Part shown: piece by piece, positions 1 to 55,057 of the stretch | How the letters are laid out: every line of letters begins with the position of its first letter | How positions within the stretch are numbered: position 1 is the first letter of the stretch | Origin: Bacillota bacterium | Lineage (GTDB): Bacteria > Bacillota_I > Bacilli_A > RF39 > UBA660 | Length of the DNA stretch: 55,057 bases | Assembly (NCBI GenBank): GCA_015059445.1 | Contig: SVAK01000003.1 | Location: 1-55,057 of the forward strand | Reading direction: 5' to 3' | Position numbers and translations under genes: made by a program | Notes under the pieces: model-generated | Seen by the model: only the letters and a program-made list of their open reading frames with translations | Databases searched by the model: none | Told to the model about the DNA's origin: nothing

Positions 1-78
1 TATAAATTAGCAAATAAATATCTGAAATTAAAAATGAAATTGAATGACGATGTAAGTGTATTTGAAAAAAATAAATAG
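1..78 (+). CDS. C-terminal end of an unidentified protein (5' truncated by window edge)
   Basis: Frame 1 is open from base 1 to a TAG at 76-78 and gives a lysine-rich tail of 25 residues ending in VFEKNK. The start lies outside the window and the tail has no recognisable motif, so no function can be given. A terminator-like hairpin follows about 90 bases later, which fits the end of a real gene. The frame could also be chance. Confidence 0.4.
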   Translation, partial: YKLANKYLKLKMKLNDDVSVFEKNK

Positions 79-167
79 AAAGTCGGACAGTAATGTAATT
101 TATATGCCTATTAGAATATGGCCCCATATATGTGAAAATCAAACCATAAAGGTTTTGAAAAATAGAA

Positions 168-201
168 AGGTCTAATTTTCTGATAGAAAGTTAGTCTTTT
201 T
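168..201 (+). terminator. Rho-independent terminator
   Basis: A 9-bp stem (CTAATTTTC at 172-180 with GAAAGTTAG at 186-194, one G-T pair), a 5-base loop and a run of T. It probably ends transcription of the gene entering from the left edge. The rest of 202-430 is A+T-rich with no gene seen; a TATAAT at 418-423 is the likely -10 for the next gene. Confidence 0.6.
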
Positions 202-440
202 TTATTTTATCATAATAAAATGTATTATATTGAAGATAGAATTTCAAAAAAATTATTAAAGATAGAAATGGATGGTATATTTTATACAAATAACATAATG
301 GAAATAACATTTACCATTAATTTTAGATTTTAAAATATTATAATTGTAATGATATTATAGTTTTATAGAATATTAGGATTTTTTTGTTAAAAAGAAGACT
401 AAAGATTTAATTTAGAGTATAATTATCTTAGGTGATTCAA

Positions 441-1259
441 ATGCAAAAGTTATTTGAAGATTTTCTATATAAAAAAATCAATCCAAAAGAATTAGTTTCC
501 AAATTAATAAAAGCAAAAAAATATGTATGCTATACAGATACTCAATCATTTGAATTTAATTTGCTTATCAATGATATTCAAGATATCATTGATAATAGAA
601 ATAAAAAAGATGTTTATGAAGACATTTTAATAGTATTTTATCAGTATTTAGATATTAAGAAAAATAGGAAAAACAAAACTATTTTTAGTTTAAAAATCTT
701 GGAGAAACCAGTTTATAAATCTGGAATAAAAATATATTATAATGAAAAAGATATAATGTGTTTTATGAGTAGTATTAATTATGGGTGGTTAGGGGAAGAT
801 AATTTTAAAAGAAATCTTGTAGATAATTTTTTTTCAGATTATTATATTTTACAAACTCCAAGACAAGTTGCTAAAAATAAAATCGGAGTATGCTGGGATC
901 AAGTTGAGTTAGAGAGATATTATTTTAATAATACTGAATATAAAATAAAAACATATTTTTTATGTCACTATGATAACGAAAAATGCCCAACCCACACTTT
1001 TTTAGTTTATGAAAAAAATAGTTGTTTTTATTGGTTTGAACATTCTTGGGAAAAATATAGAGGAATACATAAATATAGCTGTTTAAAAGATTTACTTATA
1101 GATGTTAGAAATAAATTTATTGAAACAGAATTAAATAACACATATGAAAGTAATAATTTAATGTTATATGAATATGAGAAACCTAAATATGGCATTTCTG
1201 TTAAAGAATTTTATAAGCATTGTGCAAATGGTAAAAATATAAATGTTGATAGTTTATAA
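441..1259 (+). CDS. Transglutaminase-like (papain-fold) hypothetical protein
   Basis: A 272-residue soluble protein with no signal peptide. The middle carries a pattern typical of the transglutaminase/papain-like fold: Cys151 in GVCWDQ at a helix start, His185 in THTFLVYE, and an acidic/aromatic stretch WFEHSW about 20 residues later that could supply the third triad residue. Many bacterial transglutaminase-like proteins are cysteine hydrolases of unknown substrate; this assignment rests on the motif only. The start is the ATG at 441 because AGGTGA (430-435) sits 5 bases before it; a GTG at 432 would overlap that ribosome site. A TATAAT at 418-423 would give a very short leader. It stands alone between two terminators. 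Confidence 0.5.
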   Translation: MQKLFEDFLYKKINPKELVSKLIKAKKYVCYTDTQSFEFNLLINDIQDIIDNRNKKDVYEDILIVFYQYLDIKKNRKNKTIFSLKILEKPVYKSGIKIYYNEKDIMCFMSSINYGWLGEDNFKRNLVDNFFSDYYILQTPRQVAKNKIGVCWDQVELERYYFNNTEYKIKTYFLCHYDNEKCPTHTFLVYEKNSCFYWFEHSWEKYRGIHKYSCLKDLLIDVRNKFIETELNNTYESNNLMLYEYEKPKYGISVKEFYKHCANGKNINVDSL

Positions 1260-1382
1260 GATAATTTAGGCACTAATGTATTTGGTGCGATAAATTAGAT
1301 ATTTGAGGATGTTAAAAATATGGAATTAAATAGAAAAATAATTGAAAATGGTAATTTTAGAGAGTTATAAAGTTTAAAATCA

Positions 1383-1411
1383 AAGCCTAATGTAAAAATA
1401 TTAGGTTTTTG
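1383..1411 (+). terminator. Rho-independent terminator
   Basis: CCTAAT (1386-1391) pairs with ATTAGG (1400-1405), flanked by A-rich and T-rich runs that extend the stem; T-tract TTTTTG follows. It ends the transglutaminase-like transcript. Confidence 0.7.
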
Positions 1412-1457
1412 TTTTGATATTTATTTTTGGAGCATACTATTATTGAAAGGATATTGT

Positions 1458-1796
1458 ATGCAATTAAAAATCAAGAAAGTGAAAATAAGTGTGACTATAC
1501 CGCTTGAAAGAGTTAAAGAATTAAGAAATGCCATGTGTAAAGAAGGTGCTGGTATTATAGGGAATTACACTTATTGTTCAATTTATACAAAATGTAAGGG
1601 TACTTTTAAACCCTCTAATGATGCTCATCCATATATTGGTACTAAAAATAAATTAGAATTTGTTGAAGAAGTAAAATTAGAAATAAATTGCGATGTTGAA
1701 AAGGTAAAAAATGTCGTAAAAAAATTGAGAGAGGTTCATCCTTATGAAGAACCAGTAATAAATATTATTCCTCTATTAGATGAAAGTAGTTTCTAA
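1458..1796 (+). CDS. Stand-alone NIF3/YqfO PII-like domain protein (COG3323 type)
   Basis: A 112-residue protein resembling the PII/CutA-like domain that is inserted in YqfO/NIF3-family dinuclear-metal proteins but here occurs alone. The fold signature is visible: a first beta strand KVKISVTIP, a helix ERVKELRNAMCKEGAG, the GNYTYCSIYTKCKGTFKP hairpin, and the closing HPYEEPVINIIPL strand. The HPYEEP motif is the most characteristic part. The catalytic NIF3 metal-binding halves are missing, so it is probably a small trimeric ligand- or metal-binding protein; its role is unknown. The start is the ATG at 1458, preceded by GAAAGG at 1445-1450; the TTG at 1443 is less likely. Confidence 0.7.
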   Translation: MQLKIKKVKISVTIPLERVKELRNAMCKEGAGIIGNYTYCSIYTKCKGTFKPSNDAHPYIGTKNKLEFVEEVKLEINCDVEKVKNVVKKLREVHPYEEPVINIIPLLDESSF

Positions 1797-1860
1797 TAAA
1801 ATTACTTTTTTGTTGAGTATAATTTAATTTTTAAGTATCAAATTAATAATGAGGTATTTT

Positions 1861-3261
1861 ATGAAAAAAGATTTAACAACATATAATAAAAAAAGGAACT
1901 TTAATAAAACTAAAGAACCTAAAGGAAAAAAAGAAACTAGTCGGAAGAAATTAAGATTTGTTGTTCAACATCATATAGCTAGAAAAGATCATTATGATTT
2001 AAGATTAGAATGGAATGGGGTAATGAAAAGTTGGGCTGTACCAAAAGGTCCTTCATATAACAGAAAAGATAAAAGGCTTGCCGTTTTAGTTGAAGATCAT
2101 CCGCTTAGTTATCGCAATTTTGAAGGAACTATTCCTAAAGGTGAATATGGTGGTGGTACCGTTATGCTTTTTGATGAAGGATATTATGAACCACTTAGCG
2201 ATTTTAAAAATGGTTTAAAAGAGGGCAGTTTGAAATTTAAGCTAAAAGGTAAAAGACTAAAAGGGAATTGGTCTTTAATCTGTTTTAAAGACGATAATTG
2301 GTTGTTAATTAAAGAAGTGGATGATACTTTAGGGTTTACTGATATCAAAACCATTGATACAAGTATAAGAACCGGTAGAACAATGAGTGAAATAGAAAAA
2401 GGTGAAAAAAATAAAAAAAGAAATACTAAAAATACGATAGAAAGTATAAAAATATCTAATCCTGATAAATTAATTTATGAAAAACCGGATATAACTAAGA
2501 TGGAAGTAATTAAATATTATCAAGCGGTAGCTAAAAAAATGTTACCGTATTTACAAAATAGAATTATTAGCACAGTTAGATGTCCTAATGGTGTAGATGG
2601 AACTTGTTTTTTTAAAAAACATTTAGAAAATGAAAGAGAAGGAATATCAAGAATAGATTTACTAAATAAAGATAAAGAAAAGGAAGATTATTATTATATT
2701 ACAAGTATAGAAGGATTAATTAGTGAAGCCCAAATGAATAGTATTGAATTTCATACTTGGGGTAGTACAGTAAATAATTTAGAAACACCAGATATAATGG
2801 TATTCGATTTAGATCCAGATGAAAACCTAAGTTTAAAACGTTTAAGAAACGGAGTGCGAGATTTGAAAAGTATTTTAGATGAACTTAAACTAAAAGCATA
2901 TCTTAAAACTAGTGGTGGTAAAGGCTACCATGTAGTTGTACCTATTAGTAATGTTGATTGGGAAGGAATTAGGGAGATTGCGAAAAATGTTGCAGAATTA
3001 ATGGAAGCTAAATGGCCAGATAAATATACCAGTAATATTAGAAAAGAAAAAAGAAAAAATAAAATATTTATTGATTGGGCAAGAAATACTAGAGGAGCTA
3101 CAAGTATTGCGCCATATTCTTTAAGATCTAGAGTAAATGCTCCAGTATCTTTTCCTATAGCTTGGAGTGAGTTAGATATTGTTAAGCCAAATGAAATTAC
3201 ATTAAAAAAAGCATTAAAAAAGATTAAACAAAAAGATCCGTGGCTTAATTTTAGAAAATAA
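1861..3261 (+). CDS. ligD: LigD-like 3'-phosphoesterase / NHEJ polymerase without ligase domain
   Basis: A 466-residue protein with two of the three LigD modules. Residues about 30-150 are the 3'-phosphoesterase domain (motifs FVVQHHIARKDHYDLRLE, SWAVPKGPS, EDHP, FEGTIPKGEYGGGTV). Residues about 200-465 are the archaeo-eukaryotic primase-type polymerase (DLDPD near residue 317, TSGGKGYHVVVP, and the C-terminal RNTRGATSIAPYSLRSR). In bacterial non-homologous end joining, LigD with Ku cleans, fills and seals double-strand breaks. The ATP-dependent ligase module (KxDG) is absent and the protein ends directly after the polymerase domain. No Ku gene is in the window, so a separate ligase and Ku are expected elsewhere. 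The start at 1861 follows TGAGG at 1850-1854; the upstream ATG at 1849 overlaps this site. Confidence 0.85.
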   Translation: MKKDLTTYNKKRNFNKTKEPKGKKETSRKKLRFVVQHHIARKDHYDLRLEWNGVMKSWAVPKGPSYNRKDKRLAVLVEDHPLSYRNFEGTIPKGEYGGGTVMLFDEGYYEPLSDFKNGLKEGSLKFKLKGKRLKGNWSLICFKDDNWLLIKEVDDTLGFTDIKTIDTSIRTGRTMSEIEKGEKNKKRNTKNTIESIKISNPDKLIYEKPDITKMEVIKYYQAVAKKMLPYLQNRIISTVRCPNGVDGTCFFKKHLENEREGISRIDLLNKDKEKEDYYYITSIEGLISEAQMNSIEFHTWGSTVNNLETPDIMVFDLDPDENLSLKRLRNGVRDLKSILDELKLKAYLKTSGGKGYHVVVPISNVDWEGIREIAKNVAELMEAKWPDKYTSNIRKEKRKNKIFIDWARNTRGATSIAPYSLRSRVNAPVSFPIAWSELDIVKPNEITLKKALKKIKQKDPWLNFRK

Positions 3262-3298
3262 AAAAACGATTTGTTATACGAAACAAAATTGTTTTTTT
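3258..3298 (+). terminator. Terminator after ligD
   Basis: AAAAAACGATTTGTT and AACAAAATTGTTTTTT form an imperfect stem around a short loop, ending in a T-tract. Confidence 0.6.
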
Positions 3299-3574
3299 AT
3301 GAACCTAATTATTGATGAAGGTTAAAAAAGTGCTACAATAGAAGGAGTTTCATTATTAGAGAATTTAATTGCAGTTAGTTTAACAAACTATTTTGATGAG
3401 AGGTAAAGGCTTTATTTGGATTTGAAAGGGTTAAAATGAAATATCAACGATGCTACTGATTTGGTTGATGCATATTTTAGTTTAATAGGACGTGGGGATG
3501 TTTTAGATAGTGATGACAGTGACAATAAAAATATATTTCTATTGTCAAGAAAAAAGAGAAAGATTGAAAGCTAG
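3299..3574 (+). pseudogene. Decayed small gene, three in-frame stops
   Basis: One reading frame runs from an ATG at 3299 to a TAG at 3572-3574, interrupted by TAA (3323), TAA (about 3404) and TGA (about 3437). Read through the stops it encodes about 90 residues of protein-like sequence, including ATIEGVSLLENLIAVSLTNY, DATDLVDAYFSLIGRGDVL and a basic SRKKRKIES tail, and a terminator follows directly. The family is not recognised. This is best explained as a recently inactivated gene rather than chance, because composition and frame stay coherent over the whole stretch. Confidence 0.45.
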
Positions 3575-3592
3575 ATTTCAATCTTTTTTTTA
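3559..3592 (+). terminator. Strong Rho-independent terminator
   Basis: A perfect 11-bp stem, AAAGATTGAAA (3559-3569) with TTTCAATCTTT (3576-3586), a 6-base loop and a long T run. It overlaps the 3' end of the decayed gene at 3299-3574, suggesting that gene was once a normal transcription unit. Confidence 0.85.
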
Positions 3593-3602
3593 GTAATTTG
3601 AC

Positions 3603-3631
3603 TAACTATAAAATATATTATAAAATAGTTA
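3603..3631. promoter_or_regulatory. Candidate MarR operator (inverted repeat)
   Basis: TAACTAT (3603-3609) and ATAGTTA (3625-3631) form an inverted repeat 15 bases apart, about 40 bases before the marR-like start and overlapping likely promoter sequence. Autoregulation from such sites is usual for MarR proteins; the link here is inferred. Confidence 0.35.
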
Positions 3632-3671
3632 AGTAAGTTAATTAATTTAATAAACAATAGAAAGGATAATT

Positions 3672-4082
3672 ATGAATAATTTTTTGACTATATTTAATGA
3701 TATACAAAGTAAGTTTTCAGAAATCTTTAATGAGAATATAAGTAAATTAGAAACTGTTACAAAAGAAGAAAAAAATTATTTAAATATTATTTATAAATTA
3801 AAATCAACAACATTAACAAAATTTGCAGATTTGGCCGAAGTTACAAAACCAGCAGCGACTCAAATTATCAATAAATTTATAAATAAAGGATATGTAACAA
3901 AAACAACTTCACCAGAAGATAAGAGATTTTGTTGTATTGAGCTTACTGATCAAATAAAAAAAGTTTTTATAGAAAGCTATAAAAAACTTAATCAAATCTG
4001 TAATGAATGCTTGTCATTATTGACTAAAGAAGAATTTGAATTTTTTAATTCATTATTATTAAAAATTAATGAAAATTTATAA
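3672..4082 (+). CDS. MarR-family winged-helix transcriptional regulator
   Basis: A 136-residue protein with the MarR layout: an N-terminal dimerisation helix, then a winged helix-turn-helix (KSTTLTKFADLAEVTKPAATQIINKFINKGYV) and the wing with the family's basic D-x-R signature in SPEDKRF, then a C-terminal helix returning to the dimer interface. These proteins are usually repressors that sense small aromatic or lipid-like ligands or oxidants. A ribosome site GAAAGGAT lies just before the ATG. It faces the lipid-type operon at 4280 but is separated from it by a minus-strand tRNA gene, so control of that operon is possible but unproven. Confidence 0.85.
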   Translation: MNNFLTIFNDIQSKFSEIFNENISKLETVTKEEKNYLNIIYKLKSTTLTKFADLAEVTKPAATQIINKFINKGYVTKTTSPEDKRFCCIELTDQIKKVFIESYKKLNQICNECLSLLTKEEFEFFNSLLLKINENL

Positions 4083-4106
4083 TAAAAAAACTAACCAATT
4101 GGTTAG
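4082..4106 (-). terminator. Terminator of tRNA-Gly (minus strand)
   Basis: A perfect 16-base palindrome at 4091-4106 (CTAACC-AATT-GGTTAG) followed on the minus strand by seven T. Its orientation fits termination of the tRNA gene. On the plus strand no T-tract follows. Confidence 0.75.
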
Positions 4107-4118
4107 CTAATTACTTAA

Positions 4119-4192
4119 TGGAGCAGGTGATGGGAATCGAACCCACGTTAATAGCTTGGAAGGCTATAGTTCTACCATTAAACTACACCTGC
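4119..4192 (-). tRNA. tRNA-Gly, anticodon UCC
   Basis: Read on the minus strand, the acceptor stem GCAGGTG pairs with CACCTGC. The D arm has TTTAATGGTAGAAC, the anticodon loop is CTTCCAA (anticodon TCC), the T arm contains GGTTCGATTCCC, the discriminator is T as usual for tRNA-Gly, and the CCA end is encoded (4119-4121). Total 74 nt with CCA. Confidence 0.95.
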
Positions 4193-4279
4193 ATCACGTA
4201 ATTAATTATAACATATAAAATTAATTTTTCAACAAAAAATTAAAGAAAATAATAAAAAAGTGAGGTAAAAGGTAAAAAA

Positions 4280-5161
4280 ATGAGTAATGGAAAAAGACGA
4301 TTTAGTGATAGAAGAGATGCTAAATTATGTAGAGATGTAATGGGAATGAATCAAATATGCATTGATTTAAAACCTAAAAGAGCACTAAGTGAGTTATATA
4401 TAAATCAAAAAGTGGATGTTACTAACTTAGTGAAATATATAAATGAATATAAAGAAAAATTAAGTAAAGAAGAAAAGATAACTTACTTTCATGCATTTGC
4501 CATGGCAATAGGAAAAGTAATATATAATAGACCTCTTCTAAACAGATTTGTTAGTAATCGTCATGTTTATGAGCATAATGATATTTCATTATCTTTTGTT
4601 ATGAAAGTAGGGTTTAATGATAAATCTGAAGAAATAATGGTTATTATGCCAATAGAAAAAGATGATAATATTTTTAGCTTAAGTAAAAAGATTAGTTCTA
4701 AGGTAAATAAGGTGCGTAAAAAGGGTGATACAGGGGAAGGCGCTAATGATGCTATTCAAATAATAAGTAAACTTCCTAATCTTATTCGAATTCCTATAGT
4801 AGGTATCTTTAAATTTTTGGACAGACATGGATGGTTACCGGAATTTTTAGTAAAAGATAATTTATATTATAGTAGTATGTTAATATCTAACATAGGGACT
4901 TTAAAATGTGGGGGAATTTATCATAATGTTACAGATTTTGGAACTTGTTCTGGCATTATTACAATAGGTGAAATTAAAGAACAAATAGAAAAAATAAACG
5001 GGAAAAATGTAACAAAATATTATTGTGAATTTGGTGTTACGATTGATGAAAGAATAGCAGATGGATTCTATTTTATTAAATCAATACATTTATTACAATA
5101 TATTTTAAGTAACCCAGAATTATTGGAGGCAAGAGCAGATGAAAAAATTGAAATTAAATAA
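4280..5161 (+). CDS. 2-oxoacid dehydrogenase E2/CAT-like acyltransferase, active-site variant
   Basis: A 293-residue protein matching the catalytic domain of dihydrolipoyl acyltransferases and chloramphenicol acetyltransferase, with no lipoyl or peripheral-subunit-binding domain at the N-terminus. Support comes from the HAFAMAIGKVIYNRPLLNRF helix, the late LISNIGTLKCGGIYH strand and the C-terminal DERIADGFYFIKSIHLLQYI region. In true E2 enzymes this last motif is DHRxxDG and its His is the catalytic base; here Glu replaces it, so activity is either altered or lost. It heads an operon with an acyl-CoA ligase (23-bp overlap) and a PlsC homologue, which suggests a role in acyl-group handling for membrane lipid or a related acylated product, not in central 2-oxoacid metabolism. 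Confidence 0.75.
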   Translation: MSNGKRRFSDRRDAKLCRDVMGMNQICIDLKPKRALSELYINQKVDVTNLVKYINEYKEKLSKEEKITYFHAFAMAIGKVIYNRPLLNRFVSNRHVYEHNDISLSFVMKVGFNDKSEEIMVIMPIEKDDNIFSLSKKISSKVNKVRKKGDTGEGANDAIQIISKLPNLIRIPIVGIFKFLDRHGWLPEFLVKDNLYYSSMLISNIGTLKCGGIYHNVTDFGTCSGIITIGEIKEQIEKINGKNVTKYYCEFGVTIDERIADGFYFIKSIHLLQYILSNPELLEARADEKIEIK

Positions 5162-6851
5162 GAAGAAAGATAATAGAAGATGGCTTGGTCAATACGGAGA
5201 TAAAAGAGCTAATTTAGAATATCCAAATACAAGTATGATTGATGCTTTAATGGAAGTATCTAGAAAATATCCAGAATATTATGCATATGAATATTTTGGC
5301 AACAAGGTAACATATAGAGTGTTTATGCGACAAATTGAAGATATTGCTAAAGCTCTTAAAAATTATGGCGTAGAAAAAGATGATCGTGTAACAATTTGTA
5401 TGCCATCAACACCAGAAGCGATATGTATGGTATACGCAGTTAACTTAATTGGTGCAGTATCTTCAATGATTCATCCTTTATCAAGCGAGAAAGAAATAGA
5501 AAATTATATTAATCAAGCGGATTCTAAGTTTATGTTAACTTTAGATATAACTTTAGAGAAAGTTATGAACATCAAAAGAAATACTAAGTTACAAAAAATA
5601 ATTGTAGCAAGTGCAGGAACATCTATGCCTCCACTTATGAGAGAATTATATAAAATAACTAATTACAAAAAGAATGTTAAATTACCTAAAGATGACGATA
5701 TTGTTCCATGGAATAAATTTATAAGTAGTGCTCCAGATTATGTTGGTGTTTGTCATGAGCCTAGAAGTGCAGCAGATTTAGCAGTTATTTTATATAGTGG
5801 TGGCACTACTGGTACACCAAAAGGTATAATGTTATCAAATTTGTGTTTTAATGCTTTGGCTTTAGAAGCCCATGAAATGATTGATCAGGCAATCCCAGGT
5901 AATTCTGTACTAGCTCTTTTACCAATATTTCATGGTTTTGGATTAGCGGTATGTATACATGCACCTTTATTAAGAGGGATGAAATGTATTTTAATTCCAC
6001 AATTTGATGCTAAGAAGTTTGGCGAATTAATTAAGAAAAATAGACCTAATTTTATAGTTGGGGTTCCAACTTTATATGAAGCTTTATTAAAACAAAAATT
6101 AAGGGAAAAAGATTTGGAATGTGTGGAAGCTGCTGTCTCTGGTGGCGATATTTTATCACCTGAGTTAAAGAAAAAAGTTGATAATTATTTAAAAGAACAT
6201 GGTTCTAACGCTAGGGTACGAGTTGGGTATGGCTTAACCGAAGCTACAGCAGCGACTTGTTTATCTAAAGAAAATACTAATATTGAAGGATGTATTGGAT
6301 TTCCACTCCCAGATACATATTTTAAAATAGTAAAAATAGATACTCATGAAGAAGCTGGTATTAATGAAGATGGAGAAATTTGTATCAGTGGCCCTACAAT
6401 CATGACGGGTTATTTAAATAATGATGCAGAAACTCATCAAGTTTTAAGATATCATGAAGATGGAAAAGTATGGCTTCACACTGGTGATATAGGTTGTATG
6501 ATGGAAGATGGTACTGTAATATTTAAGCAACGATTAAAGAGAATGATAGTATCTTCTGGATATAACGTATATCCTTCATATATAGAAAATATAATTATTA
6601 GTCATCCTAGTGTTCTTGCGTGTACCGTAATTGGTATTCCTCATAAATATAGAGGACAAGTTGCTAAAGCTTATATTGTGTTAAAAGATGGAATTGAACC
6701 AACTTCGGAAATAAAAAAAGAAATTCAAGAATTATGTAATAAAAATATTAGTAAATATGCGATTCCCAAAGAATATGAATATCGTAAACAATTACCAAAA
6801 ACTTTAGTTGGAAAAGTAGCGTTCACTAAATTAGAAGAGGAAAGTAAGTAA
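5139..6851 (+). CDS. AMP-forming acyl-CoA synthetase (fatty-acid CoA ligase-like)
   Basis: A 570-residue member of the adenylate-forming (ANL) superfamily. Visible are the phosphate-binding loop YSGGTTGTPKG, the GYGLTEA motif that contacts adenylate, the hinge TGDIG...DGTVIFKQRLKRMI, and the C-terminal subdomain with the expected catalytic lysine in KTLVGKVAF. The family activates carboxylic acids to acyl-AMP and then transfers them to CoA or a carrier. The first 30 residues are basic and lead into the usual N-terminal lobe. Ribosome site GGAGG at 5125-5129 lies inside the preceding gene, with translational coupling likely. Together with the genes on both sides it could activate exogenous fatty acids and pass them to phospholipid synthesis; the substrate cannot be read from the sequence. 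Confidence 0.9.
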   Translation: MKKLKLNKKKDNRRWLGQYGDKRANLEYPNTSMIDALMEVSRKYPEYYAYEYFGNKVTYRVFMRQIEDIAKALKNYGVEKDDRVTICMPSTPEAICMVYAVNLIGAVSSMIHPLSSEKEIENYINQADSKFMLTLDITLEKVMNIKRNTKLQKIIVASAGTSMPPLMRELYKITNYKKNVKLPKDDDIVPWNKFISSAPDYVGVCHEPRSAADLAVILYSGGTTGTPKGIMLSNLCFNALALEAHEMIDQAIPGNSVLALLPIFHGFGLAVCIHAPLLRGMKCILIPQFDAKKFGELIKKNRPNFIVGVPTLYEALLKQKLREKDLECVEAAVSGGDILSPELKKKVDNYLKEHGSNARVRVGYGLTEATAATCLSKENTNIEGCIGFPLPDTYFKIVKIDTHEEAGINEDGEICISGPTIMTGYLNNDAETHQVLRYHEDGKVWLHTGDIGCMMEDGTVIFKQRLKRMIVSSGYNVYPSYIENIIISHPSVLACTVIGIPHKYRGQVAKAYIVLKDGIEPTSEIKKEIQELCNKNISKYAIPKEYEYRKQLPKTLVGKVAFTKLEEESK

Positions 6852-7450
6852 TGAAGAAAAAGGATAATTATATAGGTTATTATATAGTTTCTAGGATACT
6901 TAGATTTGCAGGATTTGTATGGTTTGGTGATAAAGTTATTGGCGAAGAAAATATCCCGAAAGAAGGAAGGTGTATTTTAGCTGGTAACCATTTAAGCGAT
7001 ATGGATGCTTATTTGTTATTTGCAGGAACTAAAAGACCGATACATTTTTTAGGTAAGAAAGAATTATTTGAAAGTTCTTTTGGATGGTTCTTTAAGATGA
7101 TGCATTTAATACCAGTGGATAGAAAAAATAAGAATCCTGAAGCTAAAGCAAAAGCTATTGAAATATTAGAAGCGGAAAAAGTTTTAGGAATATTTCCAGA
7201 AGGAACTTATCACAAGGAAGATTTGTTATTGCCATTTAAGCCTGGAGTGATCAGTTTTGCCGAAAAAACTGGCGCTCCAATTATTCCATTTGCTATGGAT
7301 AGTACATTTAAATTTAGGTGTCGTCCCGTTATTAAATTTGGTAAACCTATATATGTTAATAAAATTAAAGATCAAGATAAAGTAGCATATTTGGAAAAAA
7401 TAGTAAGAGATCTGTTAATGGAATTGCAAGAGAATAGAAGAAACAATTAA
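6851..7450 (+). CDS. plsC: 1-acyl-sn-glycerol-3-phosphate acyltransferase family protein (PlsC-like)
   Basis: A 199-residue PlsC-type acyltransferase. The catalytic NHxxxxD motif is present as NHLSDMD and the second block as FPEGTYHKED, with a basic patch (VDRKNKN) between them and the third block GAPIIPFAMDS. The enzyme would acylate lysophosphatidic acid or a similar acceptor at the inner membrane face. The start codon shares one base with the stop of the acyl-CoA ligase gene, so the three genes at 4280-7450 form a tight operon ended by a bidirectional terminator. Confidence 0.88.
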   Translation: MKKKDNYIGYYIVSRILRFAGFVWFGDKVIGEENIPKEGRCILAGNHLSDMDAYLLFAGTKRPIHFLGKKELFESSFGWFFKMMHLIPVDRKNKNPEAKAKAIEILEAEKVLGIFPEGTYHKEDLLLPFKPGVISFAEKTGAPIIPFAMDSTFKFRCRPVIKFGKPIYVNKIKDQDKVAYLEKIVRDLLMELQENRRNN

Positions 7451-7469
7451 AAATATTTGAAATGACGAA

Positions 7470-7508
7470 AAAAAATAAGATTTGAATTACCAAATCTTAT
7501 TTTTTTAT
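7470..7508. terminator. Bidirectional terminator
   Basis: AATAAGATTTG and CAAATCTTATT flank a 6-base loop, with A-rich and T-rich sides on both strands. It serves the plsC operon on the plus strand and murE on the minus strand. Confidence 0.85.
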
Positions 7509-7549
7509 TAAAGGTATACATGGACCAAGAATTCTTTTATTGAGCATTT

Positions 7550-8905
7550 TTATCGTTCATAATTTTTAATTATTTCTGCATCATCAAAATGAATTTTTTC
7601 TCTACCGATAATTTGATAATCTTCATGACCTTTTCCTAGAACTAATAATATATCATTATAGTCCATCATCTCAATACCTTTTATAATTGCGTCTTTTCTA
7701 TCATAGATTATTTCATAATTTGAACTGTGATTATCTTTGGTTATATCATTCATTATTTTTTGGGGATCTTCGGTTCGTGGATTATCGTTGGTAAATATAA
7801 CATAATCACTTAATTTAGTGGCTGCATTTCCCATAATAGGTCTTTTTATTGGATCTCGATCACCACCACAACCTATAACAGTTATAACTCGATTTTTCTT
7901 AAGCTCATTATAGGCCATAATAACTTTCTCGACAGCGTCAGGAGTATGAGCATAATCTACTACTGCGTAGCCTTTACCAACTTTATATGTTTCACATCTT
8001 CCTTTTGGTGGATATACTTCATTTGTTATGTTTAATATCTGTTCAATATTAAATCCAACATTATTTAAAATAGCTAAGCAAGTCAAATAATTATAAATAT
8101 TAAATTTGCTAGTTAAATTTGTTGTGACTTTATAACTTTTATTATTGTAACTAAATTCTAGGTAAGTATGGTCTGGTAATATATCATAGTTTTCTATTTT
8201 ATAATCACCTTTAATACCGTAAGTTTTGTAATTTTTAAATATTTTAAACTGCTCAGATGCTTCATCATCACTATTAAGTATCATAGTAGCATCATCATTT
8301 AAATAGTTCACTATTTTTAGTTTTTCATTTAAATAAGCTTTCATAGTTTTATGATAATCTAGATGATCTTCAGTTAAATTGGTAAAAGCGCCACAACTAA
8401 ATTTTAGGCCTGCAACTCTTTCAAAAGACAATGCATGGCTAGAAACTTCCATAACTAGATATTCAATACCATCATTAACGGCATCCCTTAGTAGTTTATA
8501 TAATGTTAATATATCTGGTGTTGTATTATTAAGCTCAATATGTTTATCATTTTGGTAATATCCAATAGTTCCTAGGTAAGCTGCTTTAACGCCTAACTTT
8601 TGTAACATTTGATATGTTAAATAACAACTAGTAGTTTTTCCATTAGTTCCAGTTACACCAATAATTTTTAATTTATTAATTTCATTAGCATATTCACTTA
8701 CTAAAGCGCTTTTTAAATATTCTTTTGAATCTTCAACTCTTTCATAAGGTATAACTAAATTTAAATCTTTTTCTCCAACTACTTTTGAAGCACCATTTTT
8801 GATTGCTTCTTCAATATAATTATGTCCATCTACCGTATTACCTACTATAGCAACAAAGATTTGACCATTTTTAACTAATTTTGAATTTGTTTCATATTTA
8901 ATCAT
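7550..8905 (-). CDS. murE: UDP-N-acetylmuramoyl-L-alanyl-D-glutamate--2,6-diaminopimelate ligase
   Basis: A 451-residue Mur ligase adding the third amino acid of the peptidoglycan stem peptide in the cytoplasm. The ATP loop GVTGTNGKTT is near residue 86, followed by EVSSHAL, the TNLTEDHLDYH metal/substrate region, DYAHTPDAV, and DNPRTEDP near residue 375. The DNPR motif is the established marker for meso-diaminopimelate specificity, as opposed to lysine-adding MurE. The N-terminal UDP-binding domain is a little short. Ribosome site AAGGAAGTG precedes the ATG. It stands alone rather than in a division/cell-wall cluster and is divergent from trpS. Confidence 0.93.
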   Translation of the reverse strand: MIKYETNSKLVKNGQIFVAIVGNTVDGHNYIEEAIKNGASKVVGEKDLNLVIPYERVEDSKEYLKSALVSEYANEINKLKIIGVTGTNGKTTSCYLTYQMLQKLGVKAAYLGTIGYYQNDKHIELNNTTPDILTLYKLLRDAVNDGIEYLVMEVSSHALSFERVAGLKFSCGAFTNLTEDHLDYHKTMKAYLNEKLKIVNYLNDDATMILNSDDEASEQFKIFKNYKTYGIKGDYKIENYDILPDHTYLEFSYNNKSYKVTTNLTSKFNIYNYLTCLAILNNVGFNIEQILNITNEVYPPKGRCETYKVGKGYAVVDYAHTPDAVEKVIMAYNELKKNRVITVIGCGGDRDPIKRPIMGNAATKLSDYVIFTNDNPRTEDPQKIMNDITKDNHSSNYEIIYDRKDAIIKGIEMMDYNDILLVLGKGHEDYQIIGREKIHFDDAEIIKNYER

Positions 8906-8956
8906 AATTTCACTTCCTTTTAAATTATATTATTAATAATAAATAATTTACTATAT

Positions 8957-9007
8957 TAGTATAACATATTTTAAAGAATGGAATAGTAAAAAAATGTATG
9001 TTATAAT
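8957..9007. promoter_or_regulatory. Divergent promoter pair for murE (minus) and trpS (plus)
   Basis: On the plus strand TGtTATAAT (8999-9007) is an extended -10 about 20 bases before the trpS start. On the minus strand TGtTATACT (its hexamer at 8962-8957) is an extended -10 for murE. Neither has a good -35, as expected for extended -10 promoters. Confidence 0.6.
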
Positions 9008-9027
9008 ACGGACATGAAGGTGATTTT

Positions 9028-10113
9028 ATGGGTAAAATTATTTTAACTGGAGATAGGCCAACCGGAAAACTCCATTTGGGACATTATGTTGGCTCTTTAA
9101 AAAATAGAGTTAAACTCCAAAATAGTGGCGAATATGATGAAATATATTTGATGATTGCAGATAGTCAAGCTTTAACGGATAATTTTGATAATCCTAGAAA
9201 AGTCAGAGATAATGTTTTAGAAGTAGCTTTATTTTATTTAGCGTGTGGAATAGATCCTAATAAAACTAATATATTTATTCAATCACAAGTTCCAGCATTA
9301 ACAGAATTAACTTTTTATTACATGAATTTAGTAACTGTAGCGAGATTGCACCGAAATCCGACAGTTAAATCAGAAGTTAAATTAAGAGGGTTTGAAGAAA
9401 GCATTCCATCTGGGTTTTTAAATTATCCAGTTAGTCAAGCAGCAGATATAACTGCTTTTGCTGCAACAACTATTCCAGTAGGGGATGATCAGCTTCCGAT
9501 GATTGAACAGACAAGAGAAATTGTGCATTCATTTAATAGGATTTACGGAGAAATATTAGTAGAACCTAAAGAATTATTACCAGAAAGTAATAAAGAGAAA
9601 AGACTTCCAGGTATTGATGGAAAAGCTAAGATGAGTAAATCTTTAGGAAATTGTATTTATTTGGATGATAGTGATGAAGATATAAATAAAAAGGTTATGC
9701 AGATGTATACAGATCCCGATCATATAAAAGTAAGTGATCCTGGTAAAGTAGAAGGGAATGTTGTGTTTACTTATTTAGATGTTTTCTGTAAAGATAGTCA
9801 TTTTGACACGTATTTACCAGAATATAAAAATTTAGATGAATTAAAGGAACATTATACGAAAGGTGGTTTGGGTGATGTTGTAATAAAAAGATTCTTAGCA
9901 AAAATTTTATGTGAAGTTATTAAGCCAATAAGAGAAAAAAGAGAAGAATTACTTCAAAATTTAGATTATGTATATGATGTGTTAAAACAGGGGACTGAAA
10001 AAGCTAATGAAAAAGCCACCATTACTTTAAATAGAGTTAGAGAACAGATGGGAATAGATTATTTTGAAAATAGTAAATTTTTAGATGAAATGAAAGAAAA
10101 ATTTAATAAATAA
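9028..10113 (+). CDS. trpS: Tryptophan--tRNA ligase
   Basis: A 361-residue class I aminoacyl-tRNA synthetase that charges tRNA-Trp. The HIGH motif appears as PTGKLHLGHYVGS near the N-terminus and the KMSKS loop as KAKMSKSLGN near residue 203; the IPVGDDQLPMIEQTREI segment is typical of TrpRS/TyrRS. It is somewhat longer than the usual 330-340 residues. Ribosome site GAAGGTGAT precedes the ATG. Unlike leuS and ileS in this window it has no T-box leader: the -10 lies only about 20 bases upstream. Confidence 0.95.
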   Translation: MGKIILTGDRPTGKLHLGHYVGSLKNRVKLQNSGEYDEIYLMIADSQALTDNFDNPRKVRDNVLEVALFYLACGIDPNKTNIFIQSQVPALTELTFYYMNLVTVARLHRNPTVKSEVKLRGFEESIPSGFLNYPVSQAADITAFAATTIPVGDDQLPMIEQTREIVHSFNRIYGEILVEPKELLPESNKEKRLPGIDGKAKMSKSLGNCIYLDDSDEDINKKVMQMYTDPDHIKVSDPGKVEGNVVFTYLDVFCKDSHFDTYLPEYKNLDELKEHYTKGGLGDVVIKRFLAKILCEVIKPIREKREELLQNLDYVYDVLKQGTEKANEKATITLNRVREQMGIDYFENSKFLDEMKEKFNK

Positions 10114-10119
10114 ATAATT

Positions 10120-10147
10120 AAGGAGTTAAAATAAACTCCTTTTTTGT
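10120..10147 (+). terminator. Terminator after trpS
   Basis: AAGGAGTT (10120-10127) pairs with AACTCCTT (10134-10141) around AAAATA, followed by TTTTTG. Confidence 0.85.
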
Positions 10148-10257
10148 TAGTAAATAACCAATATTTAACATTTATAATAGTTGTAAAGAAGAATAAGTAA
10201 TTTAGATTGAAAAAAATAATAAATTTTGTTATTCTATATAATAGAAGAAGGTTGGTT

Positions 10258-12666
10258 ATGGCTAGTTTAGATAAACATTTTCAAGTTAATCAAGATAATC
10301 TAGTTAGTGATACAAAAATGGTTTTCAAGGGAGTAAACTATCGTATCACCGTTTTAAGTGAGCGCCTTATTCGTTTTGAGTATTCTTTAGACGGAAAATT
10401 TTATGATGGTGCAACTGAACTAGTACATAATAGAAATTTTAGTGTTCCCAAAATAAAAACGGAACAAGATGATAAGTTTTTAGTTATAACAACTAAATAT
10501 TTTATGTTGCAATACGCAAAAGAAAAACCATTTAAAGGTCCTTCTTTTGCTCCGGATTCAAATTTGAAAGTAAAGTTAGTGAATACAGATAAATTATGGT
10601 ATTATGATCACCCAGAAGCAAGAAATTTTAAAGGCAGTGCGTTTAGTATAGAAGATTTCGGTAGTGAAACAACTTTATCTAAGGGACTATATTCCACTGA
10701 TGGCTTTGCAGTGCTTGATGATTCTCATTCAATGTTAATTGATGCGGAAGGGTTTATGATATATAGCCCTACAAAAAGGCAAGATTTCTACCTATTTGCT
10801 TATAGAAGAGATTTTGGACTTTGTTTAAAAGATTATTTTACATTAACAGGTTATCCTCCTTTAATTCCAAGGTATGCCTTAGGTATATGGTGGAATAGGG
10901 ATCAAATTTATAGTTTTGAAGATACTAAAAAGTTAATAAAAGCATTTAATAAATATGATATACCTATCTCGGTTTTATTATTGAGTGAATTTTGGCATAA
11001 TAAAGATAAAAATAATTACAATTTGTATAAAACTGGTTATACATTTAATAAAGAATTATTTCCAAAACCTGAAGAATTTACAAAATGTATGCATGAACAT
11101 GGTATAAGAGTAGGAGTGAATTTAGATGGTTCTGAAGGAATTGGTCCAATAAATGATGGATATTTGAAAATGTGTCAAGAATTAAATTTTCCAACAGATC
11201 AGAACATTCCTTTTAAAGTTTTAAACAAAGAATTCATCGTTAGTTATTTCCATACATTAATTGACCCATTATATAAATTAGGCGTGGATTTCTTTTGGTT
11301 AGATACAAAAGACGAAACAATTACTAGAGTGCTTAACTATTATCATTTTAATGATTTCAAAAAATTTCAAGAAAAAAGAGGAATGATATTATCTCGAAAT
11401 GGTGGAAAAGCAGCGCATTTATATCCTGCGCATTATTCAGGAGAGACAAAAGTAGGGTGGGATACTTTAAAATATTTGCCTTACTTTAATTCGACAGGAA
11501 GTAATATTGGACTTTCTTGGTGGAGTCACGATGTTGGAGGATATAAGAGTGGTATGGAAGATAGTGAGTTGTATTTAAGATATGTTCAATTATCAACATA
11601 CAGCCCAATATTTAGATTTAGCGCTAAAAGAGGAGCCTATTATAAAAGAGAACCATGGCGTTGGGATATGAAAACTTATACAATAGTTAAAGATTATTGT
11701 AAATTAAGACATAGATTAATTCCATATATATATACTGAGAGTTATAAATATCATAAGACTTGTTTACCATTAATTCAGCCATTATATTATTATTATCCAG
11801 AATTATTTGATGAACCAGTGTATAGAAATGAATATTATTTTGGTTCAGAATTATTAGTAGCACCAATTACTAAACCCAAAGATGTAATTATGGATAGATC
11901 AGTTGAAAAAATATTCTTGCCAAAAGGCGTCTGGTATGATTTTAAAAGCGGGAAAAAATTTATTGGTAACAAACACTATATTTCATTTTTTAAAGATGAA
12001 GATTATCCAGTCTTTGCAAAAGCTGGAGCTATTATTCCAATGACAGTTTTAGATGAAAATATTAATGATACATCCACTCCAAAAAAGATGGAATTAGATA
12101 TATTTCCGGGTAATAGTAGCGTCTATAGATTATATGAAGATGATGGAATATCTTCATTGTATGAGGAAGGATACTATATTACAACTGCAATTGATTTTAG
12201 TTATGCTAGTGATAATTATTCCCTATCTATTCACCCTGTAGAAGGAAAGACAGGAATAATACCGGATTCAAGAGATTATAAAATTAAATTTAGAAATACA
12301 AGAATGCCTGAAAAGGTTATTGTGAGTATAAATGATAAAATTATTGATAATTATACTATTTATACAGATGATAATGATTTTATAGTCGAAGTAAAAAATG
12401 TTGATACAAGAAGACAATTAGATGTAAGCTGTTTGGGCAATAATATAGAAATAGATGCGCAAAGAATATTTAATGAAGATATTAATGAAATTATTAGTGA
12501 TTTAAAAATAGAAACTTTGTTAAAAGAGAGACTAGCAGCAATAATCTTTAGTGATAAACAAATTAATAAAAAAAGAATTGCTGTTAAGAAACTAAAAAAA
12601 GCAGGACTTGATGAAATATTTATTAAAATGTTTCTTAAACTTCTTGAATATATGGAAGAAATTTAA
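10258..12666 (+). CDS. Glycoside hydrolase family 31 (alpha-glucosidase-like)
   Basis: An 802-residue cytoplasmic GH31 enzyme. The N-terminal beta-sandwich is followed by the (beta/alpha)8 barrel with PRYALGIWWNRDQIYS, the nucleophile segment FFWLDTKDE, LSRNGG, the HYSGETKVGWDTL segment and SWWSHDVGGY, then C-terminal beta domains and a helical end. The likely acid/base position, which is Asp in well-known GH31 enzymes (SGD-type motif), is Glu here (SGET). From memory this occurs in a Bacilli subfamily, so it may be a subfamily trait. The start is taken at the ATG at 10258, with AAGAAGG upstream and TATAAT at 10237-10242; a TTG at 10207 lies before the promoter. Family specificity is for alpha-linked sugars; the exact substrate is unknown. 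Confidence 0.88.
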   Translation: MASLDKHFQVNQDNLVSDTKMVFKGVNYRITVLSERLIRFEYSLDGKFYDGATELVHNRNFSVPKIKTEQDDKFLVITTKYFMLQYAKEKPFKGPSFAPDSNLKVKLVNTDKLWYYDHPEARNFKGSAFSIEDFGSETTLSKGLYSTDGFAVLDDSHSMLIDAEGFMIYSPTKRQDFYLFAYRRDFGLCLKDYFTLTGYPPLIPRYALGIWWNRDQIYSFEDTKKLIKAFNKYDIPISVLLLSEFWHNKDKNNYNLYKTGYTFNKELFPKPEEFTKCMHEHGIRVGVNLDGSEGIGPINDGYLKMCQELNFPTDQNIPFKVLNKEFIVSYFHTLIDPLYKLGVDFFWLDTKDETITRVLNYYHFNDFKKFQEKRGMILSRNGGKAAHLYPAHYSGETKVGWDTLKYLPYFNSTGSNIGLSWWSHDVGGYKSGMEDSELYLRYVQLSTYSPIFRFSAKRGAYYKREPWRWDMKTYTIVKDYCKLRHRLIPYIYTESYKYHKTCLPLIQPLYYYYPELFDEPVYRNEYYFGSELLVAPITKPKDVIMDRSVEKIFLPKGVWYDFKSGKKFIGNKHYISFFKDEDYPVFAKAGAIIPMTVLDENINDTSTPKKMELDIFPGNSSVYRLYEDDGISSLYEEGYYITTAIDFSYASDNYSLSIHPVEGKTGIIPDSRDYKIKFRNTRMPEKVIVSINDKIIDNYTIYTDDNDFIVEVKNVDTRRQLDVSCLGNNIEIDAQRIFNEDINEIISDLKIETLLKERLAAIIFSDKQINKKRIAVKKLKKAGLDEIFIKMFLKLLEYMEEI

Positions 12667-12672
12667 TATAAT
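12644..12672 (+). promoter_or_regulatory. Promoter of the Leu T-box operon
   Basis: TTGAAT (12644-12649), a 17-base spacer and TATAAT (12667-12672). The -35 lies inside the end of the GH31 gene, so the leader starts immediately after that gene. Confidence 0.75.
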
Positions 12673-12675
12673 ATG

Positions 12676-12862
12676 GCTAGCAGATGAAGAAAGAGTAGTA
12701 GTAGTAGAAGCTTAAAAGAGAGTTAGTGGAAGGTGTAAACTGACAAGCAGATATTATGAACTTGCTTTTGGATGTTTTAGGGTTGTTCCTATATAAACTA
12801 TATAAGAAGAAATTAAGGTGGTACCACGGGTAAAACTCGTCCTTTAGGTATCATCTTTTTTA
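12676..12862 (+). ncRNA. T-box leader, leucine type (specifier CUU)
   Basis: The universal T-box sequence AAGGTGGTACCACGG is at 12815-12829. Stem I landmarks are present: a GATGAAGA K-turn-like start, an AGAGAG apical segment near 12715, and GAA-CTT-GC where CTT (12761-12763) is the likely specifier, matching leucine. The terminator forms by pairing AAGGTGGTACC (12815-12825) with GGTATCATCTT (12847-12857) and a T run; uncharged tRNA-Leu would stabilise the alternative antiterminator. It controls the small membrane protein at 12876 and leuS. Confidence 0.92.
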
Positions 12863-12875
12863 TTTAGGAGGAATT

Positions 12876-13274
12876 ATGGAAAAATTAACAGCAGCACTCA
12901 TATTATTTTTAGTTTTATTAATTATTATCTTTTTAGTGGATTACTTATTTGTTAAAAGAAAATATTATAAAAGATTAACTGGAAAGAAAAAGAAAGGTAG
13001 AAGTAAAAAAACTAACGAGCTCACAGAAATAGCTTACTTATTGGGAAAATTTAAATTAGATAAAAACAAATTGCCATTAACATATTTATTAGTATCAATA
13101 TCATTTATTAATGCTATTATTATTTCATTAGTGGCGGTAGTAATTATTGTTTTAAATATTAATATTATTGTGCAACTGTTAATAGGATTTATTTTATTAA
13201 TTGCACTTATTTATGCAATTTATGAATTATTAGGGAGATATTTAGTAAAGAAGGGTTATGGTAAAAATGAATAG
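12876..13274 (+). CDS. Small membrane protein of unknown function in the leuS operon
   Basis: A 132-residue protein with three predicted membrane helices: residues 4-25 ([20 protein letters not shown]), about 66-92 and about 94-116. A strongly basic cytoplasmic-type stretch ([18 protein letters not shown]) follows the first helix. No enzymatic motif is visible and no family is recognised with certainty. It lies between the Leu T-box and leuS and overlaps the leuS start, so it is made under leucine-starvation control. A good AGGAGG site (12866-12871) precedes the ATG. Confidence 0.8.
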
Positions 13275-16086
13275 TAAAGAAATTGAAACAAAATGGATAA
13301 AATATTGGGAAGAGCATAAGACATTCAAAACAGATATAACAGACTTTTCAAAGCCTAAATTTTATGCTTTAGATATGTTTCCGTATCCATCAGGAGTAGG
13401 GCTTCATGCGGGTCATCCAGAAGGGTATACAGCTACTGATATTGTTTGTCGTATGAAAAAAATGCAAGGGTTTAATGTTTTACATCCAATGGGATTTGAC
13501 TCATTTGGTTTGCCTGCAGAGCAATATGCGATAAAAACTGGTAATCATCCTGGCGTTTTTACAGCGCAAAACATTGAAACTTTTACAAATCAATTAAAAA
13601 TGTTAGGTTTTTCATATGATTGGAATAGAGTTGTAAGTACTAGTGATCCTTCGTTTTATAAATGGACTCAATGGATATTTAAAAAACTATATGAAGATGG
13701 TTTAGCTCGTGAAATAGAAATGCCAGTAAATTGGTGCGAAGAGCTTGGAACAGTTTTGGCTAATGATGAGGTAATAGATGGCAAAAGTGAGCGTGGTGGT
13801 TATCCAGTAGTGCGCAAAAACATGCGTCAATGGGTAATTGATATGCCAAAATATGCTGAGAGATTACTTGAGGGGTTGGATGAAATTGATTGGCCAGAAT
13901 CTACAAAAGAAATTCAAAGAAATTGGATTGGCAAGAGTATTGGAGCTCATGTTGATTTTAAAATAAAAGATACTGATAAAAAATTCACAGTATTTACAAC
14001 CAGATGTGATACTCTATTCGGTGCTACTTATTGTGTGCTATCACCAGAACATGAATTAATTTCTGAAATAACTAGTGAAGAATGTCGTGAACAAGTAGAA
14101 GCGTATAAAGAAGAATGTGCTAAAAAGTCGGATTTGGAAAGAACTGAACTTAATAAAGAAAAAACAGGAGTTTTTGTAGGAGCTTATGCAATTAATCCTG
14201 TTAACAATAAGGAAATACCAATTTGGATAAGTGATTATGTATTAGCTAGTTATGGAACTGGAGCAATTATGGCAGTTCCTGCTCATGATGAAAGAGATTA
14301 TGAGTTCGCTAAAAAATTTAATATTCCTATTATTCCGGTTATTGAACAAATTACTGGAGAAAAAAGAGAAAATGAGAAATTCAAAAATAGTGTAGTTGCT
14401 GTTTTATATGATGAAGAAATTGATAAATATTTAACGATTAATTGGCATGAAAATGGTGGTAGATTATTTGTTGGAGGAACTCGCTTAGAAAATGAAAGTC
14501 CTAAGGTTTGTGCAATTCGTGAAATATCTGAAGAAACTGGTTATACTGATATAGAATTCGTTAAAGAAATAGCACCAATTAATCATCATTATTATGCATA
14601 TAATAAAAACCAAGCATATGAAATAGAATGTGTAGGTATGTTGTTTAAATTAAAGAGTAAAAAATGTGAAAAACAACATTTAGATGAAGATGAAAAGAAT
14701 TTCTTTGATGTTGAATGGGTAGATAGAAATGTTATAGAAGCTGAAATCAAAGATGAATTACACAAAACTGCTTTCTTAAACTTAATGACTGATCAAGCTT
14801 ATACTGGTGACGGGAAAATGATTAACTCTGATTTCTTAAATGGACTTGATAAACAAAGCGCAATTGATAAAATGATTGGTTGGTTAGAAGAAAGAAATTT
14901 GGGTAAAAAGAAAATAAATTATCGTCTAAGAGAATGGATTTTCGCTCGTCAAAGATATTGGGGAGAACCTATTCCAGTAGTACATAAAGAAGATGGAACA
15001 ACTTTTGCTTTAGATGATTGTGATTTACCACTTGTTTTACCAGAATTAGAAAATTATGCTCCGCAAGGAGGATTAAGCCCATTAGAGTCAGCATCTGAAT
15101 GGAAAAACATTACTTATAAGGGAGAAAAAGTTAAAAGAGAAACTTCTACAATGCCAGGAAGTGCTGGATCTAGTTGGTATTTCTTAAGATATATTGATCC
15201 AAATAATACCGAAGAATTTGCTAAAAAAGAATTACTAGATCATTGGATGCCAGTTGATTTATATGTTGGTGGACCTGAACATGCAGTTGGCCATTTATTA
15301 TATTCTAGAATGTGGAATAATTATTTATATGACAAGGGGTTGGTTCCTACTAAAGAACCATTTAAAAAATTGGTTCATCAAGGAATGATTCTAGGAGCTA
15401 ATGGTATTAAAATGGGCAAAAGATATCCGGAATACTCTGTTAATCCAAATGATATCGTTGATAAATATGGGGCTGATACTTTAAGGTTTTACGAAATGTT
15501 TATGGGACCACTTGAGGCTGATAAGCCATGGAATAATCAAGGTGTGGAAGGAAGCCGTAAATTTTTAGATCGTGTATGGCGTTTATATGTTGACGATAAT
15601 AAGATAAGTGATAATGATAACAAGAATTTAGAAATGGTTTATCATCAAACGGTAAAAAAAGTTACCAATGATTATGAATCACTTAATTTTAATACTGCAA
15701 TTAGTCAAATGATGATATTTATTAATGCGGTTTATAAAGAAGAAGTATTTCCTAGAGAATATGCCGAAGGTTTTATTAAACTTTTAAATCCAATTGCTCC
15801 ATTTATGACAGAAGAAATTTGGGGAAAATTAGGTCATAGCGAAACTATTGCTAATGAATGTTGGCCAAAATATGATGAATCTAAAACCGAAGATGATTCA
15901 TTTGAAATTGGCGTACAAGTTAATGGTAAGCTAAGAGCTTCTATTAAAATAGTTAAAGATGAAGATAAAGATTCTGTTATCGAAAAAGCATTAAATGAAG
16001 AAAATGTTCAAAAACATATTGAAGGAAAAGAAGTAATAAAAACAATTGTTGTACCAAATAAAATTGTTAATATTGTTGTTAAATAA
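13267..16086 (+). CDS. leuS: Leucine--tRNA ligase with Nudix domain inserted in the editing domain
   Basis: A 939-residue class I synthetase, about 130 residues longer than ordinary bacterial LeuRS. The catalytic HIGH motif is HAGH at residues 47-50, and the KMSKS loop is the variant KMGKR at 715-719 ([16 protein letters not shown]). The CP1 editing domain has its threonine-rich motif ([12 protein letters not shown], with Cys where Pro is usual) and [12 protein letters not shown]. Between PVIEQ (about 361) and AYTGDG (about 510) lies an extra module with a complete Nudix box at about 404-426 (GX5EX7REXXEEXGY: GTRLENE...REISEETGY). ATG 13267 and ATG 13258 are both possible starts; the site AAGAAGGG fits 13267 better. 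It overlaps the preceding small gene and is under the Leu T-box. Confidence 0.93.
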
Positions 16087-16093
16087 AAGTTTG

Positions 16094-16125
16094 AGCACAA
16101 CCCTAAAATGGATTGTGCTTTTTTT
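16094..16125 (+). terminator. Terminator after leuS
   Basis: AGCACAACCC and GGATTGTGCT form a stem (one A-C mismatch) followed by seven T. Confidence 0.85.
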
Positions 16126-16331
16126 GCTCTTAATTAACCAAAATAATAAAGATTATATTTATTATGGATAGTAATAGGATTATAAAATCTTTCTTACTCA
16201 CAGATACTTCTAATCTAATTTTATAAATTAAAGATGGTAAGCGCCTGGCTAGTAAAATATTCCTAATGGCATTATAGAAAACTAATATTTTACATGCAAT
16301 ATTAAAATAAAATTTATATAAGTAAAATAAC
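16126..16331. other. Non-coding gap with a 10-bp inverted repeat
   Basis: No gene is seen in these 206 bases. GTAAAATATT (16252-16261) and AATATTTTAC (16284-16293) form a perfect inverted repeat with a 22-base loop, preceded by the most G+C-rich patch of the gap (AAGCGCCTGGCT). No T-tract follows, so it is not a terminator. It could be part of a small RNA or a protein site; no known riboswitch is recognised. Confidence 0.35.
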
Positions 16332-16360
16332 TTGTTAATAAAATAGAATTAACTTATAAT
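16332..16360 (+). promoter_or_regulatory. Promoter of dnaB-dnaI
   Basis: TTGTTA (16332-16337), a 17-base spacer, TATAAT (16355-16360), then 21 bases to the dnaB start. Confidence 0.7.
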
Positions 16361-16381
16361 ATTACGTGAAAGGTGATTCTT

Positions 16382-17653
16382 ATGGAAAATACTACTTTAC
16401 TGCCTGCTGATAGATATGTCGTAATTAATAAGAGTATTTTATCTGATACTGATAGATCCATTGTTATTAATTTATATCAGCCACTAATTGGATCATTAGC
16501 AGTATCGTTATATTTTACACTTTGGAATGATTTAGGGATAACTAATATAATGAGTAGAGACTTGATTCATCATCATTTAATGGTTGTGCTTAAAAGTGGT
16601 ATTAGTAATATTAAAATTGCTAGAGAATCTTTAGAATCTTTTGGTTTATTAAAGGCATATGTTAAATATGGCAGCATTAATGACTATGTCTATGAGTTGT
16701 ATTCTCCCTTAACTCCTCAAGAATTTTTTAATCATCCAATATTAAACGTTGTTTTATATAACAATGTAGGAGAAAGAGAATATGAAAATTTAAAAACTAT
16801 GTATAAAACACCTAGAGCAGATTTAAGAGAATATACGGATGTTACAAAAAAATTAGATGATGTATATGATACTTCAAAATTTACTTTATCAAATGATTTA
16901 AGAGATAAAACTAGTAATAGTATAATGGTTGAATCTAGAATTAATTTTGATGAAATCATTTCCAGTATTCCTAAAAATATTATTAACGAAAGAGCATTTA
17001 CAAAAAAGACAAAAGATTTAATAAATGATTTAGCGTTTATTTATAATATAGATACATTAAAAATGACAGAGCTTATTAGAAGTGTTCTTAATGAATATGG
17101 AAATATTGATAAAAACGGTTTAAGAATTGTTGCTAGAAAAGATTATCAATTTAAAAACGGAACACTTCCGACATTAATATATAGAACACAACCTGATTAT
17201 TTAAAAAATCCTTTAGGAGATAATTCGAAAAAAGGAAGAATTATTAATGTTTTTGAAAATACAACTCCTTATGATTTTTTAAGACACAAATACCATGGAG
17301 CTAAACCAACTGCCAGAGATTTAAAATTATTGGAAAAATTAGTAATCGATTTGGAATTATCACCAGCAGTAGTGAACGTTTTGATAGATTATGTATTAAG
17401 AAAGAATAATAATCGTTTAACTGATGCCTATGTTGAAACAATTGCGGCTCAATGGAAACGCGCGGGGTTAAAAACAGCTAGTGAAGCAATGGATTTTGCC
17501 GAAAAAGAACATAAGAAACTGCAAAAGAAAGAAGTTCCTAAAAAGGCGCAATCAGTTGAAACGCCAATTTGGTTTGATAAAAAGATTACTGATGATAATT
17601 TAACTAAGGAAGAAGAAAAAGAATTAAAAGATTTATTAAAGGAGTTTAATTAA
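16382..17653 (+). CDS. dnaB: Replication initiation/membrane attachment protein DnaB (Bacillus type)
   Basis: A 423-residue primosome protein of the DnaB/DnaD family (not the replicative helicase). The N-terminal winged-helix region has LSDTDRSIVINLYQPLIGSLAVSLYFTLW, a hallmark of the family. The C-terminal DnaD-like DDBH2 region is PTARDLKLLEKLVIDLELSPAVVNVLIDYVL, ending with an acidic and basic tail. In Bacilli it works with DnaD and DnaI to load the replicative helicase at oriC and at restarting forks. The start is the ATG at 16382, preceded by AAAGGTGAT. The gene is followed after one base by dnaI, the conserved Bacilli arrangement. Confidence 0.92.
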   Translation: MENTTLLPADRYVVINKSILSDTDRSIVINLYQPLIGSLAVSLYFTLWNDLGITNIMSRDLIHHHLMVVLKSGISNIKIARESLESFGLLKAYVKYGSINDYVYELYSPLTPQEFFNHPILNVVLYNNVGEREYENLKTMYKTPRADLREYTDVTKKLDDVYDTSKFTLSNDLRDKTSNSIMVESRINFDEIISSIPKNIINERAFTKKTKDLINDLAFIYNIDTLKMTELIRSVLNEYGNIDKNGLRIVARKDYQFKNGTLPTLIYRTQPDYLKNPLGDNSKKGRIINVFENTTPYDFLRHKYHGAKPTARDLKLLEKLVIDLELSPAVVNVLIDYVLRKNNNRLTDAYVETIAAQWKRAGLKTASEAMDFAEKEHKKLQKKEVPKKAQSVETPIWFDKKITDDNLTKEEEKELKDLLKEFN

Positions 17654-17654
17654 A

Positions 17655-18536
17655 ATGGAATTAAAAATTGATGGCAAAAATTTCCGAAGTAAACAAGAAG
17701 CTGAATATAATGAAGCATTAAATAATGATGACTATAAAGCTTTAGTAAAAAAATTGAAAATTAGTGAGAGTGAAGCCAAGAAAAATACTATAAAATTGTT
17801 TGATTCTTTAGAAGAACTTTCACATTGTAAAAATTGTAGTAATTTATATGAATGTCAAAATAAAGTTAAAGGGTATGTTTATTTTCCAGAATTAAAAGAA
17901 AGTAATTTATATTTTTCTTATATACCTTGTAAATATAAGAAGAAAGCTATGAAAATGGCCGAATCAAAAAAAACTAACCAAAGTATTTTGGATAGCGCCA
18001 AATTAAAAGATATAAAAATTACAAAAAATAGAACAGAAATAATAAAATGGATTAAAGATTATTATGATAAATTCGATCCTTATACCACTAATAAAGGATT
18101 ATATTTACATGGTAATTTTGGAACAGGTAAAACTTATCTAATAGCAGCTTTATTAAATGAACTTAAAAATAAATTTGGGGTAAATATTGAAATAGTATAT
18201 GTCCCAGAATTATTAAGAAAGCTTAAAGAAAATTTAAGTTTGGTCGGAGATAAATTATATTATTTGGAAAATGTATCAATATTACTATTAGACGACATTG
18301 GAGCTGAAAAAGTAACAGGATGGGGAAGAGATGAAATCCTTGGCACAATTCTTCAAACTAGAATGAATAGTGGAATGCCAACATTTTTTACCTCTAATTT
18401 AACTATTCCAGAGCTCGAAAAGCATTTAAGTTTAACAAAGGATAATGAAGATTTAGTCAAAGCAAAAAGAATTATTGAAAGAATTAAATTTTTAACAGAT
18501 GATATTGAATTATTAGGAAATAACTATCGTGAATAG
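17655..18536 (+). CDS. dnaI: Primosomal helicase loader DnaI
   Basis: A 293-residue AAA+ ATPase. The N-terminal region holds a cysteine cluster (CKNCSNLYEC and a later Cys in IPCKYKK) that matches the zinc-binding helicase-interaction domain. The C-terminal half has Walker A HGNFGTGKTYL, Walker B SILLLDDIGAE and sensor-1 TFFTSNL. DnaI binds the replicative helicase and loads it on single-stranded DNA with DnaB and DnaD. It directly follows dnaB and is clearly in the same transcript. The terminator overlaps its stop codon. Confidence 0.93.
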   Translation: MELKIDGKNFRSKQEAEYNEALNNDDYKALVKKLKISESEAKKNTIKLFDSLEELSHCKNCSNLYECQNKVKGYVYFPELKESNLYFSYIPCKYKKKAMKMAESKKTNQSILDSAKLKDIKITKNRTEIIKWIKDYYDKFDPYTTNKGLYLHGNFGTGKTYLIAALLNELKNKFGVNIEIVYVPELLRKLKENLSLVGDKLYYLENVSILLLDDIGAEKVTGWGRDEILGTILQTRMNSGMPTFFTSNLTIPELEKHLSLTKDNEDLVKAKRIIERIKFLTDDIELLGNNYRE

Positions 18537-18545
18537 TTATTTTTT
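18519..18545 (+). terminator. Terminator of dnaB-dnaI
   Basis: AATAACTAT (18519-18527) pairs with ATAGTTATT (18533-18541) and six T follow. It overlaps the end of dnaI. Confidence 0.8.
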
Positions 18546-18573
18546 GTTTATAAAACAAAAGTTCGTTTTGAGG

Positions 18574-18602
18574 TTGACATCAAAAAAACTTTAAGGTAAA
18601 AT
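18574..18602 (+). promoter_or_regulatory. recA promoter
   Basis: TTGACA (18574-18579), a 17-base spacer and TAAAAT (18597-18602). Just upstream CAAAAGTTCGTTTTG contains GTTCG, one half of the Bacillus LexA consensus; a full LexA box is not clear, so SOS control is only possible. The promoter places the transcript start after the ATG at 18601, which rules that ATG out as the recA start. Confidence 0.8.
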
Positions 18603-18630
18603 GGAATTATCAGAGAGTGAAGGAGAAAAA

Positions 18631-19662
18631 ATGAATAAATCAAAAGATGTAAAAAATACAGATAAAGCATTAGAACAAGTTTTAAAAGATATTGAAAAAC
18701 AATTTGGTGCTGGTGCTATTATGAAATTAGGGGCTGACGAACATATTAAAATAGATGTAACAAGCACAGGGTCCATCGCTCTAGATGTCGCACTAGGTGT
18801 CGGGGGATTTCCTAGGGGAAGAATAATTGAAATCTATGGTCCAGAATCATCTGGTAAAACAACAATTGCACTACAAGCGATAGCCGAAGCGCAAAAAGCT
18901 GGTGGAAGAGCAGCTTTTATTGATGCAGAACACGCACTAGACCCAGTTTATGCTAGAAGCTTGGGTGTTGATATTAATGAGCTATTATTAAGTCAACCTG
19001 ATACTGGAGAACAAGCATTAGAAATATGTGATGCACTTGTTAAAAGTGAAGCAATTGACTTAATAGTAATAGATTCAGTAGCAGCTTTAGTACCTCAGGC
19101 AGAAATAGACGGAGAAATGGGAGATAGTCATGTTGGACTTCAAGCAAGGCTTATGTCACAAGCTTTAAGAAAATTATCTGGAACATTAAATAAGACAAAT
19201 ACTACAGCGATATTTATAAATCAATTAAGAGAAAAAGTTGGAGTATTATTTGGTAATCCGGAAACCACTCCGGGAGGTAGAGCGTTAAAGTTTTATTCTA
19301 CTGTTAGATTAGATATTCGTCGTGGTGAACAAATAAAACAAGGCGATCAGATTTTAGGAAATAGAACAAATATTAAAGTCGTTAAAAATAAAGTTGCACC
19401 ACCATTTAAAACAGCTTGTGTAGATATCATGTATGGGGAAGGAATTTCTCATGAAGGTGAATTAGTAGATATTGGTAGTGAAATTGGAGTTATTGATAAA
19501 AGTGGTGCTTGGTATGCTTATAAAGGTGAAAAGATAGGCCAAGGAAAAGAGAATGTTAAAGCTATGCTTCGTGGAAATCCAGAGATGGCATTAGAAATCG
19601 AAGCAAAAATTTATGAGCATTATGGTTTTGAGAAATCGAAGACGAAAAAAGATGATGAATAG
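18631..19662 (+). CDS. recA: Recombinase RecA
   Basis: A 343-residue RecA with all hallmarks: Walker [10 protein letters not shown], the [12 protein letters not shown] region, Walker [16 protein letters not shown]-binding loop L1 region ([25 protein letters not shown], shown here only by its position near residue 155), loop L2 with [20 protein letters not shown], and a charged C-terminal tail. It catalyses homologous strand exchange and promotes LexA cleavage. The start at 18631 follows AAGGAG at 18620-18625. It is a single-gene unit with its own promoter. Confidence 0.97.
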
Positions 19663-19676
19663 TCTTCTTTTTCTTT
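19638..19676 (+). terminator. Probable recA terminator
   Basis: GAAGAC (19638-19643) and GTCTTC (19662-19667) form a short stem overlapping the recA stop, followed by a T-rich tail. The loop is long, so it is weaker than the others. Confidence 0.5.
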
Positions 19677-19778
19677 GAGATTATTTTTCTTGCTAAATGA
19701 AATATTTAAGCTTATAATAAAAATATAGATAATTATATTTAATATATTTTCTGTAAAAGATAGAAATGGAGTGGAAAG

Positions 19779-21332
19779 ATGGATAATATAGCCGTTATCA
19801 TCTTATTTCTATTTCTTGGGATTATAATTGGAGCAGTAGCAATGATTATTGTAAACTCTTTAAAAGGAGTTAATGCTCAAAATAAAGCTAATAAATTATT
19901 AGATGATGCTAAAAGAGAAGCAGAAAAACATAAAAGGGATACACTTTTAGAACTTAAAGAAGAGTCTTATAAATTAAAGCAACAAACAAGTGCTGAAATA
20001 AAAGAAAAAAAACAAGAGATAAAAGATAGTGAAGATAGACTTATTAGTCGCGAAAACAATTTAGACAAAAGAGAAGAAATGTTACAAAAACGTGACATGG
20101 CTTTAGATGAAAAAGAAAATAATTTGTTAGTTAAACAACAAAGTTTACAAGAAAAAGAAGATAAGATGGATAAACTTCTTAAACAAGAAGTTTTAGAATT
20201 AGAAAAAATCTCGGGATTAAGTAAGGAAAAGGCACATGATTTAATTATGGCTAAAATTGAATCAGATATGGCTTTAGAAATTGCGGAGTATATTAGAGAT
20301 GAAGAAGCAAAAGCAAAAATTGAAGCTAATGATAAAGCAAAACAATTAATAGTTAGCAGTATGGAAAGATATGCAGATGACGTTGTTGGTGTTCAAACAG
20401 TTTCAACTATAGATTTGCCTAATGATGAAATGAAGGGGAGATTGATTGGTAGAGAGGGCCGAAATATAAGAACATTCGAATCTGTAACGGGAGTAGATTT
20501 ATTAATAGATGATACACCTGAAACAATTGTAATCTCTTCATTCGATCCTTTAAGAAGAGAAATAGCAAAAATTACAATAGAGACATTAATTAAGGATGGA
20601 AGAATTCATCCTAGCAGAATTGAAGAGGTTTATGATAAAACTTGTAAAGATGTCTTTAACAGAATTACTGAAATAGGTAATAATGCTATTACCGATTTAG
20701 GTATCTCAAAAATGGATCCAGAACTTATTAATCTAGTTGGTAAATTGAATTTTAGAACAAGTTATGGTCAAAATGCTTTAAAACATTCAATTGAGGTAGC
20801 TAATTTATGTGGCTTGATGGCTGCAGAACTTGGCGAAAATGTTACTTTAGCAAAAAGAGCTGGTTTATTACATGATATTGGTAAAGCAATAGATTTTGAA
20901 ATTGAAGGTAGTCATGTAGAAGTTGGTGAACAAATTGCTAAAAAGTACCATGAAAATGACACAGTAATCGATGCCATAGTATCGCATCATGGCGATAAAT
21001 CAGCGAAATCAATTATTGCCGTATTAGTAAGTGTTGCGGATACTTTATCTGCGGCTCGTCCTGGAGCAAGAAATGATTCATTGGAAAATTACATTAAGCG
21101 TTTGGAGCAACTTGAAGAAATTGGGAATTCTTTTGAAGGCGTTGAAAAAGCATATGCAATGCAAGCTGGAAGAGAAATTAGAGTTATGGTTAAACCAAAT
21201 GAAATTGATGATTCAAATAGCTATAAAATAGCAAGAGAAATGAAAGAAAAAATTGAATCCGAAATGCAATATCCAGGAACCATTAAAATCACGGTTATTA
21301 GAGAAACTAGAGCTCAAGAAGAAGCAAAATAA
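19779..21332 (+). CDS. rny: Ribonuclease Y
   Basis: A 517-residue membrane-anchored endoribonuclease that starts mRNA decay in Bacillota. A single N-terminal membrane helix (residues 4-27) is followed by a long charged coiled coil (about 30-190), the KH domain with IGREGRNIRTFE, and the HD domain with the metal-binding pair in AGLLHDIGK. The C-terminal region ends in IKITVIRE, as is usual. Ribosome site GGAGTG precedes the ATG. The recA-rny order is common in Bacillota. It has its own terminator just after the stop. Confidence 0.96.
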   Translation: MDNIAVIILFLFLGIIIGAVAMIIVNSLKGVNAQNKANKLLDDAKREAEKHKRDTLLELKEESYKLKQQTSAEIKEKKQEIKDSEDRLISRENNLDKREEMLQKRDMALDEKENNLLVKQQSLQEKEDKMDKLLKQEVLELEKISGLSKEKAHDLIMAKIESDMALEIAEYIRDEEAKAKIEANDKAKQLIVSSMERYADDVVGVQTVSTIDLPNDEMKGRLIGREGRNIRTFESVTGVDLLIDDTPETIVISSFDPLRREIAKITIETLIKDGRIHPSRIEEVYDKTCKDVFNRITEIGNNAITDLGISKMDPELINLVGKLNFRTSYGQNALKHSIEVANLCGLMAAELGENVTLAKRAGLLHDIGKAIDFEIEGSHVEVGEQIAKKYHENDTVIDAIVSHHGDKSAKSIIAVLVSVADTLSAARPGARNDSLENYIKRLEQLEEIGNSFEGVEKAYAMQAGREIRVMVKPNEIDDSNSYKIAREMKEKIESEMQYPGTIKITVIRETRAQEEAK

Positions 21333-21344
21333 GCTTCTTTTTTA
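21319..21344 (+). terminator. Terminator after rny
   Basis: AAGAAGC (21319-21325) pairs with GCTTCTT (21333-21339), with six T at the end. The stop codon lies in the loop. Confidence 0.85.
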
Positions 21345-21536
21345 CTGGTAAAAAATTTAAAAAACAAAAAAGTTATAGGATAGGTGGTAATTCCTATGCT
21401 TAGATATTACAGTATATTTAAGAATAGTATGTTATGTTGTTGCTAGTGGTTTAACAAAGTATGATTCAAGACATCTACATTAATATAAAAGAACAATTAC
21501 ACCATTTACAACTTGTATTTCATAATTATAAAACAT

Positions 21537-21568
21537 AAAAAAATATTCTTTGGTAAGAATATTTTTTT
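21537..21568. terminator. Bidirectional terminator, mainly for rnj
   Basis: AAAAAATATTCTT-TGGT-AAGAATATTTTTT is a perfect hairpin with T-tracts on both strands. Between it and the rny terminator (21345-21536) I see no convincing gene, only a 16-codon ORF after AGGTGG with no recognisable product. Confidence 0.85.
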
Positions 21569-21576
21569 GATTGTAA

Positions 21577-23253
21577 TTAATCTTCTTTTCTATTTACTTC
21601 CATAATTACTGGCAAAATAATAGGTCTTCTGCCTGTTAATTCATTAATATAAGGCAGTAATTCTAAGATAACTTGATTTTTTAAATCAGTATAATTATAT
21701 AAAGAATTTTTTAAGAAATTATTTACAATTTCACTTATTTTGTGTTCAATTTTATTCATTAATTCTTGATTTTCATTTACTAGAACAAAACCTCTAGCGG
21801 TAACATTTGGTTTGATTAATAATTTACGAGTTAAAGTGTTAATATTTAAAATAGTAATTAATATACCATCTTGGCTCATTAACTTACGATCTTTTATAAC
21901 AACACTTCCTACATCTCCTACACGGGAACCATCTACATAAACATCTCCCGCTTGTATTGTTCCGTTACGATATACTTTGCCATTTAATAGTTCTACAACA
22001 TCGCCATTACCACAAATAAAGGTGTTTTCTTCAGGAATGTCACAAAGAGTAGCGATATTAGCATGCTGTTTTAACATTCTAAATTCACCATGCATTGGCA
22101 TAAAATATTTTGGTTTTATAATTCTTAACATCCATTTTAATTCTTCTAATTTAGCGTGTCCTGAGGTATGAATATCACTAAATTCAGTATTAGTAAATAC
22201 TCTAACACCTTTCAAATATAACTTATTAATAATTCTATTGATGCTTTCAGAGTTTCCTGGAATTGGGCTTGATGAGAATATTACCAAATCATCTGGTAGT
22301 AGAGAAATTTGTTTGTGAGTTCCATTAGCAATACGAGAAAGTGCTGCTAGAGGTTCTCCTTGAGAACCAGTACATAATATACAAATTTCACTTCGTTTTA
22401 AGCTTTTTGCTTGGTTACTATCAATAAATATTGATTTATCAGTAATAAGACCATTGTTTAAAGCTAGTTCAATTGAAGCCTCCATACTTCTTCCGAATAC
22501 AATTATTTTGCGATTATATTTTTTACATGTTTCTACTATGTGTTTAACCCGGAAAATATTTGAAGCAAAAGTGGCGATTATAACCCGTCCAATGTGTCGC
22601 CCAATGATGTCATTTAAAGTTTCATCTACAACTGATTCGCTATTAGAAAAACCAGTTGATAAAGCATTAGTCGAATCACTTAATAATAATGTAACACCTT
22701 TATCTCCTAAACGAGCCATTTTGTGAATGTCAGCCATTGGACCAATTGGAGTTAAGTCGAATTTAAAATCTCCAGTTTCAAATATAATTCCATTTGGTGT
22801 ATGAATAACTAATGCAAAACTATCTGGAATAGAGTGTGTAGTATTAACAAATTCAACATTCATATGTTTAAAGTTAACTACTAAATCTTTATCAATTATT
22901 TCAATATTTTTATAATTAATATTACGTTCCTCTAATTTTTTATTAATTAAATCTTTTGCAATTTTAGGAGCATAAATAACCGGAATATTTATTTGTTGTA
23001 ATAAAAAAGGTATTCCTCCAATGTGGTCTTCATGTCCGTGAGTTATAAATAAAGCTTTAATTTTATTTTCATTTTGTTTTAAATATGTTACATCTTGAAT
23101 AACATAGTCAACTCCTAAAAGTCCAATTTCTGGAAACATAACTCCTGCATCGATAATTATAATTTCATCATCATGAGTAATAACATACATGTTTTTACCA
23201 ACTTCTCCAAGACCACCTAAAGCAACTATACTTGTTGCACAGTTTTCCTTCAT
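21577..23253 (-). CDS. rnj: Ribonuclease J
   Basis: A 558-residue metallo-beta-lactamase/beta-CASP ribonuclease with 5'-3' exonuclease and endonuclease activity in mRNA decay and rRNA maturation. The metal site HGHEDHIGG is near residue 75, followed by GDFKFD, the beta-CASP region with FGRSM and CTGSQGEP, and the later histidine motif SGHAKLEEL and MPMHGE; the C-terminal dimerisation domain is complete. Its length matches RNase J1/J2. Ribosome site AAAGAAAGAGGG precedes the ATG. Confidence 0.95.
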   Translation of the reverse strand: MKENCATSIVALGGLGEVGKNMYVITHDDEIIIIDAGVMFPEIGLLGVDYVIQDVTYLKQNENKIKALFITHGHEDHIGGIPFLLQQINIPVIYAPKIAKDLINKKLEERNINYKNIEIIDKDLVVNFKHMNVEFVNTTHSIPDSFALVIHTPNGIIFETGDFKFDLTPIGPMADIHKMARLGDKGVTLLLSDSTNALSTGFSNSESVVDETLNDIIGRHIGRVIIATFASNIFRVKHIVETCKKYNRKIIVFGRSMEASIELALNNGLITDKSIFIDSNQAKSLKRSEICILCTGSQGEPLAALSRIANGTHKQISLLPDDLVIFSSSPIPGNSESINRIINKLYLKGVRVFTNTEFSDIHTSGHAKLEELKWMLRIIKPKYFMPMHGEFRMLKQHANIATLCDIPEENTFICGNGDVVELLNGKVYRNGTIQAGDVYVDGSRVGDVGSVVIKDRKLMSQDGILITILNINTLTRKLLIKPNVTARGFVLVNENQELMNKIEHKISEIVNNFLKNSLYNYTDLKNQVILELLPYINELTGRRPIILPVIMEVNRKED

Positions 23254-23297
23254 AATTTCCCTCTTTCTTTAAAATAAAAGTTTTGTAACTGATAATA

Positions 23298-23326
23298 ATT
23301 ATACCTTAAAAAGCCGCTTATGTCTA
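23298..23326 (-). promoter_or_regulatory. rnj promoter
   Basis: On the minus strand TAGACA (23326-23321), a 17-base spacer and TATAAT (23303-23298), about 45 bases before the start codon. Confidence 0.75.
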
Positions 23327-23391
23327 TAAATTTAGTATAAAAAGTGTTTTAAAAAATGTATAAGTCTGTTATTATTAAAGGGGTGAATATA

Positions 23392-24384
23392 ATGGGATTA
23401 TTTAGTAAATTAAGAAATTTAATAACAAAAAAAGAAGAAGTTAAAAATATAAATGAGCAGGAGGAACTAAAAAATTATGATGAAGGCTTAAAGAAGACTC
23501 GTGATAATTTTATTTCTAAATTAAATATATTAGGTATTAAATATACTAAAGTATCTGAAGAGTATTTTGAAGAACTTGAGAGTATTTTAATTATGGCTGA
23601 TATTGGGGTTAATAGAGTCATGAAATTTATGGATAAACTAAGAGACAGAGTAAAAGAGGAAAATATTACTGATACAGGATACTTAAAAGAAGTAATTGTA
23701 GATGAACTTTTAGTGATATATGTTGAAGGTGAAAGTCTATCTGATAAAATTAACTTTGCGAAAAATGGACCAACAGTTATACTAATGGTAGGAGTTAATG
23801 GAGTTGGGAAGACAACAACTATAGCCAAATTAGCTCATAAATATATTAATGAAGGCAATAAAGTTATGATGATTGCTGGAGATACTTTTAGAGCAGGAGC
23901 AGTATCGCAATTAGAAATTTGGGCAAAAAGAACTGGAGCTTCTTTTTATGGAGTTGAAGATAACGATCCAGCAAGCGTTATATATGATGGCCTTTTAAAA
24001 GCCAAAGAAGAGAATGTTGATATTGTTTTAGTAGATACGGCAGGAAGACTTCAGAATAAAATTAATTTAATGAAGGAATTAGAAAAAATTAATAAAGTTA
24101 TTGAGACACATATTGACGGTGCTCCTCATGAGACATTATTAGTAATTGATGCATCAACTGGTCAAAATGGGATAATGCAAGCTATGGCTTTTAAAGAAAT
24201 AACAAATATAACTGGTATCGTATTAACTAAGTTAGATGGTACTGCTAAAGGTGGAATAGTACTTGCAATTAAAGAAGAAGTTAATTTGCCAGTCAAATTT
24301 ATTGGCTTGGGTGAAAAAATGACTGATTTAAAACCATTTGATATTGAAAACTATATTTATGGTTTATTTAAGGATATGATTTAA
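23392..24384 (+). CDS. ftsY: Signal recognition particle receptor FtsY
   Basis: A 330-residue SRP-type GTPase. A short basic and acidic N-terminal region is followed by the four-helix N domain and the G domain with GVNGVGKTTTIAKLA, the insertion-box region AGDTFRAGAVSQLEIWAKRTGA, DTAGRLQ, TKLDGTAKGG and the closing LGEKMTDLKPFDIENYI. It docks Ffh-ribosome complexes at the membrane. The start is the ATG at 23392 with AAAGGGGTG upstream. It is translationally linked to ylxM (one-base overlap), and ffh follows, so the whole protein part of the SRP pathway is in one operon. Confidence 0.95.
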   Translation: MGLFSKLRNLITKKEEVKNINEQEELKNYDEGLKKTRDNFISKLNILGIKYTKVSEEYFEELESILIMADIGVNRVMKFMDKLRDRVKEENITDTGYLKEVIVDELLVIYVEGESLSDKINFAKNGPTVILMVGVNGVGKTTTIAKLAHKYINEGNKVMMIAGDTFRAGAVSQLEIWAKRTGASFYGVEDNDPASVIYDGLLKAKEENVDIVLVDTAGRLQNKINLMKELEKINKVIETHIDGAPHETLLVIDASTGQNGIMQAMAFKEITNITGIVLTKLDGTAKGGIVLAIKEEVNLPVKFIGLGEKMTDLKPFDIENYIYGLFKDMI

Positions 24385-24686
24385 TGGAAAAGTTTTTATA
24401 CTATAATGCATTATATTTAATTTATAAAAATTTGATAAATGATAAAACTTCAGAAATATTTGATTTATATTACGGAGAAAATTTATCCATGCAAGAAATT
24501 GCCGATTTAAAGAATATTTCAAAAAGTAGAGTAGGTATTATTATCAAAAACGTAGAAAAAAAGCTGGATAATTATGAAAATGCTCTAGGAATATACCAAA
24601 AGAATAATAAATTAACTGAAATATTAGAATTAAATAATTTAGAAAAAATAAAAGAAGAAATAGAAAAAATAATCAAAGGAGAATAA
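24384..24686 (+). CDS. ylxM: YlxM/UPF0122 SRP-associated helix-turn-helix protein
   Basis: A 100-residue protein with a sigma-4-like helix-turn-helix (YYGENLSMQEIADLKNISKSRVGIII) as in the YlxM/p13 family. In Bacillota the gene is nearly always located just before ffh, and the protein is reported to stimulate or regulate the SRP GTPase cycle. Here it sits exactly between ftsY and ffh, overlapping the former by one base and two bases ahead of the latter. Confidence 0.9.
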   Translation: MEKFLYYNALYLIYKNLINDKTSEIFDLYYGENLSMQEIADLKNISKSRVGIIIKNVEKKLDNYENALGIYQKNNKLTEILELNNLEKIKEEIEKIIKGE

Positions 24687-24688
24687 TT

Positions 24689-25996
24689 ATGTTTGAGTAT
24701 ATGGGTGATAGAATTTCTAATGCCATTAAGAATATTAGAGGAATGGGGAAAATTACTGAATCTAATATAAATGATGCAATGAAAGAAATTAGAATGGCTT
24801 TACTAGAAGCAGATGTTAATTACAATGTGGTTAAAGAATTTACAAGTAAAGTCAAAGAAAAAGCTTTAGGAGCAGAAGTTTCTAAAAGCTTAAAACCAGA
24901 TGAATTATTTATAAAAATAGTTAAAGATGAACTAGTAGAATTATTAGGTGGAGATTATGTGCCCCTTCATATTGAAGACAAATTTGAAATAATTATGTTA
25001 TGTGGTCTTCAAGGTAGCGGTAAAACAACTACTGCAGGAAAACTTGCTAATTTACTTAGAAAAAAACATAATCGCAAACCTTTATTGGTAGCATGTGATA
25101 TTTATAGACCAGCAGCAATAGAACAATTAAAACAAATTGGAGCTTCTTTGAATATACCTGTTTATACAGAAACAAATAAATCAGTATTAGAAATTGCTAA
25201 CAATGCTATCATTTATGCTAAAGATAATAATTTGGATTATGTAATAATCGATACAGCAGGTAGACTTCAAATAGATGAAACACTAATGCAAGAGTTAAAA
25301 GACGTTGCTAGCAATATAACATTAAATGAAATTATTTTAGTAATTGATGCAATGATGGGGCAAGATGCTATAAATGTTATTACTGGTTTTAATGATAGTT
25401 TATCTTTAACAGGCTGCGTTTTAACAAAAATGGATGGAGATACTAAAGGTGGAGTAGCTTTATCTTTAAGACACTTAACTAATGTTCCAATTAAGTATAT
25501 TGGTAATTCTGAAAAAATGGATGGCTTGAGTGAATTTTATCCAGTAAGAATGGCTGAACGTATTTTGGATATGGGCGATATTCTGTCAATTGCAGAAAAA
25601 GTGGAAGGAATAGTTTCTGAAGATGATGCTAAATTGCAAGCTGAGAAAATGAAAAAAGGGACTTTTGATTTAGAAGACTTTTTAAGCACTTTGAAACAAA
25701 TAAAAAAATTAGGCCCACTGGAAAATATTTTAAAGCTGTTGCCAGGAGCTAGAAATATGGGAATTAACAATATATCGATAGATCCTAAAGATATGGCACA
25801 TGTAGAAGCAATAATACTTTCAATGACCCCGTACGAAAGAAGACATCCGGAAATTTTAAAGGCAACTAGAAAGCAAAGAATTGCTAAAGGGAGTGGTAGA
25901 AGTGTTGAAGAGGTCAATAAACTTTTAAAACAATTCGAAATGATGAAAACAATGATGAAACACATGAGTAATGGCAAGATGAAAATGCCGTTTTAA
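24689..25996 (+). CDS. ffh: Signal recognition particle protein Ffh (SRP54)
   Basis: A 435-residue protein with the N domain (RISNAIKNIRGMGKI), the G domain (GLQGSGKTTTAGKLA, ACDIYRPAAIEQLKQIG, DTAGRLQ, TKMDGDTKGG), and a methionine-rich M domain with the RNA-binding segment RRHPEILKATRKQRIAKGSG and the helix SVEEVNKLLKQFEMMKTMMK. It binds SRP RNA and signal sequences at the ribosome. It is the last conserved gene of the ftsY-ylxM-ffh operon. The SRP RNA gene itself was not found in this window. Confidence 0.96.
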   Translation: MFEYMGDRISNAIKNIRGMGKITESNINDAMKEIRMALLEADVNYNVVKEFTSKVKEKALGAEVSKSLKPDELFIKIVKDELVELLGGDYVPLHIEDKFEIIMLCGLQGSGKTTTAGKLANLLRKKHNRKPLLVACDIYRPAAIEQLKQIGASLNIPVYTETNKSVLEIANNAIIYAKDNNLDYVIIDTAGRLQIDETLMQELKDVASNITLNEIILVIDAMMGQDAINVITGFNDSLSLTGCVLTKMDGDTKGGVALSLRHLTNVPIKYIGNSEKMDGLSEFYPVRMAERILDMGDILSIAEKVEGIVSEDDAKLQAEKMKKGTFDLEDFLSTLKQIKKLGPLENILKLLPGARNMGINNISIDPKDMAHVEAIILSMTPYERRHPEILKATRKQRIAKGSGRSVEEVNKLLKQFEMMKTMMKHMSNGKMKMPF

Positions 25997-26008
25997 ACAA
26001 AGGTTCAT

Positions 26009-26533
26009 ATGAAAAATAAAAAGATTATAATTTTTTTATCAATTATTGTAGGAATTATAATAGTTTTAGGTTTATATTTTCGTTATATAGATAGTGCTAG
26101 AGTAAGAAATGGAATTGAACCAAAATTTACAATAAAAATAGTTAATGATAATGGAAATAAGGTTACTTATTGGGGATTGGGTTATAAGGTAATTAGATAT
26201 CCAAGCATAAGCCCTAGTGAACCATATAAAAATAATAAAGGGGTAAAATATGGTAATTGGTTTATAAAATATAAATTAAATCAAAATAAGGAAATTTTAG
26301 AAATTGTAGATACTACTAAAAATATTAAGGATTTTGTTTGTGCGGAATCTTTAGAAGAATTTTATAGTGATGAACAATACAGTTATTATTTTAGCTGTAT
26401 TAAAAGTTCATATATATTAGTAAAATATAAAGATGGTTCTCAAATTACGGTATCTGAAGCTTTGAAAAATGGAGAGATTAGTATATCCGATTTACCTAAT
26501 TATAATATTAACTATTATAAATACGAAAAATAA
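26009..26533 (+). CDS. Membrane-anchored extracellular hypothetical protein
   Basis: A 174-residue protein with one N-terminal membrane segment (about residues 5-25, IIIFLSIIVGIIIVLGLYF) and an outside domain of about 145 residues. The motif TYWGLGYKVIRYPS resembles a family of small secreted or anchored proteins seen in Bacillota, mostly without known function. Three cysteines occur in the outer part. It follows ffh by 12 bases and probably shares its transcript; a weak hairpin with a long T-tract lies at about 26533-26570. No function can be given. Confidence 0.65.
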   Translation: MKNKKIIIFLSIIVGIIIVLGLYFRYIDSARVRNGIEPKFTIKIVNDNGNKVTYWGLGYKVIRYPSISPSEPYKNNKGVKYGNWFIKYKLNQNKEILEIVDTTKNIKDFVCAESLEEFYSDEQYSYYFSCIKSSYILVKYKDGSQITVSEALKNGEISISDLPNYNINYYKYEK

Positions 26534-26616
26534 AAAAGTAGAAGCCAAAATAATTATTATACTTTTTTTTATAGAGTATTAAAACTTTGCAAGTCATGTT
26601 TGTTAGGAAGTTATTG

Positions 26617-27717
26617 TTATGATGATTTTCTAGTTAATTTTTGTACACTTTGATCCAATTGGTTTCTATATTCAAGCGTGTGAAAATTAGGAATAATTCC
26701 TAATTTTTTAATGTTGATAAAATAATCTAATTCTGATTTGGCGTTTTGTAATAACATTTTCTTTAAAATGTATAAAGCCTTATCTCTATCTTCTAAATAT
26801 ATAAAATACAATTCCATAGCTATTATGTATCCCATAATATAATTATCAACGTCTAAATTTTCTTGAGAAAATAAATATTCAGTTTTTGCAGAATCCAATT
26901 CAAGTAGTTCATTTGCTACTTTTTTTAAATCTTTGTTTCTTTGATATCCGTTAGGTAATAAACTTTCTGCCGTAATTAAATCTATTTTATGAGAGGTAAC
27001 TTTTCCTATTTCGACCATTGTATTATGGTTTGTGGCTTTTATAATGGTAGAATTTTCTTGGCCGAAAGTTGAGCTTAAGAAATCTGCACCGATCATTTCA
27101 AAGAAAGCTGTAATAATTTCAGTATAAAAATAGTGAGGAGCAAATAAATTTAAAAAGTTAATTGAGTAACTAGTTCCATGAGCATATTCATGAATTGACG
27201 TAATAATATCATTAATAGTATATTCTCTATAAATTTGAATAAAAGCTTCATTATTATGTGGGATATATAATGTCATTCCAGCATATGATACTTTTGCATC
27301 TGGGGGCAAAAACATAGTATGATCATTACGCCGCAAAAAAATTTTCATGAAATGATTAAAAAAGAATGATCCCAAAGATTTATAAAAATCGTGAGTAAAC
27401 GTTAAAATATCTTTAGGTGTTAAAGAACATTGTTTTAACTGGGAAACATTTTGAATTCTTGTGTTATTTACCCGGCTAAAATCTTGATATAATGACCAGA
27501 AAGGTATAACACTATTTAAAACATCTTTTTCTGAAGTGTATAAATTTAATAATTTTTCGTTATTTTTATCTTCTTGCTCCTCTAAAAATTTTCTTAGATT
27601 CAATCCTGTTCTAAAATATAGTTCTTTTAAATCGGGATCTTGTTCTTTGTCCCAAAGCATGATACATTCATTCAATCTTTCCTGGATATCGTCAATTGTC
27701 CAATTATATTTAGCCAT
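26617..27717 (-). CDS. M3-like zinc metallopeptidase
   Basis: A 366-residue soluble protein with the gluzincin zinc motif HEYAH (HExxH) in the middle and a downstream TEIITAFFEMIGADF segment that could give the third, glutamate, ligand. The overall helical character and length resemble compact relatives of the M3 oligopeptidase family, which cleave short peptides in the cytoplasm. It is much shorter than full-length oligoendopeptidase F (about 600 residues). The start is taken at the ATG with a strong AAAAGGTGTGGGG site just upstream rather than the ATG 12 codons earlier. It is a lone minus-strand gene, divergent from engB. Confidence 0.65.
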   Translation of the reverse strand: MAKYNWTIDDIQERLNECIMLWDKEQDPDLKELYFRTGLNLRKFLEEQEDKNNEKLLNLYTSEKDVLNSVIPFWSLYQDFSRVNNTRIQNVSQLKQCSLTPKDILTFTHDFYKSLGSFFFNHFMKIFLRRNDHTMFLPPDAKVSYAGMTLYIPHNNEAFIQIYREYTINDIITSIHEYAHGTSYSINFLNLFAPHYFYTEIITAFFEMIGADFLSSTFGQENSTIIKATNHNTMVEIGKVTSHKIDLITAESLLPNGYQRNKDLKKVANELLELDSAKTEYLFSQENLDVDNYIMGYIIAMELYFIYLEDRDKALYILKKMLLQNAKSELDYFINIKKLGIIPNFHTLEYRNQLDQSVQKLTRKSS

Positions 27718-27798
27718 AACCCCACACCTTTTAAGCGATGTATACTTTAACATAAATAATTATTTTTAACAATAAAAACTATTCAAAATATAGCTAAT

Positions 27799-27827
27799 TT
27801 GCAAATAATAAAAATTTAATATATAAT
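27799..27827 (+). promoter_or_regulatory. Promoter of engB operon
   Basis: TTGCAA (27799-27804), a 17-base spacer and TATAAT (27822-27827), 17 bases before the engB start. Confidence 0.7.
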
Positions 27828-27843
27828 GAAAGCGGTGATATTT

Positions 27844-28434
27844 ATGCAAATTGAATCAGTTGAAGAACCAATTATTGCCATAAGAATTAGTCAATATCCA
27901 GAAGATAATAAATCAGAATTTTTGTTATTAGGGAGAAGTAATGTTGGCAAAAGTAGTTTTATTAACACTTTAATAGAAAGAAAAAATTTTGCAAGAACCT
28001 CTTCAAAACCTGGTAAAACGCAAACGTTAAATTTTTATTTAGTTAATAAGGATTTCTATTTGGTAGATGTGCCAGGGTATGGTTTTGCAAATGTATCTAA
28101 AGAAACGCAAAAAAAATTTGGAATAATGATCGAAGATTATTTGAAAAATAGAGATAATTTAAAACATGTTTTTTTGTTAGTTGATTATCGCCACAAACCA
28201 ACTGAAGATGATATTTTGATGTATAATTTCTTAAAATATTATAATCTTAATATAACAATTGTAGCAACTAAGTATGATAAAATAACCAAAAATGGCCGAG
28301 TGAAACAAGATAAATTAATTAAAGAAACTTTAAAATTAGAAGAAAATGAAAATTTTATTCCTTGGTCTACTATAACTAAAAAGGGAAGAGCAGAAGTTTT
28401 AGATATCATTAATGGTTATACAAAAGAAATTTAG
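27844..28434 (+). CDS. engB: Ribosome biogenesis GTPase EngB (YsxC/YihA)
   Basis: A 196-residue TrmE-Era-type GTPase involved in large-subunit assembly. The G1 motif GRSNVGKSS, the switch region SSKPGKTQTLNFY, G3 DVPGYGFA and G4 ATKYDK are all present, with G5 in PWSTITKKG. The start is placed at the ATG at 27844 behind AAGCGGTGAT; the ATG at 27826 overlaps the -10. It begins a run in which a pilin-like gene and der follow within short gaps. Confidence 0.95.
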   Translation: MQIESVEEPIIAIRISQYPEDNKSEFLLLGRSNVGKSSFINTLIERKNFARTSSKPGKTQTLNFYLVNKDFYLVDVPGYGFANVSKETQKKFGIMIEDYLKNRDNLKHVFLLVDYRHKPTEDDILMYNFLKYYNLNITIVATKYDKITKNGRVKQDKLIKETLKLEENENFIPWSTITKKGRAEVLDIINGYTKEI

Positions 28435-28447
28435 AAAAGGCGGTTTT

Positions 28448-28885
28448 ATGGATAAAAAGGGATTTACATTAGTAGAATTATTAATTACAATTGCTGTACT
28501 TGCTGTTGTTGTGGTTATTGCAGTTCCGTCAATTGGTGCAATTACCCAAAGTATTAAAAATAATATGTTAGAGAAAAAGGCTGAAATAATAGAGGAAGCA
28601 GCAATATTATTGGCGCAAGATATTAAAGGATCTATTATTGCCAGTTCTACAAAATATAATGGATATTCTTGTAGAAGTTTTATTGTTAGTGATTTAGTAC
28701 CGACATATTTAGATAAAGATAATGACAATGCTTGTTTAGATGAAGATAGTACTGGGACTGTGGGTTGTATAGTTGACCCAAGTGATAAAGATAATTATTT
28801 AGATAAATATGAAGTCATTGTATATTACAGAAGTAAAAGAATGTATGCAGTAGTAGATTTAGAAAATTCGTTAAGTTGTAGTTAG
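28448..28885 (+). CDS. Type IV pilin-like protein (prepilin, GFTLVE)
   Basis: A 145-residue class III-type prepilin: a short basic leader MDKKG, cleavage before FTLVE by a prepilin peptidase, a hydrophobic helix (LLITIAVLAVVVVIAVPSIGAI), then a charged helix continuing into a small globular domain. Four cysteines (in YSCRSF, NACLDE, GCIVDP and the final SLSCS) could form disulfides. Glu5 of the mature protein, needed for assembly in most pilins, is present. It lies between engB and der with its own AAAAGGCGG site, so it is probably co-transcribed with these two ribosome-assembly GTPases. Ribosome site and helix strongly support a real gene. Confidence 0.85.
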   Translation: MDKKGFTLVELLITIAVLAVVVVIAVPSIGAITQSIKNNMLEKKAEIIEEAAILLAQDIKGSIIASSTKYNGYSCRSFIVSDLVPTYLDKDNDNACLDEDSTGTVGCIVDPSDKDNYLDKYEVIVYYRSKRMYAVVDLENSLSCS

Positions 28886-28895
28886 GGGGATAATT

Positions 28896-30200
28896 ATGAA
28901 AACGGTATGTTTGATTGGAAAACCAAATGTAGGAAAAAGCAGTATATTTAATAGATTGATTAAAGAAAAAAAATCAATTATTTTGAGTGAACCAGGGATT
29001 ACACGTGATAGAATATATGGAACAGTAGAATATAAAAATAAGAGGTTTAGTATTGTTGATACTGGTGGTATTCATGGTGAAGCTGATAATTTTGATAAAG
29101 ATATATTATTGCAAGCAGAGCTTGCTATAGATGAAGCTGATATTATTTTATTTGTTGTGGATGGTTTAGATAATATTAGTGATTCAGATAAGAAAATTCG
29201 TAATATGTTAAAAAAAGCTGGTAAAGAAGTTATTGTATTGGTTAATAAAATAGATAACGAAAAAAGAATAGATAATACTTATGCTTATTATGAATTGGGA
29301 TTTGAAAATATAATGCCGGTTTCTGCAGAACATAATTTAGGCTTTAAAGAATTATTGGAATATATAACAAAAAACATTTCTGAAGTAGAAGAGTATGAAG
29401 AAGATATTCTTAAATTTTGTTTTATTGGAAGACCAAATGTAGGAAAAAGTAGTTTAATTAACGCTCTTTTAAACGAAGAAAGAGTAATAGTAAGTGATGT
29501 TGCAGGTACAACAAGAGATGCCATAGACACTAGGTTTACTTATGAAAAAAATGAATACATTGCCATTGATACTGCGGGAATGCGTAAAAAAGGCAGGATA
29601 TATGAATCAATAGAAAAATATAGTTTGCTTCGTAGTATGAAAGCTATTGAGAGAAGTGATGTTTGTGTTTTGGTTATTGATGGGGAACAAGGAATAATTG
29701 AGCATGATAAACATATTCTGTCTTATGCTATTGAGGCTGGTAAAGGTATTGTAATAGCTGTTAATAAATGGGATACTATGAAAGATCCTAATGAAGATAT
29801 TAAAAGATGGAAACAAGAATTAGAAGTATATTTTAAATTTGTTCCGTATATAAATTTTGTTTTTGTTTCAGCAAAAACTCGTAAGCGAATTCATACTTTA
29901 ATGCCTGAAATAATTAAAGCTTATGAAAATAATTGTAAAGAAATACAAACTAGTCTTTTAAACGATGTGATTGTGGATGCTGTGAATTTGCATCAGCCAC
30001 CATCATATAAAGGCAAAAGATTAAAAATTTATTTTGTAAATCAAACAGAGAGTAGACCACCTAAGTTTACTTTTCAAGTTAACAATAAAAAATTAGTTCA
30101 TTTCTCTTATGAAAGATATTTAGAAAATAAAATAAGAGAATCTTTTGATTTACAAGGAACACCAATTATATTACAGTTTAAAAATAAAAGTGATAAGTAG
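28896..30200 (+). CDS. der: Ribosome biogenesis GTPase Der (EngA)
   Basis: A 434-residue protein with two tandem GTPase domains and a C-terminal KH-like domain, the unique layout of Der. The first domain has GKPNVGKSS, DTGGIHGE and NKID; the second has GRPNVGKSS, DTAGMRKKG and NKWD. The KH-like end contains PPSYKGKRLKIYFVNQ and the terminal IILQFKNKSDK. It acts in 50S subunit maturation. The terminator overlaps the stop codon. Confidence 0.97.
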   Translation: MKTVCLIGKPNVGKSSIFNRLIKEKKSIILSEPGITRDRIYGTVEYKNKRFSIVDTGGIHGEADNFDKDILLQAELAIDEADIILFVVDGLDNISDSDKKIRNMLKKAGKEVIVLVNKIDNEKRIDNTYAYYELGFENIMPVSAEHNLGFKELLEYITKNISEVEEYEEDILKFCFIGRPNVGKSSLINALLNEERVIVSDVAGTTRDAIDTRFTYEKNEYIAIDTAGMRKKGRIYESIEKYSLLRSMKAIERSDVCVLVIDGEQGIIEHDKHILSYAIEAGKGIVIAVNKWDTMKDPNEDIKRWKQELEVYFKFVPYINFVFVSAKTRKRIHTLMPEIIKAYENNCKEIQTSLLNDVIVDAVNLHQPPSYKGKRLKIYFVNQTESRPPKFTFQVNNKKLVHFSYERYLENKIRESFDLQGTPIILQFKNKSDK

Positions 30201-30216
30201 AGCTTATCACTTTTTT
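30187..30216 (+). terminator. Terminator of engB-pilin-der
   Basis: AAAGTGATAAG (30187-30197) pairs with CTTATCACTTT around TAGAG, with six T. Confidence 0.88.
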
Positions 30217-30312
30217 GTAAACTTATTTATATTTATAATCTTGTTTATTAAATTAAATGCTTTATGTAAAAAATTAATAATAAAAAAATAGCATAATTTT
30301 TCATAAAAATGA

Positions 30313-30341
30313 TTGACACCTGAAAATTAATTTTGTAGAAT
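30313..30341 (+). promoter_or_regulatory. Strong promoter of the TasA-like gene
   Basis: TTGACA (30313-30318), a 17-base spacer and TAGAAT (30336-30341). The leader of about 50 bases ends in the near-perfect ribosome site GAGAGGAGGG, which points to high expression. Confidence 0.8.
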
Positions 30342-30398
30342 TAATGTAGAAATATAGAAGATAGTATTTCGGAATATGAAATTGAGAGGAGGGAAATA

Positions 30399-31058
30399 AT
30401 GGATAAGAAAAACACAATGTTATTAACAGTAATCGCTGTAGCTACTTTATTAGTTGCTGTAGTTGGTGCAACATTTGCATACTTCACAGCTTCAAATAAT
30501 GCTTCTGGTACTACTGTAATCGAAACAACTACAGAAGCTGTAGGTTCAATTACACTTACTGGTGGTAAAGAAATGCATTTAACTTTATTAGAAAATGACA
30601 TGACTCAAGCTACTGCTGGCGAAAGTGGTAAAGTTTTCTGGGCAACTGCTGGTGATGATAATTTTGTAGCAGATAGAGAAAACGTAGCTGTTTCTACATT
30701 AAAGATTACTGGTGGTGAATCAACTACAAACTATTCTTGTAGTTATACATTAACTGTAGCTAAAACTGGAGATGCTGCTTTATTAGAAGCTGGAGATGCT
30801 GAACTTTATGTTACTGCAAATAATGCTACAATCGCTGGTTTAGATACTGCTAATGCTATTGATATTACAGAATTAGAAGCAAAAGACTATACAGTTGAAT
30901 TTACTAGAACTGGTAATACTACAGAGGAAAATGGAGAAATAGTTGTTTCTGCAGCTATGAAATTCACTAACAAATCAACTGAACAAGACCATTTTGCTGG
31001 TAAAGATTTTGGTGTATCATTTGAAAACTCTGATTTAAATTGTTCAATTGTTGATTAG
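30399..31058 (+). CDS. TasA/camelysin-like secreted protein with SipW-type signal peptide
   Basis: A 219-residue exported protein. The N-terminus has a short MDKKN leader, a hydrophobic segment (residues 7-27, LLTVIAVATLLVAVVGATFAY) and the ATFAYFTAS boundary typical of SipW-dependent signal peptides of the TasA/CalY family. The mature part is rich in Thr, Ala and beta-strand patterns, with two cysteines (NYSCSYT and the final NCSIVD). TasA-family proteins form biofilm matrix fibres in Bacillus; by analogy this could be an abundant surface or matrix fibre protein. The very strong promoter and ribosome site fit that. No sipW gene is next to it. Confidence 0.75.
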   Translation: MDKKNTMLLTVIAVATLLVAVVGATFAYFTASNNASGTTVIETTTEAVGSITLTGGKEMHLTLLENDMTQATAGESGKVFWATAGDDNFVADRENVAVSTLKITGGESTTNYSCSYTLTVAKTGDAALLEAGDAELYVTANNATIAGLDTANAIDITELEAKDYTVEFTRTGNTTEENGEIVVSAAMKFTNKSTEQDHFAGKDFGVSFENSDLNCSIVD

Positions 31059-31090
31059 TGATATCCATTATTTGAGAGTTAATCTCGTTT

Positions 31091-31120
31091 AAAAAGAAGA
31101 AGTATTATCTTCTTTTTTTG
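31091..31120 (+). terminator. Terminator of the TasA-like gene
   Basis: AAAAAGAAGA (31091-31100) pairs with TCTTCTTTTT, with a 7-base loop and a long T run. Confidence 0.88.
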
Positions 31121-31179
31121 TGTTTAAAAAGCCTACACTAAACAAAACATTAAACATTTAAATATAGTAGGGTGTTTAA

Positions 31180-31980
31180 ATGATAAATTTTTATATTAAT
31201 TCGTCAGTTTATGTTCAAGTTTTAGTAGCTACATTTCTGACTTGGGGAATAACCGCATTAGGAGCTAGTATTGTTTTCTTTTTTAAAAAGGTAAATGGTA
31301 ATGTTTTAGATGCTATGTTGGGTTTATCTGCTGGAGTTATGATATCAGCTTCTTTTTGGTCATTGCTGAATCCAGCAATAAATCAAGCTGATGCTTTAGG
31401 AATGAACTCTTGGCTTATTGTATCAATTGGTTTTTTTACAGGAGGCCTAGTTTTAATTCTTGGTGACATTTTATTTGAAAAAATATTAACTAAGAAAAAA
31501 AGAAAAAATTCATATAGTATGAAGAGAAGTTTAATGTTAATTTTTTCGATAACGCTTCATAATATTCCTGAAGGGCTTGCTATTGGTGTTGCTTTTGGGT
31601 CAATTGCACTAGGTGTTGATGGTGCCACTTTAGCCTCAGCTTTTATGTTAGCTGTTGGAGTAGGAATTCAAAATTTTCCTGAAGGAACCTCAGTTAGTCT
31701 TCCGCTTCGCAGAGAAAAATTTAGTAGAAAAAAAGCTTTTATTTATGGAGCATTAAGTGGTATTGTTGAACCTATTGCTGGTTTGGTGGGATGTATACTA
31801 GTTATATATGTTCAAAATATTTTACCTTTCTTTTTAGCTTTTGCTGCTGGGGCTATGATTTACGTTGCTATGAGTGAACTTATACCAGAAAGTCAAAAAA
31901 ATCCTCATAAAAATTTAATGTCTTTATTTACAATACTAGGCTTTGTAATTATGATGATGTTAGATGTTGCATTAGGTTAA
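31180..31980 (+). CDS. ZIP-family divalent metal transporter
   Basis: A 266-residue inner-membrane protein with about eight membrane helices. The ZIP signature lies in helices 4 and 5: SITLHNIPEGLAIGVAFGS and GIQNFPEGTSVSLPLR, with the metal-binding His/Asn-Pro-Glu-Gly pairs, then GALSGIVEPIAGLVG. It most resembles the GufA/ZupT group that imports zinc and other divalent metals. A histidine-poor, lysine-rich cytoplasmic loop (TKKKRKNSYSMKR) lies between helices 3 and 4. It is monocistronic between two strong terminators. Confidence 0.93.
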   Translation: MINFYINSSVYVQVLVATFLTWGITALGASIVFFFKKVNGNVLDAMLGLSAGVMISASFWSLLNPAINQADALGMNSWLIVSIGFFTGGLVLILGDILFEKILTKKKRKNSYSMKRSLMLIFSITLHNIPEGLAIGVAFGSIALGVDGATLASAFMLAVGVGIQNFPEGTSVSLPLRREKFSRKKAFIYGALSGIVEPIAGLVGCILVIYVQNILPFFLAFAAGAMIYVAMSELIPESQKNPHKNLMSLFTILGFVIMMMLDVALG

Positions 31981-32030
31981 AATAAAAACAAATAATCATT
32001 TAACGTCGTGATTATTTGTTTTTATTTTTG
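31981..32030 (+). terminator. Long hairpin terminator after the ZIP gene
   Basis: An 18-bp perfect stem (31981-31998 with 32009-32026, core ACAAATAATCA/TGATTATTTGT), a 10-base loop and a T-rich tail. Confidence 0.85.
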
Positions 32031-32076
32031 TTGTATTAAATATTTAAATAAGTTAAAATTAAAATAGGTGGAAAAT

Positions 32077-33060
32077 ATGGATAGTAAGGGTTTTACTTTA
32101 ATAGAGTTATTGATGTCAATTGTAGTACTAGCTTTAATATTTGGAATTGCTATTCCAGGAGTTAATAGTATTTCATCTGCAATTAGAAAAAGCCAAAGGG
32201 AAAATTTAGTGGAAAGAATAGAAGTGGCTGCTTCTAAATATGCTTTTGATACTGGTAAAACTTTGATTTTTGTTGATGAGTTGGTGGAAGAAGGTTATAT
32301 CGAGAGTGATGACAGAGAAGGTAATATTATTGACCCAACTAACAACGACAGAATGAATTGTTATGTAGTAGAAATGAAAAAAACAAGTGAGTATTATAAT
32401 GCCCAATTTATTGATAAAACCAATTACGATGATAATGGCATATGTGATTTAAGCAAACTTCAAGAAGATAACGCTAGCATTGATATTTTGGCATCTAATT
32501 CTAAAGGGACTATAAGTAATGTTAGTAACTGGTTAAATGGTAATATTGATGGTGCAATTACTTTGCAAGCTTTAAGTGACAGTGTTGATATTGATTGTGA
32601 AGTTAATAAATGTGTTTGGTCTAGCAGCAGTGGAGCTCATATTGTAGGCAGCAATCTAATTAAATTAGATAATATAAATGCAACACTTAATACTAAATAT
32701 ACTTTTCAAATTACGATTTATGATGATAGTTCATCTGAAGTAAAAAGATATAAATCTAGTATCGATTTGAAAATTGATAATGAAGCCCCTATCATTTATG
32801 AAAATCAAATAACTGTTACAAATAAGTTTATTTATACTAGTAGTAAAGATGTAAATGTTGTAGCAAGTGATAGGAATGGTTCAGGAATAAGTGGATATTA
32901 TTTAGAGCTTCATAATGGTCAACTATGTAATAGTGCTTCTATAAGTTTTCAAACTAGTAATAAATTTACTATAAATGATAACGGAACATATTTAATCTGT
33001 GTTAAAGATAATGTTGGAAACATAAGTGCAAGTAGTTTAGAAATATCATATATTCAATAA
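32077..33060 (+). CDS. Large pilin-like protein with C-terminal Ig-like domain
   Basis: A 327-residue prepilin-type protein. It starts MDSKG, with cleavage before FTLIELL, and the pilin helix LMSIVVLALIFGIAIPGV; Glu5 is present. After a pilin-like domain of about 120 residues follow a serine/asparagine-rich region and a C-terminal bacterial Ig-like module: DNEAPIIYEN, SSKDVNVVASDRNGSGISGYYL and the closing NGTYLICVKDNVGN. This is the pattern of a minor or tip pilin carrying an adhesion or spacer domain. The start is at ATG 32077 behind AGGTGG; the GTG at 32068 lies inside that site. It is a separate unit with its own terminator, just before the tandem pilin genes. Confidence 0.82.
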   Translation: MDSKGFTLIELLMSIVVLALIFGIAIPGVNSISSAIRKSQRENLVERIEVAASKYAFDTGKTLIFVDELVEEGYIESDDREGNIIDPTNNDRMNCYVVEMKKTSEYYNAQFIDKTNYDDNGICDLSKLQEDNASIDILASNSKGTISNVSNWLNGNIDGAITLQALSDSVDIDCEVNKCVWSSSSGAHIVGSNLIKLDNINATLNTKYTFQITIYDDSSSEVKRYKSSIDLKIDNEAPIIYENQITVTNKFIYTSSKDVNVVASDRNGSGISGYYLELHNGQLCNSASISFQTSNKFTINDNGTYLICVKDNVGNISASSLEISYIQ

Positions 33061-33088
33061 GTTGTTGATTTTTTAACAACTTTTTTTG
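33059..33088 (+). terminator. Terminator after the Ig-domain pilin
   Basis: AAGTTGTT and AACAACTT form the stem, with seven T following. Confidence 0.85.
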
Positions 33089-33116
33089 AAGAAAATACTA
33101 TTTGGTATTGTAAAAA

Positions 33117-33159
33117 GGTATCCTTTGTAATTGACAAGGTATAATAATTATTGTAAGAT
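33117..33159 (+). promoter_or_regulatory. Promoter region of the tandem pilin operon
   Basis: TTGACA at 33131-33136 with TAAGAT 17 bases later (33154-33159). A consensus TATAAT also lies at 33140-33145, but with no good -35. Either could be used. A short AAAGG-TAT-CCTTT inverted repeat just upstream may be an operator. Confidence 0.55.
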
Positions 33160-33186
33160 TATTTTAGAGGATAGAGGTGAATATTA

Positions 33187-33681
33187 ATGAAAGTTTTAAA
33201 TGAGAAGAAAGGTTTTACATTAATTGAATTATTAGCAGTAATCGTTGTTTTAGCAATAGTAATGGTACTTGCAGCAACAACAGTATTACCATATATGGCT
33301 AATGCTAGAAAACAAGCTTTTGCTACTGAAGCAGAAACTGTGAAGAAGGCAGCTTCTCAAGCAGTTAGTTTAATAGGCATTGGTTCAGTAACAGATGCTA
33401 GCAAATACACAAAGACAACAAACGGGTATTGTTTTACTGTACAAAATCTTAAAGATTTAGGATTGTTTGAAAAAGATGATGCTAATTATGCTGGAGTTGT
33501 TGAAGTGACGAAGTCAGGAAATAATTATACTTATTTAGTAAAAATGAAAAATAGTGAATTTTATGTGTCACAAACAACAGCAGGTAGTATAAATGCAACA
33601 TCTGATGTTAAAGATGTGACTACAGGAGATGCTGCAAAACCTACTACTACTGAAGTTCCAAGTACATGTACATCTAGCTAG
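33187..33681 (+). CDS. Tandem type IV pilin 1
   Basis: A 164-residue prepilin: leader MKVLNEKKG, cleavage before FTLIELLAVIVV, helix to about residue 35, then an alpha-helical spine (NARKQAFATEAETVKKAAS) and a C-terminal beta domain with two cysteines (GYCFTV and the terminal STCTSS), spaced as in pilins with a C-terminal D-loop. The first 60 or so codons after the leader are nearly identical at DNA level to the next gene. The three pilin genes are about 10 bases apart and share one promoter and one terminator, so they form an operon. Major-pilin-like size and high copy suggest a filament subunit. Confidence 0.88.
   Translation: MKVLNEKKGFTLIELLAVIVVLAIVMVLAATTVLPYMANARKQAFATEAETVKKAASQAVSLIGIGSVTDASKYTKTTNGYCFTVQNLKDLGLFEKDDANYAGVVEVTKSGNNYTYLVKMKNSEFYVSQTTAGSINATSDVKDVTTGDAAKPTTTEVPSTCTSS
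33208..33387 (+). repeat. Pilin 5' repeat, copy 1 (180 bp)
   Basis: This 180-bp segment is repeated in the next gene (33703-33882) with only three differences, all synonymous. Its first 90 bp are repeated without any difference in the third gene. Confidence 0.9.
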
Positions 33682-33690
33682 GAGATAAAT

Positions 33691-34185
33691 ATGAGAAATA
33701 ATAAAGGTTTTACATTAATTGAATTATTAGCAGTAATTGTTGTTTTAGCAATAGTAATGGTACTTGCGGCAACAACAGTATTACCATATATGGCTAATGC
33801 TAGAAAACAAGCTTTTGCTACTGAAGCAGAAACTGTGAAGAAGGCAGCTTCTCAAGCAGTTAGTCTAATAGGCATTGGTTCAATAGCAGAAAAAACAGGA
33901 GAAACTGAAAATTATAAAAAAGTTACTGTAAAAGAAGGCGAAGTAACAAAAACTGGTTATTGTTTTACTATTGCTCAATTAAAAAGCTTAGGATTGTTTG
34001 AAAAAGATGATACAAGTTATGAAGGTACAGTAACTGCGCTTAAAGAAGGAAATTCTTATAAATATACTGTTCATATGAAAAATAGCAATTATTATATTTT
34101 ACAAGCTAGTTCTGGCAATATTACTACTGCAGATGTTAAAGACGGTACTCCTGGTCAGGATGCTGGATTTAAAAGTTCATGTTAG
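33691..34185 (+). CDS. Tandem type IV pilin 2
   Basis: A 164-residue prepilin with leader MRNNKG and the same FTLIELLAVIVVLAIVMVLA helix as its neighbours. It matches pilin 1 almost exactly to about residue 65 (through IGIGS), then diverges in the surface domain, which includes a lysine/glutamate-rich loop (EKTGETENYKKVTVKEGEV) absent from pilin 1. Conserved anchors return in GYCFTIAQLKSLGLFEKDD and the C-terminal cysteine (SSC at the end). AGGAGA precedes the ATG. The split between a constant stalk and a variable head suggests paralogous subunits with different surfaces. Confidence 0.88.
   Translation: MRNNKGFTLIELLAVIVVLAIVMVLAATTVLPYMANARKQAFATEAETVKKAASQAVSLIGIGSIAEKTGETENYKKVTVKEGEVTKTGYCFTIAQLKSLGLFEKDDTSYEGTVTALKEGNSYKYTVHMKNSNYYILQASSGNITTADVKDGTPGQDAGFKSSC
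33703..33882 (+). repeat. Pilin 5' repeat, copy 2 (180 bp)
   Basis: Second copy of the segment at 33208-33387; three synonymous differences in 180 bp. Confidence 0.9.
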
Positions 34186-34193
34186 GAGATAAT

Positions 34194-34667
34194 ATGAAAA
34201 ATAATAAAGGTTTTACATTAATTGAATTATTAGCAGTAATCGTTGTTTTAGCAATAGTAATGGTACTTGCAGCAACAACAGTATTACCATATATGAGTAG
34301 CGCAAGAGAAAATGCCTTTAAAGTTGAGGCTACAAATGTTGTAAAAGCAGCAGAAAGCGCTAAAGACTTATATACTTTAGGACAAGTAACAATTCCTACT
34401 AATAGTTGTGTTTCAGGAACTACAATGTGTCTTACAGTAGATGAATTAATCACTTTAGGAATTTACGATGGCGATCCTAATACCTTTGATGGAAAAGTAG
34501 TAATTACAAATTATAATGGAAATAATCCGACATATACTTTAAATTTAAAGAAAAATACTGAGTTTACAATAATTGATGGAACTGGTAAAGATTATTCTAA
34601 ATATACCGGTTCATTAACAGGTACATGGCCAGCTGATAACTCTGCATCTACTTGTAGTTGCAGTTAA
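34194..34667 (+). CDS. Tandem type IV pilin 3
   Basis: A 157-residue prepilin with leader MKNNKG and a helix identical to pilin 1 (90 bp identical at DNA level), then a different spine (SSARENAFKVEATNVVKAAES) and a distinct head with four cysteines (NSCVSG, TMCLTV, and the final CSCS). It is the most diverged of the three outside the leader and helix. AGGAGA precedes the ATG at 34194; an earlier in-frame codon lies inside pilin 2. A strong terminator ends the operon. Confidence 0.88.
   Translation: MKNNKGFTLIELLAVIVVLAIVMVLAATTVLPYMSSARENAFKVEATNVVKAAESAKDLYTLGQVTIPTNSCVSGTTMCLTVDELITLGIYDGDPNTFDGKVVITNYNGNNPTYTLNLKKNTEFTIIDGTGKDYSKYTGSLTGTWPADNSASTCSCS
34206..34295 (+). repeat. Pilin 5' repeat, copy 3 (90 bp)
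   Basis: Identical base for base to 33208-33297 of pilin 1. Homology stops at the end of the membrane helix. Confidence 0.9.
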
Positions 34668-34671
34668 GTTG

Positions 34672-34701
34672 AAATAACTAAGTTTACTTAGTTATTTTTT
34701 T
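34672..34701 (+). terminator. Terminator of the tandem pilin operon
   Basis: AAATAACTAAG (34672-34682) pairs with CTTAGTTATTT around TTTA, then a T run. Confidence 0.9.
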
Positions 34702-34731
34702 ATGCGATAATTATTTTAGGAGTGAAGTAAA

Positions 34732-35634
34732 ATGATATTAGGAAGTCATGTACATTTTGGGAAAGAACAATTATTAGGCGCCGCAAGAGAAGCCATCAGT
34801 TATGGTGCCAATGCATTTATGCTATATACTGGTGCGCCTCAAAATACAGTACGCAAAGCGATAGAAATAGATTATATAAATGACGCAAAAAAAATTATGG
34901 AGGAAAATAATATTTCAATAGAGAATGTTATTTGTCATGCTCCTTATATAATTAATTTAGCTAATAAAGAAAAAATAGATTCTTGGAATTTTTCTATTAG
35001 TTTTTTGAAAAATGAAATAAAAAGATGTGAAAGTCTAGGTATAAAGTACATTGTTATACATCCAGGAAGCAGTGTTAATTTAACAAAAGAAGAGGGGATT
35101 AATAATATAATTGAAGCATTAAACATTATTATAACTAATGATACAAAATGTATGATCCTACTTGAAACAATGGCAGGCAAAGGCAGTGAATGTGGAAGAA
35201 CTTTAGAAGAAGTAAAATTAATTTTGGATGGTGTTAATAGTCAAAATATTGGAGTATGTATAGATACATGTCATTTAAATGATGCTGGCTATAATATGGC
35301 AGAATTTGATGAATTTTTATTAGGATTTGATAAAATAATTGGAATAAATAATATAAAATGCGTACATGTAAATGATAGCAAAAATGTTTTGGGTGCTCAT
35401 AAAGATAGGCATGAAAATCTTGGCTTTGGTACAATTGGCTTTTCCGCTTTATTAAATATTATAAATCATGAAAAATTAAAAAATATTCCTAAAATATTAG
35501 AAACACCTTATGTTAGTCGTGAAGAGGGAGAAAAACAATTAGTTTTTCCGCCTTATAACTTTGAAATAGAAATGATTAAAAAAGGAATTTTTAATCCGAA
35601 TTTAATAGAAGATATTAGAGAATATTATAAATAA
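34732..35634 (+). CDS. nfo: Endonuclease IV (AP endonuclease)
   Basis: A 300-residue TIM-barrel, zinc-dependent apurinic/apyrimidinic endonuclease for base excision repair. Zinc-ligand motifs are seen in order: GSHVHF, ICHAPY, VIHPGS, LLETMAGKG, GVCIDTCHLNDAGYN, CVHVNDSK with GAHKDRHENLGFG, and ILETPYV. Length and motif order match the family. TAGGAGTGAAG precedes the ATG. Its end overlaps by 10 bases the convergent DUF2624 gene. Confidence 0.95.
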   Translation: MILGSHVHFGKEQLLGAAREAISYGANAFMLYTGAPQNTVRKAIEIDYINDAKKIMEENNISIENVICHAPYIINLANKEKIDSWNFSISFLKNEIKRCESLGIKYIVIHPGSSVNLTKEEGINNIIEALNIIITNDTKCMILLETMAGKGSECGRTLEEVKLILDGVNSQNIGVCIDTCHLNDAGYNMAEFDEFLLGFDKIIGINNIKCVHVNDSKNVLGAHKDRHENLGFGTIGFSALLNIINHEKLKNIPKILETPYVSREEGEKQLVFPPYNFEIEMIKKGIFNPNLIEDIREYYK

Positions 35635-35885
35635 TTAGCATATCTTTGAATATATTCATTATAAACTTTAGTTATTTTACTAAAGTTTTCTTTTGAATAA
35701 TTATTTTGATATCGTTCAATATTAAATAGTTTAGGATTTCCTAAGAAAGTTCTATAATTCTTTTTCACAAAGTCATATGTAAAATTTAATTCTCCTTCAG
35801 AAAGTTGGATATTTTTACTGATAGCAAAGTTATTAATATCTTCTTTAGTCATTCTTAAAATATATCTTTCTATTATATTAAACAT
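35625..35885 (-). CDS. DUF2624 (YqfT-like) small protein
   Basis: An 86-residue all-helical protein. The pattern of a helix pair with TKEDINNFAISKNIQLSEGE and KNYRTFLGNPKLFNIERYQ resembles DUF2624. In Bacillus subtilis the YqfT protein of this family lies next to nfo (yqfS), and here it is the immediate, convergent neighbour of nfo, which strengthens the call. Function is unknown. The reverse orientation and the overlap with the nfo 3' end differ from the Bacillus arrangement as I remember it. Confidence 0.6.
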   Translation of the reverse strand: MFNIIERYILRMTKEDINNFAISKNIQLSEGELNFTYDFVKKNYRTFLGNPKLFNIERYQNNYSKENFSKITKVYNEYIQRYANYL

Positions 35886-35967
35886 AAAATCACCTATTAA
35901 TAATGTATGATAAATTTATAAAATGAATACTAAACTTTTTGTATACCATACTAATAATGGTGGAATT

Positions 35968-37911
35968 ATGTCAAAAAAAAGTATAATACTAGGAATGTTT
36001 TTTATAATCATCTTAATAAGATTGTTCTATTTAAATATAATTGATGGCGATAAATATAAAACTTTATTAGACAAAAAAGTTAATAATTATGTTTATGGGG
36101 AGACCGCGCCAAGAGGAAGAATACTTGATAGAAATGGTGTAATTTTAGTAGATAACATTGGAGTAAAAACAGTATTTTATAGTAAATTAGGAGGAATTAG
36201 TACAGATGAAGAAATAAACATAGCATATCAACTAGCTAATATACTAGATATTGAAGTTAATGAAGGTAGTTTAAAAACTTTTTGGCTTTTAAAGAATGAT
36301 AATGGAAAGTCTTTAATAACAGAAGAAGAATATGACTTATATGAAAGAAGAAAGTTAACAAATAATGATCTTAAAAATTTAAAGTATGGAAGAATAACTG
36401 ATGAGCATATTCAGATGTTGAATGATTTAGATAAAAAAAGTGCTACTATATATGAACTTATGAATAAAGGTTATTCTTATGAAAAAAAAGTTATAGTAAA
36501 AGAAATATCAGATGAAGAATATAGTAAAATAGTTGATGCTAATATAAAAGGAGTTACAACAGAACTCACTTGGGATAGAGTTTATAATTATGGAGATACC
36601 TTGAAAGATATTTATGGAACATTAGGAAATATCCCCGAAGAAAAGAAGAGCGAATACTTAGAAAAAGGTTATGAACTTAATGATATAGTAGGATTAAGTT
36701 ATCTAGAACTTCAATATGAAGAATATTTAAAAGGTGAAAAGGATTTATATAAAGTTAATAAAGATAATACTTTAACTTTGATAGAAGAGGGAAAAAGAGG
36801 AAATGATTTAGTATTGTCAATTGACATTGAAGTTCAACTTAAGTTAGAAGAAGTAATTAGAGAAAATATTGTTAAAGCAAAAAAAAGAGATAATACAGAC
36901 TACTTTAGTGAAACTTATGCGATTATTGGTGATCCTAACACTGGAGAAATAATTGCCATGAGTGGTCAAAAATTAATAAGTGATATAGCAACATCCAAAT
37001 TTAAAAACATTAATACTAATCTAATTAATACATCATATACTGTTGGTTCAGTTGTAAAAATGGGGACTATTAGTACAGGCTATAAATATGGAGTAATTGA
37101 TATAGGCAGCAGTGTTACGGACAGCTGTATTAAATTGTATCAAGTTCCAATTAAATGTAGTTATAAAAGTTTAGGTAGAATTAACGATTTGACTGCTATT
37201 AGTAAAAGCAGTAATTATTATCAATTTAAAATTGCCATTGGTTTAACAAATAATAACTATAAATATAATATGAAACTTGATACAACTAAAGCAGATTTTG
37301 AAAAATTTAGGAATGTATTTAGAGAATATGGTTTAGGGATGATTACAGGAATAGATTTGCCAAACGAAACCACAGGAATAATCGGTAGTTTAACACAAAG
37401 TGATTTGCTACTTAATTTAAGTATTGGTCAGTATGATACATATACACCTATTGAGTTGTTTCAATATGTTAATACCATCGCGAATAGTGGGTTAAAAAGA
37501 AGTCCGCAATTAATGAAAGAAATTAATTACAATGATAAAATAATAGCGAGTAACAATTATAAGATTATTAGTAAAGTTAATTTAGATGATAAATATTTGA
37601 CAAGAATTAAAGAAGCAATGCATTTAGCTACAACAAGTGGTACAGCTAGGAATTATATAAATAGCAAATATAATCCAGCAGGAAAAACGGGGACAAGCGA
37701 AACTTTTATAGATACAAATAACGATGGAGTAATGGATACAAAAACAACTTCAATTGCTTTTGTTGGGTTTGCGCCCTTTGATGAACCAGAATATAGTATA
37801 GTGGTTTTATCCCCGAATATTTATGTTTCGAAAGAATATGAATATAGTAAAGTATACATAACTAGGTATATTTCCCGTGATATTACTAACTTTCTATTTG
37901 AAAATCAATAA
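35968..37911 (+). CDS. Class B penicillin-binding protein (transpeptidase)
   Basis: A 647-residue peptidoglycan D,D-transpeptidase with one N-terminal membrane helix (IILGMFFIIILIRLFYLNII) and the pedestal/dimerisation domain beginning APRGRILDRNGVILVDN. The penicillin-binding domain has SVVK with the catalytic serine near residue 361 (TVGSVVKMG), the SxN motif in KSSNYY, and KTGT in PAGKTGTSE. Its size fits PBP2/SpoVD-like proteins used in elongation, division or sporulation; which one cannot be decided. The ATG at 35968 is preferred (GGTGGA upstream); an ATG at 35923 would add 15 residues of unlikely sequence. Confidence 0.85.
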   Translation: MSKKSIILGMFFIIILIRLFYLNIIDGDKYKTLLDKKVNNYVYGETAPRGRILDRNGVILVDNIGVKTVFYSKLGGISTDEEINIAYQLANILDIEVNEGSLKTFWLLKNDNGKSLITEEEYDLYERRKLTNNDLKNLKYGRITDEHIQMLNDLDKKSATIYELMNKGYSYEKKVIVKEISDEEYSKIVDANIKGVTTELTWDRVYNYGDTLKDIYGTLGNIPEEKKSEYLEKGYELNDIVGLSYLELQYEEYLKGEKDLYKVNKDNTLTLIEEGKRGNDLVLSIDIEVQLKLEEVIRENIVKAKKRDNTDYFSETYAIIGDPNTGEIIAMSGQKLISDIATSKFKNINTNLINTSYTVGSVVKMGTISTGYKYGVIDIGSSVTDSCIKLYQVPIKCSYKSLGRINDLTAISKSSNYYQFKIAIGLTNNNYKYNMKLDTTKADFEKFRNVFREYGLGMITGIDLPNETTGIIGSLTQSDLLLNLSIGQYDTYTPIELFQYVNTIANSGLKRSPQLMKEINYNDKIIASNNYKIISKVNLDDKYLTRIKEAMHLATTSGTARNYINSKYNPAGKTGTSETFIDTNNDGVMDTKTTSIAFVGFAPFDEPEYSIVVLSPNIYVSKEYEYSKVYITRYISRDITNFLFENQ

Positions 37912-37925
37912 AAGTTTGATATAAT
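37898..37925 (+). promoter_or_regulatory. Promoter of rpmG-efp
   Basis: TTGAAA (37898-37903), a 16-base spacer and extended -10 TGaTATAAT (hexamer 37920-37925), overlapping the end of the PBP gene. Confidence 0.7.
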
Positions 37926-37955
37926 ATGGTGGTATTAGGTGAGGAGGATTTTAAT

Positions 37956-38120
37956 ATGGCTAAAAATGAAAATCGTAATTATGTTAATATGAGATGTACT
38001 GAATGTGGTAATGAATTACGTCCAACTAGTAAAAACAAGAAAAATAATCCTGAACGTTTAGAAATCAAAAAATATTGCTCTAAATGTCGTAAAAACGTTG
38101 TAGCAAAAGAAAAAAAATAA
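37956..38120 (+). CDS. rpmG: Ribosomal protein L33 (zinc-binding form)
   Basis: A 54-residue 50S subunit protein. Two CxxC pairs at residues 14/17 (RCTECGN) and 41/44 (YCSKCRK) show it is the C+ zinc-ribbon type, which Bacillota often pair with a zinc-free paralogue under zinc limitation. The start at 37956 follows GAGGAGG at 37941-37947; the longer frame from 37926 covers the ribosome site itself. A promoter just upstream and a short gap to efp suggest co-transcription. Confidence 0.93.
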   Translation: MAKNENRNYVNMRCTECGNELRPTSKNKKNNPERLEIKKYCSKCRKNVVAKEKK

Positions 38121-38156
38121 TAGTAGCAAGAAATTTTAAGAAAGGAGTATTCATAA

Positions 38157-38717
38157 ATGAATATTAATATAAATGATATCAAAAATGGTATGACTGTTAT
38201 TATTGATGGTAACTTATGTTTAATCCAAGAATTTCAACATGTTAAACCAGGAAAAGGCCCAGCGTTTGTTAGAATTAAGTTAAAGAATTTAAGAACAGGT
38301 TCAATAGTTGAACAAACATTTAATACTAACATTAAAATAACTAGAGCACATATTGATAAAAATGGTGTTCAATATTTGTATGCTAGTGGTGATAATTTTG
38401 TATTTATGAATAATGAAACTTATGAACAAATCGAAGTTCCACGTAGTGTTTTAGGTGATGATGCAGATTACATTAAAGAAGGAATTGAAATTACTATTGA
38501 TTTCTATGAAGGTGAAATTATCGGAATAACACTTCCAGAAAAAGTTGAATATAAAATAATAGAAACAACTGAAGCTGTAAAAGGTAATACTGCAACAAAT
38601 GCTCAAAAAGATGCTAAAATTGAAACAGGAAAACTTATAAAAGTTCCATTATTTATAAGTGAAGGAGAAACTATTTTAGTTTCAACTAAAGATGGAAAAT
38701 ATGCTGGAAGAGCTTAA
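38157..38717 (+). CDS. efp: Elongation factor P
   Basis: A 186-residue, three-domain translation factor that relieves stalling at polyproline. The N-terminal KOW domain carries the loop HVKPGKGPAF with the functional lysine at position 33, and the two OB domains follow (VEYKIIETTEAVKGNT and the C-terminal KVPLFISEGETILVSTKDGKYAGRA). The PGKGPA loop is of the Bacillus type, in which a lysine rather than arginine is at the tip. Ribosome site AGAAAGGAG is 9 bases before the ATG. Confidence 0.96.
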   Translation: MNININDIKNGMTVIIDGNLCLIQEFQHVKPGKGPAFVRIKLKNLRTGSIVEQTFNTNIKITRAHIDKNGVQYLYASGDNFVFMNNETYEQIEVPRSVLGDDADYIKEGIEITIDFYEGEIIGITLPEKVEYKIIETTEAVKGNTATNAQKDAKIETGKLIKVPLFISEGETILVSTKDGKYAGRA

Positions 38718-38735
38718 TTTATTAAGCTCTTTTAT
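38709..38735 (+). terminator. Terminator after efp
   Basis: AGAGCTTAA (38709-38717) pairs with TTAAGCTCT (38722-38730), followed by T-rich sequence. It overlaps the efp stop codon. Confidence 0.8.
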
Positions 38736-38736
38736 A

Positions 38737-38765
38737 TTGACAAAAAAATGATGTTAGCGTATAAT
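38737..38765 (+). promoter_or_regulatory. Perfect consensus sigma-A promoter of an RNA gene
   Basis: TTGACA (38737-38742), exactly 17 bases, TATAAT (38760-38765). No start codon with a ribosome site follows; instead a structured RNA region and a terminator do. Confidence 0.88.
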
Positions 38766-38771
38766 TAAGTT

Positions 38772-39068
38772 ACTTAGTAATGATAATATAATTAGTAGTC
38801 ATATCTAGTAGTTATTATCAAAAAATAGTAATGTTGATATGTGTGAAAGTTATATTTTAAAAAGTAAAATAAGTTATGTAATAATAATCTTATCTGCGCT
38901 AAGTAAAGACAATTGTTTATTGAGAAAGAAAACTCGAAAGATAAGCGATTCACACCAAATACTGATAATATTTGGTTAGTATTTAAAATTATGGAGAGTA
39001 ATTTTAAATGATGTGATGAGTTATTTAAACTAGGAATAACTATTTTATCAGAATAGTTATTTTTTTTA
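38772..39068 (+). ncRNA. Structured non-coding RNA of unknown class (about 300 nt)
   Basis: The region runs from the consensus promoter to a strong terminator with no ORF. It contains a series of perfect helices: TGATAATA/TATTATCA (38781-38788 with 38813-38820); TATTTTA/TAAAATA (38853-38859 with 38865-38871); GTGTGAA/TTCACAC (38841-38847 with 38949-38955) enclosing AATCTTATC (38886-38894) with GATAA..GATT (38940-38950); ACCAAATA/TATTTGGT (38954-38961 with 38969-38976); and an 11-bp stem ATTTAAAATTA/TAATTTTAAAT (38981-38991 with 38999-39009). I see none of the signatures of RNase P RNA, tmRNA, SRP RNA or common riboswitches. 6S RNA or another regulatory RNA cannot be excluded. The next gene has its own promoter after the terminator, so this is probably an independent RNA gene. 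Confidence 0.6.
39035..39068 (+). terminator. Terminator of the RNA gene, with an alternative upstream pairing
   Basis: AATAACTATT (39035-39044) pairs with AATAGTTATT (39052-39061), followed by eight T. The left arm can instead pair with AGTTATT at 39019-39025, as in attenuators. Confidence 0.85.
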
Positions 39069-39087
39069 CGATTTGTTCGCTTTTTTC

Positions 39088-39116
39088 TTGACCTAAAGTA
39101 TTCTATGTAGTATTAT
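39088..39116 (+). promoter_or_regulatory. Promoter of the 39141 gene
   Basis: TTGACC (39088-39093), a 17-base spacer and TATTAT (39111-39116), 25 bases before the start. Confidence 0.7.
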
Positions 39117-39140
39117 TTATTTAAATAGAGAGTGAATAAT

Positions 39141-39497
39141 ATGAGTAATAACAGAGAAATTTTAAAATATTGTCCAAATTATTATAATATTGTTAATTTT
39201 GATTTTCAGGAAAATGATTTAATTAGTGAAAAATTAGTTAATATATATAAAAGTTATGTTTTTTCGATTAGTATTCAGAGTGATGAAGAAATAGAAAAAG
39301 TTCAAGAATTAGATAGGGCTTTAAGCAATTATATTGCAGACTATTTGTTTAGAAGTACATTACAAAAAGAAATTGTTACAGTAAGAGTTAAAAGGGATAA
39401 CAATATTATTCGTAATTTAGTAGATATAATTATAAAAATATTTTCTAATTATGAGGAATATACAACTAGAAAAATATATATTAGTAAATGGATTTAA
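39141..39497 (+). CDS. Hypothetical protein
   Basis: A 118-residue soluble, mixed acidic and basic protein, probably mostly helical (ESLVNIYKSYVFSI-like and DEEIEKVQELDRALSNYIADYL segments). I do not recognise the family and see no catalytic motif or membrane segment. The ATG at 39141 lies 6 bases after GAGAGTG. It has its own promoter and terminator, directly after the structured RNA at 38772-39068; read-through of that RNA's terminator would also transcribe it. Confidence 0.6.
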   Translation: MSNNREILKYCPNYYNIVNFDFQENDLISEKLVNIYKSYVFSISIQSDEEIEKVQELDRALSNYIADYLFRSTLQKEIVTVRVKRDNNIIRNLVDIIIKIFSNYEEYTTRKIYISKWI

Positions 39498-39504
39498 TAA
39501 AAGT

Positions 39505-39541
39505 AAAACCAGTGTTAATTTTTAACGCTGGTTTTATTTTT
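39505..39541. terminator. Bidirectional terminator between the 39141 gene and gerAB
   Basis: AAAACCAGTGTTAA and TTAACGCTGGTTTT form a long stem (one G-T wobble), with A- and T-rich flanks on both strands. The gerAB stop codon lies within it. Confidence 0.85.
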
Positions 39542-40540
39542 ATATTTTAAATATATTAATAAACTTAGGAAAATTATAAAGAATATAAATAATGATATAG
39601 GATAGATATATACTATATTAATAATATAGACATAATTGCCTCCAATTAGTAAAGAAGATACTATTAAAATAATAAATATTAATAAGTAAAAATAAATTAA
39701 ATTATATTTTTTTGGCAAAGCATTTTTTAAATTATTTGTTAAGGTTGCTAACATAATAAATAAATCAAAATACCATATGAAAGCTGATATATTTTCAATG
39801 TTTTCAATAAAATTAAGAATTTTTATTTGTCTTAAAACCGTATATTCTGGGAAACTATATATTTTAAGTAATGGCTCTCCCATTGCAATAACTGTAAAGA
39901 AAATAATTGTAAATATTGTTAATGATGATAATAAATAATCTTTTATTGTATTTTTAAAATCATTGGAATAGTTTATCGTGATGATTTGAGGAATACTTGT
40001 TAATGATGCATAAATTAATGCGCACTCAATAATATTATTTGTTCCATTAGTAAACACTGGAATTAAATTATTAAAATCTAAGTATCCAGTTAAGGATATA
40101 GCAAAAAATAAGATAATAATTAAACTGAAAATACATAACAGTTTGCTCAGATTTTCTATATTACTTTTACCTTTAAAAGTAATATAAATGGCTAATATTA
40201 AGAAAGGAATATTGACTAGTATTTTAGGAGTAGTGGTTAGATAAAATGAATTTACAAACAAAGGTAATAACATTAAGGTAATTATCATTAAGTATAAGTA
40301 AAATAAGATTAAAATGATAATATATATTTTTCCTAAAAAGGTATTTTTTAAATTATCTTCTAAAGAATTATTATTTAATTGCTGTTTTATTTTATTATAT
40401 ATATAAAGTATTATTAAACCGAGTAGGGTACCAAGTAGAATTGATATCCATGCATCTTTTCCAGCGTTTTGAAATATCAAGAAAAATCCTATTCCAAACA
40501 TTGATGACCTGGCAATAAAATAAGTTAATTTATTTGTCAT
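39515..40540 (-). CDS. gerAB: Spore germination permease GerAB-like
   Basis: A 341-residue integral membrane protein with about ten helices, of the amino acid-permease-like GerAB/GerKB family. It opens TNKLTYFIARSSMFGIGFFLIFQNAG and has a conserved inner region around YSFPEYTVLRQIKILNFIENIENISAFIWY. In endospores it binds germinants in the inner membrane as part of the GerA complex. It is the last gene of the gerAA-gerAC-gerAB operon and overlaps gerAC by 11 bases. It is slightly shorter than the usual 360 residues. Confidence 0.85.
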   Translation of the reverse strand: MTNKLTYFIARSSMFGIGFFLIFQNAGKDAWISILLGTLLGLIILYIYNKIKQQLNNNSLEDNLKNTFLGKIYIIILILFYLYLMIITLMLLPLFVNSFYLTTTPKILVNIPFLILAIYITFKGKSNIENLSKLLCIFSLIIILFFAISLTGYLDFNNLIPVFTNGTNNIIECALIYASLTSIPQIITINYSNDFKNTIKDYLLSSLTIFTIIFFTVIAMGEPLLKIYSFPEYTVLRQIKILNFIENIENISAFIWYFDLFIMLATLTNNLKNALPKKYNLIYFYLLIFIILIVSSLLIGGNYVYIINIVYIYPISLFIFFIIFLSLLIYLKYKNKTSVKN

Positions 40541-41606
40541 TTTTCACCTCGAATATAAATCCTTTTGTATTAACTTTTAAGTTAACTTTGACTTCAATAT
40601 CAGCATGTTTCCAGAGTTCTTTATTTTCTTTCCGAGTTTTTTTGTAATAAATTTCTTGAAAGCCTAAAATATCACTTTCATTAGCTTGAAGTAACTCAAC
40701 AAAGTTTTTAATATCTTTTTCAATTAATATTCCAAAATCTTTATTTAATTTTTGATAAGCATCATTTTTTGTTAAATCAAAATTAGCATTATTTTCGATT
40801 ACTTTTCCTTCAAGATTGGTGTTGATAATAATTTTATTACTATTGACATCAATTGAAGTATCACTGCTAGTAATACTAATTGTGACATTTTTGTTATCAT
40901 ACTTTTTATCAAATTCCATTGCTGTAATATTTTTAGTTAACATGTTGAATAGAGCAGAATCTTGTTTACTTAAAGTTGTTTGGTAATTATATTTTTTTAA
41001 TATATATGAATTATCAATAGCTATTTGTTTATCTTTAATACTAACAGTATTTAAAATAACGTCATAATTATCACTAATTAATTTGGCTACTATTTGTTTA
41101 AAAGTTTCGCCAATTACTAAATTATTATTATATTTTTCGTTATCTATTAAATTAACTATAACTTCACTAACAACTGGATGATTTTCACTATTATTTTTAA
41201 GTACTTCTTCTGGAGATATTCCATTTGCAACAACCACTTTAAATTCGCTTCTGATATTTGTATCTCTTAATATATAGTCTGTTATTTCATTAAAATGACC
41301 ATTAATTATTTGTTCACTAATTACAACAACCTTTAAATGCGCAAAATAAGCTTTTTTGCTAACCATATAATTAGTATTAATAAATGCTTCACTTATTGAT
41401 TTGCCAGAACCAGAAACCGTATAACTTAAAAGTGCTGTGTTTTCTTCTGTTTTGGTATCACTTAATATTTCATAAGTTAAATAAAAGTTGTCATCTTTGT
41501 AATCAATCCCAACTCCAGTTATAATTGCTAAATCGTCAAGTTCAATATTGTCATAACATCCAGTAAGTAAAAAAATAAAACTAAGTAATATTAATATTTT
41601 TTTCAT
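40530..41606 (-). CDS. gerAC: Spore germination lipoprotein GerAC-like
   Basis: A 358-residue Ger(x)C family lipoprotein. The signal peptide ends in the lipobox FLLTGC with Cys17 as the lipidated residue, followed by YDNIELDDLAIITGVGIDY, the family's typical opening. Later landmarks are ISEAFINTNYMVSKKAYFAHLKVVVISE and NIRSEFKVVVANG, and the C-terminal domain ends near VKVNLKVNTKGFIFEV. It is the lipid-anchored subunit of the germinant receptor on the outside of the spore inner membrane. Its ATG overlaps the gerAA stop as ATGA. Confidence 0.9.
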   Translation of the reverse strand: MKKILILLSFIFLLTGCYDNIELDDLAIITGVGIDYKDDNFYLTYEILSDTKTEENTALLSYTVSGSGKSISEAFINTNYMVSKKAYFAHLKVVVISEQIINGHFNEITDYILRDTNIRSEFKVVVANGISPEEVLKNNSENHPVVSEVIVNLIDNEKYNNNLVIGETFKQIVAKLISDNYDVILNTVSIKDKQIAIDNSYILKKYNYQTTLSKQDSALFNMLTKNITAMEFDKKYDNKNVTISITSSDTSIDVNSNKIIINTNLEGKVIENNANFDLTKNDAYQKLNKDFGILIEKDIKNFVELLQANESDILGFQEIYYKKTRKENKELWKHADIEVKVNLKVNTKGFIFEVKNDK

Positions 41607-43015
41607 TGGAATCTTCCCCTTGTTAGATTTTTTTTAGTAATTAAGTTGCTTCTTTCAGTGTTATTTTTGTCTCGTTTTTTTAAGAAAGTCTTAAAGAAAT
41701 AATCTTTATTAAATGGGGCAATTGGAGCAAAATACGGAGAATCTAAAGATTTTAATGATATAACATTTATTAAGAATAACATTAGACATAAGAAGATACC
41801 ATATAAGCCAAAAATTGCTGCAAAGAATAAAAATATGTAACGATAATATCTTAGGGCATTTCCTATTTCAACAGAAGTAAAAATTAAGCTAGAAATAAAA
41901 GTAAAAGATACAATAATTATCATAATGGGTGATACTATACCAGCATTAACAGCGGCCTCTCCAATAATTAAAGCTCCCAGAATAGAAACCGCTGATCCAA
42001 AATTAGACGGAAATCTTAAATCACTTTCTCTTAAAATATCACAAATAATTAAAAGAATTAAGAGTTCTACAATACTTGGAAAAGGTACACCCGCTCGCTG
42101 GGTACTAAAATTAATTAGTAAACTTGATGGTATAGTTTCTTGATTGTAATTAATGGTTGCTAGAAATATTGCTGGTGCAGTCATGGAAATAAAGAAAGCA
42201 AAAGCTCTTAATATTTTTAAGAAAGCTGCATTAATACTTTTAATATAATTATCGTTAGTAGGATTAATAAAATCGATTAAGAAAGATGGAAGAATAATAG
42301 CAAAAGGCGAAGTATCTACTAATATTATTATTTTCCCTTCTAGTAAAGAAGAACTGGCTAAATCCGGTCGTTCTGTTCTTCTAATTGTAGGAAAAACTGA
42401 TTTATTCTCTCCTTCAATATAATTTATAATTGTTCCTATATCAATGACTCCATCTACATCAATACCTTTAAGTTTTTCTTTAATTTTTTTAATATTTTTT
42501 TCTTCTGCTACATCTTCTAGATAATTGATGCTTATTTTTGTTTGAGATTTTCTTCCTAAAAATAATTCTTCAGTTTTTAAAGTTTTTGTTTTTAATCTTC
42601 TTTTAATAAGCCCTAAATTTGTTTGAATGTTTTCATTAAAAGCATCTTCAGCTCCAACTATTGAAGGCTCTCTAGTAGAAGTACCAATACTTCTGTTAAT
42701 TTCCCCTTTAACTTCTATGGCGATAATATTTTCATTGCTAATAATGATTGCAAATCCATTAGTTAAGTAAAATTCAATTTGATCATGTTTGGTAATATTG
42801 ATAGTATTAGGGCCCGGTATATTACTATTTAAGTTATTAGTATTATTATAATTAGTTAAATTTTTTAAAATAAAATCGTTAATTTTAATACTATCGCAAA
42901 TAGTTTCAATATATATGACGTATATTTTTTTTAACAAGTTAACTCGCACTTCTTTGATTTTTAAATCTGGAGTTTTTTTAAATTCATTTTTTATTCTTTC
43001 TACAATTTTATTCAT
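41603..43015 (-). CDS. gerAA: Spore germination protein GerAA-like
   Basis: A 470-residue GerA-family subunit. A hydrophilic N-terminal domain (residues 1-250) contains the conserved INRSIGTSTREPSIVGAEDAF-type junction, where GTSTREPS and the GPN..F helix are typical, followed by LGRKSQTKISINYLEDVA and FPTIRRTERPD; five or more membrane helices then fill residues 250-420. The C-terminus is basic. The family forms the main ligand-sensing and channel subunit of germinant receptors. The ATG at 43015 is preferred over the GTG at 43024. The gene order A-C-B differs from the A-B-C order of Bacillus gerA. TGA is used as stop. Confidence 0.88.
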   Translation of the reverse strand: MNKIVERIKNEFKKTPDLKIKEVRVNLLKKIYVIYIETICDSIKINDFILKNLTNYNNTNNLNSNIPGPNTINITKHDQIEFYLTNGFAIIISNENIIAIEVKGEINRSIGTSTREPSIVGAEDAFNENIQTNLGLIKRRLKTKTLKTEELFLGRKSQTKISINYLEDVAEEKNIKKIKEKLKGIDVDGVIDIGTIINYIEGENKSVFPTIRRTERPDLASSSLLEGKIIILVDTSPFAIILPSFLIDFINPTNDNYIKSINAAFLKILRAFAFFISMTAPAIFLATINYNQETIPSSLLINFSTQRAGVPFPSIVELLILLIICDILRESDLRFPSNFGSAVSILGALIIGEAAVNAGIVSPIMIIIVSFTFISSLIFTSVEIGNALRYYRYIFLFFAAIFGLYGIFLCLMLFLINVISLKSLDSPYFAPIAPFNKDYFFKTFLKKRDKNNTERSNLITKKNLTRGRFQ

Positions 43016-43090
43016 AATTATCACTAATCATATTATTGGCAACTTTTACCAAAACATACCTTAAAACATATAATATTTATAGGTGAATGT

Positions 43091-43654
43091 ATGAATTATT
43101 TATTGCTTGTCAACAGAGATAATGGATTAGGGAGAGGTTATATACCAGAAAATTTAGTAAAAGTAAAAATAAAAACTGGTGGAGGTAAAAAAATATATTT
43201 AGAAAAACAAACGTATAAACAAATAAAAAAGTTGATTAAAGATATAAATAAAAAATTTAAAACAGAAATTGTCATTGATTCTGGATATAGACCATATCTT
43301 TATCAAGAAAATTTGTTGAAAGATTTAATTAAGGAAAAAGGAAAAGAAGCTTATAAAAGCTTAGCCCGTCCGGGGTATTCAGAACACCAAAGCGGTTTAG
43401 CAGTTGATATAGGTTTTTATAACAAAGGAGTGTATGATGCAAAATATAATGTAAGTGATTATTTAGAAGAATTTAAATGGTTAGAAGAAAATGCTTATAA
43501 ATATGGTTTTATAATAAGATATCCTAAAGGAAAAGAAGAAGTAACAGGCTATATTTATGAGCCATGGCATTTAAGATATGTGGGTAAAAAAGCAGAGTTT
43601 TTAACAAAACATAATTTAACTTTAGAAGAATATTATGATATGTTTGTTCTTTAA
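43091..43654 (+). CDS. VanY-family D-alanyl-D-alanine carboxypeptidase
   Basis: A 187-residue zinc peptidase of the VanY/LAS group. The metal and catalytic motifs are complete: SEHQSGLAVDIG (SxHxxGxAxD) and the final EPWHLRYVG. The family trims the terminal D-Ala from peptidoglycan stem peptides. No signal peptide or membrane segment is visible: the start NYLLLVNRDNGLGRGY already belongs to the domain. Either the enzyme is cytoplasmic or it is released with spores or lysis. It lies divergently next to the gerA operon, which would fit a role in spore cortex or germination, but that is inference. Confidence 0.85.
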   Translation: MNYLLLVNRDNGLGRGYIPENLVKVKIKTGGGKKIYLEKQTYKQIKKLIKDINKKFKTEIVIDSGYRPYLYQENLLKDLIKEKGKEAYKSLARPGYSEHQSGLAVDIGFYNKGVYDAKYNVSDYLEEFKWLEENAYKYGFIIRYPKGKEEVTGYIYEPWHLRYVGKKAEFLTKHNLTLEEYYDMFVL

Positions 43655-43692
43655 ACTTTTTTTAACAAAGATTTTATGATATAGTAAGAAGT

Positions 43693-44901
43693 ATGAGAGT
43701 AGAGATAGTAAAATTTGACAATCAGGGTCGCGGGATTGGTTATTTAAATGACAAAATAATTTTTATACCTAAAACTGTTCCCGGAGATATTATAAATGTA
43801 AGTATCACTTTAGAAAAAAAGAATCACATGGAAGGTAGATTATTAGAGATAATTACCCCTTCTAAATTAAGACAAAAACCCGTATGTCCTTATTTTGAAA
43901 TATGTGGTGGTTGTGACTTAATGCATATATCTATAAGTGAAGCTTTGGATTATAAATTGAATAAGGTTAATGATATATTAAAGAAAAATAAAATTGATTA
44001 TCAAGTATCTGAAATAATTAAAAGCGACAATCCTTACAATTATAGAGATAAAGTTACATTAAAGGTAGTAGAAGGAAAAATAGGCTTTTTTCAAAGCGAT
44101 ACACATTCTTTAGTTGAAATAAATTACTGTTATTTATGCAAAAAGATTATTAACAAATTAATAATGGATTTACCGAAATTAAATATAAACGATGGTGAAA
44201 TAGTTATTAGATGTAATTATAATGATGATATATTACTTTCAATAACTACAAATGATGAATTAGAAAATATAGATAAGTTGATTAATGATTATAAAATAGT
44301 TGGTATAGTCAAAAACGATGAAACCATTTATGGAGAAAATTATTTTATTGATAAAATTAATAATTATTTATTTAAAGTTAGTTATAACTCATTCTTTCAA
44401 ATTAATCCTTTTATATGTTCGAAATTATTTGAATTAATTGAAATTTATACTAAAGAATCAAACAAAGTATTAGATTTATATTGTGGAGTTGGAACATTAA
44501 GTATTGTATCAAGTATTAATGCAAGTAGTGTTGTAGGAGTAGAAATAGTAGAAAATGCTATAATTGATGCCAACTTAAATAAGAATTTTAATGGAAGAAA
44601 TAATGTGGAATTTATTTGTGCTGACACTAAAGATATTTTAAATAAAATAACAAATAAATTTGACACGATTATTTTAGATCCACCTAGAAGTGGTGTAGTC
44701 AGAAATGTATTAGATAAAATAATAGAAGTTAATCCAAATAAAATTATTTATGTATCTTGTGATCCAAACACCTTAGCTAGGGATTTAAAATTATTAGAAA
44801 ATAATTACGAAATAAATAATTTTAAGTTATTAGATATGTTTCCAGAAACTGAACATGTAGAAAGCATTGTTATATTAAAAAATAATAGCAATAAAATGTA
44901 G
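43693..44901 (+). CDS. rlmD: 23S rRNA (uracil-C5)-methyltransferase, RlmD/RumA family
   Basis: A 402-residue SAM-dependent RNA methyltransferase of the TrmA group. The N-terminal TRAM domain (residues 1-55) is followed by the iron-sulfur cysteines C65, C71, C74 (CPYFEICGGC) and a fourth near 147 (NYCYLCKK). The Rossmann domain has the SAM motif VLDLYCGVGTLS, the DPPRSGV motif, and the catalytic cysteine in YVSCDPNTLARDL. Bacillota have two or three such paralogues (RlmCD-like, dual U747/U1939), so the exact target base is not settled. Confidence 0.9.
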   Translation: MRVEIVKFDNQGRGIGYLNDKIIFIPKTVPGDIINVSITLEKKNHMEGRLLEIITPSKLRQKPVCPYFEICGGCDLMHISISEALDYKLNKVNDILKKNKIDYQVSEIIKSDNPYNYRDKVTLKVVEGKIGFFQSDTHSLVEINYCYLCKKIINKLIMDLPKLNINDGEIVIRCNYNDDILLSITTNDELENIDKLINDYKIVGIVKNDETIYGENYFIDKINNYLFKVSYNSFFQINPFICSKLFELIEIYTKESNKVLDLYCGVGTLSIVSSINASSVVGVEIVENAIIDANLNKNFNGRNNVEFICADTKDILNKITNKFDTIILDPPRSGVVRNVLDKIIEVNPNKIIYVSCDPNTLARDLKLLENNYEINNFKLLDMFPETEHVESIVILKNNSNKM

Positions 44902-44925
44902 CATAAAATTTTTGAAGGAGTAGTT

Positions 44926-45078
44926 ATGAAAAAAGAAAGAATTGTTTTTTTAGATTATTTGCGAGTTTTTGCGATAATAGCAGTCATTATTCTACATGTG
45001 GTAGCAAATGATTGGTATGGATTAAAAGTAAGAGAATTTAATTGGAATGTGCTGAATGTATATGATAGTATAAGATAA
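44926..45078 (+). pseudogene. 5' remnant of an acyltransferase-3 (OatA-like) gene
   Basis: A GAAGGAG site precedes an ATG that opens 50 codons coding for the first membrane helix of the acyltransferase-3 family: RIVFLDYLRVFAIIAVIILH. The frame then ends in TAA right after VYDSI, where intact proteins continue into the second helix (about 350-600 residues in total). At this point the sequence switches to cardiolipin-synthase coding sequence in another frame (open from 45074). A deletion joining two genes explains both remnants. Confidence 0.7.
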
Positions 45079-45769
45079 TCTTAAACAATATTTAAATCAG
45101 GATAAAACTTTAGATAAATTAAAAGATGAGAATTATGATGCTTATCTTCAAGCTAGCTATATTTATAAATCAACAAAATTGCCGAGTTATCAAAATACTA
45201 AAGTAACATATTATAAAATTGGTGAAGAATATCATGAAGCTTTAATAGATTCTTTGAAAAGTGCAAAAGAATATATTTTTATGGAATATTTTATTATTGA
45301 AGAAGGGAAAATGTGGAATTCAATTCATGAAATATTAAAAGAAAAAGTTAAATATGGAGTAAAAGTATACGTAACTTATGATGATTTTGGTTGTATTACA
45401 ACATTAGATGAAAATTATTATAAACAATTAAATAAAGAAAGCATTAAATGTATTCCTTCAAATAAATTTACTGCTGTTATGTCTAATATTCACAATAATA
45501 GGGACCATAGAAAAATAACTATTGTTGATGGTAAAGTGGGATTTACTAGTGGAATAAATATCGCTGACGAATATATTAACGTTAAAGTTAAGCATGGTCA
45601 TTGGAAAGATACAGGAATAAAATTAGAGGGCAATGCAGTTAAAAGTTTAACAGCATTATTTTTAGAAACTATGAATAACTCTGAGTTAATTACTGAAAAA
45701 GCAACAAAATTAAAGGGATGGAAAAAATTATTAGCTGAATCAATGAAAGATTTTTCGCCGTTGTTTTAA
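45074..45769 (+). pseudogene. cls: Internally deleted cardiolipin synthase (phospholipase D family)
   Basis: Open frame without a proper start, encoding the stretch before and including the first phospholipase D domain: NYDAYLQASYIYK, EALIDSLKSAKEYIFMEYFIIEEG, and the HKD motif HRKITIVDGKVGFTSGINIADEY. The N-terminal membrane helices are missing. After LTALFLETMN the second HKD domain is missing too, and the frame passes into a short tail ending FSPLF, like the C-terminal ends of complete cardiolipin synthases. About 230 codons remain of about 500, so the product cannot be an active enzyme of the usual kind. Confidence 0.75.
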
Positions 45770-45850
45770 AGAACTATTGAATTAAACAAGAGTTTTTTAT
45801 AAGATAGAATTATCGTTAAAATGATTGTAAAATATAACTAGGTGATTTTT

Positions 45851-47185
45851 ATGAAAAAAATAACAAAATTTTTAATTTTAATTATAATTATATCTATATT
45901 TTTAACTATAATAGATTTAGTAAGTATTTATAATAGTAATAAACCTATTTTTGCCATTAAAGAAAAACTGGAAAATTTGAGTGATAAAAAGTATAAAGGA
46001 ATATTTTTTGACACCTATAATTGTGCTGTTTATAGTGCACCACAAATAAAATTGAAGTGGAACAAGTATGAATGTCCAGCAACAAGTTTAAATAATGAAT
46101 CAGAAAATAAAAATGATAGAAAAGTTGCTAAATTAACTTTAGTCGGAGATCTATTATTTGAACAACCTTTTTATGATGCTATAAGTAATGGTGATGATAA
46201 AAGTGAATATTTTAAATTGGTCAAAGATTATTTTGAAAATGATGATTTGTCAATTGGTAACATGGAGGTAGTTATTGGCAATGATACATTACAATCAAGT
46301 GGTACTGGATATAATTTTTGCGCTCCTGAATATATTGGTCATTTAGTTAGTACTTTAGATTTTGAAGTGCTGGGAACCGCAAATAATCATGCGTATGATA
46401 GGGGTAACGCAGGTATTAATTCTACAATAGATTTTTTTGAAACTAATACAGATATTACTATAGTTGGAACTTATAAAAATAAAGAAGATAGAGCAAATTT
46501 AAGAATATTAAATGTAAATGATATTAATTTTGGCTTTTTGGCTTATACTTACGGTACAAATCAAAAAGTAAGTAATTCTGATATAGATCTGATTGGTTAT
46601 TATAAAGACCCGTTAACAAAAGAATGGACTGAAGAGTATAAAGATAAAATTAGAGAAGAAGTAAAGCTGCTCAAAGAAAAGAGTGATGTAGTTATTATAT
46701 TAATGCATTGGGGTAGGGAATTTACTTATTCTCCTAATACTGAACAAAAAGAAATGGCTATGTTTTTAAATAGCTTAGGTGTAGATATAATTGTTGGTAG
46801 TCATTCACATAATATCCAGCCAATTGAAATTATTGGAGAAGAACATAAAACTTTAGTTTATTATTCTTTGGGTAATTTTATTTCTGCCGATGATGATATT
46901 GCGAGAACGCCTGAAGGAGAGGAAGAATTTGATAATGCTTACCAAGTGGGATTACTCTCTAACTTAAATGTGGTAATAGAAGGTGAAAAAATTAGTTTTG
47001 AAGATATTAAAACGGAATTAACAATTAATTATTTTGATAAAAATATGCGTAATTTTAAATTAATACCTTTTAATGAGTACAATGAAAATTATGAAAAAAC
47101 GCATTATAGATATAACCGAGGATTAACAAAAAATTTTATAGCGAATATATATGAAGATGTAATCGAAAAAAACTATCGTGCTTAA
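45851..47185 (+). CDS. CapA-family (poly-gamma-glutamate capsule type) metallophosphatase-like protein
   Basis: A 444-residue protein with an N-terminal membrane anchor (ILIIIISIFLTIIDLV) and a CapA/PgsA-type calcineurin-like domain outside: LTLVGDLLFEQPF, GNMEVVIG, GTANNHAYDRGNAGI, MHWGREFTYSPN, GSHSHNIQPIEI and YSLGNFIS. The residues 30-85 before it, with two cysteines (NCAVYS and YECPATS), form an additional small domain. In Bacillus CapA/PgsA is needed for poly-gamma-glutamate export; here no pgsB/C neighbours are present, so a different cell-surface role is possible. ATG 45851 follows AGGTGAT. Confidence 0.85.
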   Translation: MKKITKFLILIIIISIFLTIIDLVSIYNSNKPIFAIKEKLENLSDKKYKGIFFDTYNCAVYSAPQIKLKWNKYECPATSLNNESENKNDRKVAKLTLVGDLLFEQPFYDAISNGDDKSEYFKLVKDYFENDDLSIGNMEVVIGNDTLQSSGTGYNFCAPEYIGHLVSTLDFEVLGTANNHAYDRGNAGINSTIDFFETNTDITIVGTYKNKEDRANLRILNVNDINFGFLAYTYGTNQKVSNSDIDLIGYYKDPLTKEWTEEYKDKIREEVKLLKEKSDVVIILMHWGREFTYSPNTEQKEMAMFLNSLGVDIIVGSHSHNIQPIEIIGEEHKTLVYYSLGNFISADDDIARTPEGEEEFDNAYQVGLLSNLNVVIEGEKISFEDIKTELTINYFDKNMRNFKLIPFNEYNENYEKTHYRYNRGLTKNFIANIYEDVIEKNYRA

Positions 47186-47201
47186 TATTATAGGAGGTTT
47201 T

Positions 47202-47509
47202 ATGATTTGTTTAAAAACTCTTCGATTACTAGATGCTTATCAGGAGCATTCTTTAACTGAAATAGAGCGAAGAAGAGTTTGTCAGCAGAAAATCAATTAA
47301 AACTAAAAAAATTTATTGAAGAATCTGTAAGATTTTATAATTGCCAATTTATCATTTCCACGCATTCTCTATTTTTACTAGGATTAGAGGATGCCAAAAT
47401 TTATGATTTGGATAATACTCCGGTTGTTAAAAAAAGATGGTCTGATTTGAAAAATATTCAATTATATTATAATTTTTTTAAAAAAAGAGAAAATGAATTT
47501 AATGAATAG
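47202..47509 (+). pseudogene. Internally deleted AAA-type ATPase gene
   Basis: AGGAGG is followed by an ATG at 47202 and about 30 codons (ICLKTLRLLDAYQEHSLTEI) that look like the N-terminus of a small predicted ATPase of the COG3910/AAA_21 type. In another frame 47279-47509 encodes a clear C-terminal end of such a protein: SAENQLKLKKFIEESVRFYN, the FIISTHS switch (H-loop) and AKIYDLDNTPVVKK. Walker A and B are absent. A deletion of the middle of the gene explains both pieces. This is the third shortened gene within 2.6 kb. Confidence 0.65.
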
Positions 47510-47584
47510 TTAAGATTAATAAAAAAATTAGGTTTTTTAATTTTTATAAATATGAGTTTTAATATTTTATATTAAAATAAAAAA

Positions 47585-47593
47585 TGCTATAAT
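47585..47593 (+). promoter_or_regulatory. Extended -10 promoter of the 47616 operon
   Basis: TGcTATAAT (47585-47593), 22 bases before the ATG; no good -35, as is usual for extended -10 sites. Confidence 0.6.
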
Positions 47594-47615
47594 TATTACG
47601 TTAGAAGGTGAATCG

Positions 47616-49133
47616 ATGACAGTGGCAGAATGCTTTAAAGAACATAATGGTGTCGATGTTATATTTGATCCAAGTCCAGCCTATGGTGGTATGTGGTTTT
47701 TTGATGTTCATAATTTACGAAAATTATCTAAAGTAGAAGATGGCGCGAATTTGTTTGAAGCATTCTTAAGAAAATATTATATAAATCCTTTAAAAAGTAT
47801 ATTTAATACGGACTATATTTTAAATTTTAATATAGGAATGGATTCTGTTCCTAATTCAAATAATATAGGGCGTAAACTTTTGTTTTCTAAATATACATTT
47901 TTTGAAAATATAATTTATTTTTTAGATCAAAGATTAGATAGGAAAGGAAAAAATTCCGAAGCATATTTACAACAGTTAGCTGAATTAGCAAAAATGATTG
48001 ATTCTGATAATGAAACAAGAAATATGGCGTTTTCTGAAGCATTAAAAGAAAAAGTCAGTAGATTAAGAAATTTGAAAATAAATCAAATTAAATCGGAATA
48101 TTTTGATGCTGCTATGGAAGATTATGTTGCTTATAGCAATCAGATGACTTTTACCCAATATATTGATACTATTTATAATGCAACAGTTTCTTTACAAAAT
48201 GGTATGATTAAATTAGGAGATTTTTTTGATGTAGAAGTAGATTATCATGAAATGGCTGAGGCATTTGATTTAGATATATTTTATTTGTTATTTGCTAAAA
48301 TAATATATGAATTTAATATACAACAAGAAAAAAAATTTGGGTATTTGGATGGCAGTTTTCATTATTTATATGTTTATAATCAAGTTTTATCTAACCCGTC
48401 AAAAGTTGAAAAACGTTATAATCCTAAACTTTTTTATAGACATCCTAATGGGCAAAAGGAGTTAATCTCTAGATATCAATTTCAACAAAGTTATCGCGAT
48501 CTATTAGAACGTCATCCTGAAGTGAAACCAGTAATTCTACCAGACTTACCTGCTGATAGTGAAAAATATAAAAATATAGATTTAATGAGAAAAATTGGAG
48601 AAGCTACAACTAGTGGTGCAGCAGCATGGGAATTTTTGCCTAAAGGGGAGAAAATAAAAAGAGGAGAAGTTTCTAAGGTGAATAGTTCTTCTGTTGGAAG
48701 AACCAGAAAAGATAAAAGCAAACTAATTGAAGAAGTTAATATGAGAATTGATATATTAGAAAATTCAGGTTATATTATTAGTCCTATAATGGGTTTAGAT
48801 ACTTTTTCAGGATACTATGCTTTTGTTTATCCTAATGGAAAAGTAATTTTAGAAAAGTTTTGGGAAAATGCTGAAACGCAAAATCCTGCAGTTGAATCTG
48901 CTACATATGTAATGACTATTGATAATTTCGTAGAACTTAGTAAAATGCCTAAACTGGCGTTGATTGAATATATAAAATCTTTTCCAGAAGTAGGAGTAAG
49001 AAGAATTTTCCATACTTCAATAAATAATTGGCAAAGAAATCTTTTTAACGAAATAAATGGAAGTTATAGATTTGAAGATGCAATAGACTTCATTAATAAT
49101 TTAAAAAATGGGGTGATTTCTAATGGCCAATGA
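47616..49133 (+). CDS. Unrecognised 505-residue protein
   Basis: A soluble 505-residue protein. No signal peptide, membrane helix, nucleotide-binding loop or known catalytic motif is seen. The N-terminal half is helical and aromatic-rich (FDPSPAYGGMWFFDVHNL, FNIGMDSVPNSNNIGRKL); a charged coiled stretch lies at about 110-160 (LAELAKMIDSDNETRN). The C-terminal part has a Gly/Tyr-rich beta segment with GYIISPIMGLDTFSGYYAFV and YPNGKVILEKFW. A basic, serine-rich linker (GEVSKVNSSSVGRTRKDKS) lies at about 350. Strong ribosome site (AGAAGGTGA) and promoter show it is expressed. It overlaps the next gene by 11 bases and ends in TGA. Confidence 0.7.
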   Translation: MTVAECFKEHNGVDVIFDPSPAYGGMWFFDVHNLRKLSKVEDGANLFEAFLRKYYINPLKSIFNTDYILNFNIGMDSVPNSNNIGRKLLFSKYTFFENIIYFLDQRLDRKGKNSEAYLQQLAELAKMIDSDNETRNMAFSEALKEKVSRLRNLKINQIKSEYFDAAMEDYVAYSNQMTFTQYIDTIYNATVSLQNGMIKLGDFFDVEVDYHEMAEAFDLDIFYLLFAKIIYEFNIQQEKKFGYLDGSFHYLYVYNQVLSNPSKVEKRYNPKLFYRHPNGQKELISRYQFQQSYRDLLERHPEVKPVILPDLPADSEKYKNIDLMRKIGEATTSGAAAWEFLPKGEKIKRGEVSKVNSSSVGRTRKDKSKLIEEVNMRIDILENSGYIISPIMGLDTFSGYYAFVYPNGKVILEKFWENAETQNPAVESATYVMTIDNFVELSKMPKLALIEYIKSFPEVGVRRIFHTSINNWQRNLFNEINGSYRFEDAIDFINNLKNGVISNGQ

Positions 49134-49593
49134 TTTTTATATTAAATTATTAAAATATATTAGCCAAGAAAGAGAAGCGTTTAACATTTTAGTTGCCACC
49201 GATAATGCTTTAGGGTTAAATGTGACTAGCGATGATATTATAAATTATCTAGAATTTTTTGGAGATAATAATAATTTTCAATCTTCATTAATAGGCAAGA
49301 TTATAATAACTGAGGGCGACATATTAAGTACTCTTAGGATTATTTATGATATTAAAGATTACCAAGGGGAATATACTTTATATATTAATAAAGATAATGT
49401 TGGAACCAATGCTTATTTAGTTAGCAGAGCCAACCAAATATATAAAGAATTGGGATTAAATTTAAATATAACTATTGATTATAGTGATAATTATAATAAA
49501 TATTTAAATGATTTGGTTACTATCGTCGGTAGCGAAACTTTTGTCAACACTGCTAGTATTGATTTTACAAACGCTAACAAAATTATTATGTAA
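49123..49593 (+). CDS. Unrecognised 156-residue protein, partner of the 47616 gene
   Basis: A small acidic protein of alternating helices and strands (VATDNALGLNVTSDDIINYLE, KIIITEGDIL, GEYTLYINKDNV, LNLNITIDYSDNY). No catalytic motif or family is recognised. It is coupled to the 505-residue protein by overlap (start inside its last codons, with GGGGTGAT as ribosome site), so the two probably act together or in equal amount. A strong terminator follows. Codon use is like the neighbours. Confidence 0.65.
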   Translation: MANDFYIKLLKYISQEREAFNILVATDNALGLNVTSDDIINYLEFFGDNNNFQSSLIGKIIITEGDILSTLRIIYDIKDYQGEYTLYINKDNVGTNAYLVSRANQIYKELGLNLNITIDYSDNYNKYLNDLVTIVGSETFVNTASIDFTNANKIIM

Positions 49594-49610
49594 AAATACG
49601 TCAAAAAAAA

Positions 49611-49641
49611 TAAAAAAAGTATTTGTAAATACTTTTTTTTG
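49611..49641 (+). terminator. Terminator of the 47616-49593 operon
   Basis: AAAAAGTATTT and AAATACTTTTT with a 2-4 base loop and eight T. Confidence 0.85.
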
Positions 49642-49669
49642 TTAGAATTAAAATAGGAGAGTGATTTAA

Positions 49670-50398
49670 ATGTTTATAGGAGAAAATCCGATACATATAA
49701 ATGCAGCAAAAGGGAGTATAGCAGAAATAGTATTAATGCCAGGTGATCCTTTAAGAGCCAAATATATTGCAGAAAACTTTTTAGAAGATGCAAAAGAAAT
49801 ATGTAATTTAAGAAATATGTTAGGTTTTACCGGGACATATAAAGGGACAAAAGTATCAGTTGTAGGTTCTGGAATGGGAATGCCTAGTATGGGAATTTAT
49901 TCTTGGGAATTATTTCATTATTTTAATGTTAAGAAAATTATTAGAATTGGTACCTGTGGGGTTGTAAGTCCAGAAGTACAAGTTCCTGAATTAATTTTAG
50001 CAAAGTGTGCTCATAGCGAATCAAATTTTGCTTATACATTTGATAATTATGAGGAACACATTACTTATCCATCTAGAGATTTAAATGATAAAATTATTGC
50101 AAATGCTAGAGAATTAAATTATAAACTTCATGTTGGCGATGTAACAACAATGGATGTTTTTGGACCTTATATTGATTGCGATAGAGTATTAAAAAGAATA
50201 CCAAAAGAATTAAATGTTATAGGTGAAGAAATGGAAGCTTTTGCACTATTTCATATCGCTAATCATTTTAACAGAGAAGCTGCTTGTATTTTAACGGCGG
50301 TAGATTCAAAATTTAGTGATATAGTTTTAAGTGGGGAACAAAGGCAAAATAGTTTAAACGAAATGATTACTTTAGCTTTAGAATCCATAATAAAATAA
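49670..50398 (+). CDS. deoD: Purine nucleoside phosphorylase, DeoD type
   Basis: A 242-residue hexameric-type phosphorylase for purine (deoxy)nucleosides. Landmarks are VLMPGDPLRAKYIAE, the phosphate-loop SGMGMPSMGIYSWEL, RIGTCGVV, TTMDVFGPY and GEEMEAFALF. Aligned by eye to the E. coli enzyme, the catalytic Asp (D204) is the Asp in TAVDSKF and the Arg (R217) the one in EQRQNS, so both are kept even though the loop between them differs. It is monocistronic behind a terminator. Confidence 0.93.
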   Translation: MFIGENPIHINAAKGSIAEIVLMPGDPLRAKYIAENFLEDAKEICNLRNMLGFTGTYKGTKVSVVGSGMGMPSMGIYSWELFHYFNVKKIIRIGTCGVVSPEVQVPELILAKCAHSESNFAYTFDNYEEHITYPSRDLNDKIIANARELNYKLHVGDVTTMDVFGPYIDCDRVLKRIPKELNVIGEEMEAFALFHIANHFNREAACILTAVDSKFSDIVLSGEQRQNSLNEMITLALESIIK

Positions 50399-50437
50399 AA
50401 AAACTGCAAAAATTTAAAATTTGCAGTTTTTTTTATT
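50396..50437. terminator. Bidirectional terminator between deoD and the phosphomannomutase gene
   Basis: AAAACTGCAAA (50400-50410) and TTTGCAGTTTT (50420-50430) with T-tracts on both strands; both stop codons abut it. Confidence 0.85.
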
Positions 50438-51793
50438 TTATTTATTATAAATATCAATTAAAGTGCTAAATATTTTAACCAAATTATTTAAACTTTTTTC
50501 GTCTTTAGATTCACATCTTAGCGTTATGTTTGGACCAGTGTTACTAGCTCTAACATATGCCCAGCTGTCTTTAAATAAAACTTTTAAACCATCTATTTCG
50601 ATATATTTATAATTTTTTTCATCACAATATTTTTTAATATTAGCTATAACTTCATATTTTTTTTCATCACTTGATGGGAATTTTTGTTCTGGAGTGTTAA
50701 AATATTTTGGAATTGTATTTACCAATTCAGATAATGTTTTATCAGTTTTGCTCAAAATTTCGATAAGCCGCAAAGAAGAATACATAGCACTTTCAGTATC
50801 TCGAAGACGATCATTAAGTGAAATGTGTCCTACATATTGAAAACCCAACGGAATGTTTTCTTTTAATACTTTTTCTTGGGTGTAACTTGTGGCTGTACGA
50901 CAAATTACTGGTGTACCACCTAAACGTAAAACTTCATCTTTAAAATTATCGGAAGATTTAGCATCATATAAGAATTTTTTGTTTTCCACTTTATCTATAA
51001 TATTTCTTAATATAATAATTGCATAACTTTCAATTGAAACTATATTGCCAAGTTCATCAACAATTCCAATTCGATCTCCATCACCATCAAAGCCGATTCC
51101 AATATCAGCTTTAATTTCTTTAACTTTATTTTTTAATTGTTCTAGATTTTTTTCAACTGATGGGTCTGGGTGATGATTAGGAAAGCTACCATCACTTTCT
51201 TCATTTATTATTGTCAAATCAATATTTAATTTTTCAAAAACATCTCTAGCAATTGTTGTTGTTGCGCCGTTAGCAGGATCTAAAACAACTTTAATTCTTT
51301 TTTTACCAAATTTTAAATGACTCACTATATAATTTATATAATCTTCTTTTATATTTTGATGTTCTATGGTACCATTTCCTTTTTTAAATATACCTTTATC
51401 AATGTATGTTTTTAAATCTTTTACCATGATGCCTCTGGCGTTAGTATATTCATCAAAAGAAAATTTAAATCCATTATCATCTTTGGGATTATGACTTGCG
51501 GTTATCATGATTCCAAACAACTTATTAACGTATCGAGCATAATAATGCATTGGAGTAGTAGTAAGTCCATAATCTATTACTTTTAAACCAGTATCTAGTA
51601 AACCTTTAATTAAATTCTTGTGTAATGATTCACTAGATAATCTGTTATCATGTGAAATTACACATGCATTTTGATTTAAAAATTCTTGAATAAAAGAACC
51701 ATAACCTAAACCAATTTTATAAGCAACATCTTCATTTATATCTACAGGATATTTGCCTCTAATATCATATTCTCTAAATATTTTATCCTTCAT
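50438..51793 (-). CDS. Phosphomannomutase/phosphoglucomutase
   Basis: A 451-residue alpha-D-phosphohexomutase. The four-domain order is seen: FREYDIRGKYP at the start, the phosphoserine loop TASHNPKDDNGFK, the metal loop GFDGDGDRIG, the sugar-specificity loop (about residue 310), and the phosphate-binding RASNTGPN near the C-terminus. The FREYDIRG start points to the AlgC/ManB bifunctional branch, which converts mannose- or glucose-6-phosphate to the 1-phosphates for cell-wall and exopolysaccharide precursors. It is a lone minus-strand gene. Confidence 0.92.
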   Translation of the reverse strand: MKDKIFREYDIRGKYPVDINEDVAYKIGLGYGSFIQEFLNQNACVISHDNRLSSESLHKNLIKGLLDTGLKVIDYGLTTTPMHYYARYVNKLFGIMITASHNPKDDNGFKFSFDEYTNARGIMVKDLKTYIDKGIFKKGNGTIEHQNIKEDYINYIVSHLKFGKKRIKVVLDPANGATTTIARDVFEKLNIDLTIINEESDGSFPNHHPDPSVEKNLEQLKNKVKEIKADIGIGFDGDGDRIGIVDELGNIVSIESYAIIILRNIIDKVENKKFLYDAKSSDNFKDEVLRLGGTPVICRTATSYTQEKVLKENIPLGFQYVGHISLNDRLRDTESAMYSSLRLIEILSKTDKTLSELVNTIPKYFNTPEQKFPSSDEKKYEVIANIKKYCDEKNYKYIEIDGLKVLFKDSWAYVRASNTGPNITLRCESKDEKSLNNLVKIFSTLIDIYNK

Positions 51794-52010
51794 GTCAATC
51801 CCTCACTATTATAATTTTAACAAAATGTTTAAGTAAAATCTATAAAATATATGTATTTTTATTTGCTTTAATGCTAAATAAAAATATTAATAATTCAAAG
51901 TTTAAAAGATCTAGAAAGGAGTAAAGTTGTGGTAAATCTTGTTTTTTTTAGAGATTAATAGTAATATATTCACAAAATTATTAACTCATAGTTTAGGAGG
52001 AAAAATTTAT

Positions 52011-52520
52011 ATGACATACAAGGATGCCTTAAATAATGTTTTAGAATATGAAGAATCTCTAGGTTTAAACATTCCTGAAGATACTGAAGTAGGATTACTT
52101 AGACAATATCTCATACGTGATGCGAGAATATTATCTACGGTATTACATGGCTTATCATTAGCAGAATTACGTAGTTATGAGAGCTATCCAACTGAAGAAT
52201 TAATAGAATATCATCAAGATTATAGTAGTGCTTATATTAATTTAGTTGAAAGTAATATGGCTTCTTATGTTGAAGAATTAAATATAGCTCGCCCAACATT
52301 TGCTAAGGCAGTTAATTTTTATTTGCTTGGTATTTATGAACACTACGGTATAACAGAAGAGCAAGCTTTAGATTTTATTTCTAAAATGACTGGAATTTCA
52401 AAAGAAGAATTGATTCGGTTTAAATCCCAAATAGACTTTAATTTAAGCAAAGAAATTTCAACCGGTATTTCGCCTTTCTTAAAAAGAGTAAGACAAAAAA
52501 ACGATAGTGATAAAAAATAA
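52011..52520 (+). CDS. Hypothetical helical protein, partner of an XRE regulator
   Basis: A 169-residue soluble, mainly helical and acidic protein. No HExxH or other catalytic motif is present, so it is not an ImmA-like protease, and no family is recognised. The start is the ATG at 52011 behind AGGAGG (51995-52000); a longer frame from a TTG at 51939 includes that site. The C-terminal half ends in a basic helix (FLKRVRQKNDSDKK). It is 28 bases before the XRE gene and probably co-transcribed with it. Confidence 0.65.
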   Translation: MTYKDALNNVLEYEESLGLNIPEDTEVGLLRQYLIRDARILSTVLHGLSLAELRSYESYPTEELIEYHQDYSSAYINLVESNMASYVEELNIARPTFAKAVNFYLLGIYEHYGITEEQALDFISKMTGISKEELIRFKSQIDFNLSKEISTGISPFLKRVRQKNDSDKK

Positions 52521-52547
52521 TATAAATTATAAGAAGGAGAAATATAT

Positions 52548-52880
52548 ATGCAAACTACTGAATTTACAATTTTATTCAAATCTTTAAGAGCAAGTAATAA
52601 TTTAACTCTTACTAGTCTTAGTGAGGAATTAAATCTGTCACTAACTTATTTACGAGATTTAGAAAATGGAAATAGAAAGCCTAATGAAAAAATAGTTGAA
52701 TCTCTAATTACTTTTTATAATTTGGATAATGCTCAAAAACGTATATTGTATGATGCTGTAGCTAAATCTACCGATAGTTTACCTTTTGATATTGTCAGAT
52801 TTTTAAAAAATAATCCTGTTAGTTTAGCACATGTTATCGAAATTATGGAACAAAGTAATTCCAAAAAAGAAGGAAGATAA
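52548..52880 (+). CDS. XRE-family helix-turn-helix regulator
   Basis: A 110-residue protein with a Cro/CI-type DNA-binding domain in residues 5-60: FKSLRASNNLTLTSLSEELN, the recognition helix SLTYLRDLENGNRKP, and EKIVESLITFYNLD. The C-terminal 45 residues are helical with no known ligand domain. AAGGAG precedes the ATG. Paired with the unknown protein just upstream; the arrangement resembles small regulator pairs, but no toxin fold is recognised, so a toxin-antitoxin call is not made. Confidence 0.85.
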   Translation: MQTTEFTILFKSLRASNNLTLTSLSEELNLSLTYLRDLENGNRKPNEKIVESLITFYNLDNAQKRILYDAVAKSTDSLPFDIVRFLKNNPVSLAHVIEIMEQSNSKKEGR

Positions 52881-52910
52881 AAATATAATTTATAAAATTG
52901 ATGGTTTTAT

Positions 52911-52939
52911 TTGACTAAAAATAAATTTTTGAATATAAT
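52911..52939 (+). promoter_or_regulatory. Promoter of the ileS T-box operon
   Basis: TTGACT (52911-52916), 17 bases, TATAAT (52934-52939). Confidence 0.85.
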
Positions 52940-52945
52940 ATGAAG

Positions 52946-53175
52946 TGTAATTCAAGACATTGAACAAGACACGTAAATTAAAATAATTTAAAGAGAGTTA
53001 GTAGAATTGGTGCGATGCTAATAAATGACGTTTAATTTATATCACTTGGGAGTTGATTATTTGAAATGATAGTAAAATGATCCGTTGATGGCGTTAACAT
53101 ACTAAGGTGAAATAATAGTTCATAAAATAAGGTGGTACCACGGTAAGTCGTCCTTATGTTTATGAACTTTTTTTA
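52946..53175 (+). ncRNA. T-box leader, isoleucine type (specifier AUC)
   Basis: The conserved AAGGTGGTACCACGG is at 53129-53143. Stem I has AGAGAG near 52992, and ATC at 53041-53043 lies before ACTTGGGAG at the position of the specifier, matching isoleucine. The terminator pairs AGTTCATAAAATAAGG (53117-53132) with CCTTATGTTTATGAACT (53152-53168), followed by a T run. It controls ileS. Confidence 0.92.
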
Positions 53176-53193
53176 TTATAGGAAGGTGATTGT

Positions 53194-55057
53194 ATGAAGA
53201 ATTTTGAAAGTCTAGATAATAGAGAAGTGGCACTAGTAGAAAATACTATTAGAGAACGTTTTCTAAAGGATAATATTTTAGATAGATGTATCGAAAACAG
53301 AAAAGATGCTCCTTATTGGGTTTTCTATGATGGACCAGCTACAGCCAATGGTATGCCAGGATTACATCATATGTTAGCAAAATTCTTAAAAGATAGTTTT
53401 TGTAAATATAAAACTATGCAAGGATATAAAGTTTTAAGAAAAGTAGGATGGGATACTCACGGATTACCAGTAGAAGTTCAAGTTGAAAAAAAATTAGGCT
53501 TTTCTGGTAAAGGTGATATTGAAAAATATGGGATTAAAGAATTTAACGAAGAATGTAGAAAAGCTGTTTGGGAAAATGAAAAAGCATTTTGTGATTTAAC
53601 AAATGTAATGGGGCAATTTATTGATTTGGAAAATAGATATATAACTTATGATAATAGTTATATTGAAACTGAATGGTGGATACTAAAGAAATTTTTTGAT
53701 GAAGGTTTATTTTATGAAGGAAGTAAAATTTTACCATACTGCCCTAGGTGCGGTACAGGGCTTGCATCACATGAAGTAGCCCAAGGTTATAAAGAAGTTT
53801 CAGTTGATACTGTAATTGTTCCAATGAAGAAAAAAGATAGTGATATATATTTCTTAGTTTGGACAACAACGCCATGGACCTTATTAGCTAACGTTGCTAT
53901 TTGTGTTAATCCAAATGAGTCATATGTATTATGCGAGTCAATGGGATATAAATTTATAGTAGCTGAAAAATTAGCTTCTAAAGTTTTAGGCGATGATTAT
54001 AAAGTATTAGAAACATATACTGGAAAAGATTTAGAATATACAGAGTATGAACAATTAATTCCAGAGCTTACTGTAGATAAAAAAGCGTTCTTTGTTACAT
54101 GTGATACTTATGTAACTATGGAAGATGGTACTGGTATAGTGCATATTGCTCCAGCTTTTGGTGCAGATGATGCAAATGTAGGAAAAAATTATAATTTGCC
54201 GTATTTAAATCCTGTTGGAGAAGATGGATGTTATAATGTTGGGCCTTGGAAGGGAATGCTTGTATTTGATGCTGACTTAGAAGTTATTAAATATTTAAAA
54301 GCTAATGACAAATTATTTAAAAAACAAAAAATAGTTCATAATTATCCACATTGTTGGAGATGTAAATCACCACTTATTTATTATTCTAAGCCATCATTTT
54401 ATTTAGAAGTAACTAAACTAAAAGAACAAATTATAGAAAATAATAAAACAGTTAATTGGTATCCTGCATTTGTTGGTGAAAAGAGATTTGGGAACTGGTT
54501 AGAAAATTTAAATGACTGGGCAATATCTCGTAGTCGTTATTGGGGAACACCACTTCCATTATGGCGTTGTTCTTGTGGACATGATGAAATGATTGGATCA
54601 CGCGCTCAACTTGTGGAAAGAGCAATCGAAAATATTGATGAATCCATCGATTTACATAGACCATATGTAGATGATGTTCATATAACTTGTCCTGATTGTG
54701 GCCAAGAAATGACTCGTGTAAAAGATGTAATTGATTGTTGGTTTGATTCAGGAGCAATGCCTTTTGCTCAATATCATTATCCATTTGAAAATGTTGAATT
54801 ATTTAACTCACAATTTCCGGCTGATTTTATTTGTGAGGGGATTGACCAAACAAGAGGATGGTTTTATTCATTGTTAGTAATATCAACATTTCTAAAAGGG
54901 TGTTCACCATATAAAAATGTTTTGGTTAATGAACTGTTACTAGATAAGAATGGACAAAAAATGCATAAGTCGAAAGGTAATGCGATTGAACCATTTAGTA
55001 TAATGGAAAAATATGGTGCAGATACAGTAAGATGGTATCTTCCGTATGTGTCACCAG
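53194..55057 (+). CDS. ileS: Isoleucine--tRNA ligase, type 2-like (3' end beyond window)
   Basis: The first 621 residues of a class I synthetase. The HIGH-equivalent motif is GLHH (residues 58-59 are His) in DGPATANGMPGLHHMLAKF. The editing domain begins near FLVWTTTPWTLLANVAI; a zinc-type CPRCG is near residue 185, WRCKSPLIYY and WAISRSRYWGTPLP follow, then GIDQTRGWFYS, and the KMSKS loop appears as KMHKSKGNAI near residue 589. These features fit the eukaryote-like type 2 IleRS, a group that includes mupirocin-tolerant enzymes. The start follows GGAAGGTGAT. The frame stays open to the window end. Confidence 0.92.
   Translation, partial: MKNFESLDNREVALVENTIRERFLKDNILDRCIENRKDAPYWVFYDGPATANGMPGLHHMLAKFLKDSFCKYKTMQGYKVLRKVGWDTHGLPVEVQVEKKLGFSGKGDIEKYGIKEFNEECRKAVWENEKAFCDLTNVMGQFIDLENRYITYDNSYIETEWWILKKFFDEGLFYEGSKILPYCPRCGTGLASHEVAQGYKEVSVDTVIVPMKKKDSDIYFLVWTTTPWTLLANVAICVNPNESYVLCESMGYKFIVAEKLASKVLGDDYKVLETYTGKDLEYTEYEQLIPELTVDKKAFFVTCDTYVTMEDGTGIVHIAPAFGADDANVGKNYNLPYLNPVGEDGCYNVGPWKGMLVFDADLEVIKYLKANDKLFKKQKIVHNYPHCWRCKSPLIYYSKPSFYLEVTKLKEQIIENNKTVNWYPAFVGEKRFGNWLENLNDWAISRSRYWGTPLPLWRCSCGHDEMIGSRAQLVERAIENIDESIDLHRPYVDDVHITCPDCGQEMTRVKDVIDCWFDSGAMPFAQYHYPFENVELFNSQFPADFICEGIDQTRGWFYSLLVISTFLKGCSPYKNVLVNELLLDKNGQKMHKSKGNAIEPFSIMEKYGADTVRWYLPYVSP

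Follow-up and report, generated by a model that had tools for sequence, protein, structure and literature searches.

Three tandem pilin genes in a gut Bacilli genome

We analysed a window of 55,057 nucleotides (bases 1-55057 of contig C15; G+C content 27.4%) from a gut Bacilli MAG of 1.02 Mb, comprising 1,024,123 bases in 18 contigs at 95.48% completeness. Three pilin genes are arranged head to tail on one strand (+) of this window. Pilin 1 (33187-33681) encodes an 8-aa leader, a stem and a head that we refer to as type I. Pilin 2 (33691-34185) is a chimera, with a type III-like ribosome-binding site and short leader, the shared stem, and the helix end and head of type I. Pilin 3 (34194-34667) has a short leader, the shared stem and a type III head; its mechanically called ORF starts at 34179, and the likelier start is 34194, which is preceded by an AGGAGA site. 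The array is adjoined by a long pilin of 330 aa with a GTG start (32068-33060, +), whose stem is not converted and which served as a control.

Terminator-like hairpins followed by a T run were seen by eye on the + strand, both upstream of the array (33060-33087), where the G+C rule of the scan reported none, and downstream of pilin 3 (34676-34701). A motif scan placed a promoter-like TTGACA-17-TAAGAT upstream of pilin 1 (33131-33159, +). Such promoter-like sites were not commoner than in shuffled sequences (21 sites versus 17.4 expected) and so provide no evidence of a promoter. An Rfam search of 30000-36000 returned no RNA family match.

Other features of the window include an inverted repeat (31979-32028) with perfect 20-bp arms around a 10-bp loop, in the gap that separates a transporter gene from the long pilin, and a further small pilin gene (28412-28885, +), which is flanked by EngB- and Der-like GTPase genes (by eye) and kept in related genomes. 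A SipW-dependent-type signal peptide protein is encoded near the pilin genes (30399-31058, +), and a second SipW-dependent-type-like protein is found at the start of contig C17, beside other pilin-like genes (by eye). Elsewhere in the window we found a 942-aa leucyl-tRNA synthetase (13258-16086, +) whose residues 376-495 form an inserted NUDIX domain, beside the editing domain, and a RecA-like protein (18601-19662, by eye). In this genome of only about 1 Mb, a LigD-like gene (1849-3261, +) encodes phosphoesterase and primase-polymerase domains, with no ligase domain matched. Three genes at 39515-43024 (-) resemble a spore germination receptor operon of the gerA/gerB/gerC type (by eye).

The predicted products of pilins 1, 2 and 3 all have a prepilin N-terminal motif (G|F-T-L-x-E) and hydrophobic helix, with PF07963 and TIGR02532 above cut-off. 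The AlphaFold2 model of pilin 1 (mean pLDDT 80.8) consists of a helix at residues 12-65 with strands after it. A Foldseek search of this model against the PDB gave no significant match, and the best rows of a VIA-align comparison were a pseudopilin (Z 5.0) and FimA (Z 3.9), weak pilin rows amid unrelated ones. Candidate assembly genes lie on contig C12, where PilB-, PilC- and PilD-like genes match PF00437 (ATPase), PF00482 (platform protein) and PF01478 (prepilin peptidase) above cut-off; a separate Tad-like locus is present on contig C7. In the 95.48% complete genome, PF00437 had only two matches above cut-off, one by the pilus genes on C12 and one in the Tad-like locus, and no clear PilT was found.

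Near-identical stem DNA next to diverged heads

DNA-identical 5' ends had been noted in the initial annotation and were confirmed by direct comparison. Pilins 1 and 2 encode 60 identical amino acids (33208-33387 versus 33703-33882; K8 to S67 of pilin 1) with three silent differences, while pilins 1 and 3 share 30 codons without any difference (33208-33297 versus 34206-34295). The stem tract common to all three genes, on the + strand throughout, comprises 33208-33297 in pilin 1 (mature residues -2 to 28), 33703-33792 in pilin 2, which has two silent differences relative to both pilins 1 and 3, and 34206-34295 in pilin 3. The remaining long helix, with limits taken from the model, is common to pilins 1 and 2 only (33298-33387 and 33793-33882, +) and contains a single silent difference. 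Since the long helix spans precursor residues 12-65 in the pilin 1 model, the tract shared by pilins 1 and 2 (residues 8-67) covers the whole helix, and that shared by pilins 1 and 3 (residues 8-37, mature -2 to 28) its N-terminal half. The pilin helix is divided into α1N (residues 1-28) and α1C (residues 29-53).

When silent-site divergence was computed along the genes, high identity was confined to these tracts, and equal synonymous identity over the full length was not seen. Where pilins 1 and 2 encode the same amino acid, the codons were alike at 55/58 positions within the helix versus 27/41 past it. For pilins 1 and 3, they were alike at 28/28 positions in the tract, 4/13 in the remaining helix and 17/28 in the head. 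Fisher tests of silent sites in the stem versus the rest gave p = 2.5e-4 (1/2) and 4e-6 (1/3). Clustering of silent sites was also assessed by permutation, using a segment score (P = 0.007 for 1/2, 0.0002 for 1/3 and 0.002 for 2/3) and the longest run (P = 0.016, 0.0001 and 0.085, respectively).

Stem conversion across the genus

Pilin 1 had matches in 36 of the 38 congeneric genomes. The locus was taken from 35 other genomes and pilins were gathered by motif, resulting in 75 pilin-like genes. Six of these represented another small pilin and were dropped (G001_1, G002_1, G006_1, G008_1, G009_1 and G000_1). The 69 genes retained from 36 genomes were assigned to type I (39 genes) or type III (30 genes) by mean head identity to six reference genes per type, and the head tree agreed with this assignment. 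Both types were present in 29 genomes. A type III gene was not collected in seven genomes (G004, G006, G013, G021, G024, G035 and G036), some of which have a weak second match in the pilin 1 search, while others may be cut at contig ends.

The heads form two old types, and the stem DNA mixes both. In the head tree (69 genes, 36 genomes), a single branch with support 99 splits types I and III, so that there is one label change between types. Pilins 1 and 2 are sisters in this tree (support 95), and placing pilins 1 and 3 as a pair was rejected (p 1.3e-4). The stem DNA tree, on the other hand, needed 16 label changes and rejected a single type III clade (p 1.06e-5). The alignment underlying it has 87 columns, which leaves most of its forks open.

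We compared types I and III by permutation in the 29 genomes with both, pairing in each the first type I gene with the last of type III. This silent-identity test, the stem DNA tree and the comparison of close species were all built on ungapped stems. Silent identity of the stems was 589/821 (0.717) within genomes versus 13146/25188 (0.522) between them, an excess matched in 0/20000 permutations. The heads showed no such excess, with 557/918 (0.607) within and 18388/30171 (0.609) between genomes. If an old duplication were all that linked the two types, type I stems would be expected to resemble the type III stem beside them no more than those of other genomes; in fact they resembled it more. 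No within-genome excess was seen for the long pilin's stem, whether it was compared with type I genes (n = 23) or with those of type III (n = 19). Another small pilin, tried as a further control, was usable in just four and two genomes and was uninformative. The head and long-pilin controls rule out genome-wide codon use as the cause of the stem excess.

Along the stem, the within-genome excess started at 0.08-0.11 (residues up to 9), rose to 0.25-0.31 over residues 10-21, fell to 0.14-0.16 over residues 22-29 and was zero at residues 30-33; it stops at residue 26-29. The encoded amino acids at residues 14-21 matched at 0.83-0.93 within genomes versus 0.54-0.65 between them.

Conversion of the stem is intermittent across the genus. 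By stem DNA, the nearest gene was the own paralog for 24 of 58 genes and the ortholog for 31, with three ties, and G005, G009 and G030 showed little or no stem conversion. Comparisons of close species show the process in individual genomes. Between G022 and G032, the type I heads agree in 0.79 of silent codons and the stems in 0.59, compared with 0.89 for the stem pair inside G022. Between G009 and G016, the heads are alike in 0.73 and 0.79 and the stems in 0.52 and 0.60, compared to 0.80 for the two stems within G016. Silent sites of paralogs are more alike within than between genomes next to an unconverted control region, the pattern of concerted evolution. As the stem excess occurs without an excess in the heads or the long pilin, and as heads split cleanly while stem DNA mixes the types, the conversion is recurrent and confined to the stem, about residues 1-28 of the mature protein. 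Gene conversion, one of two causes named in the initial annotation, is therefore borne out by the within-genome stem excess and by the contrast of head and stem trees, and extends across the genus.

The mixed make-up of pilin 2 and changes in the array

Pilin 2 resembles pilin 3 in its ribosome-binding site and leader, and pilin 1 in its later helix and head. The junction between pilins 1 and 2 (33622-33703, +) is homologous to that between pilins 2 and 3 (34125-34206, +), with a local score of 23 versus at most 18 in shuffles (0/2000), and the sequence upstream of pilin 1 is unlike either junction. A type III 5' end joined to a type I head, together with homologous junctions, is the product expected if a type III stem recombined with a type I stem in a two-gene array. 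Pilin 2 is a fossil of such stem-to-stem recombination. A similar layout is found in G001, where the second gene has a short leader and a type I head. Because duplicates from one genome are sisters in the head tree (support 95 and 99), either the event occurred twice or the heads were converted later.

In genomes with both types, the gene order is type I then type III, except in G002, where an added leading type III gene makes the order III-I-III. G006 contains two long-leader type I genes. Changes in copy number, whose absence would have spoken against the initial annotation, are limited to a few genomes: most have two genes, three are found in G000, G001 and G002, and type I is doubled in G006.

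The initial annotation had further proposed that the repeats form a hotspot that swaps or deletes heads. Of this, stem-to-stem duplication is recorded in pilin 2. Head exchange between copies was not seen at the between-species scale, where types I and III are one branch apart in all 69 genes. Nor did we find spare or silent partial heads in the own genome, as the matches to pilin 1 (E-value ≤1e-4) and pilin 3 (E-value ≤1e-8) were the complete pilin genes of contig C15. Head swapping is therefore not supported, and surface variation by swapping is the weaker reading because the head lineages stay separate.

Pilin arrays beyond the genus

A family-wide search identified pilin matches in 142 of 193 genomes, and three pilin-rich genomes were inspected. 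G123 (L209, L210) has about a dozen pilins in tandem, spread over two contigs; their stems are near-identical and their heads diverged. In G189, from another genus of the family (L196-L208), 34 places in a 1.6 Mb genome match pilin 3 at an E-value ≤1e-6. Several G189 contigs end inside pilin stems, so the assembly is probably broken by stems that are nearly identical. Short ORFs of G189 that contain only a stem were considered as partial copies, and this was ruled out, as those on its contigs C8, C10, C15 and C25 are at contig ends. In six tandem loci (eight pairs) from other lineages, there was no stem excess (stem 126/199 versus rest 433/629). Stem-limited conversion is no rule for tandem pilins at large.

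Stem matching and its alternatives

We propose, with a probability of roughly 0.8, that the array encodes type IV pilus subunits that undergo recurrent stem-limited gene conversion, that it grew from stem to stem, and that the stems would be matched for co-assembly. The three genes would encode major-pilin-like subunits, and a pair of them, type I followed by type III, is retained in most of the genus. Conversion from neighbour to neighbour recurrently copies the DNA for the long helix's N-terminal half (about residues 1-28 of the mature protein), and stems evolve jointly within a genome as heads evolve apart. In the present lineage, unequal stem-to-stem recombination also enlarged the array and gave rise to pilin 2. 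The likely route is homologous recombination among the stems, which are the array's only long stretches of near-identity. These stretches may stay recombinable through purifying selection on the packing helix, and conversion may in turn keep them matched. Conversion would persist because co-assembly needs a matched packing helix, with the heads presumably too diverged to recombine. By analogy with the PilE1/PilE2 pilus of Streptococcus sanguinis, pilins 1-3 may be assembled into one filament.

Several explanations dispense with recurrent conversion. One is that the genes were duplicated in tandem recently and that diversifying selection then changed the heads fast; this would fit the sister heads of pilins 1 and 2 (support 95) and the differences between these two heads in loops. 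However, silent sites in the heads differ too (27/41 alike for 1/2; 17/28 for 1/3), about as much as in unrelated pairs of the genus (0.61), and selection on amino acids does not explain silent divergence. Moreover, the lineages of pilins 1 and 3 parted long ago, yet their stem DNA is identical. We rejected this explanation on the head silent sites and regard it as highly improbable. The least probable of those weighed here is that the stem DNA itself is under selection, through codon use or an RNA or DNA signal, which the initial annotation had offered as the other cause. The stem is indeed encoded at the start of each gene, a region in which the choice of codons can have an effect. Against this, stems of different species are alike at only 0.52-0.54 of silent codons, on which ground selection on the stem DNA was ruled out; the long pilin stem also lacks a within-genome excess, and the Rfam search found nothing at 30000-36000. 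An assembly artefact, in which a short-read assembler collapsed or duplicated pilin stems, might be suspected from repeats of 90-190 bp and from the G189 contigs, of another genus, that break inside stems. It is very unlikely to have created the stem-limited pattern, which holds over 29 assemblies taken together, and tandem arrays recur at this place across the genus; the copy number of the present array rests on one MAG assembly.

Two further alternatives accept recombination and differ in what it is for. If the array were a device for surface variation, stem recombination would swap, add or delete heads within populations, as the origin of pilin 2 and the extra copies in G000, G001, G002 and G006 might suggest. 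We find this unlikely, considering that heads keep to their lineage, that the order of type I before type III is broken only by the added leading gene of G002, and that queries with pilins 1 and 3 revealed no spare heads in the own genome. Alternatively, matching itself may have no function, with purifying selection keeping stems alike and chance recombination following as a neutral by-product. The intermittent conversion and the divergence of the heads, too great for recombination, are in line with this, and it is a possibility, if a somewhat doubtful one. The closer within-genome match of residues 14-21 speaks against it and is consistent with a need for matching, without being proof.

Returning to stem matching for co-assembly, a more tentative extension, which we hold to be somewhat short of an even chance, is that stem conversion is a compatibility mechanism. 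Shared stems would then predict filament partners, including pilins 1-3 and excluding the 330-aa pilin, and selection against other breakpoints would account for a tract end at the α1N/α1C joint. If true, stem conversion would provide a sequence-only test of which pilins enter the same filament, and would explain why pilin paralogs are alike within strains and different between strains, as reported for Streptococcus sanguinis. Independently of this extension, the 29 genomes, with the head and neighbouring-pilin controls, show that concerted evolution by gene conversion can act on one structural module of a pilin and leave the remainder of the gene out of it.

Comparison with known pilin systems

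In Neisseria pilE/pilS, gene conversion among pilin copies leaves the N-terminus constant, and heads are overwritten from silent copies. The array described here resembles that system in combining conversion among pilin copies with a constant N-terminus. It differs in that the stem is overwritten among complete genes, and queries with pilins 1 and 3 found no silent copies.

The Gram-positive anaerobe Clostridium perfringens likewise carries multiple type IV pilin genes (PilA1-PilA4), although, according to the accessible part of the report, the four genes are in different loci and not in a single tandem array (PMC6958937). In the archaeon Haloferax volcanii, PilA1-PilA6 are, as here, several pilins with a common hydrophobic helix and different heads. 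The helix is almost completely conserved, and swapping it abolishes pili; the available text reports this conservation at the protein level and does not mention conversion at the DNA level (PMC4371748).

A literature search that left most subscription journals aside found nothing on stem-limited gene conversion between co-encoded pilins or on genus-wide concerted evolution of the stem only. Earlier reports, in the portions available, already describe neighbouring major pilins whose central helix is identical and paralogs that resemble each other within a strain (PMC10628169, PMC11121087), as well as a shared hydrophobic helix among archaeal pilins (PMC4371748).

The closest parallel is S. sanguinis PilE1/PilE2 (PilA1-PilA3 in other strains), where two or three adjacent major-pilin genes likewise have identical central α1 helices. 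As in the S. sanguinis-type heteropolymeric pilus, the window has at least two adjacent major-pilin genes with identical α1N. The accessible accounts describe PilE1 and PilE2 as mixing stochastically in the pilus (PMC10628169), and the paralogs as alike within strains and less conserved between them (PMC10628169, PMC11121087). S. sanguinis, as those accounts describe it, has filaments, mutants, structures and a PilT motor, while the array in the window is known from sequence alone and from a genome without a clear PilT. Compared with S. sanguinis as portrayed there, the heads of pilins 1 and 3 are far more diverged, and the homogenised part is the stem only.

Follow-up and report, generated by a model that had tools for sequence, protein, structure and literature searches.

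PGK RNA is listed in Rfam (RF03040) as a 92-nt motif with three helices and is assigned the type Cis-reg, a functional label that lies outside the sequence-structure model of the family. The family was not named anywhere in the literature that we searched. The raiA/ModT RNA (RF03072) is a stand-alone RNA of Gram-positive bacteria that is transcribed from a SigA promoter and contains two pseudoknots (one with 7 bp); initially taken for a cis-acting element, it proved to be trans-acting (PMC11706538, PMC11751092). OLE, ROOL, and GOLLD are stand-alone structured RNAs as well, and a cryo-EM study of all three concluded for OLE and GOLLD, from palindromes in intermolecular loops that turn into other palindromes, that the molecules kiss symmetrically (PMC12286853). 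We analyzed a window of 55,057 nucleotides (the whole of the stretch of DNA under study, contig SVAK01000003.1) from a Bacillota bacterium with a genome of 1.02 Mb, and we find that in these uncultured gut Bacilli the 92-nt PGK motif forms the core of a longer RNA gene, which stands on its own and follows the genes for L33 and efp. The locus is organized as follows.

38737 to 38765, + strand: sigma-A type promoter, with TTGACA at 38737 to 38742, a 17-nt spacer and TATAAT at 38760 to 38765, matching the consensus at 12 of 12 positions
38771 to 39067, + strand: RNA gene of ~297 nt, the start inferred from the -10 box and the end from the T-run
38882 to 38975, + strand: match to RF03040, model positions 1 to 92, end to end
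39033 to 39067, + strand: intrinsic terminator, a hairpin (39033 to 39063) followed by T8
39088 to 39116: promoter of the downstream gene, TTGACC-17-TATTAT, past the RNA terminator

The first-pass annotation had proposed an unassigned, structured RNA of about 300 nt with a perfect promoter, no open reading frame, a strong terminator, and a separate promoter for the downstream gene. The word "unassigned" did not hold, given that cmscan, a check which that annotation had itself suggested, matched RF03040 at 83.9 bits against a gathering threshold of 50.8 (E 7e-12), the sole RNA family found at the locus; novelty is reduced to that extent, as the annotation had foreseen for a hit to a known family. 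The remaining description was borne out. The predicted folding energy of the RNA is -60.6 kcal/mol versus -45.8 +/- 4.0 kcal/mol for shuffled sequences (z -3.7), and the gene is conserved in the genus alignment A2. A near-consensus promoter stands at the equivalent position in nearly all relatives, and terminators are also found behind their copies. The terminator hairpin of the window RNA, which is A+T-rich and for this reason was not listed by a G+C-based terminator scan, is 100% paired and kept in 26 of 26 relatives in the genus alignment, and family-wide 9 of its 10 stem pairs carry compensatory changes. A hidden coding role was rejected, since both small open reading frames are broken in relatives: the 46-aa frame is intact in 1 and the 32-aa frame in 3 of the 26 genus sequences.

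All three helices of the RF03040 model, P2, P4, and P6, are present in the window RNA. The two descriptions differ in that the window RNA has its own promoter and terminator and adds a P1 pseudoknot, P5, P7, a terminator kiss, and a palindrome. Neither the Cis-reg label nor the association with pgk implied by the family name fits the RNA in the window well, and PGK RNA has apparently been misfiled as a gene-control element; the first-pass reading of a free-standing structured RNA gene with its own promoter and terminator seems closer to the evidence than the Rfam label. The core is already in Rfam, whose entry does not appear to cover the extent, the gene structure, the two pseudoknots, or the possible dimer contact, parts of which may have been described with the original motif.

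Other identities were considered and rejected. 6S RNA (RF00013) shares with the window RNA its size class and a stand-alone, housekeeping-like gene, but its covariance model had no match at the locus; a separate 6S-like RNA elsewhere in the genome (G000:C8:30175-30348, + strand) reached 39.8 bits, short of the gathering score in Rfam, with similar scores in genus relatives, and is probably a divergent 6S. The models for tmRNA and RNase P, which the first-pass annotation had also seen no sign of, did not match at the locus, and both RNAs were located elsewhere in the genome. The window RNA resembles raiA/ModT in being a stand-alone RNA with a SigA-type promoter and two pseudoknots, whereas the helix arrangement described for raiA/ModT is unlike that found here, and membership in this family was rejected: the RF03072 model had no match in the window at E<=1, nor in the loci of relatives up to E 10. 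The same model had no match in 21 genus genomes, a result that does not make absence from the genus or class firm, given that control genomes were also unmatched. OLE, ROOL, and GOLLD, which are larger RNAs, had no Rfam match at the locus. Elsewhere in the window, a T-box leader (RF00230, 101.3 bits) is present at 52951 to 53158 on the + strand, and two similar type IV pilin-like proteins with N-termini GFTLIELLAVIVVLAIVMVLAATTVLPYM are encoded in tandem at 33691 to 34667 (+).

The secondary structure was tested on 26 aligned genus sequences and on anchored segments family-wide; RNAalifold on a mixed alignment, A1, had recovered only P6 from a poor alignment, and the genus alignment was used for later work. 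The elements of the structure, all on the + strand, are the following.

38770 to 38777, + strand: P1, 5' strand, at the RNA 5' end, pairing with 38899 to 38906
38811 to 38832, + strand: hairpin of a variable 5' domain (38811 to 38818 with 38825 to 38832), missing in two relatives
38889 to 38894, + strand: P2, 5' strand, CUUAUC, pairing with 38940 to 38945 and crossing P1
38899 to 38906, + strand: P1, 3' strand, CUAAGUAA, partner of the RNA 5' end
38909 to 38916, + strand: perfect palindrome ACAAUUGU between P1 and P4, a candidate homodimer contact
38922 to 38935, + strand: P4 hairpin, GAG-AAAGAAAA-CUC, with a strongly conserved loop
38940 to 38945, + strand: P2, 3' strand, GAUAAG, partner of 38889 to 38894
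38950 to 39016, + strand: P5, TCAC (38950 to 38953) with GTGA (39013 to 39016), enclosing P6 and P7
38955 to 38975, + strand: P6 hairpin, with loop CUGAUAA at 38962 to 38968
38980 to 39010, + strand: P7 hairpin, with apical loop GGAGA at 38993 to 38997
39027 to 39036, + strand: conserved box before the terminator, AAACU(A/C)GGAA in the sequence of relatives
39045 to 39051, + strand: UUAUCAG in the terminator loop, the exact complement of the P6 loop (38962 to 38968), forming a 7-bp kiss

Covariation, which the first-pass annotation had put forward as a check, gave strong support to nine predicted helices: in the 26 genus sequences they were 99.0% paired with 17 double-changed pairs, a result reached by 0 of 500 shuffles, and sliding the helix partners destroyed the pairing signal. 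The same annotation's nested helix between GTGTGAA (38841) and TTCACAC (38949) was not supported, with 66.7% of cells paired in 26 relatives, no better than shuffled sequences (214 of 500); its TCAC instead pairs in P5, which is 100% paired in the 26 genus sequences with compensatory changes in 2 pairs. P6 has compensatory changes in 6 of 7 pairs family-wide, and P1 in 3 pairs within the genus. Across the family, the duplex energy of P1 was -11.1 kcal/mol with its own partners versus -7.2 +/- 0.4 kcal/mol with permuted ones (0 of 10000), where the 5' segments were placed from the promoter and not by complementarity, and the permutation leaves relatedness in. The corresponding values for P2 were -7.68 versus -5.88 +/- 0.26 kcal/mol (0 of 10000). 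Given that P1 and P2 cross, they make the core an H-type pseudoknot.

A second pseudoknot, in which the P6 loop kisses the terminator loop and both ends of the RNA are tied to the core, is also supported by the comparison of relatives. This kiss is 99.6% paired, with double changes in three pairs and two lineages, where variation is confined to about those two lineages and the terminator partner was located by complement search. In L024 and L027, the pairing is CUGACA/UGUCAG, and the hairpin that carries the partner is followed by a U-tract. The pairing in L030 and L037, CUAGUAA/UUACUAG, is a weaker case, as the partner was found by complementarity and has no U-tract. Both the P1 x P2 pseudoknot and the 7-bp kiss are absent from the Rfam model.

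The neighboring genes bear on whether such an RNA acts on its own or serves the gene that follows. We considered a cis-acting leader, either a riboswitch or an attenuator, in which the knotted core acts as a sensor and the kiss between P6 and the terminator controls read-through into the next gene. The Rfam type Cis-reg and the tie between the terminator loop and the core are in keeping with this, as are the next genes, which are co-directional in 126 of the 140 cases among those listed and often start 120 to 200 nt past the core. Such a bias is what a leader would need, but a strong strand bias in small genomes could yield the same. The identity of the next genes argues against a leader: at 109 nonredundant loci they fall into 41 unrelated clusters, pgk being the next gene at only 4. 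Several lineages have a convergently oriented gene in this position (spoIVA in L009/L015; L108/L113/L134; L078/L152; L115/L156; L022). Moreover, the promoter past the terminator in the window would serve the next gene independently, conserved antiterminator pairing was not seen, and the kiss uses the loop of the terminator while its stem stays intact. We consider a cis-acting leader unlikely. From the unrelated next-gene clusters, the convergent neighbors, and the recurring promoters, we infer that the PGK-core RNA is a stand-alone gene and not the leader of one gene, and that it would act in trans, for which raiA/ModT is the closest functional precedent.

In the window, the next gene (39132 to 39497, +) encodes a 121-aa protein (EILKYCPNYYNIVNFDF...) that had no Pfam or NCBIfam match; proteins of this type are a frequent downstream neighbor of the RNA, with 19 loci in one cluster. 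Beyond it, at 39515 to 43024 on the - strand, lies a spore germination operon (Spore_permease, GerAC, GerA). Some relatives also have sporulation genes next to the RNA, such as spoIVA and one for a sporulation sigma factor.

A free-standing gene could also encode a small RNA of the antisense type, with exposed loops such as the GGAGA loop of P7 pairing with mRNAs. This loop is invariant within the genus, and the helix beneath it has 3 compensatory pairs. However, inspection of other genera did not reveal the GGAGA loop, and an elaborate fold has been under more selection than an unstructured seed, which makes this possibility quite improbable.

The palindrome offers a different kind of contact. 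Among type I relatives (50 sequences), the longest palindrome in this region averages 8.5 nt versus 4.2 nt in shuffles, of which the maximum among 2000 was 5.16. At least seven different self-complementary centers occur (AATT, TATA, ATAT, ACGT, GTAC, CGCG, and GATC), so that the center shifts between lineages while self-complementarity is retained; AATT accounts for 28 of the 44 scored centers, and the signal is partly one of shared ancestry. A hairpin requires only its stem and has no need of a self-complementary loop. The window RNA has a self-complementary loop with a covarying palindrome, which is the type of evidence used in the cryo-EM study (PMC12286853), whereas its multimerization is, in comparison with OLE and GOLLD, a prediction. 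Homodimerization through this loop is plausible, if somewhat short of probable. Palindromes with intact centers are typical of protein-binding DNA sites, but an operator for a dimeric regulator, with the RNA monomeric, is unlikely given that the palindrome, flanked by two structural helices, lies ~140 nt into the transcribed region and that its sequence differs greatly between lineages.

Collectively, our findings suggest that the locus probably holds a complete, free-standing noncoding RNA gene with the PGK motif as its core and two pseudoknots, the product of which acts in trans, perhaps as a dimer. In this model, the 5' end of the RNA would fold back onto the core through P1, across P2, and the P6 loop would kiss the terminator loop, so that both ends are anchored to the core. 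The hairpin of the terminator would double as a structural element, perhaps shielding the 3' end. The palindromic loop could pair with its counterpart in a second RNA molecule, and the resulting homodimer may present invariant single-stranded parts, such as the AAAGAAAA loop and the AAACU[A/C]GG box, to a partner, either protein or RNA.

The RNA is present in 32 of 38 genomes of the genus, including 16 of 16 high-quality ones, with one copy per genome except for one genome with a weak second match. Within the family, RF03040 matched in 35 of 243 genomes, and a wider model built in this analysis matched in 44 of 236. Every match in a scan of 395 genomes of the class fell within this one family, where the scan filters lose weak matches and do not establish absence outside it. 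Named genomes, scanned by pattern, gave matches almost exclusively in gut or rumen MAGs labeled Bacilli, Tenericutes, Mollicutes, or Erysipelotrichaceae; the matches L082 and L109, in Actinobacteria and Enterovibrio, were dropped as likely chance. Viral contigs had no match to the core pattern, and a phage origin was rejected on this basis. Tandem copies ~310 nt apart occur at L035 and L036 (genomes G092 and G216), and other genomes carry two distant copies. Seven loci (L029, L039, L094, L097, L134, L166, and L168) represent divergent relatives that are extended by a long stretch at the 3' end. Other types exist among the distant relatives; one of these, type II, sits after rplL (assigned from protein sequence), and at L180 a ribosomal L10 leader lies upstream. 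Three elements are retained in type II, the hairpin GAGAAAGAAAACUC, the loop ACUGAUAAU, and the box AAACUCGG, but its terminator is an ordinary one. Given that the ACUGAUAAU loop is kept there without a UUAUCAG terminator, it must have another role in type II.

In summary, a family filed as the leader of one glycolytic gene looks like a stand-alone RNA that is found in every high-quality genome of the genus. We tentatively propose that the PGK motif is the core of an unrecognized class of trans-acting noncoding RNA in one family of Bacilli, with the terminator docked into the core and a homodimer formed via the palindrome. With its boundaries and class corrected, it becomes a possible member of the small group of elaborate RNAs in bacteria that includes OLE, ROOL, GOLLD, and raiA. 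It may also serve as a compact candidate for RNA-only dimerization, for which the pairs to mutate are now defined.
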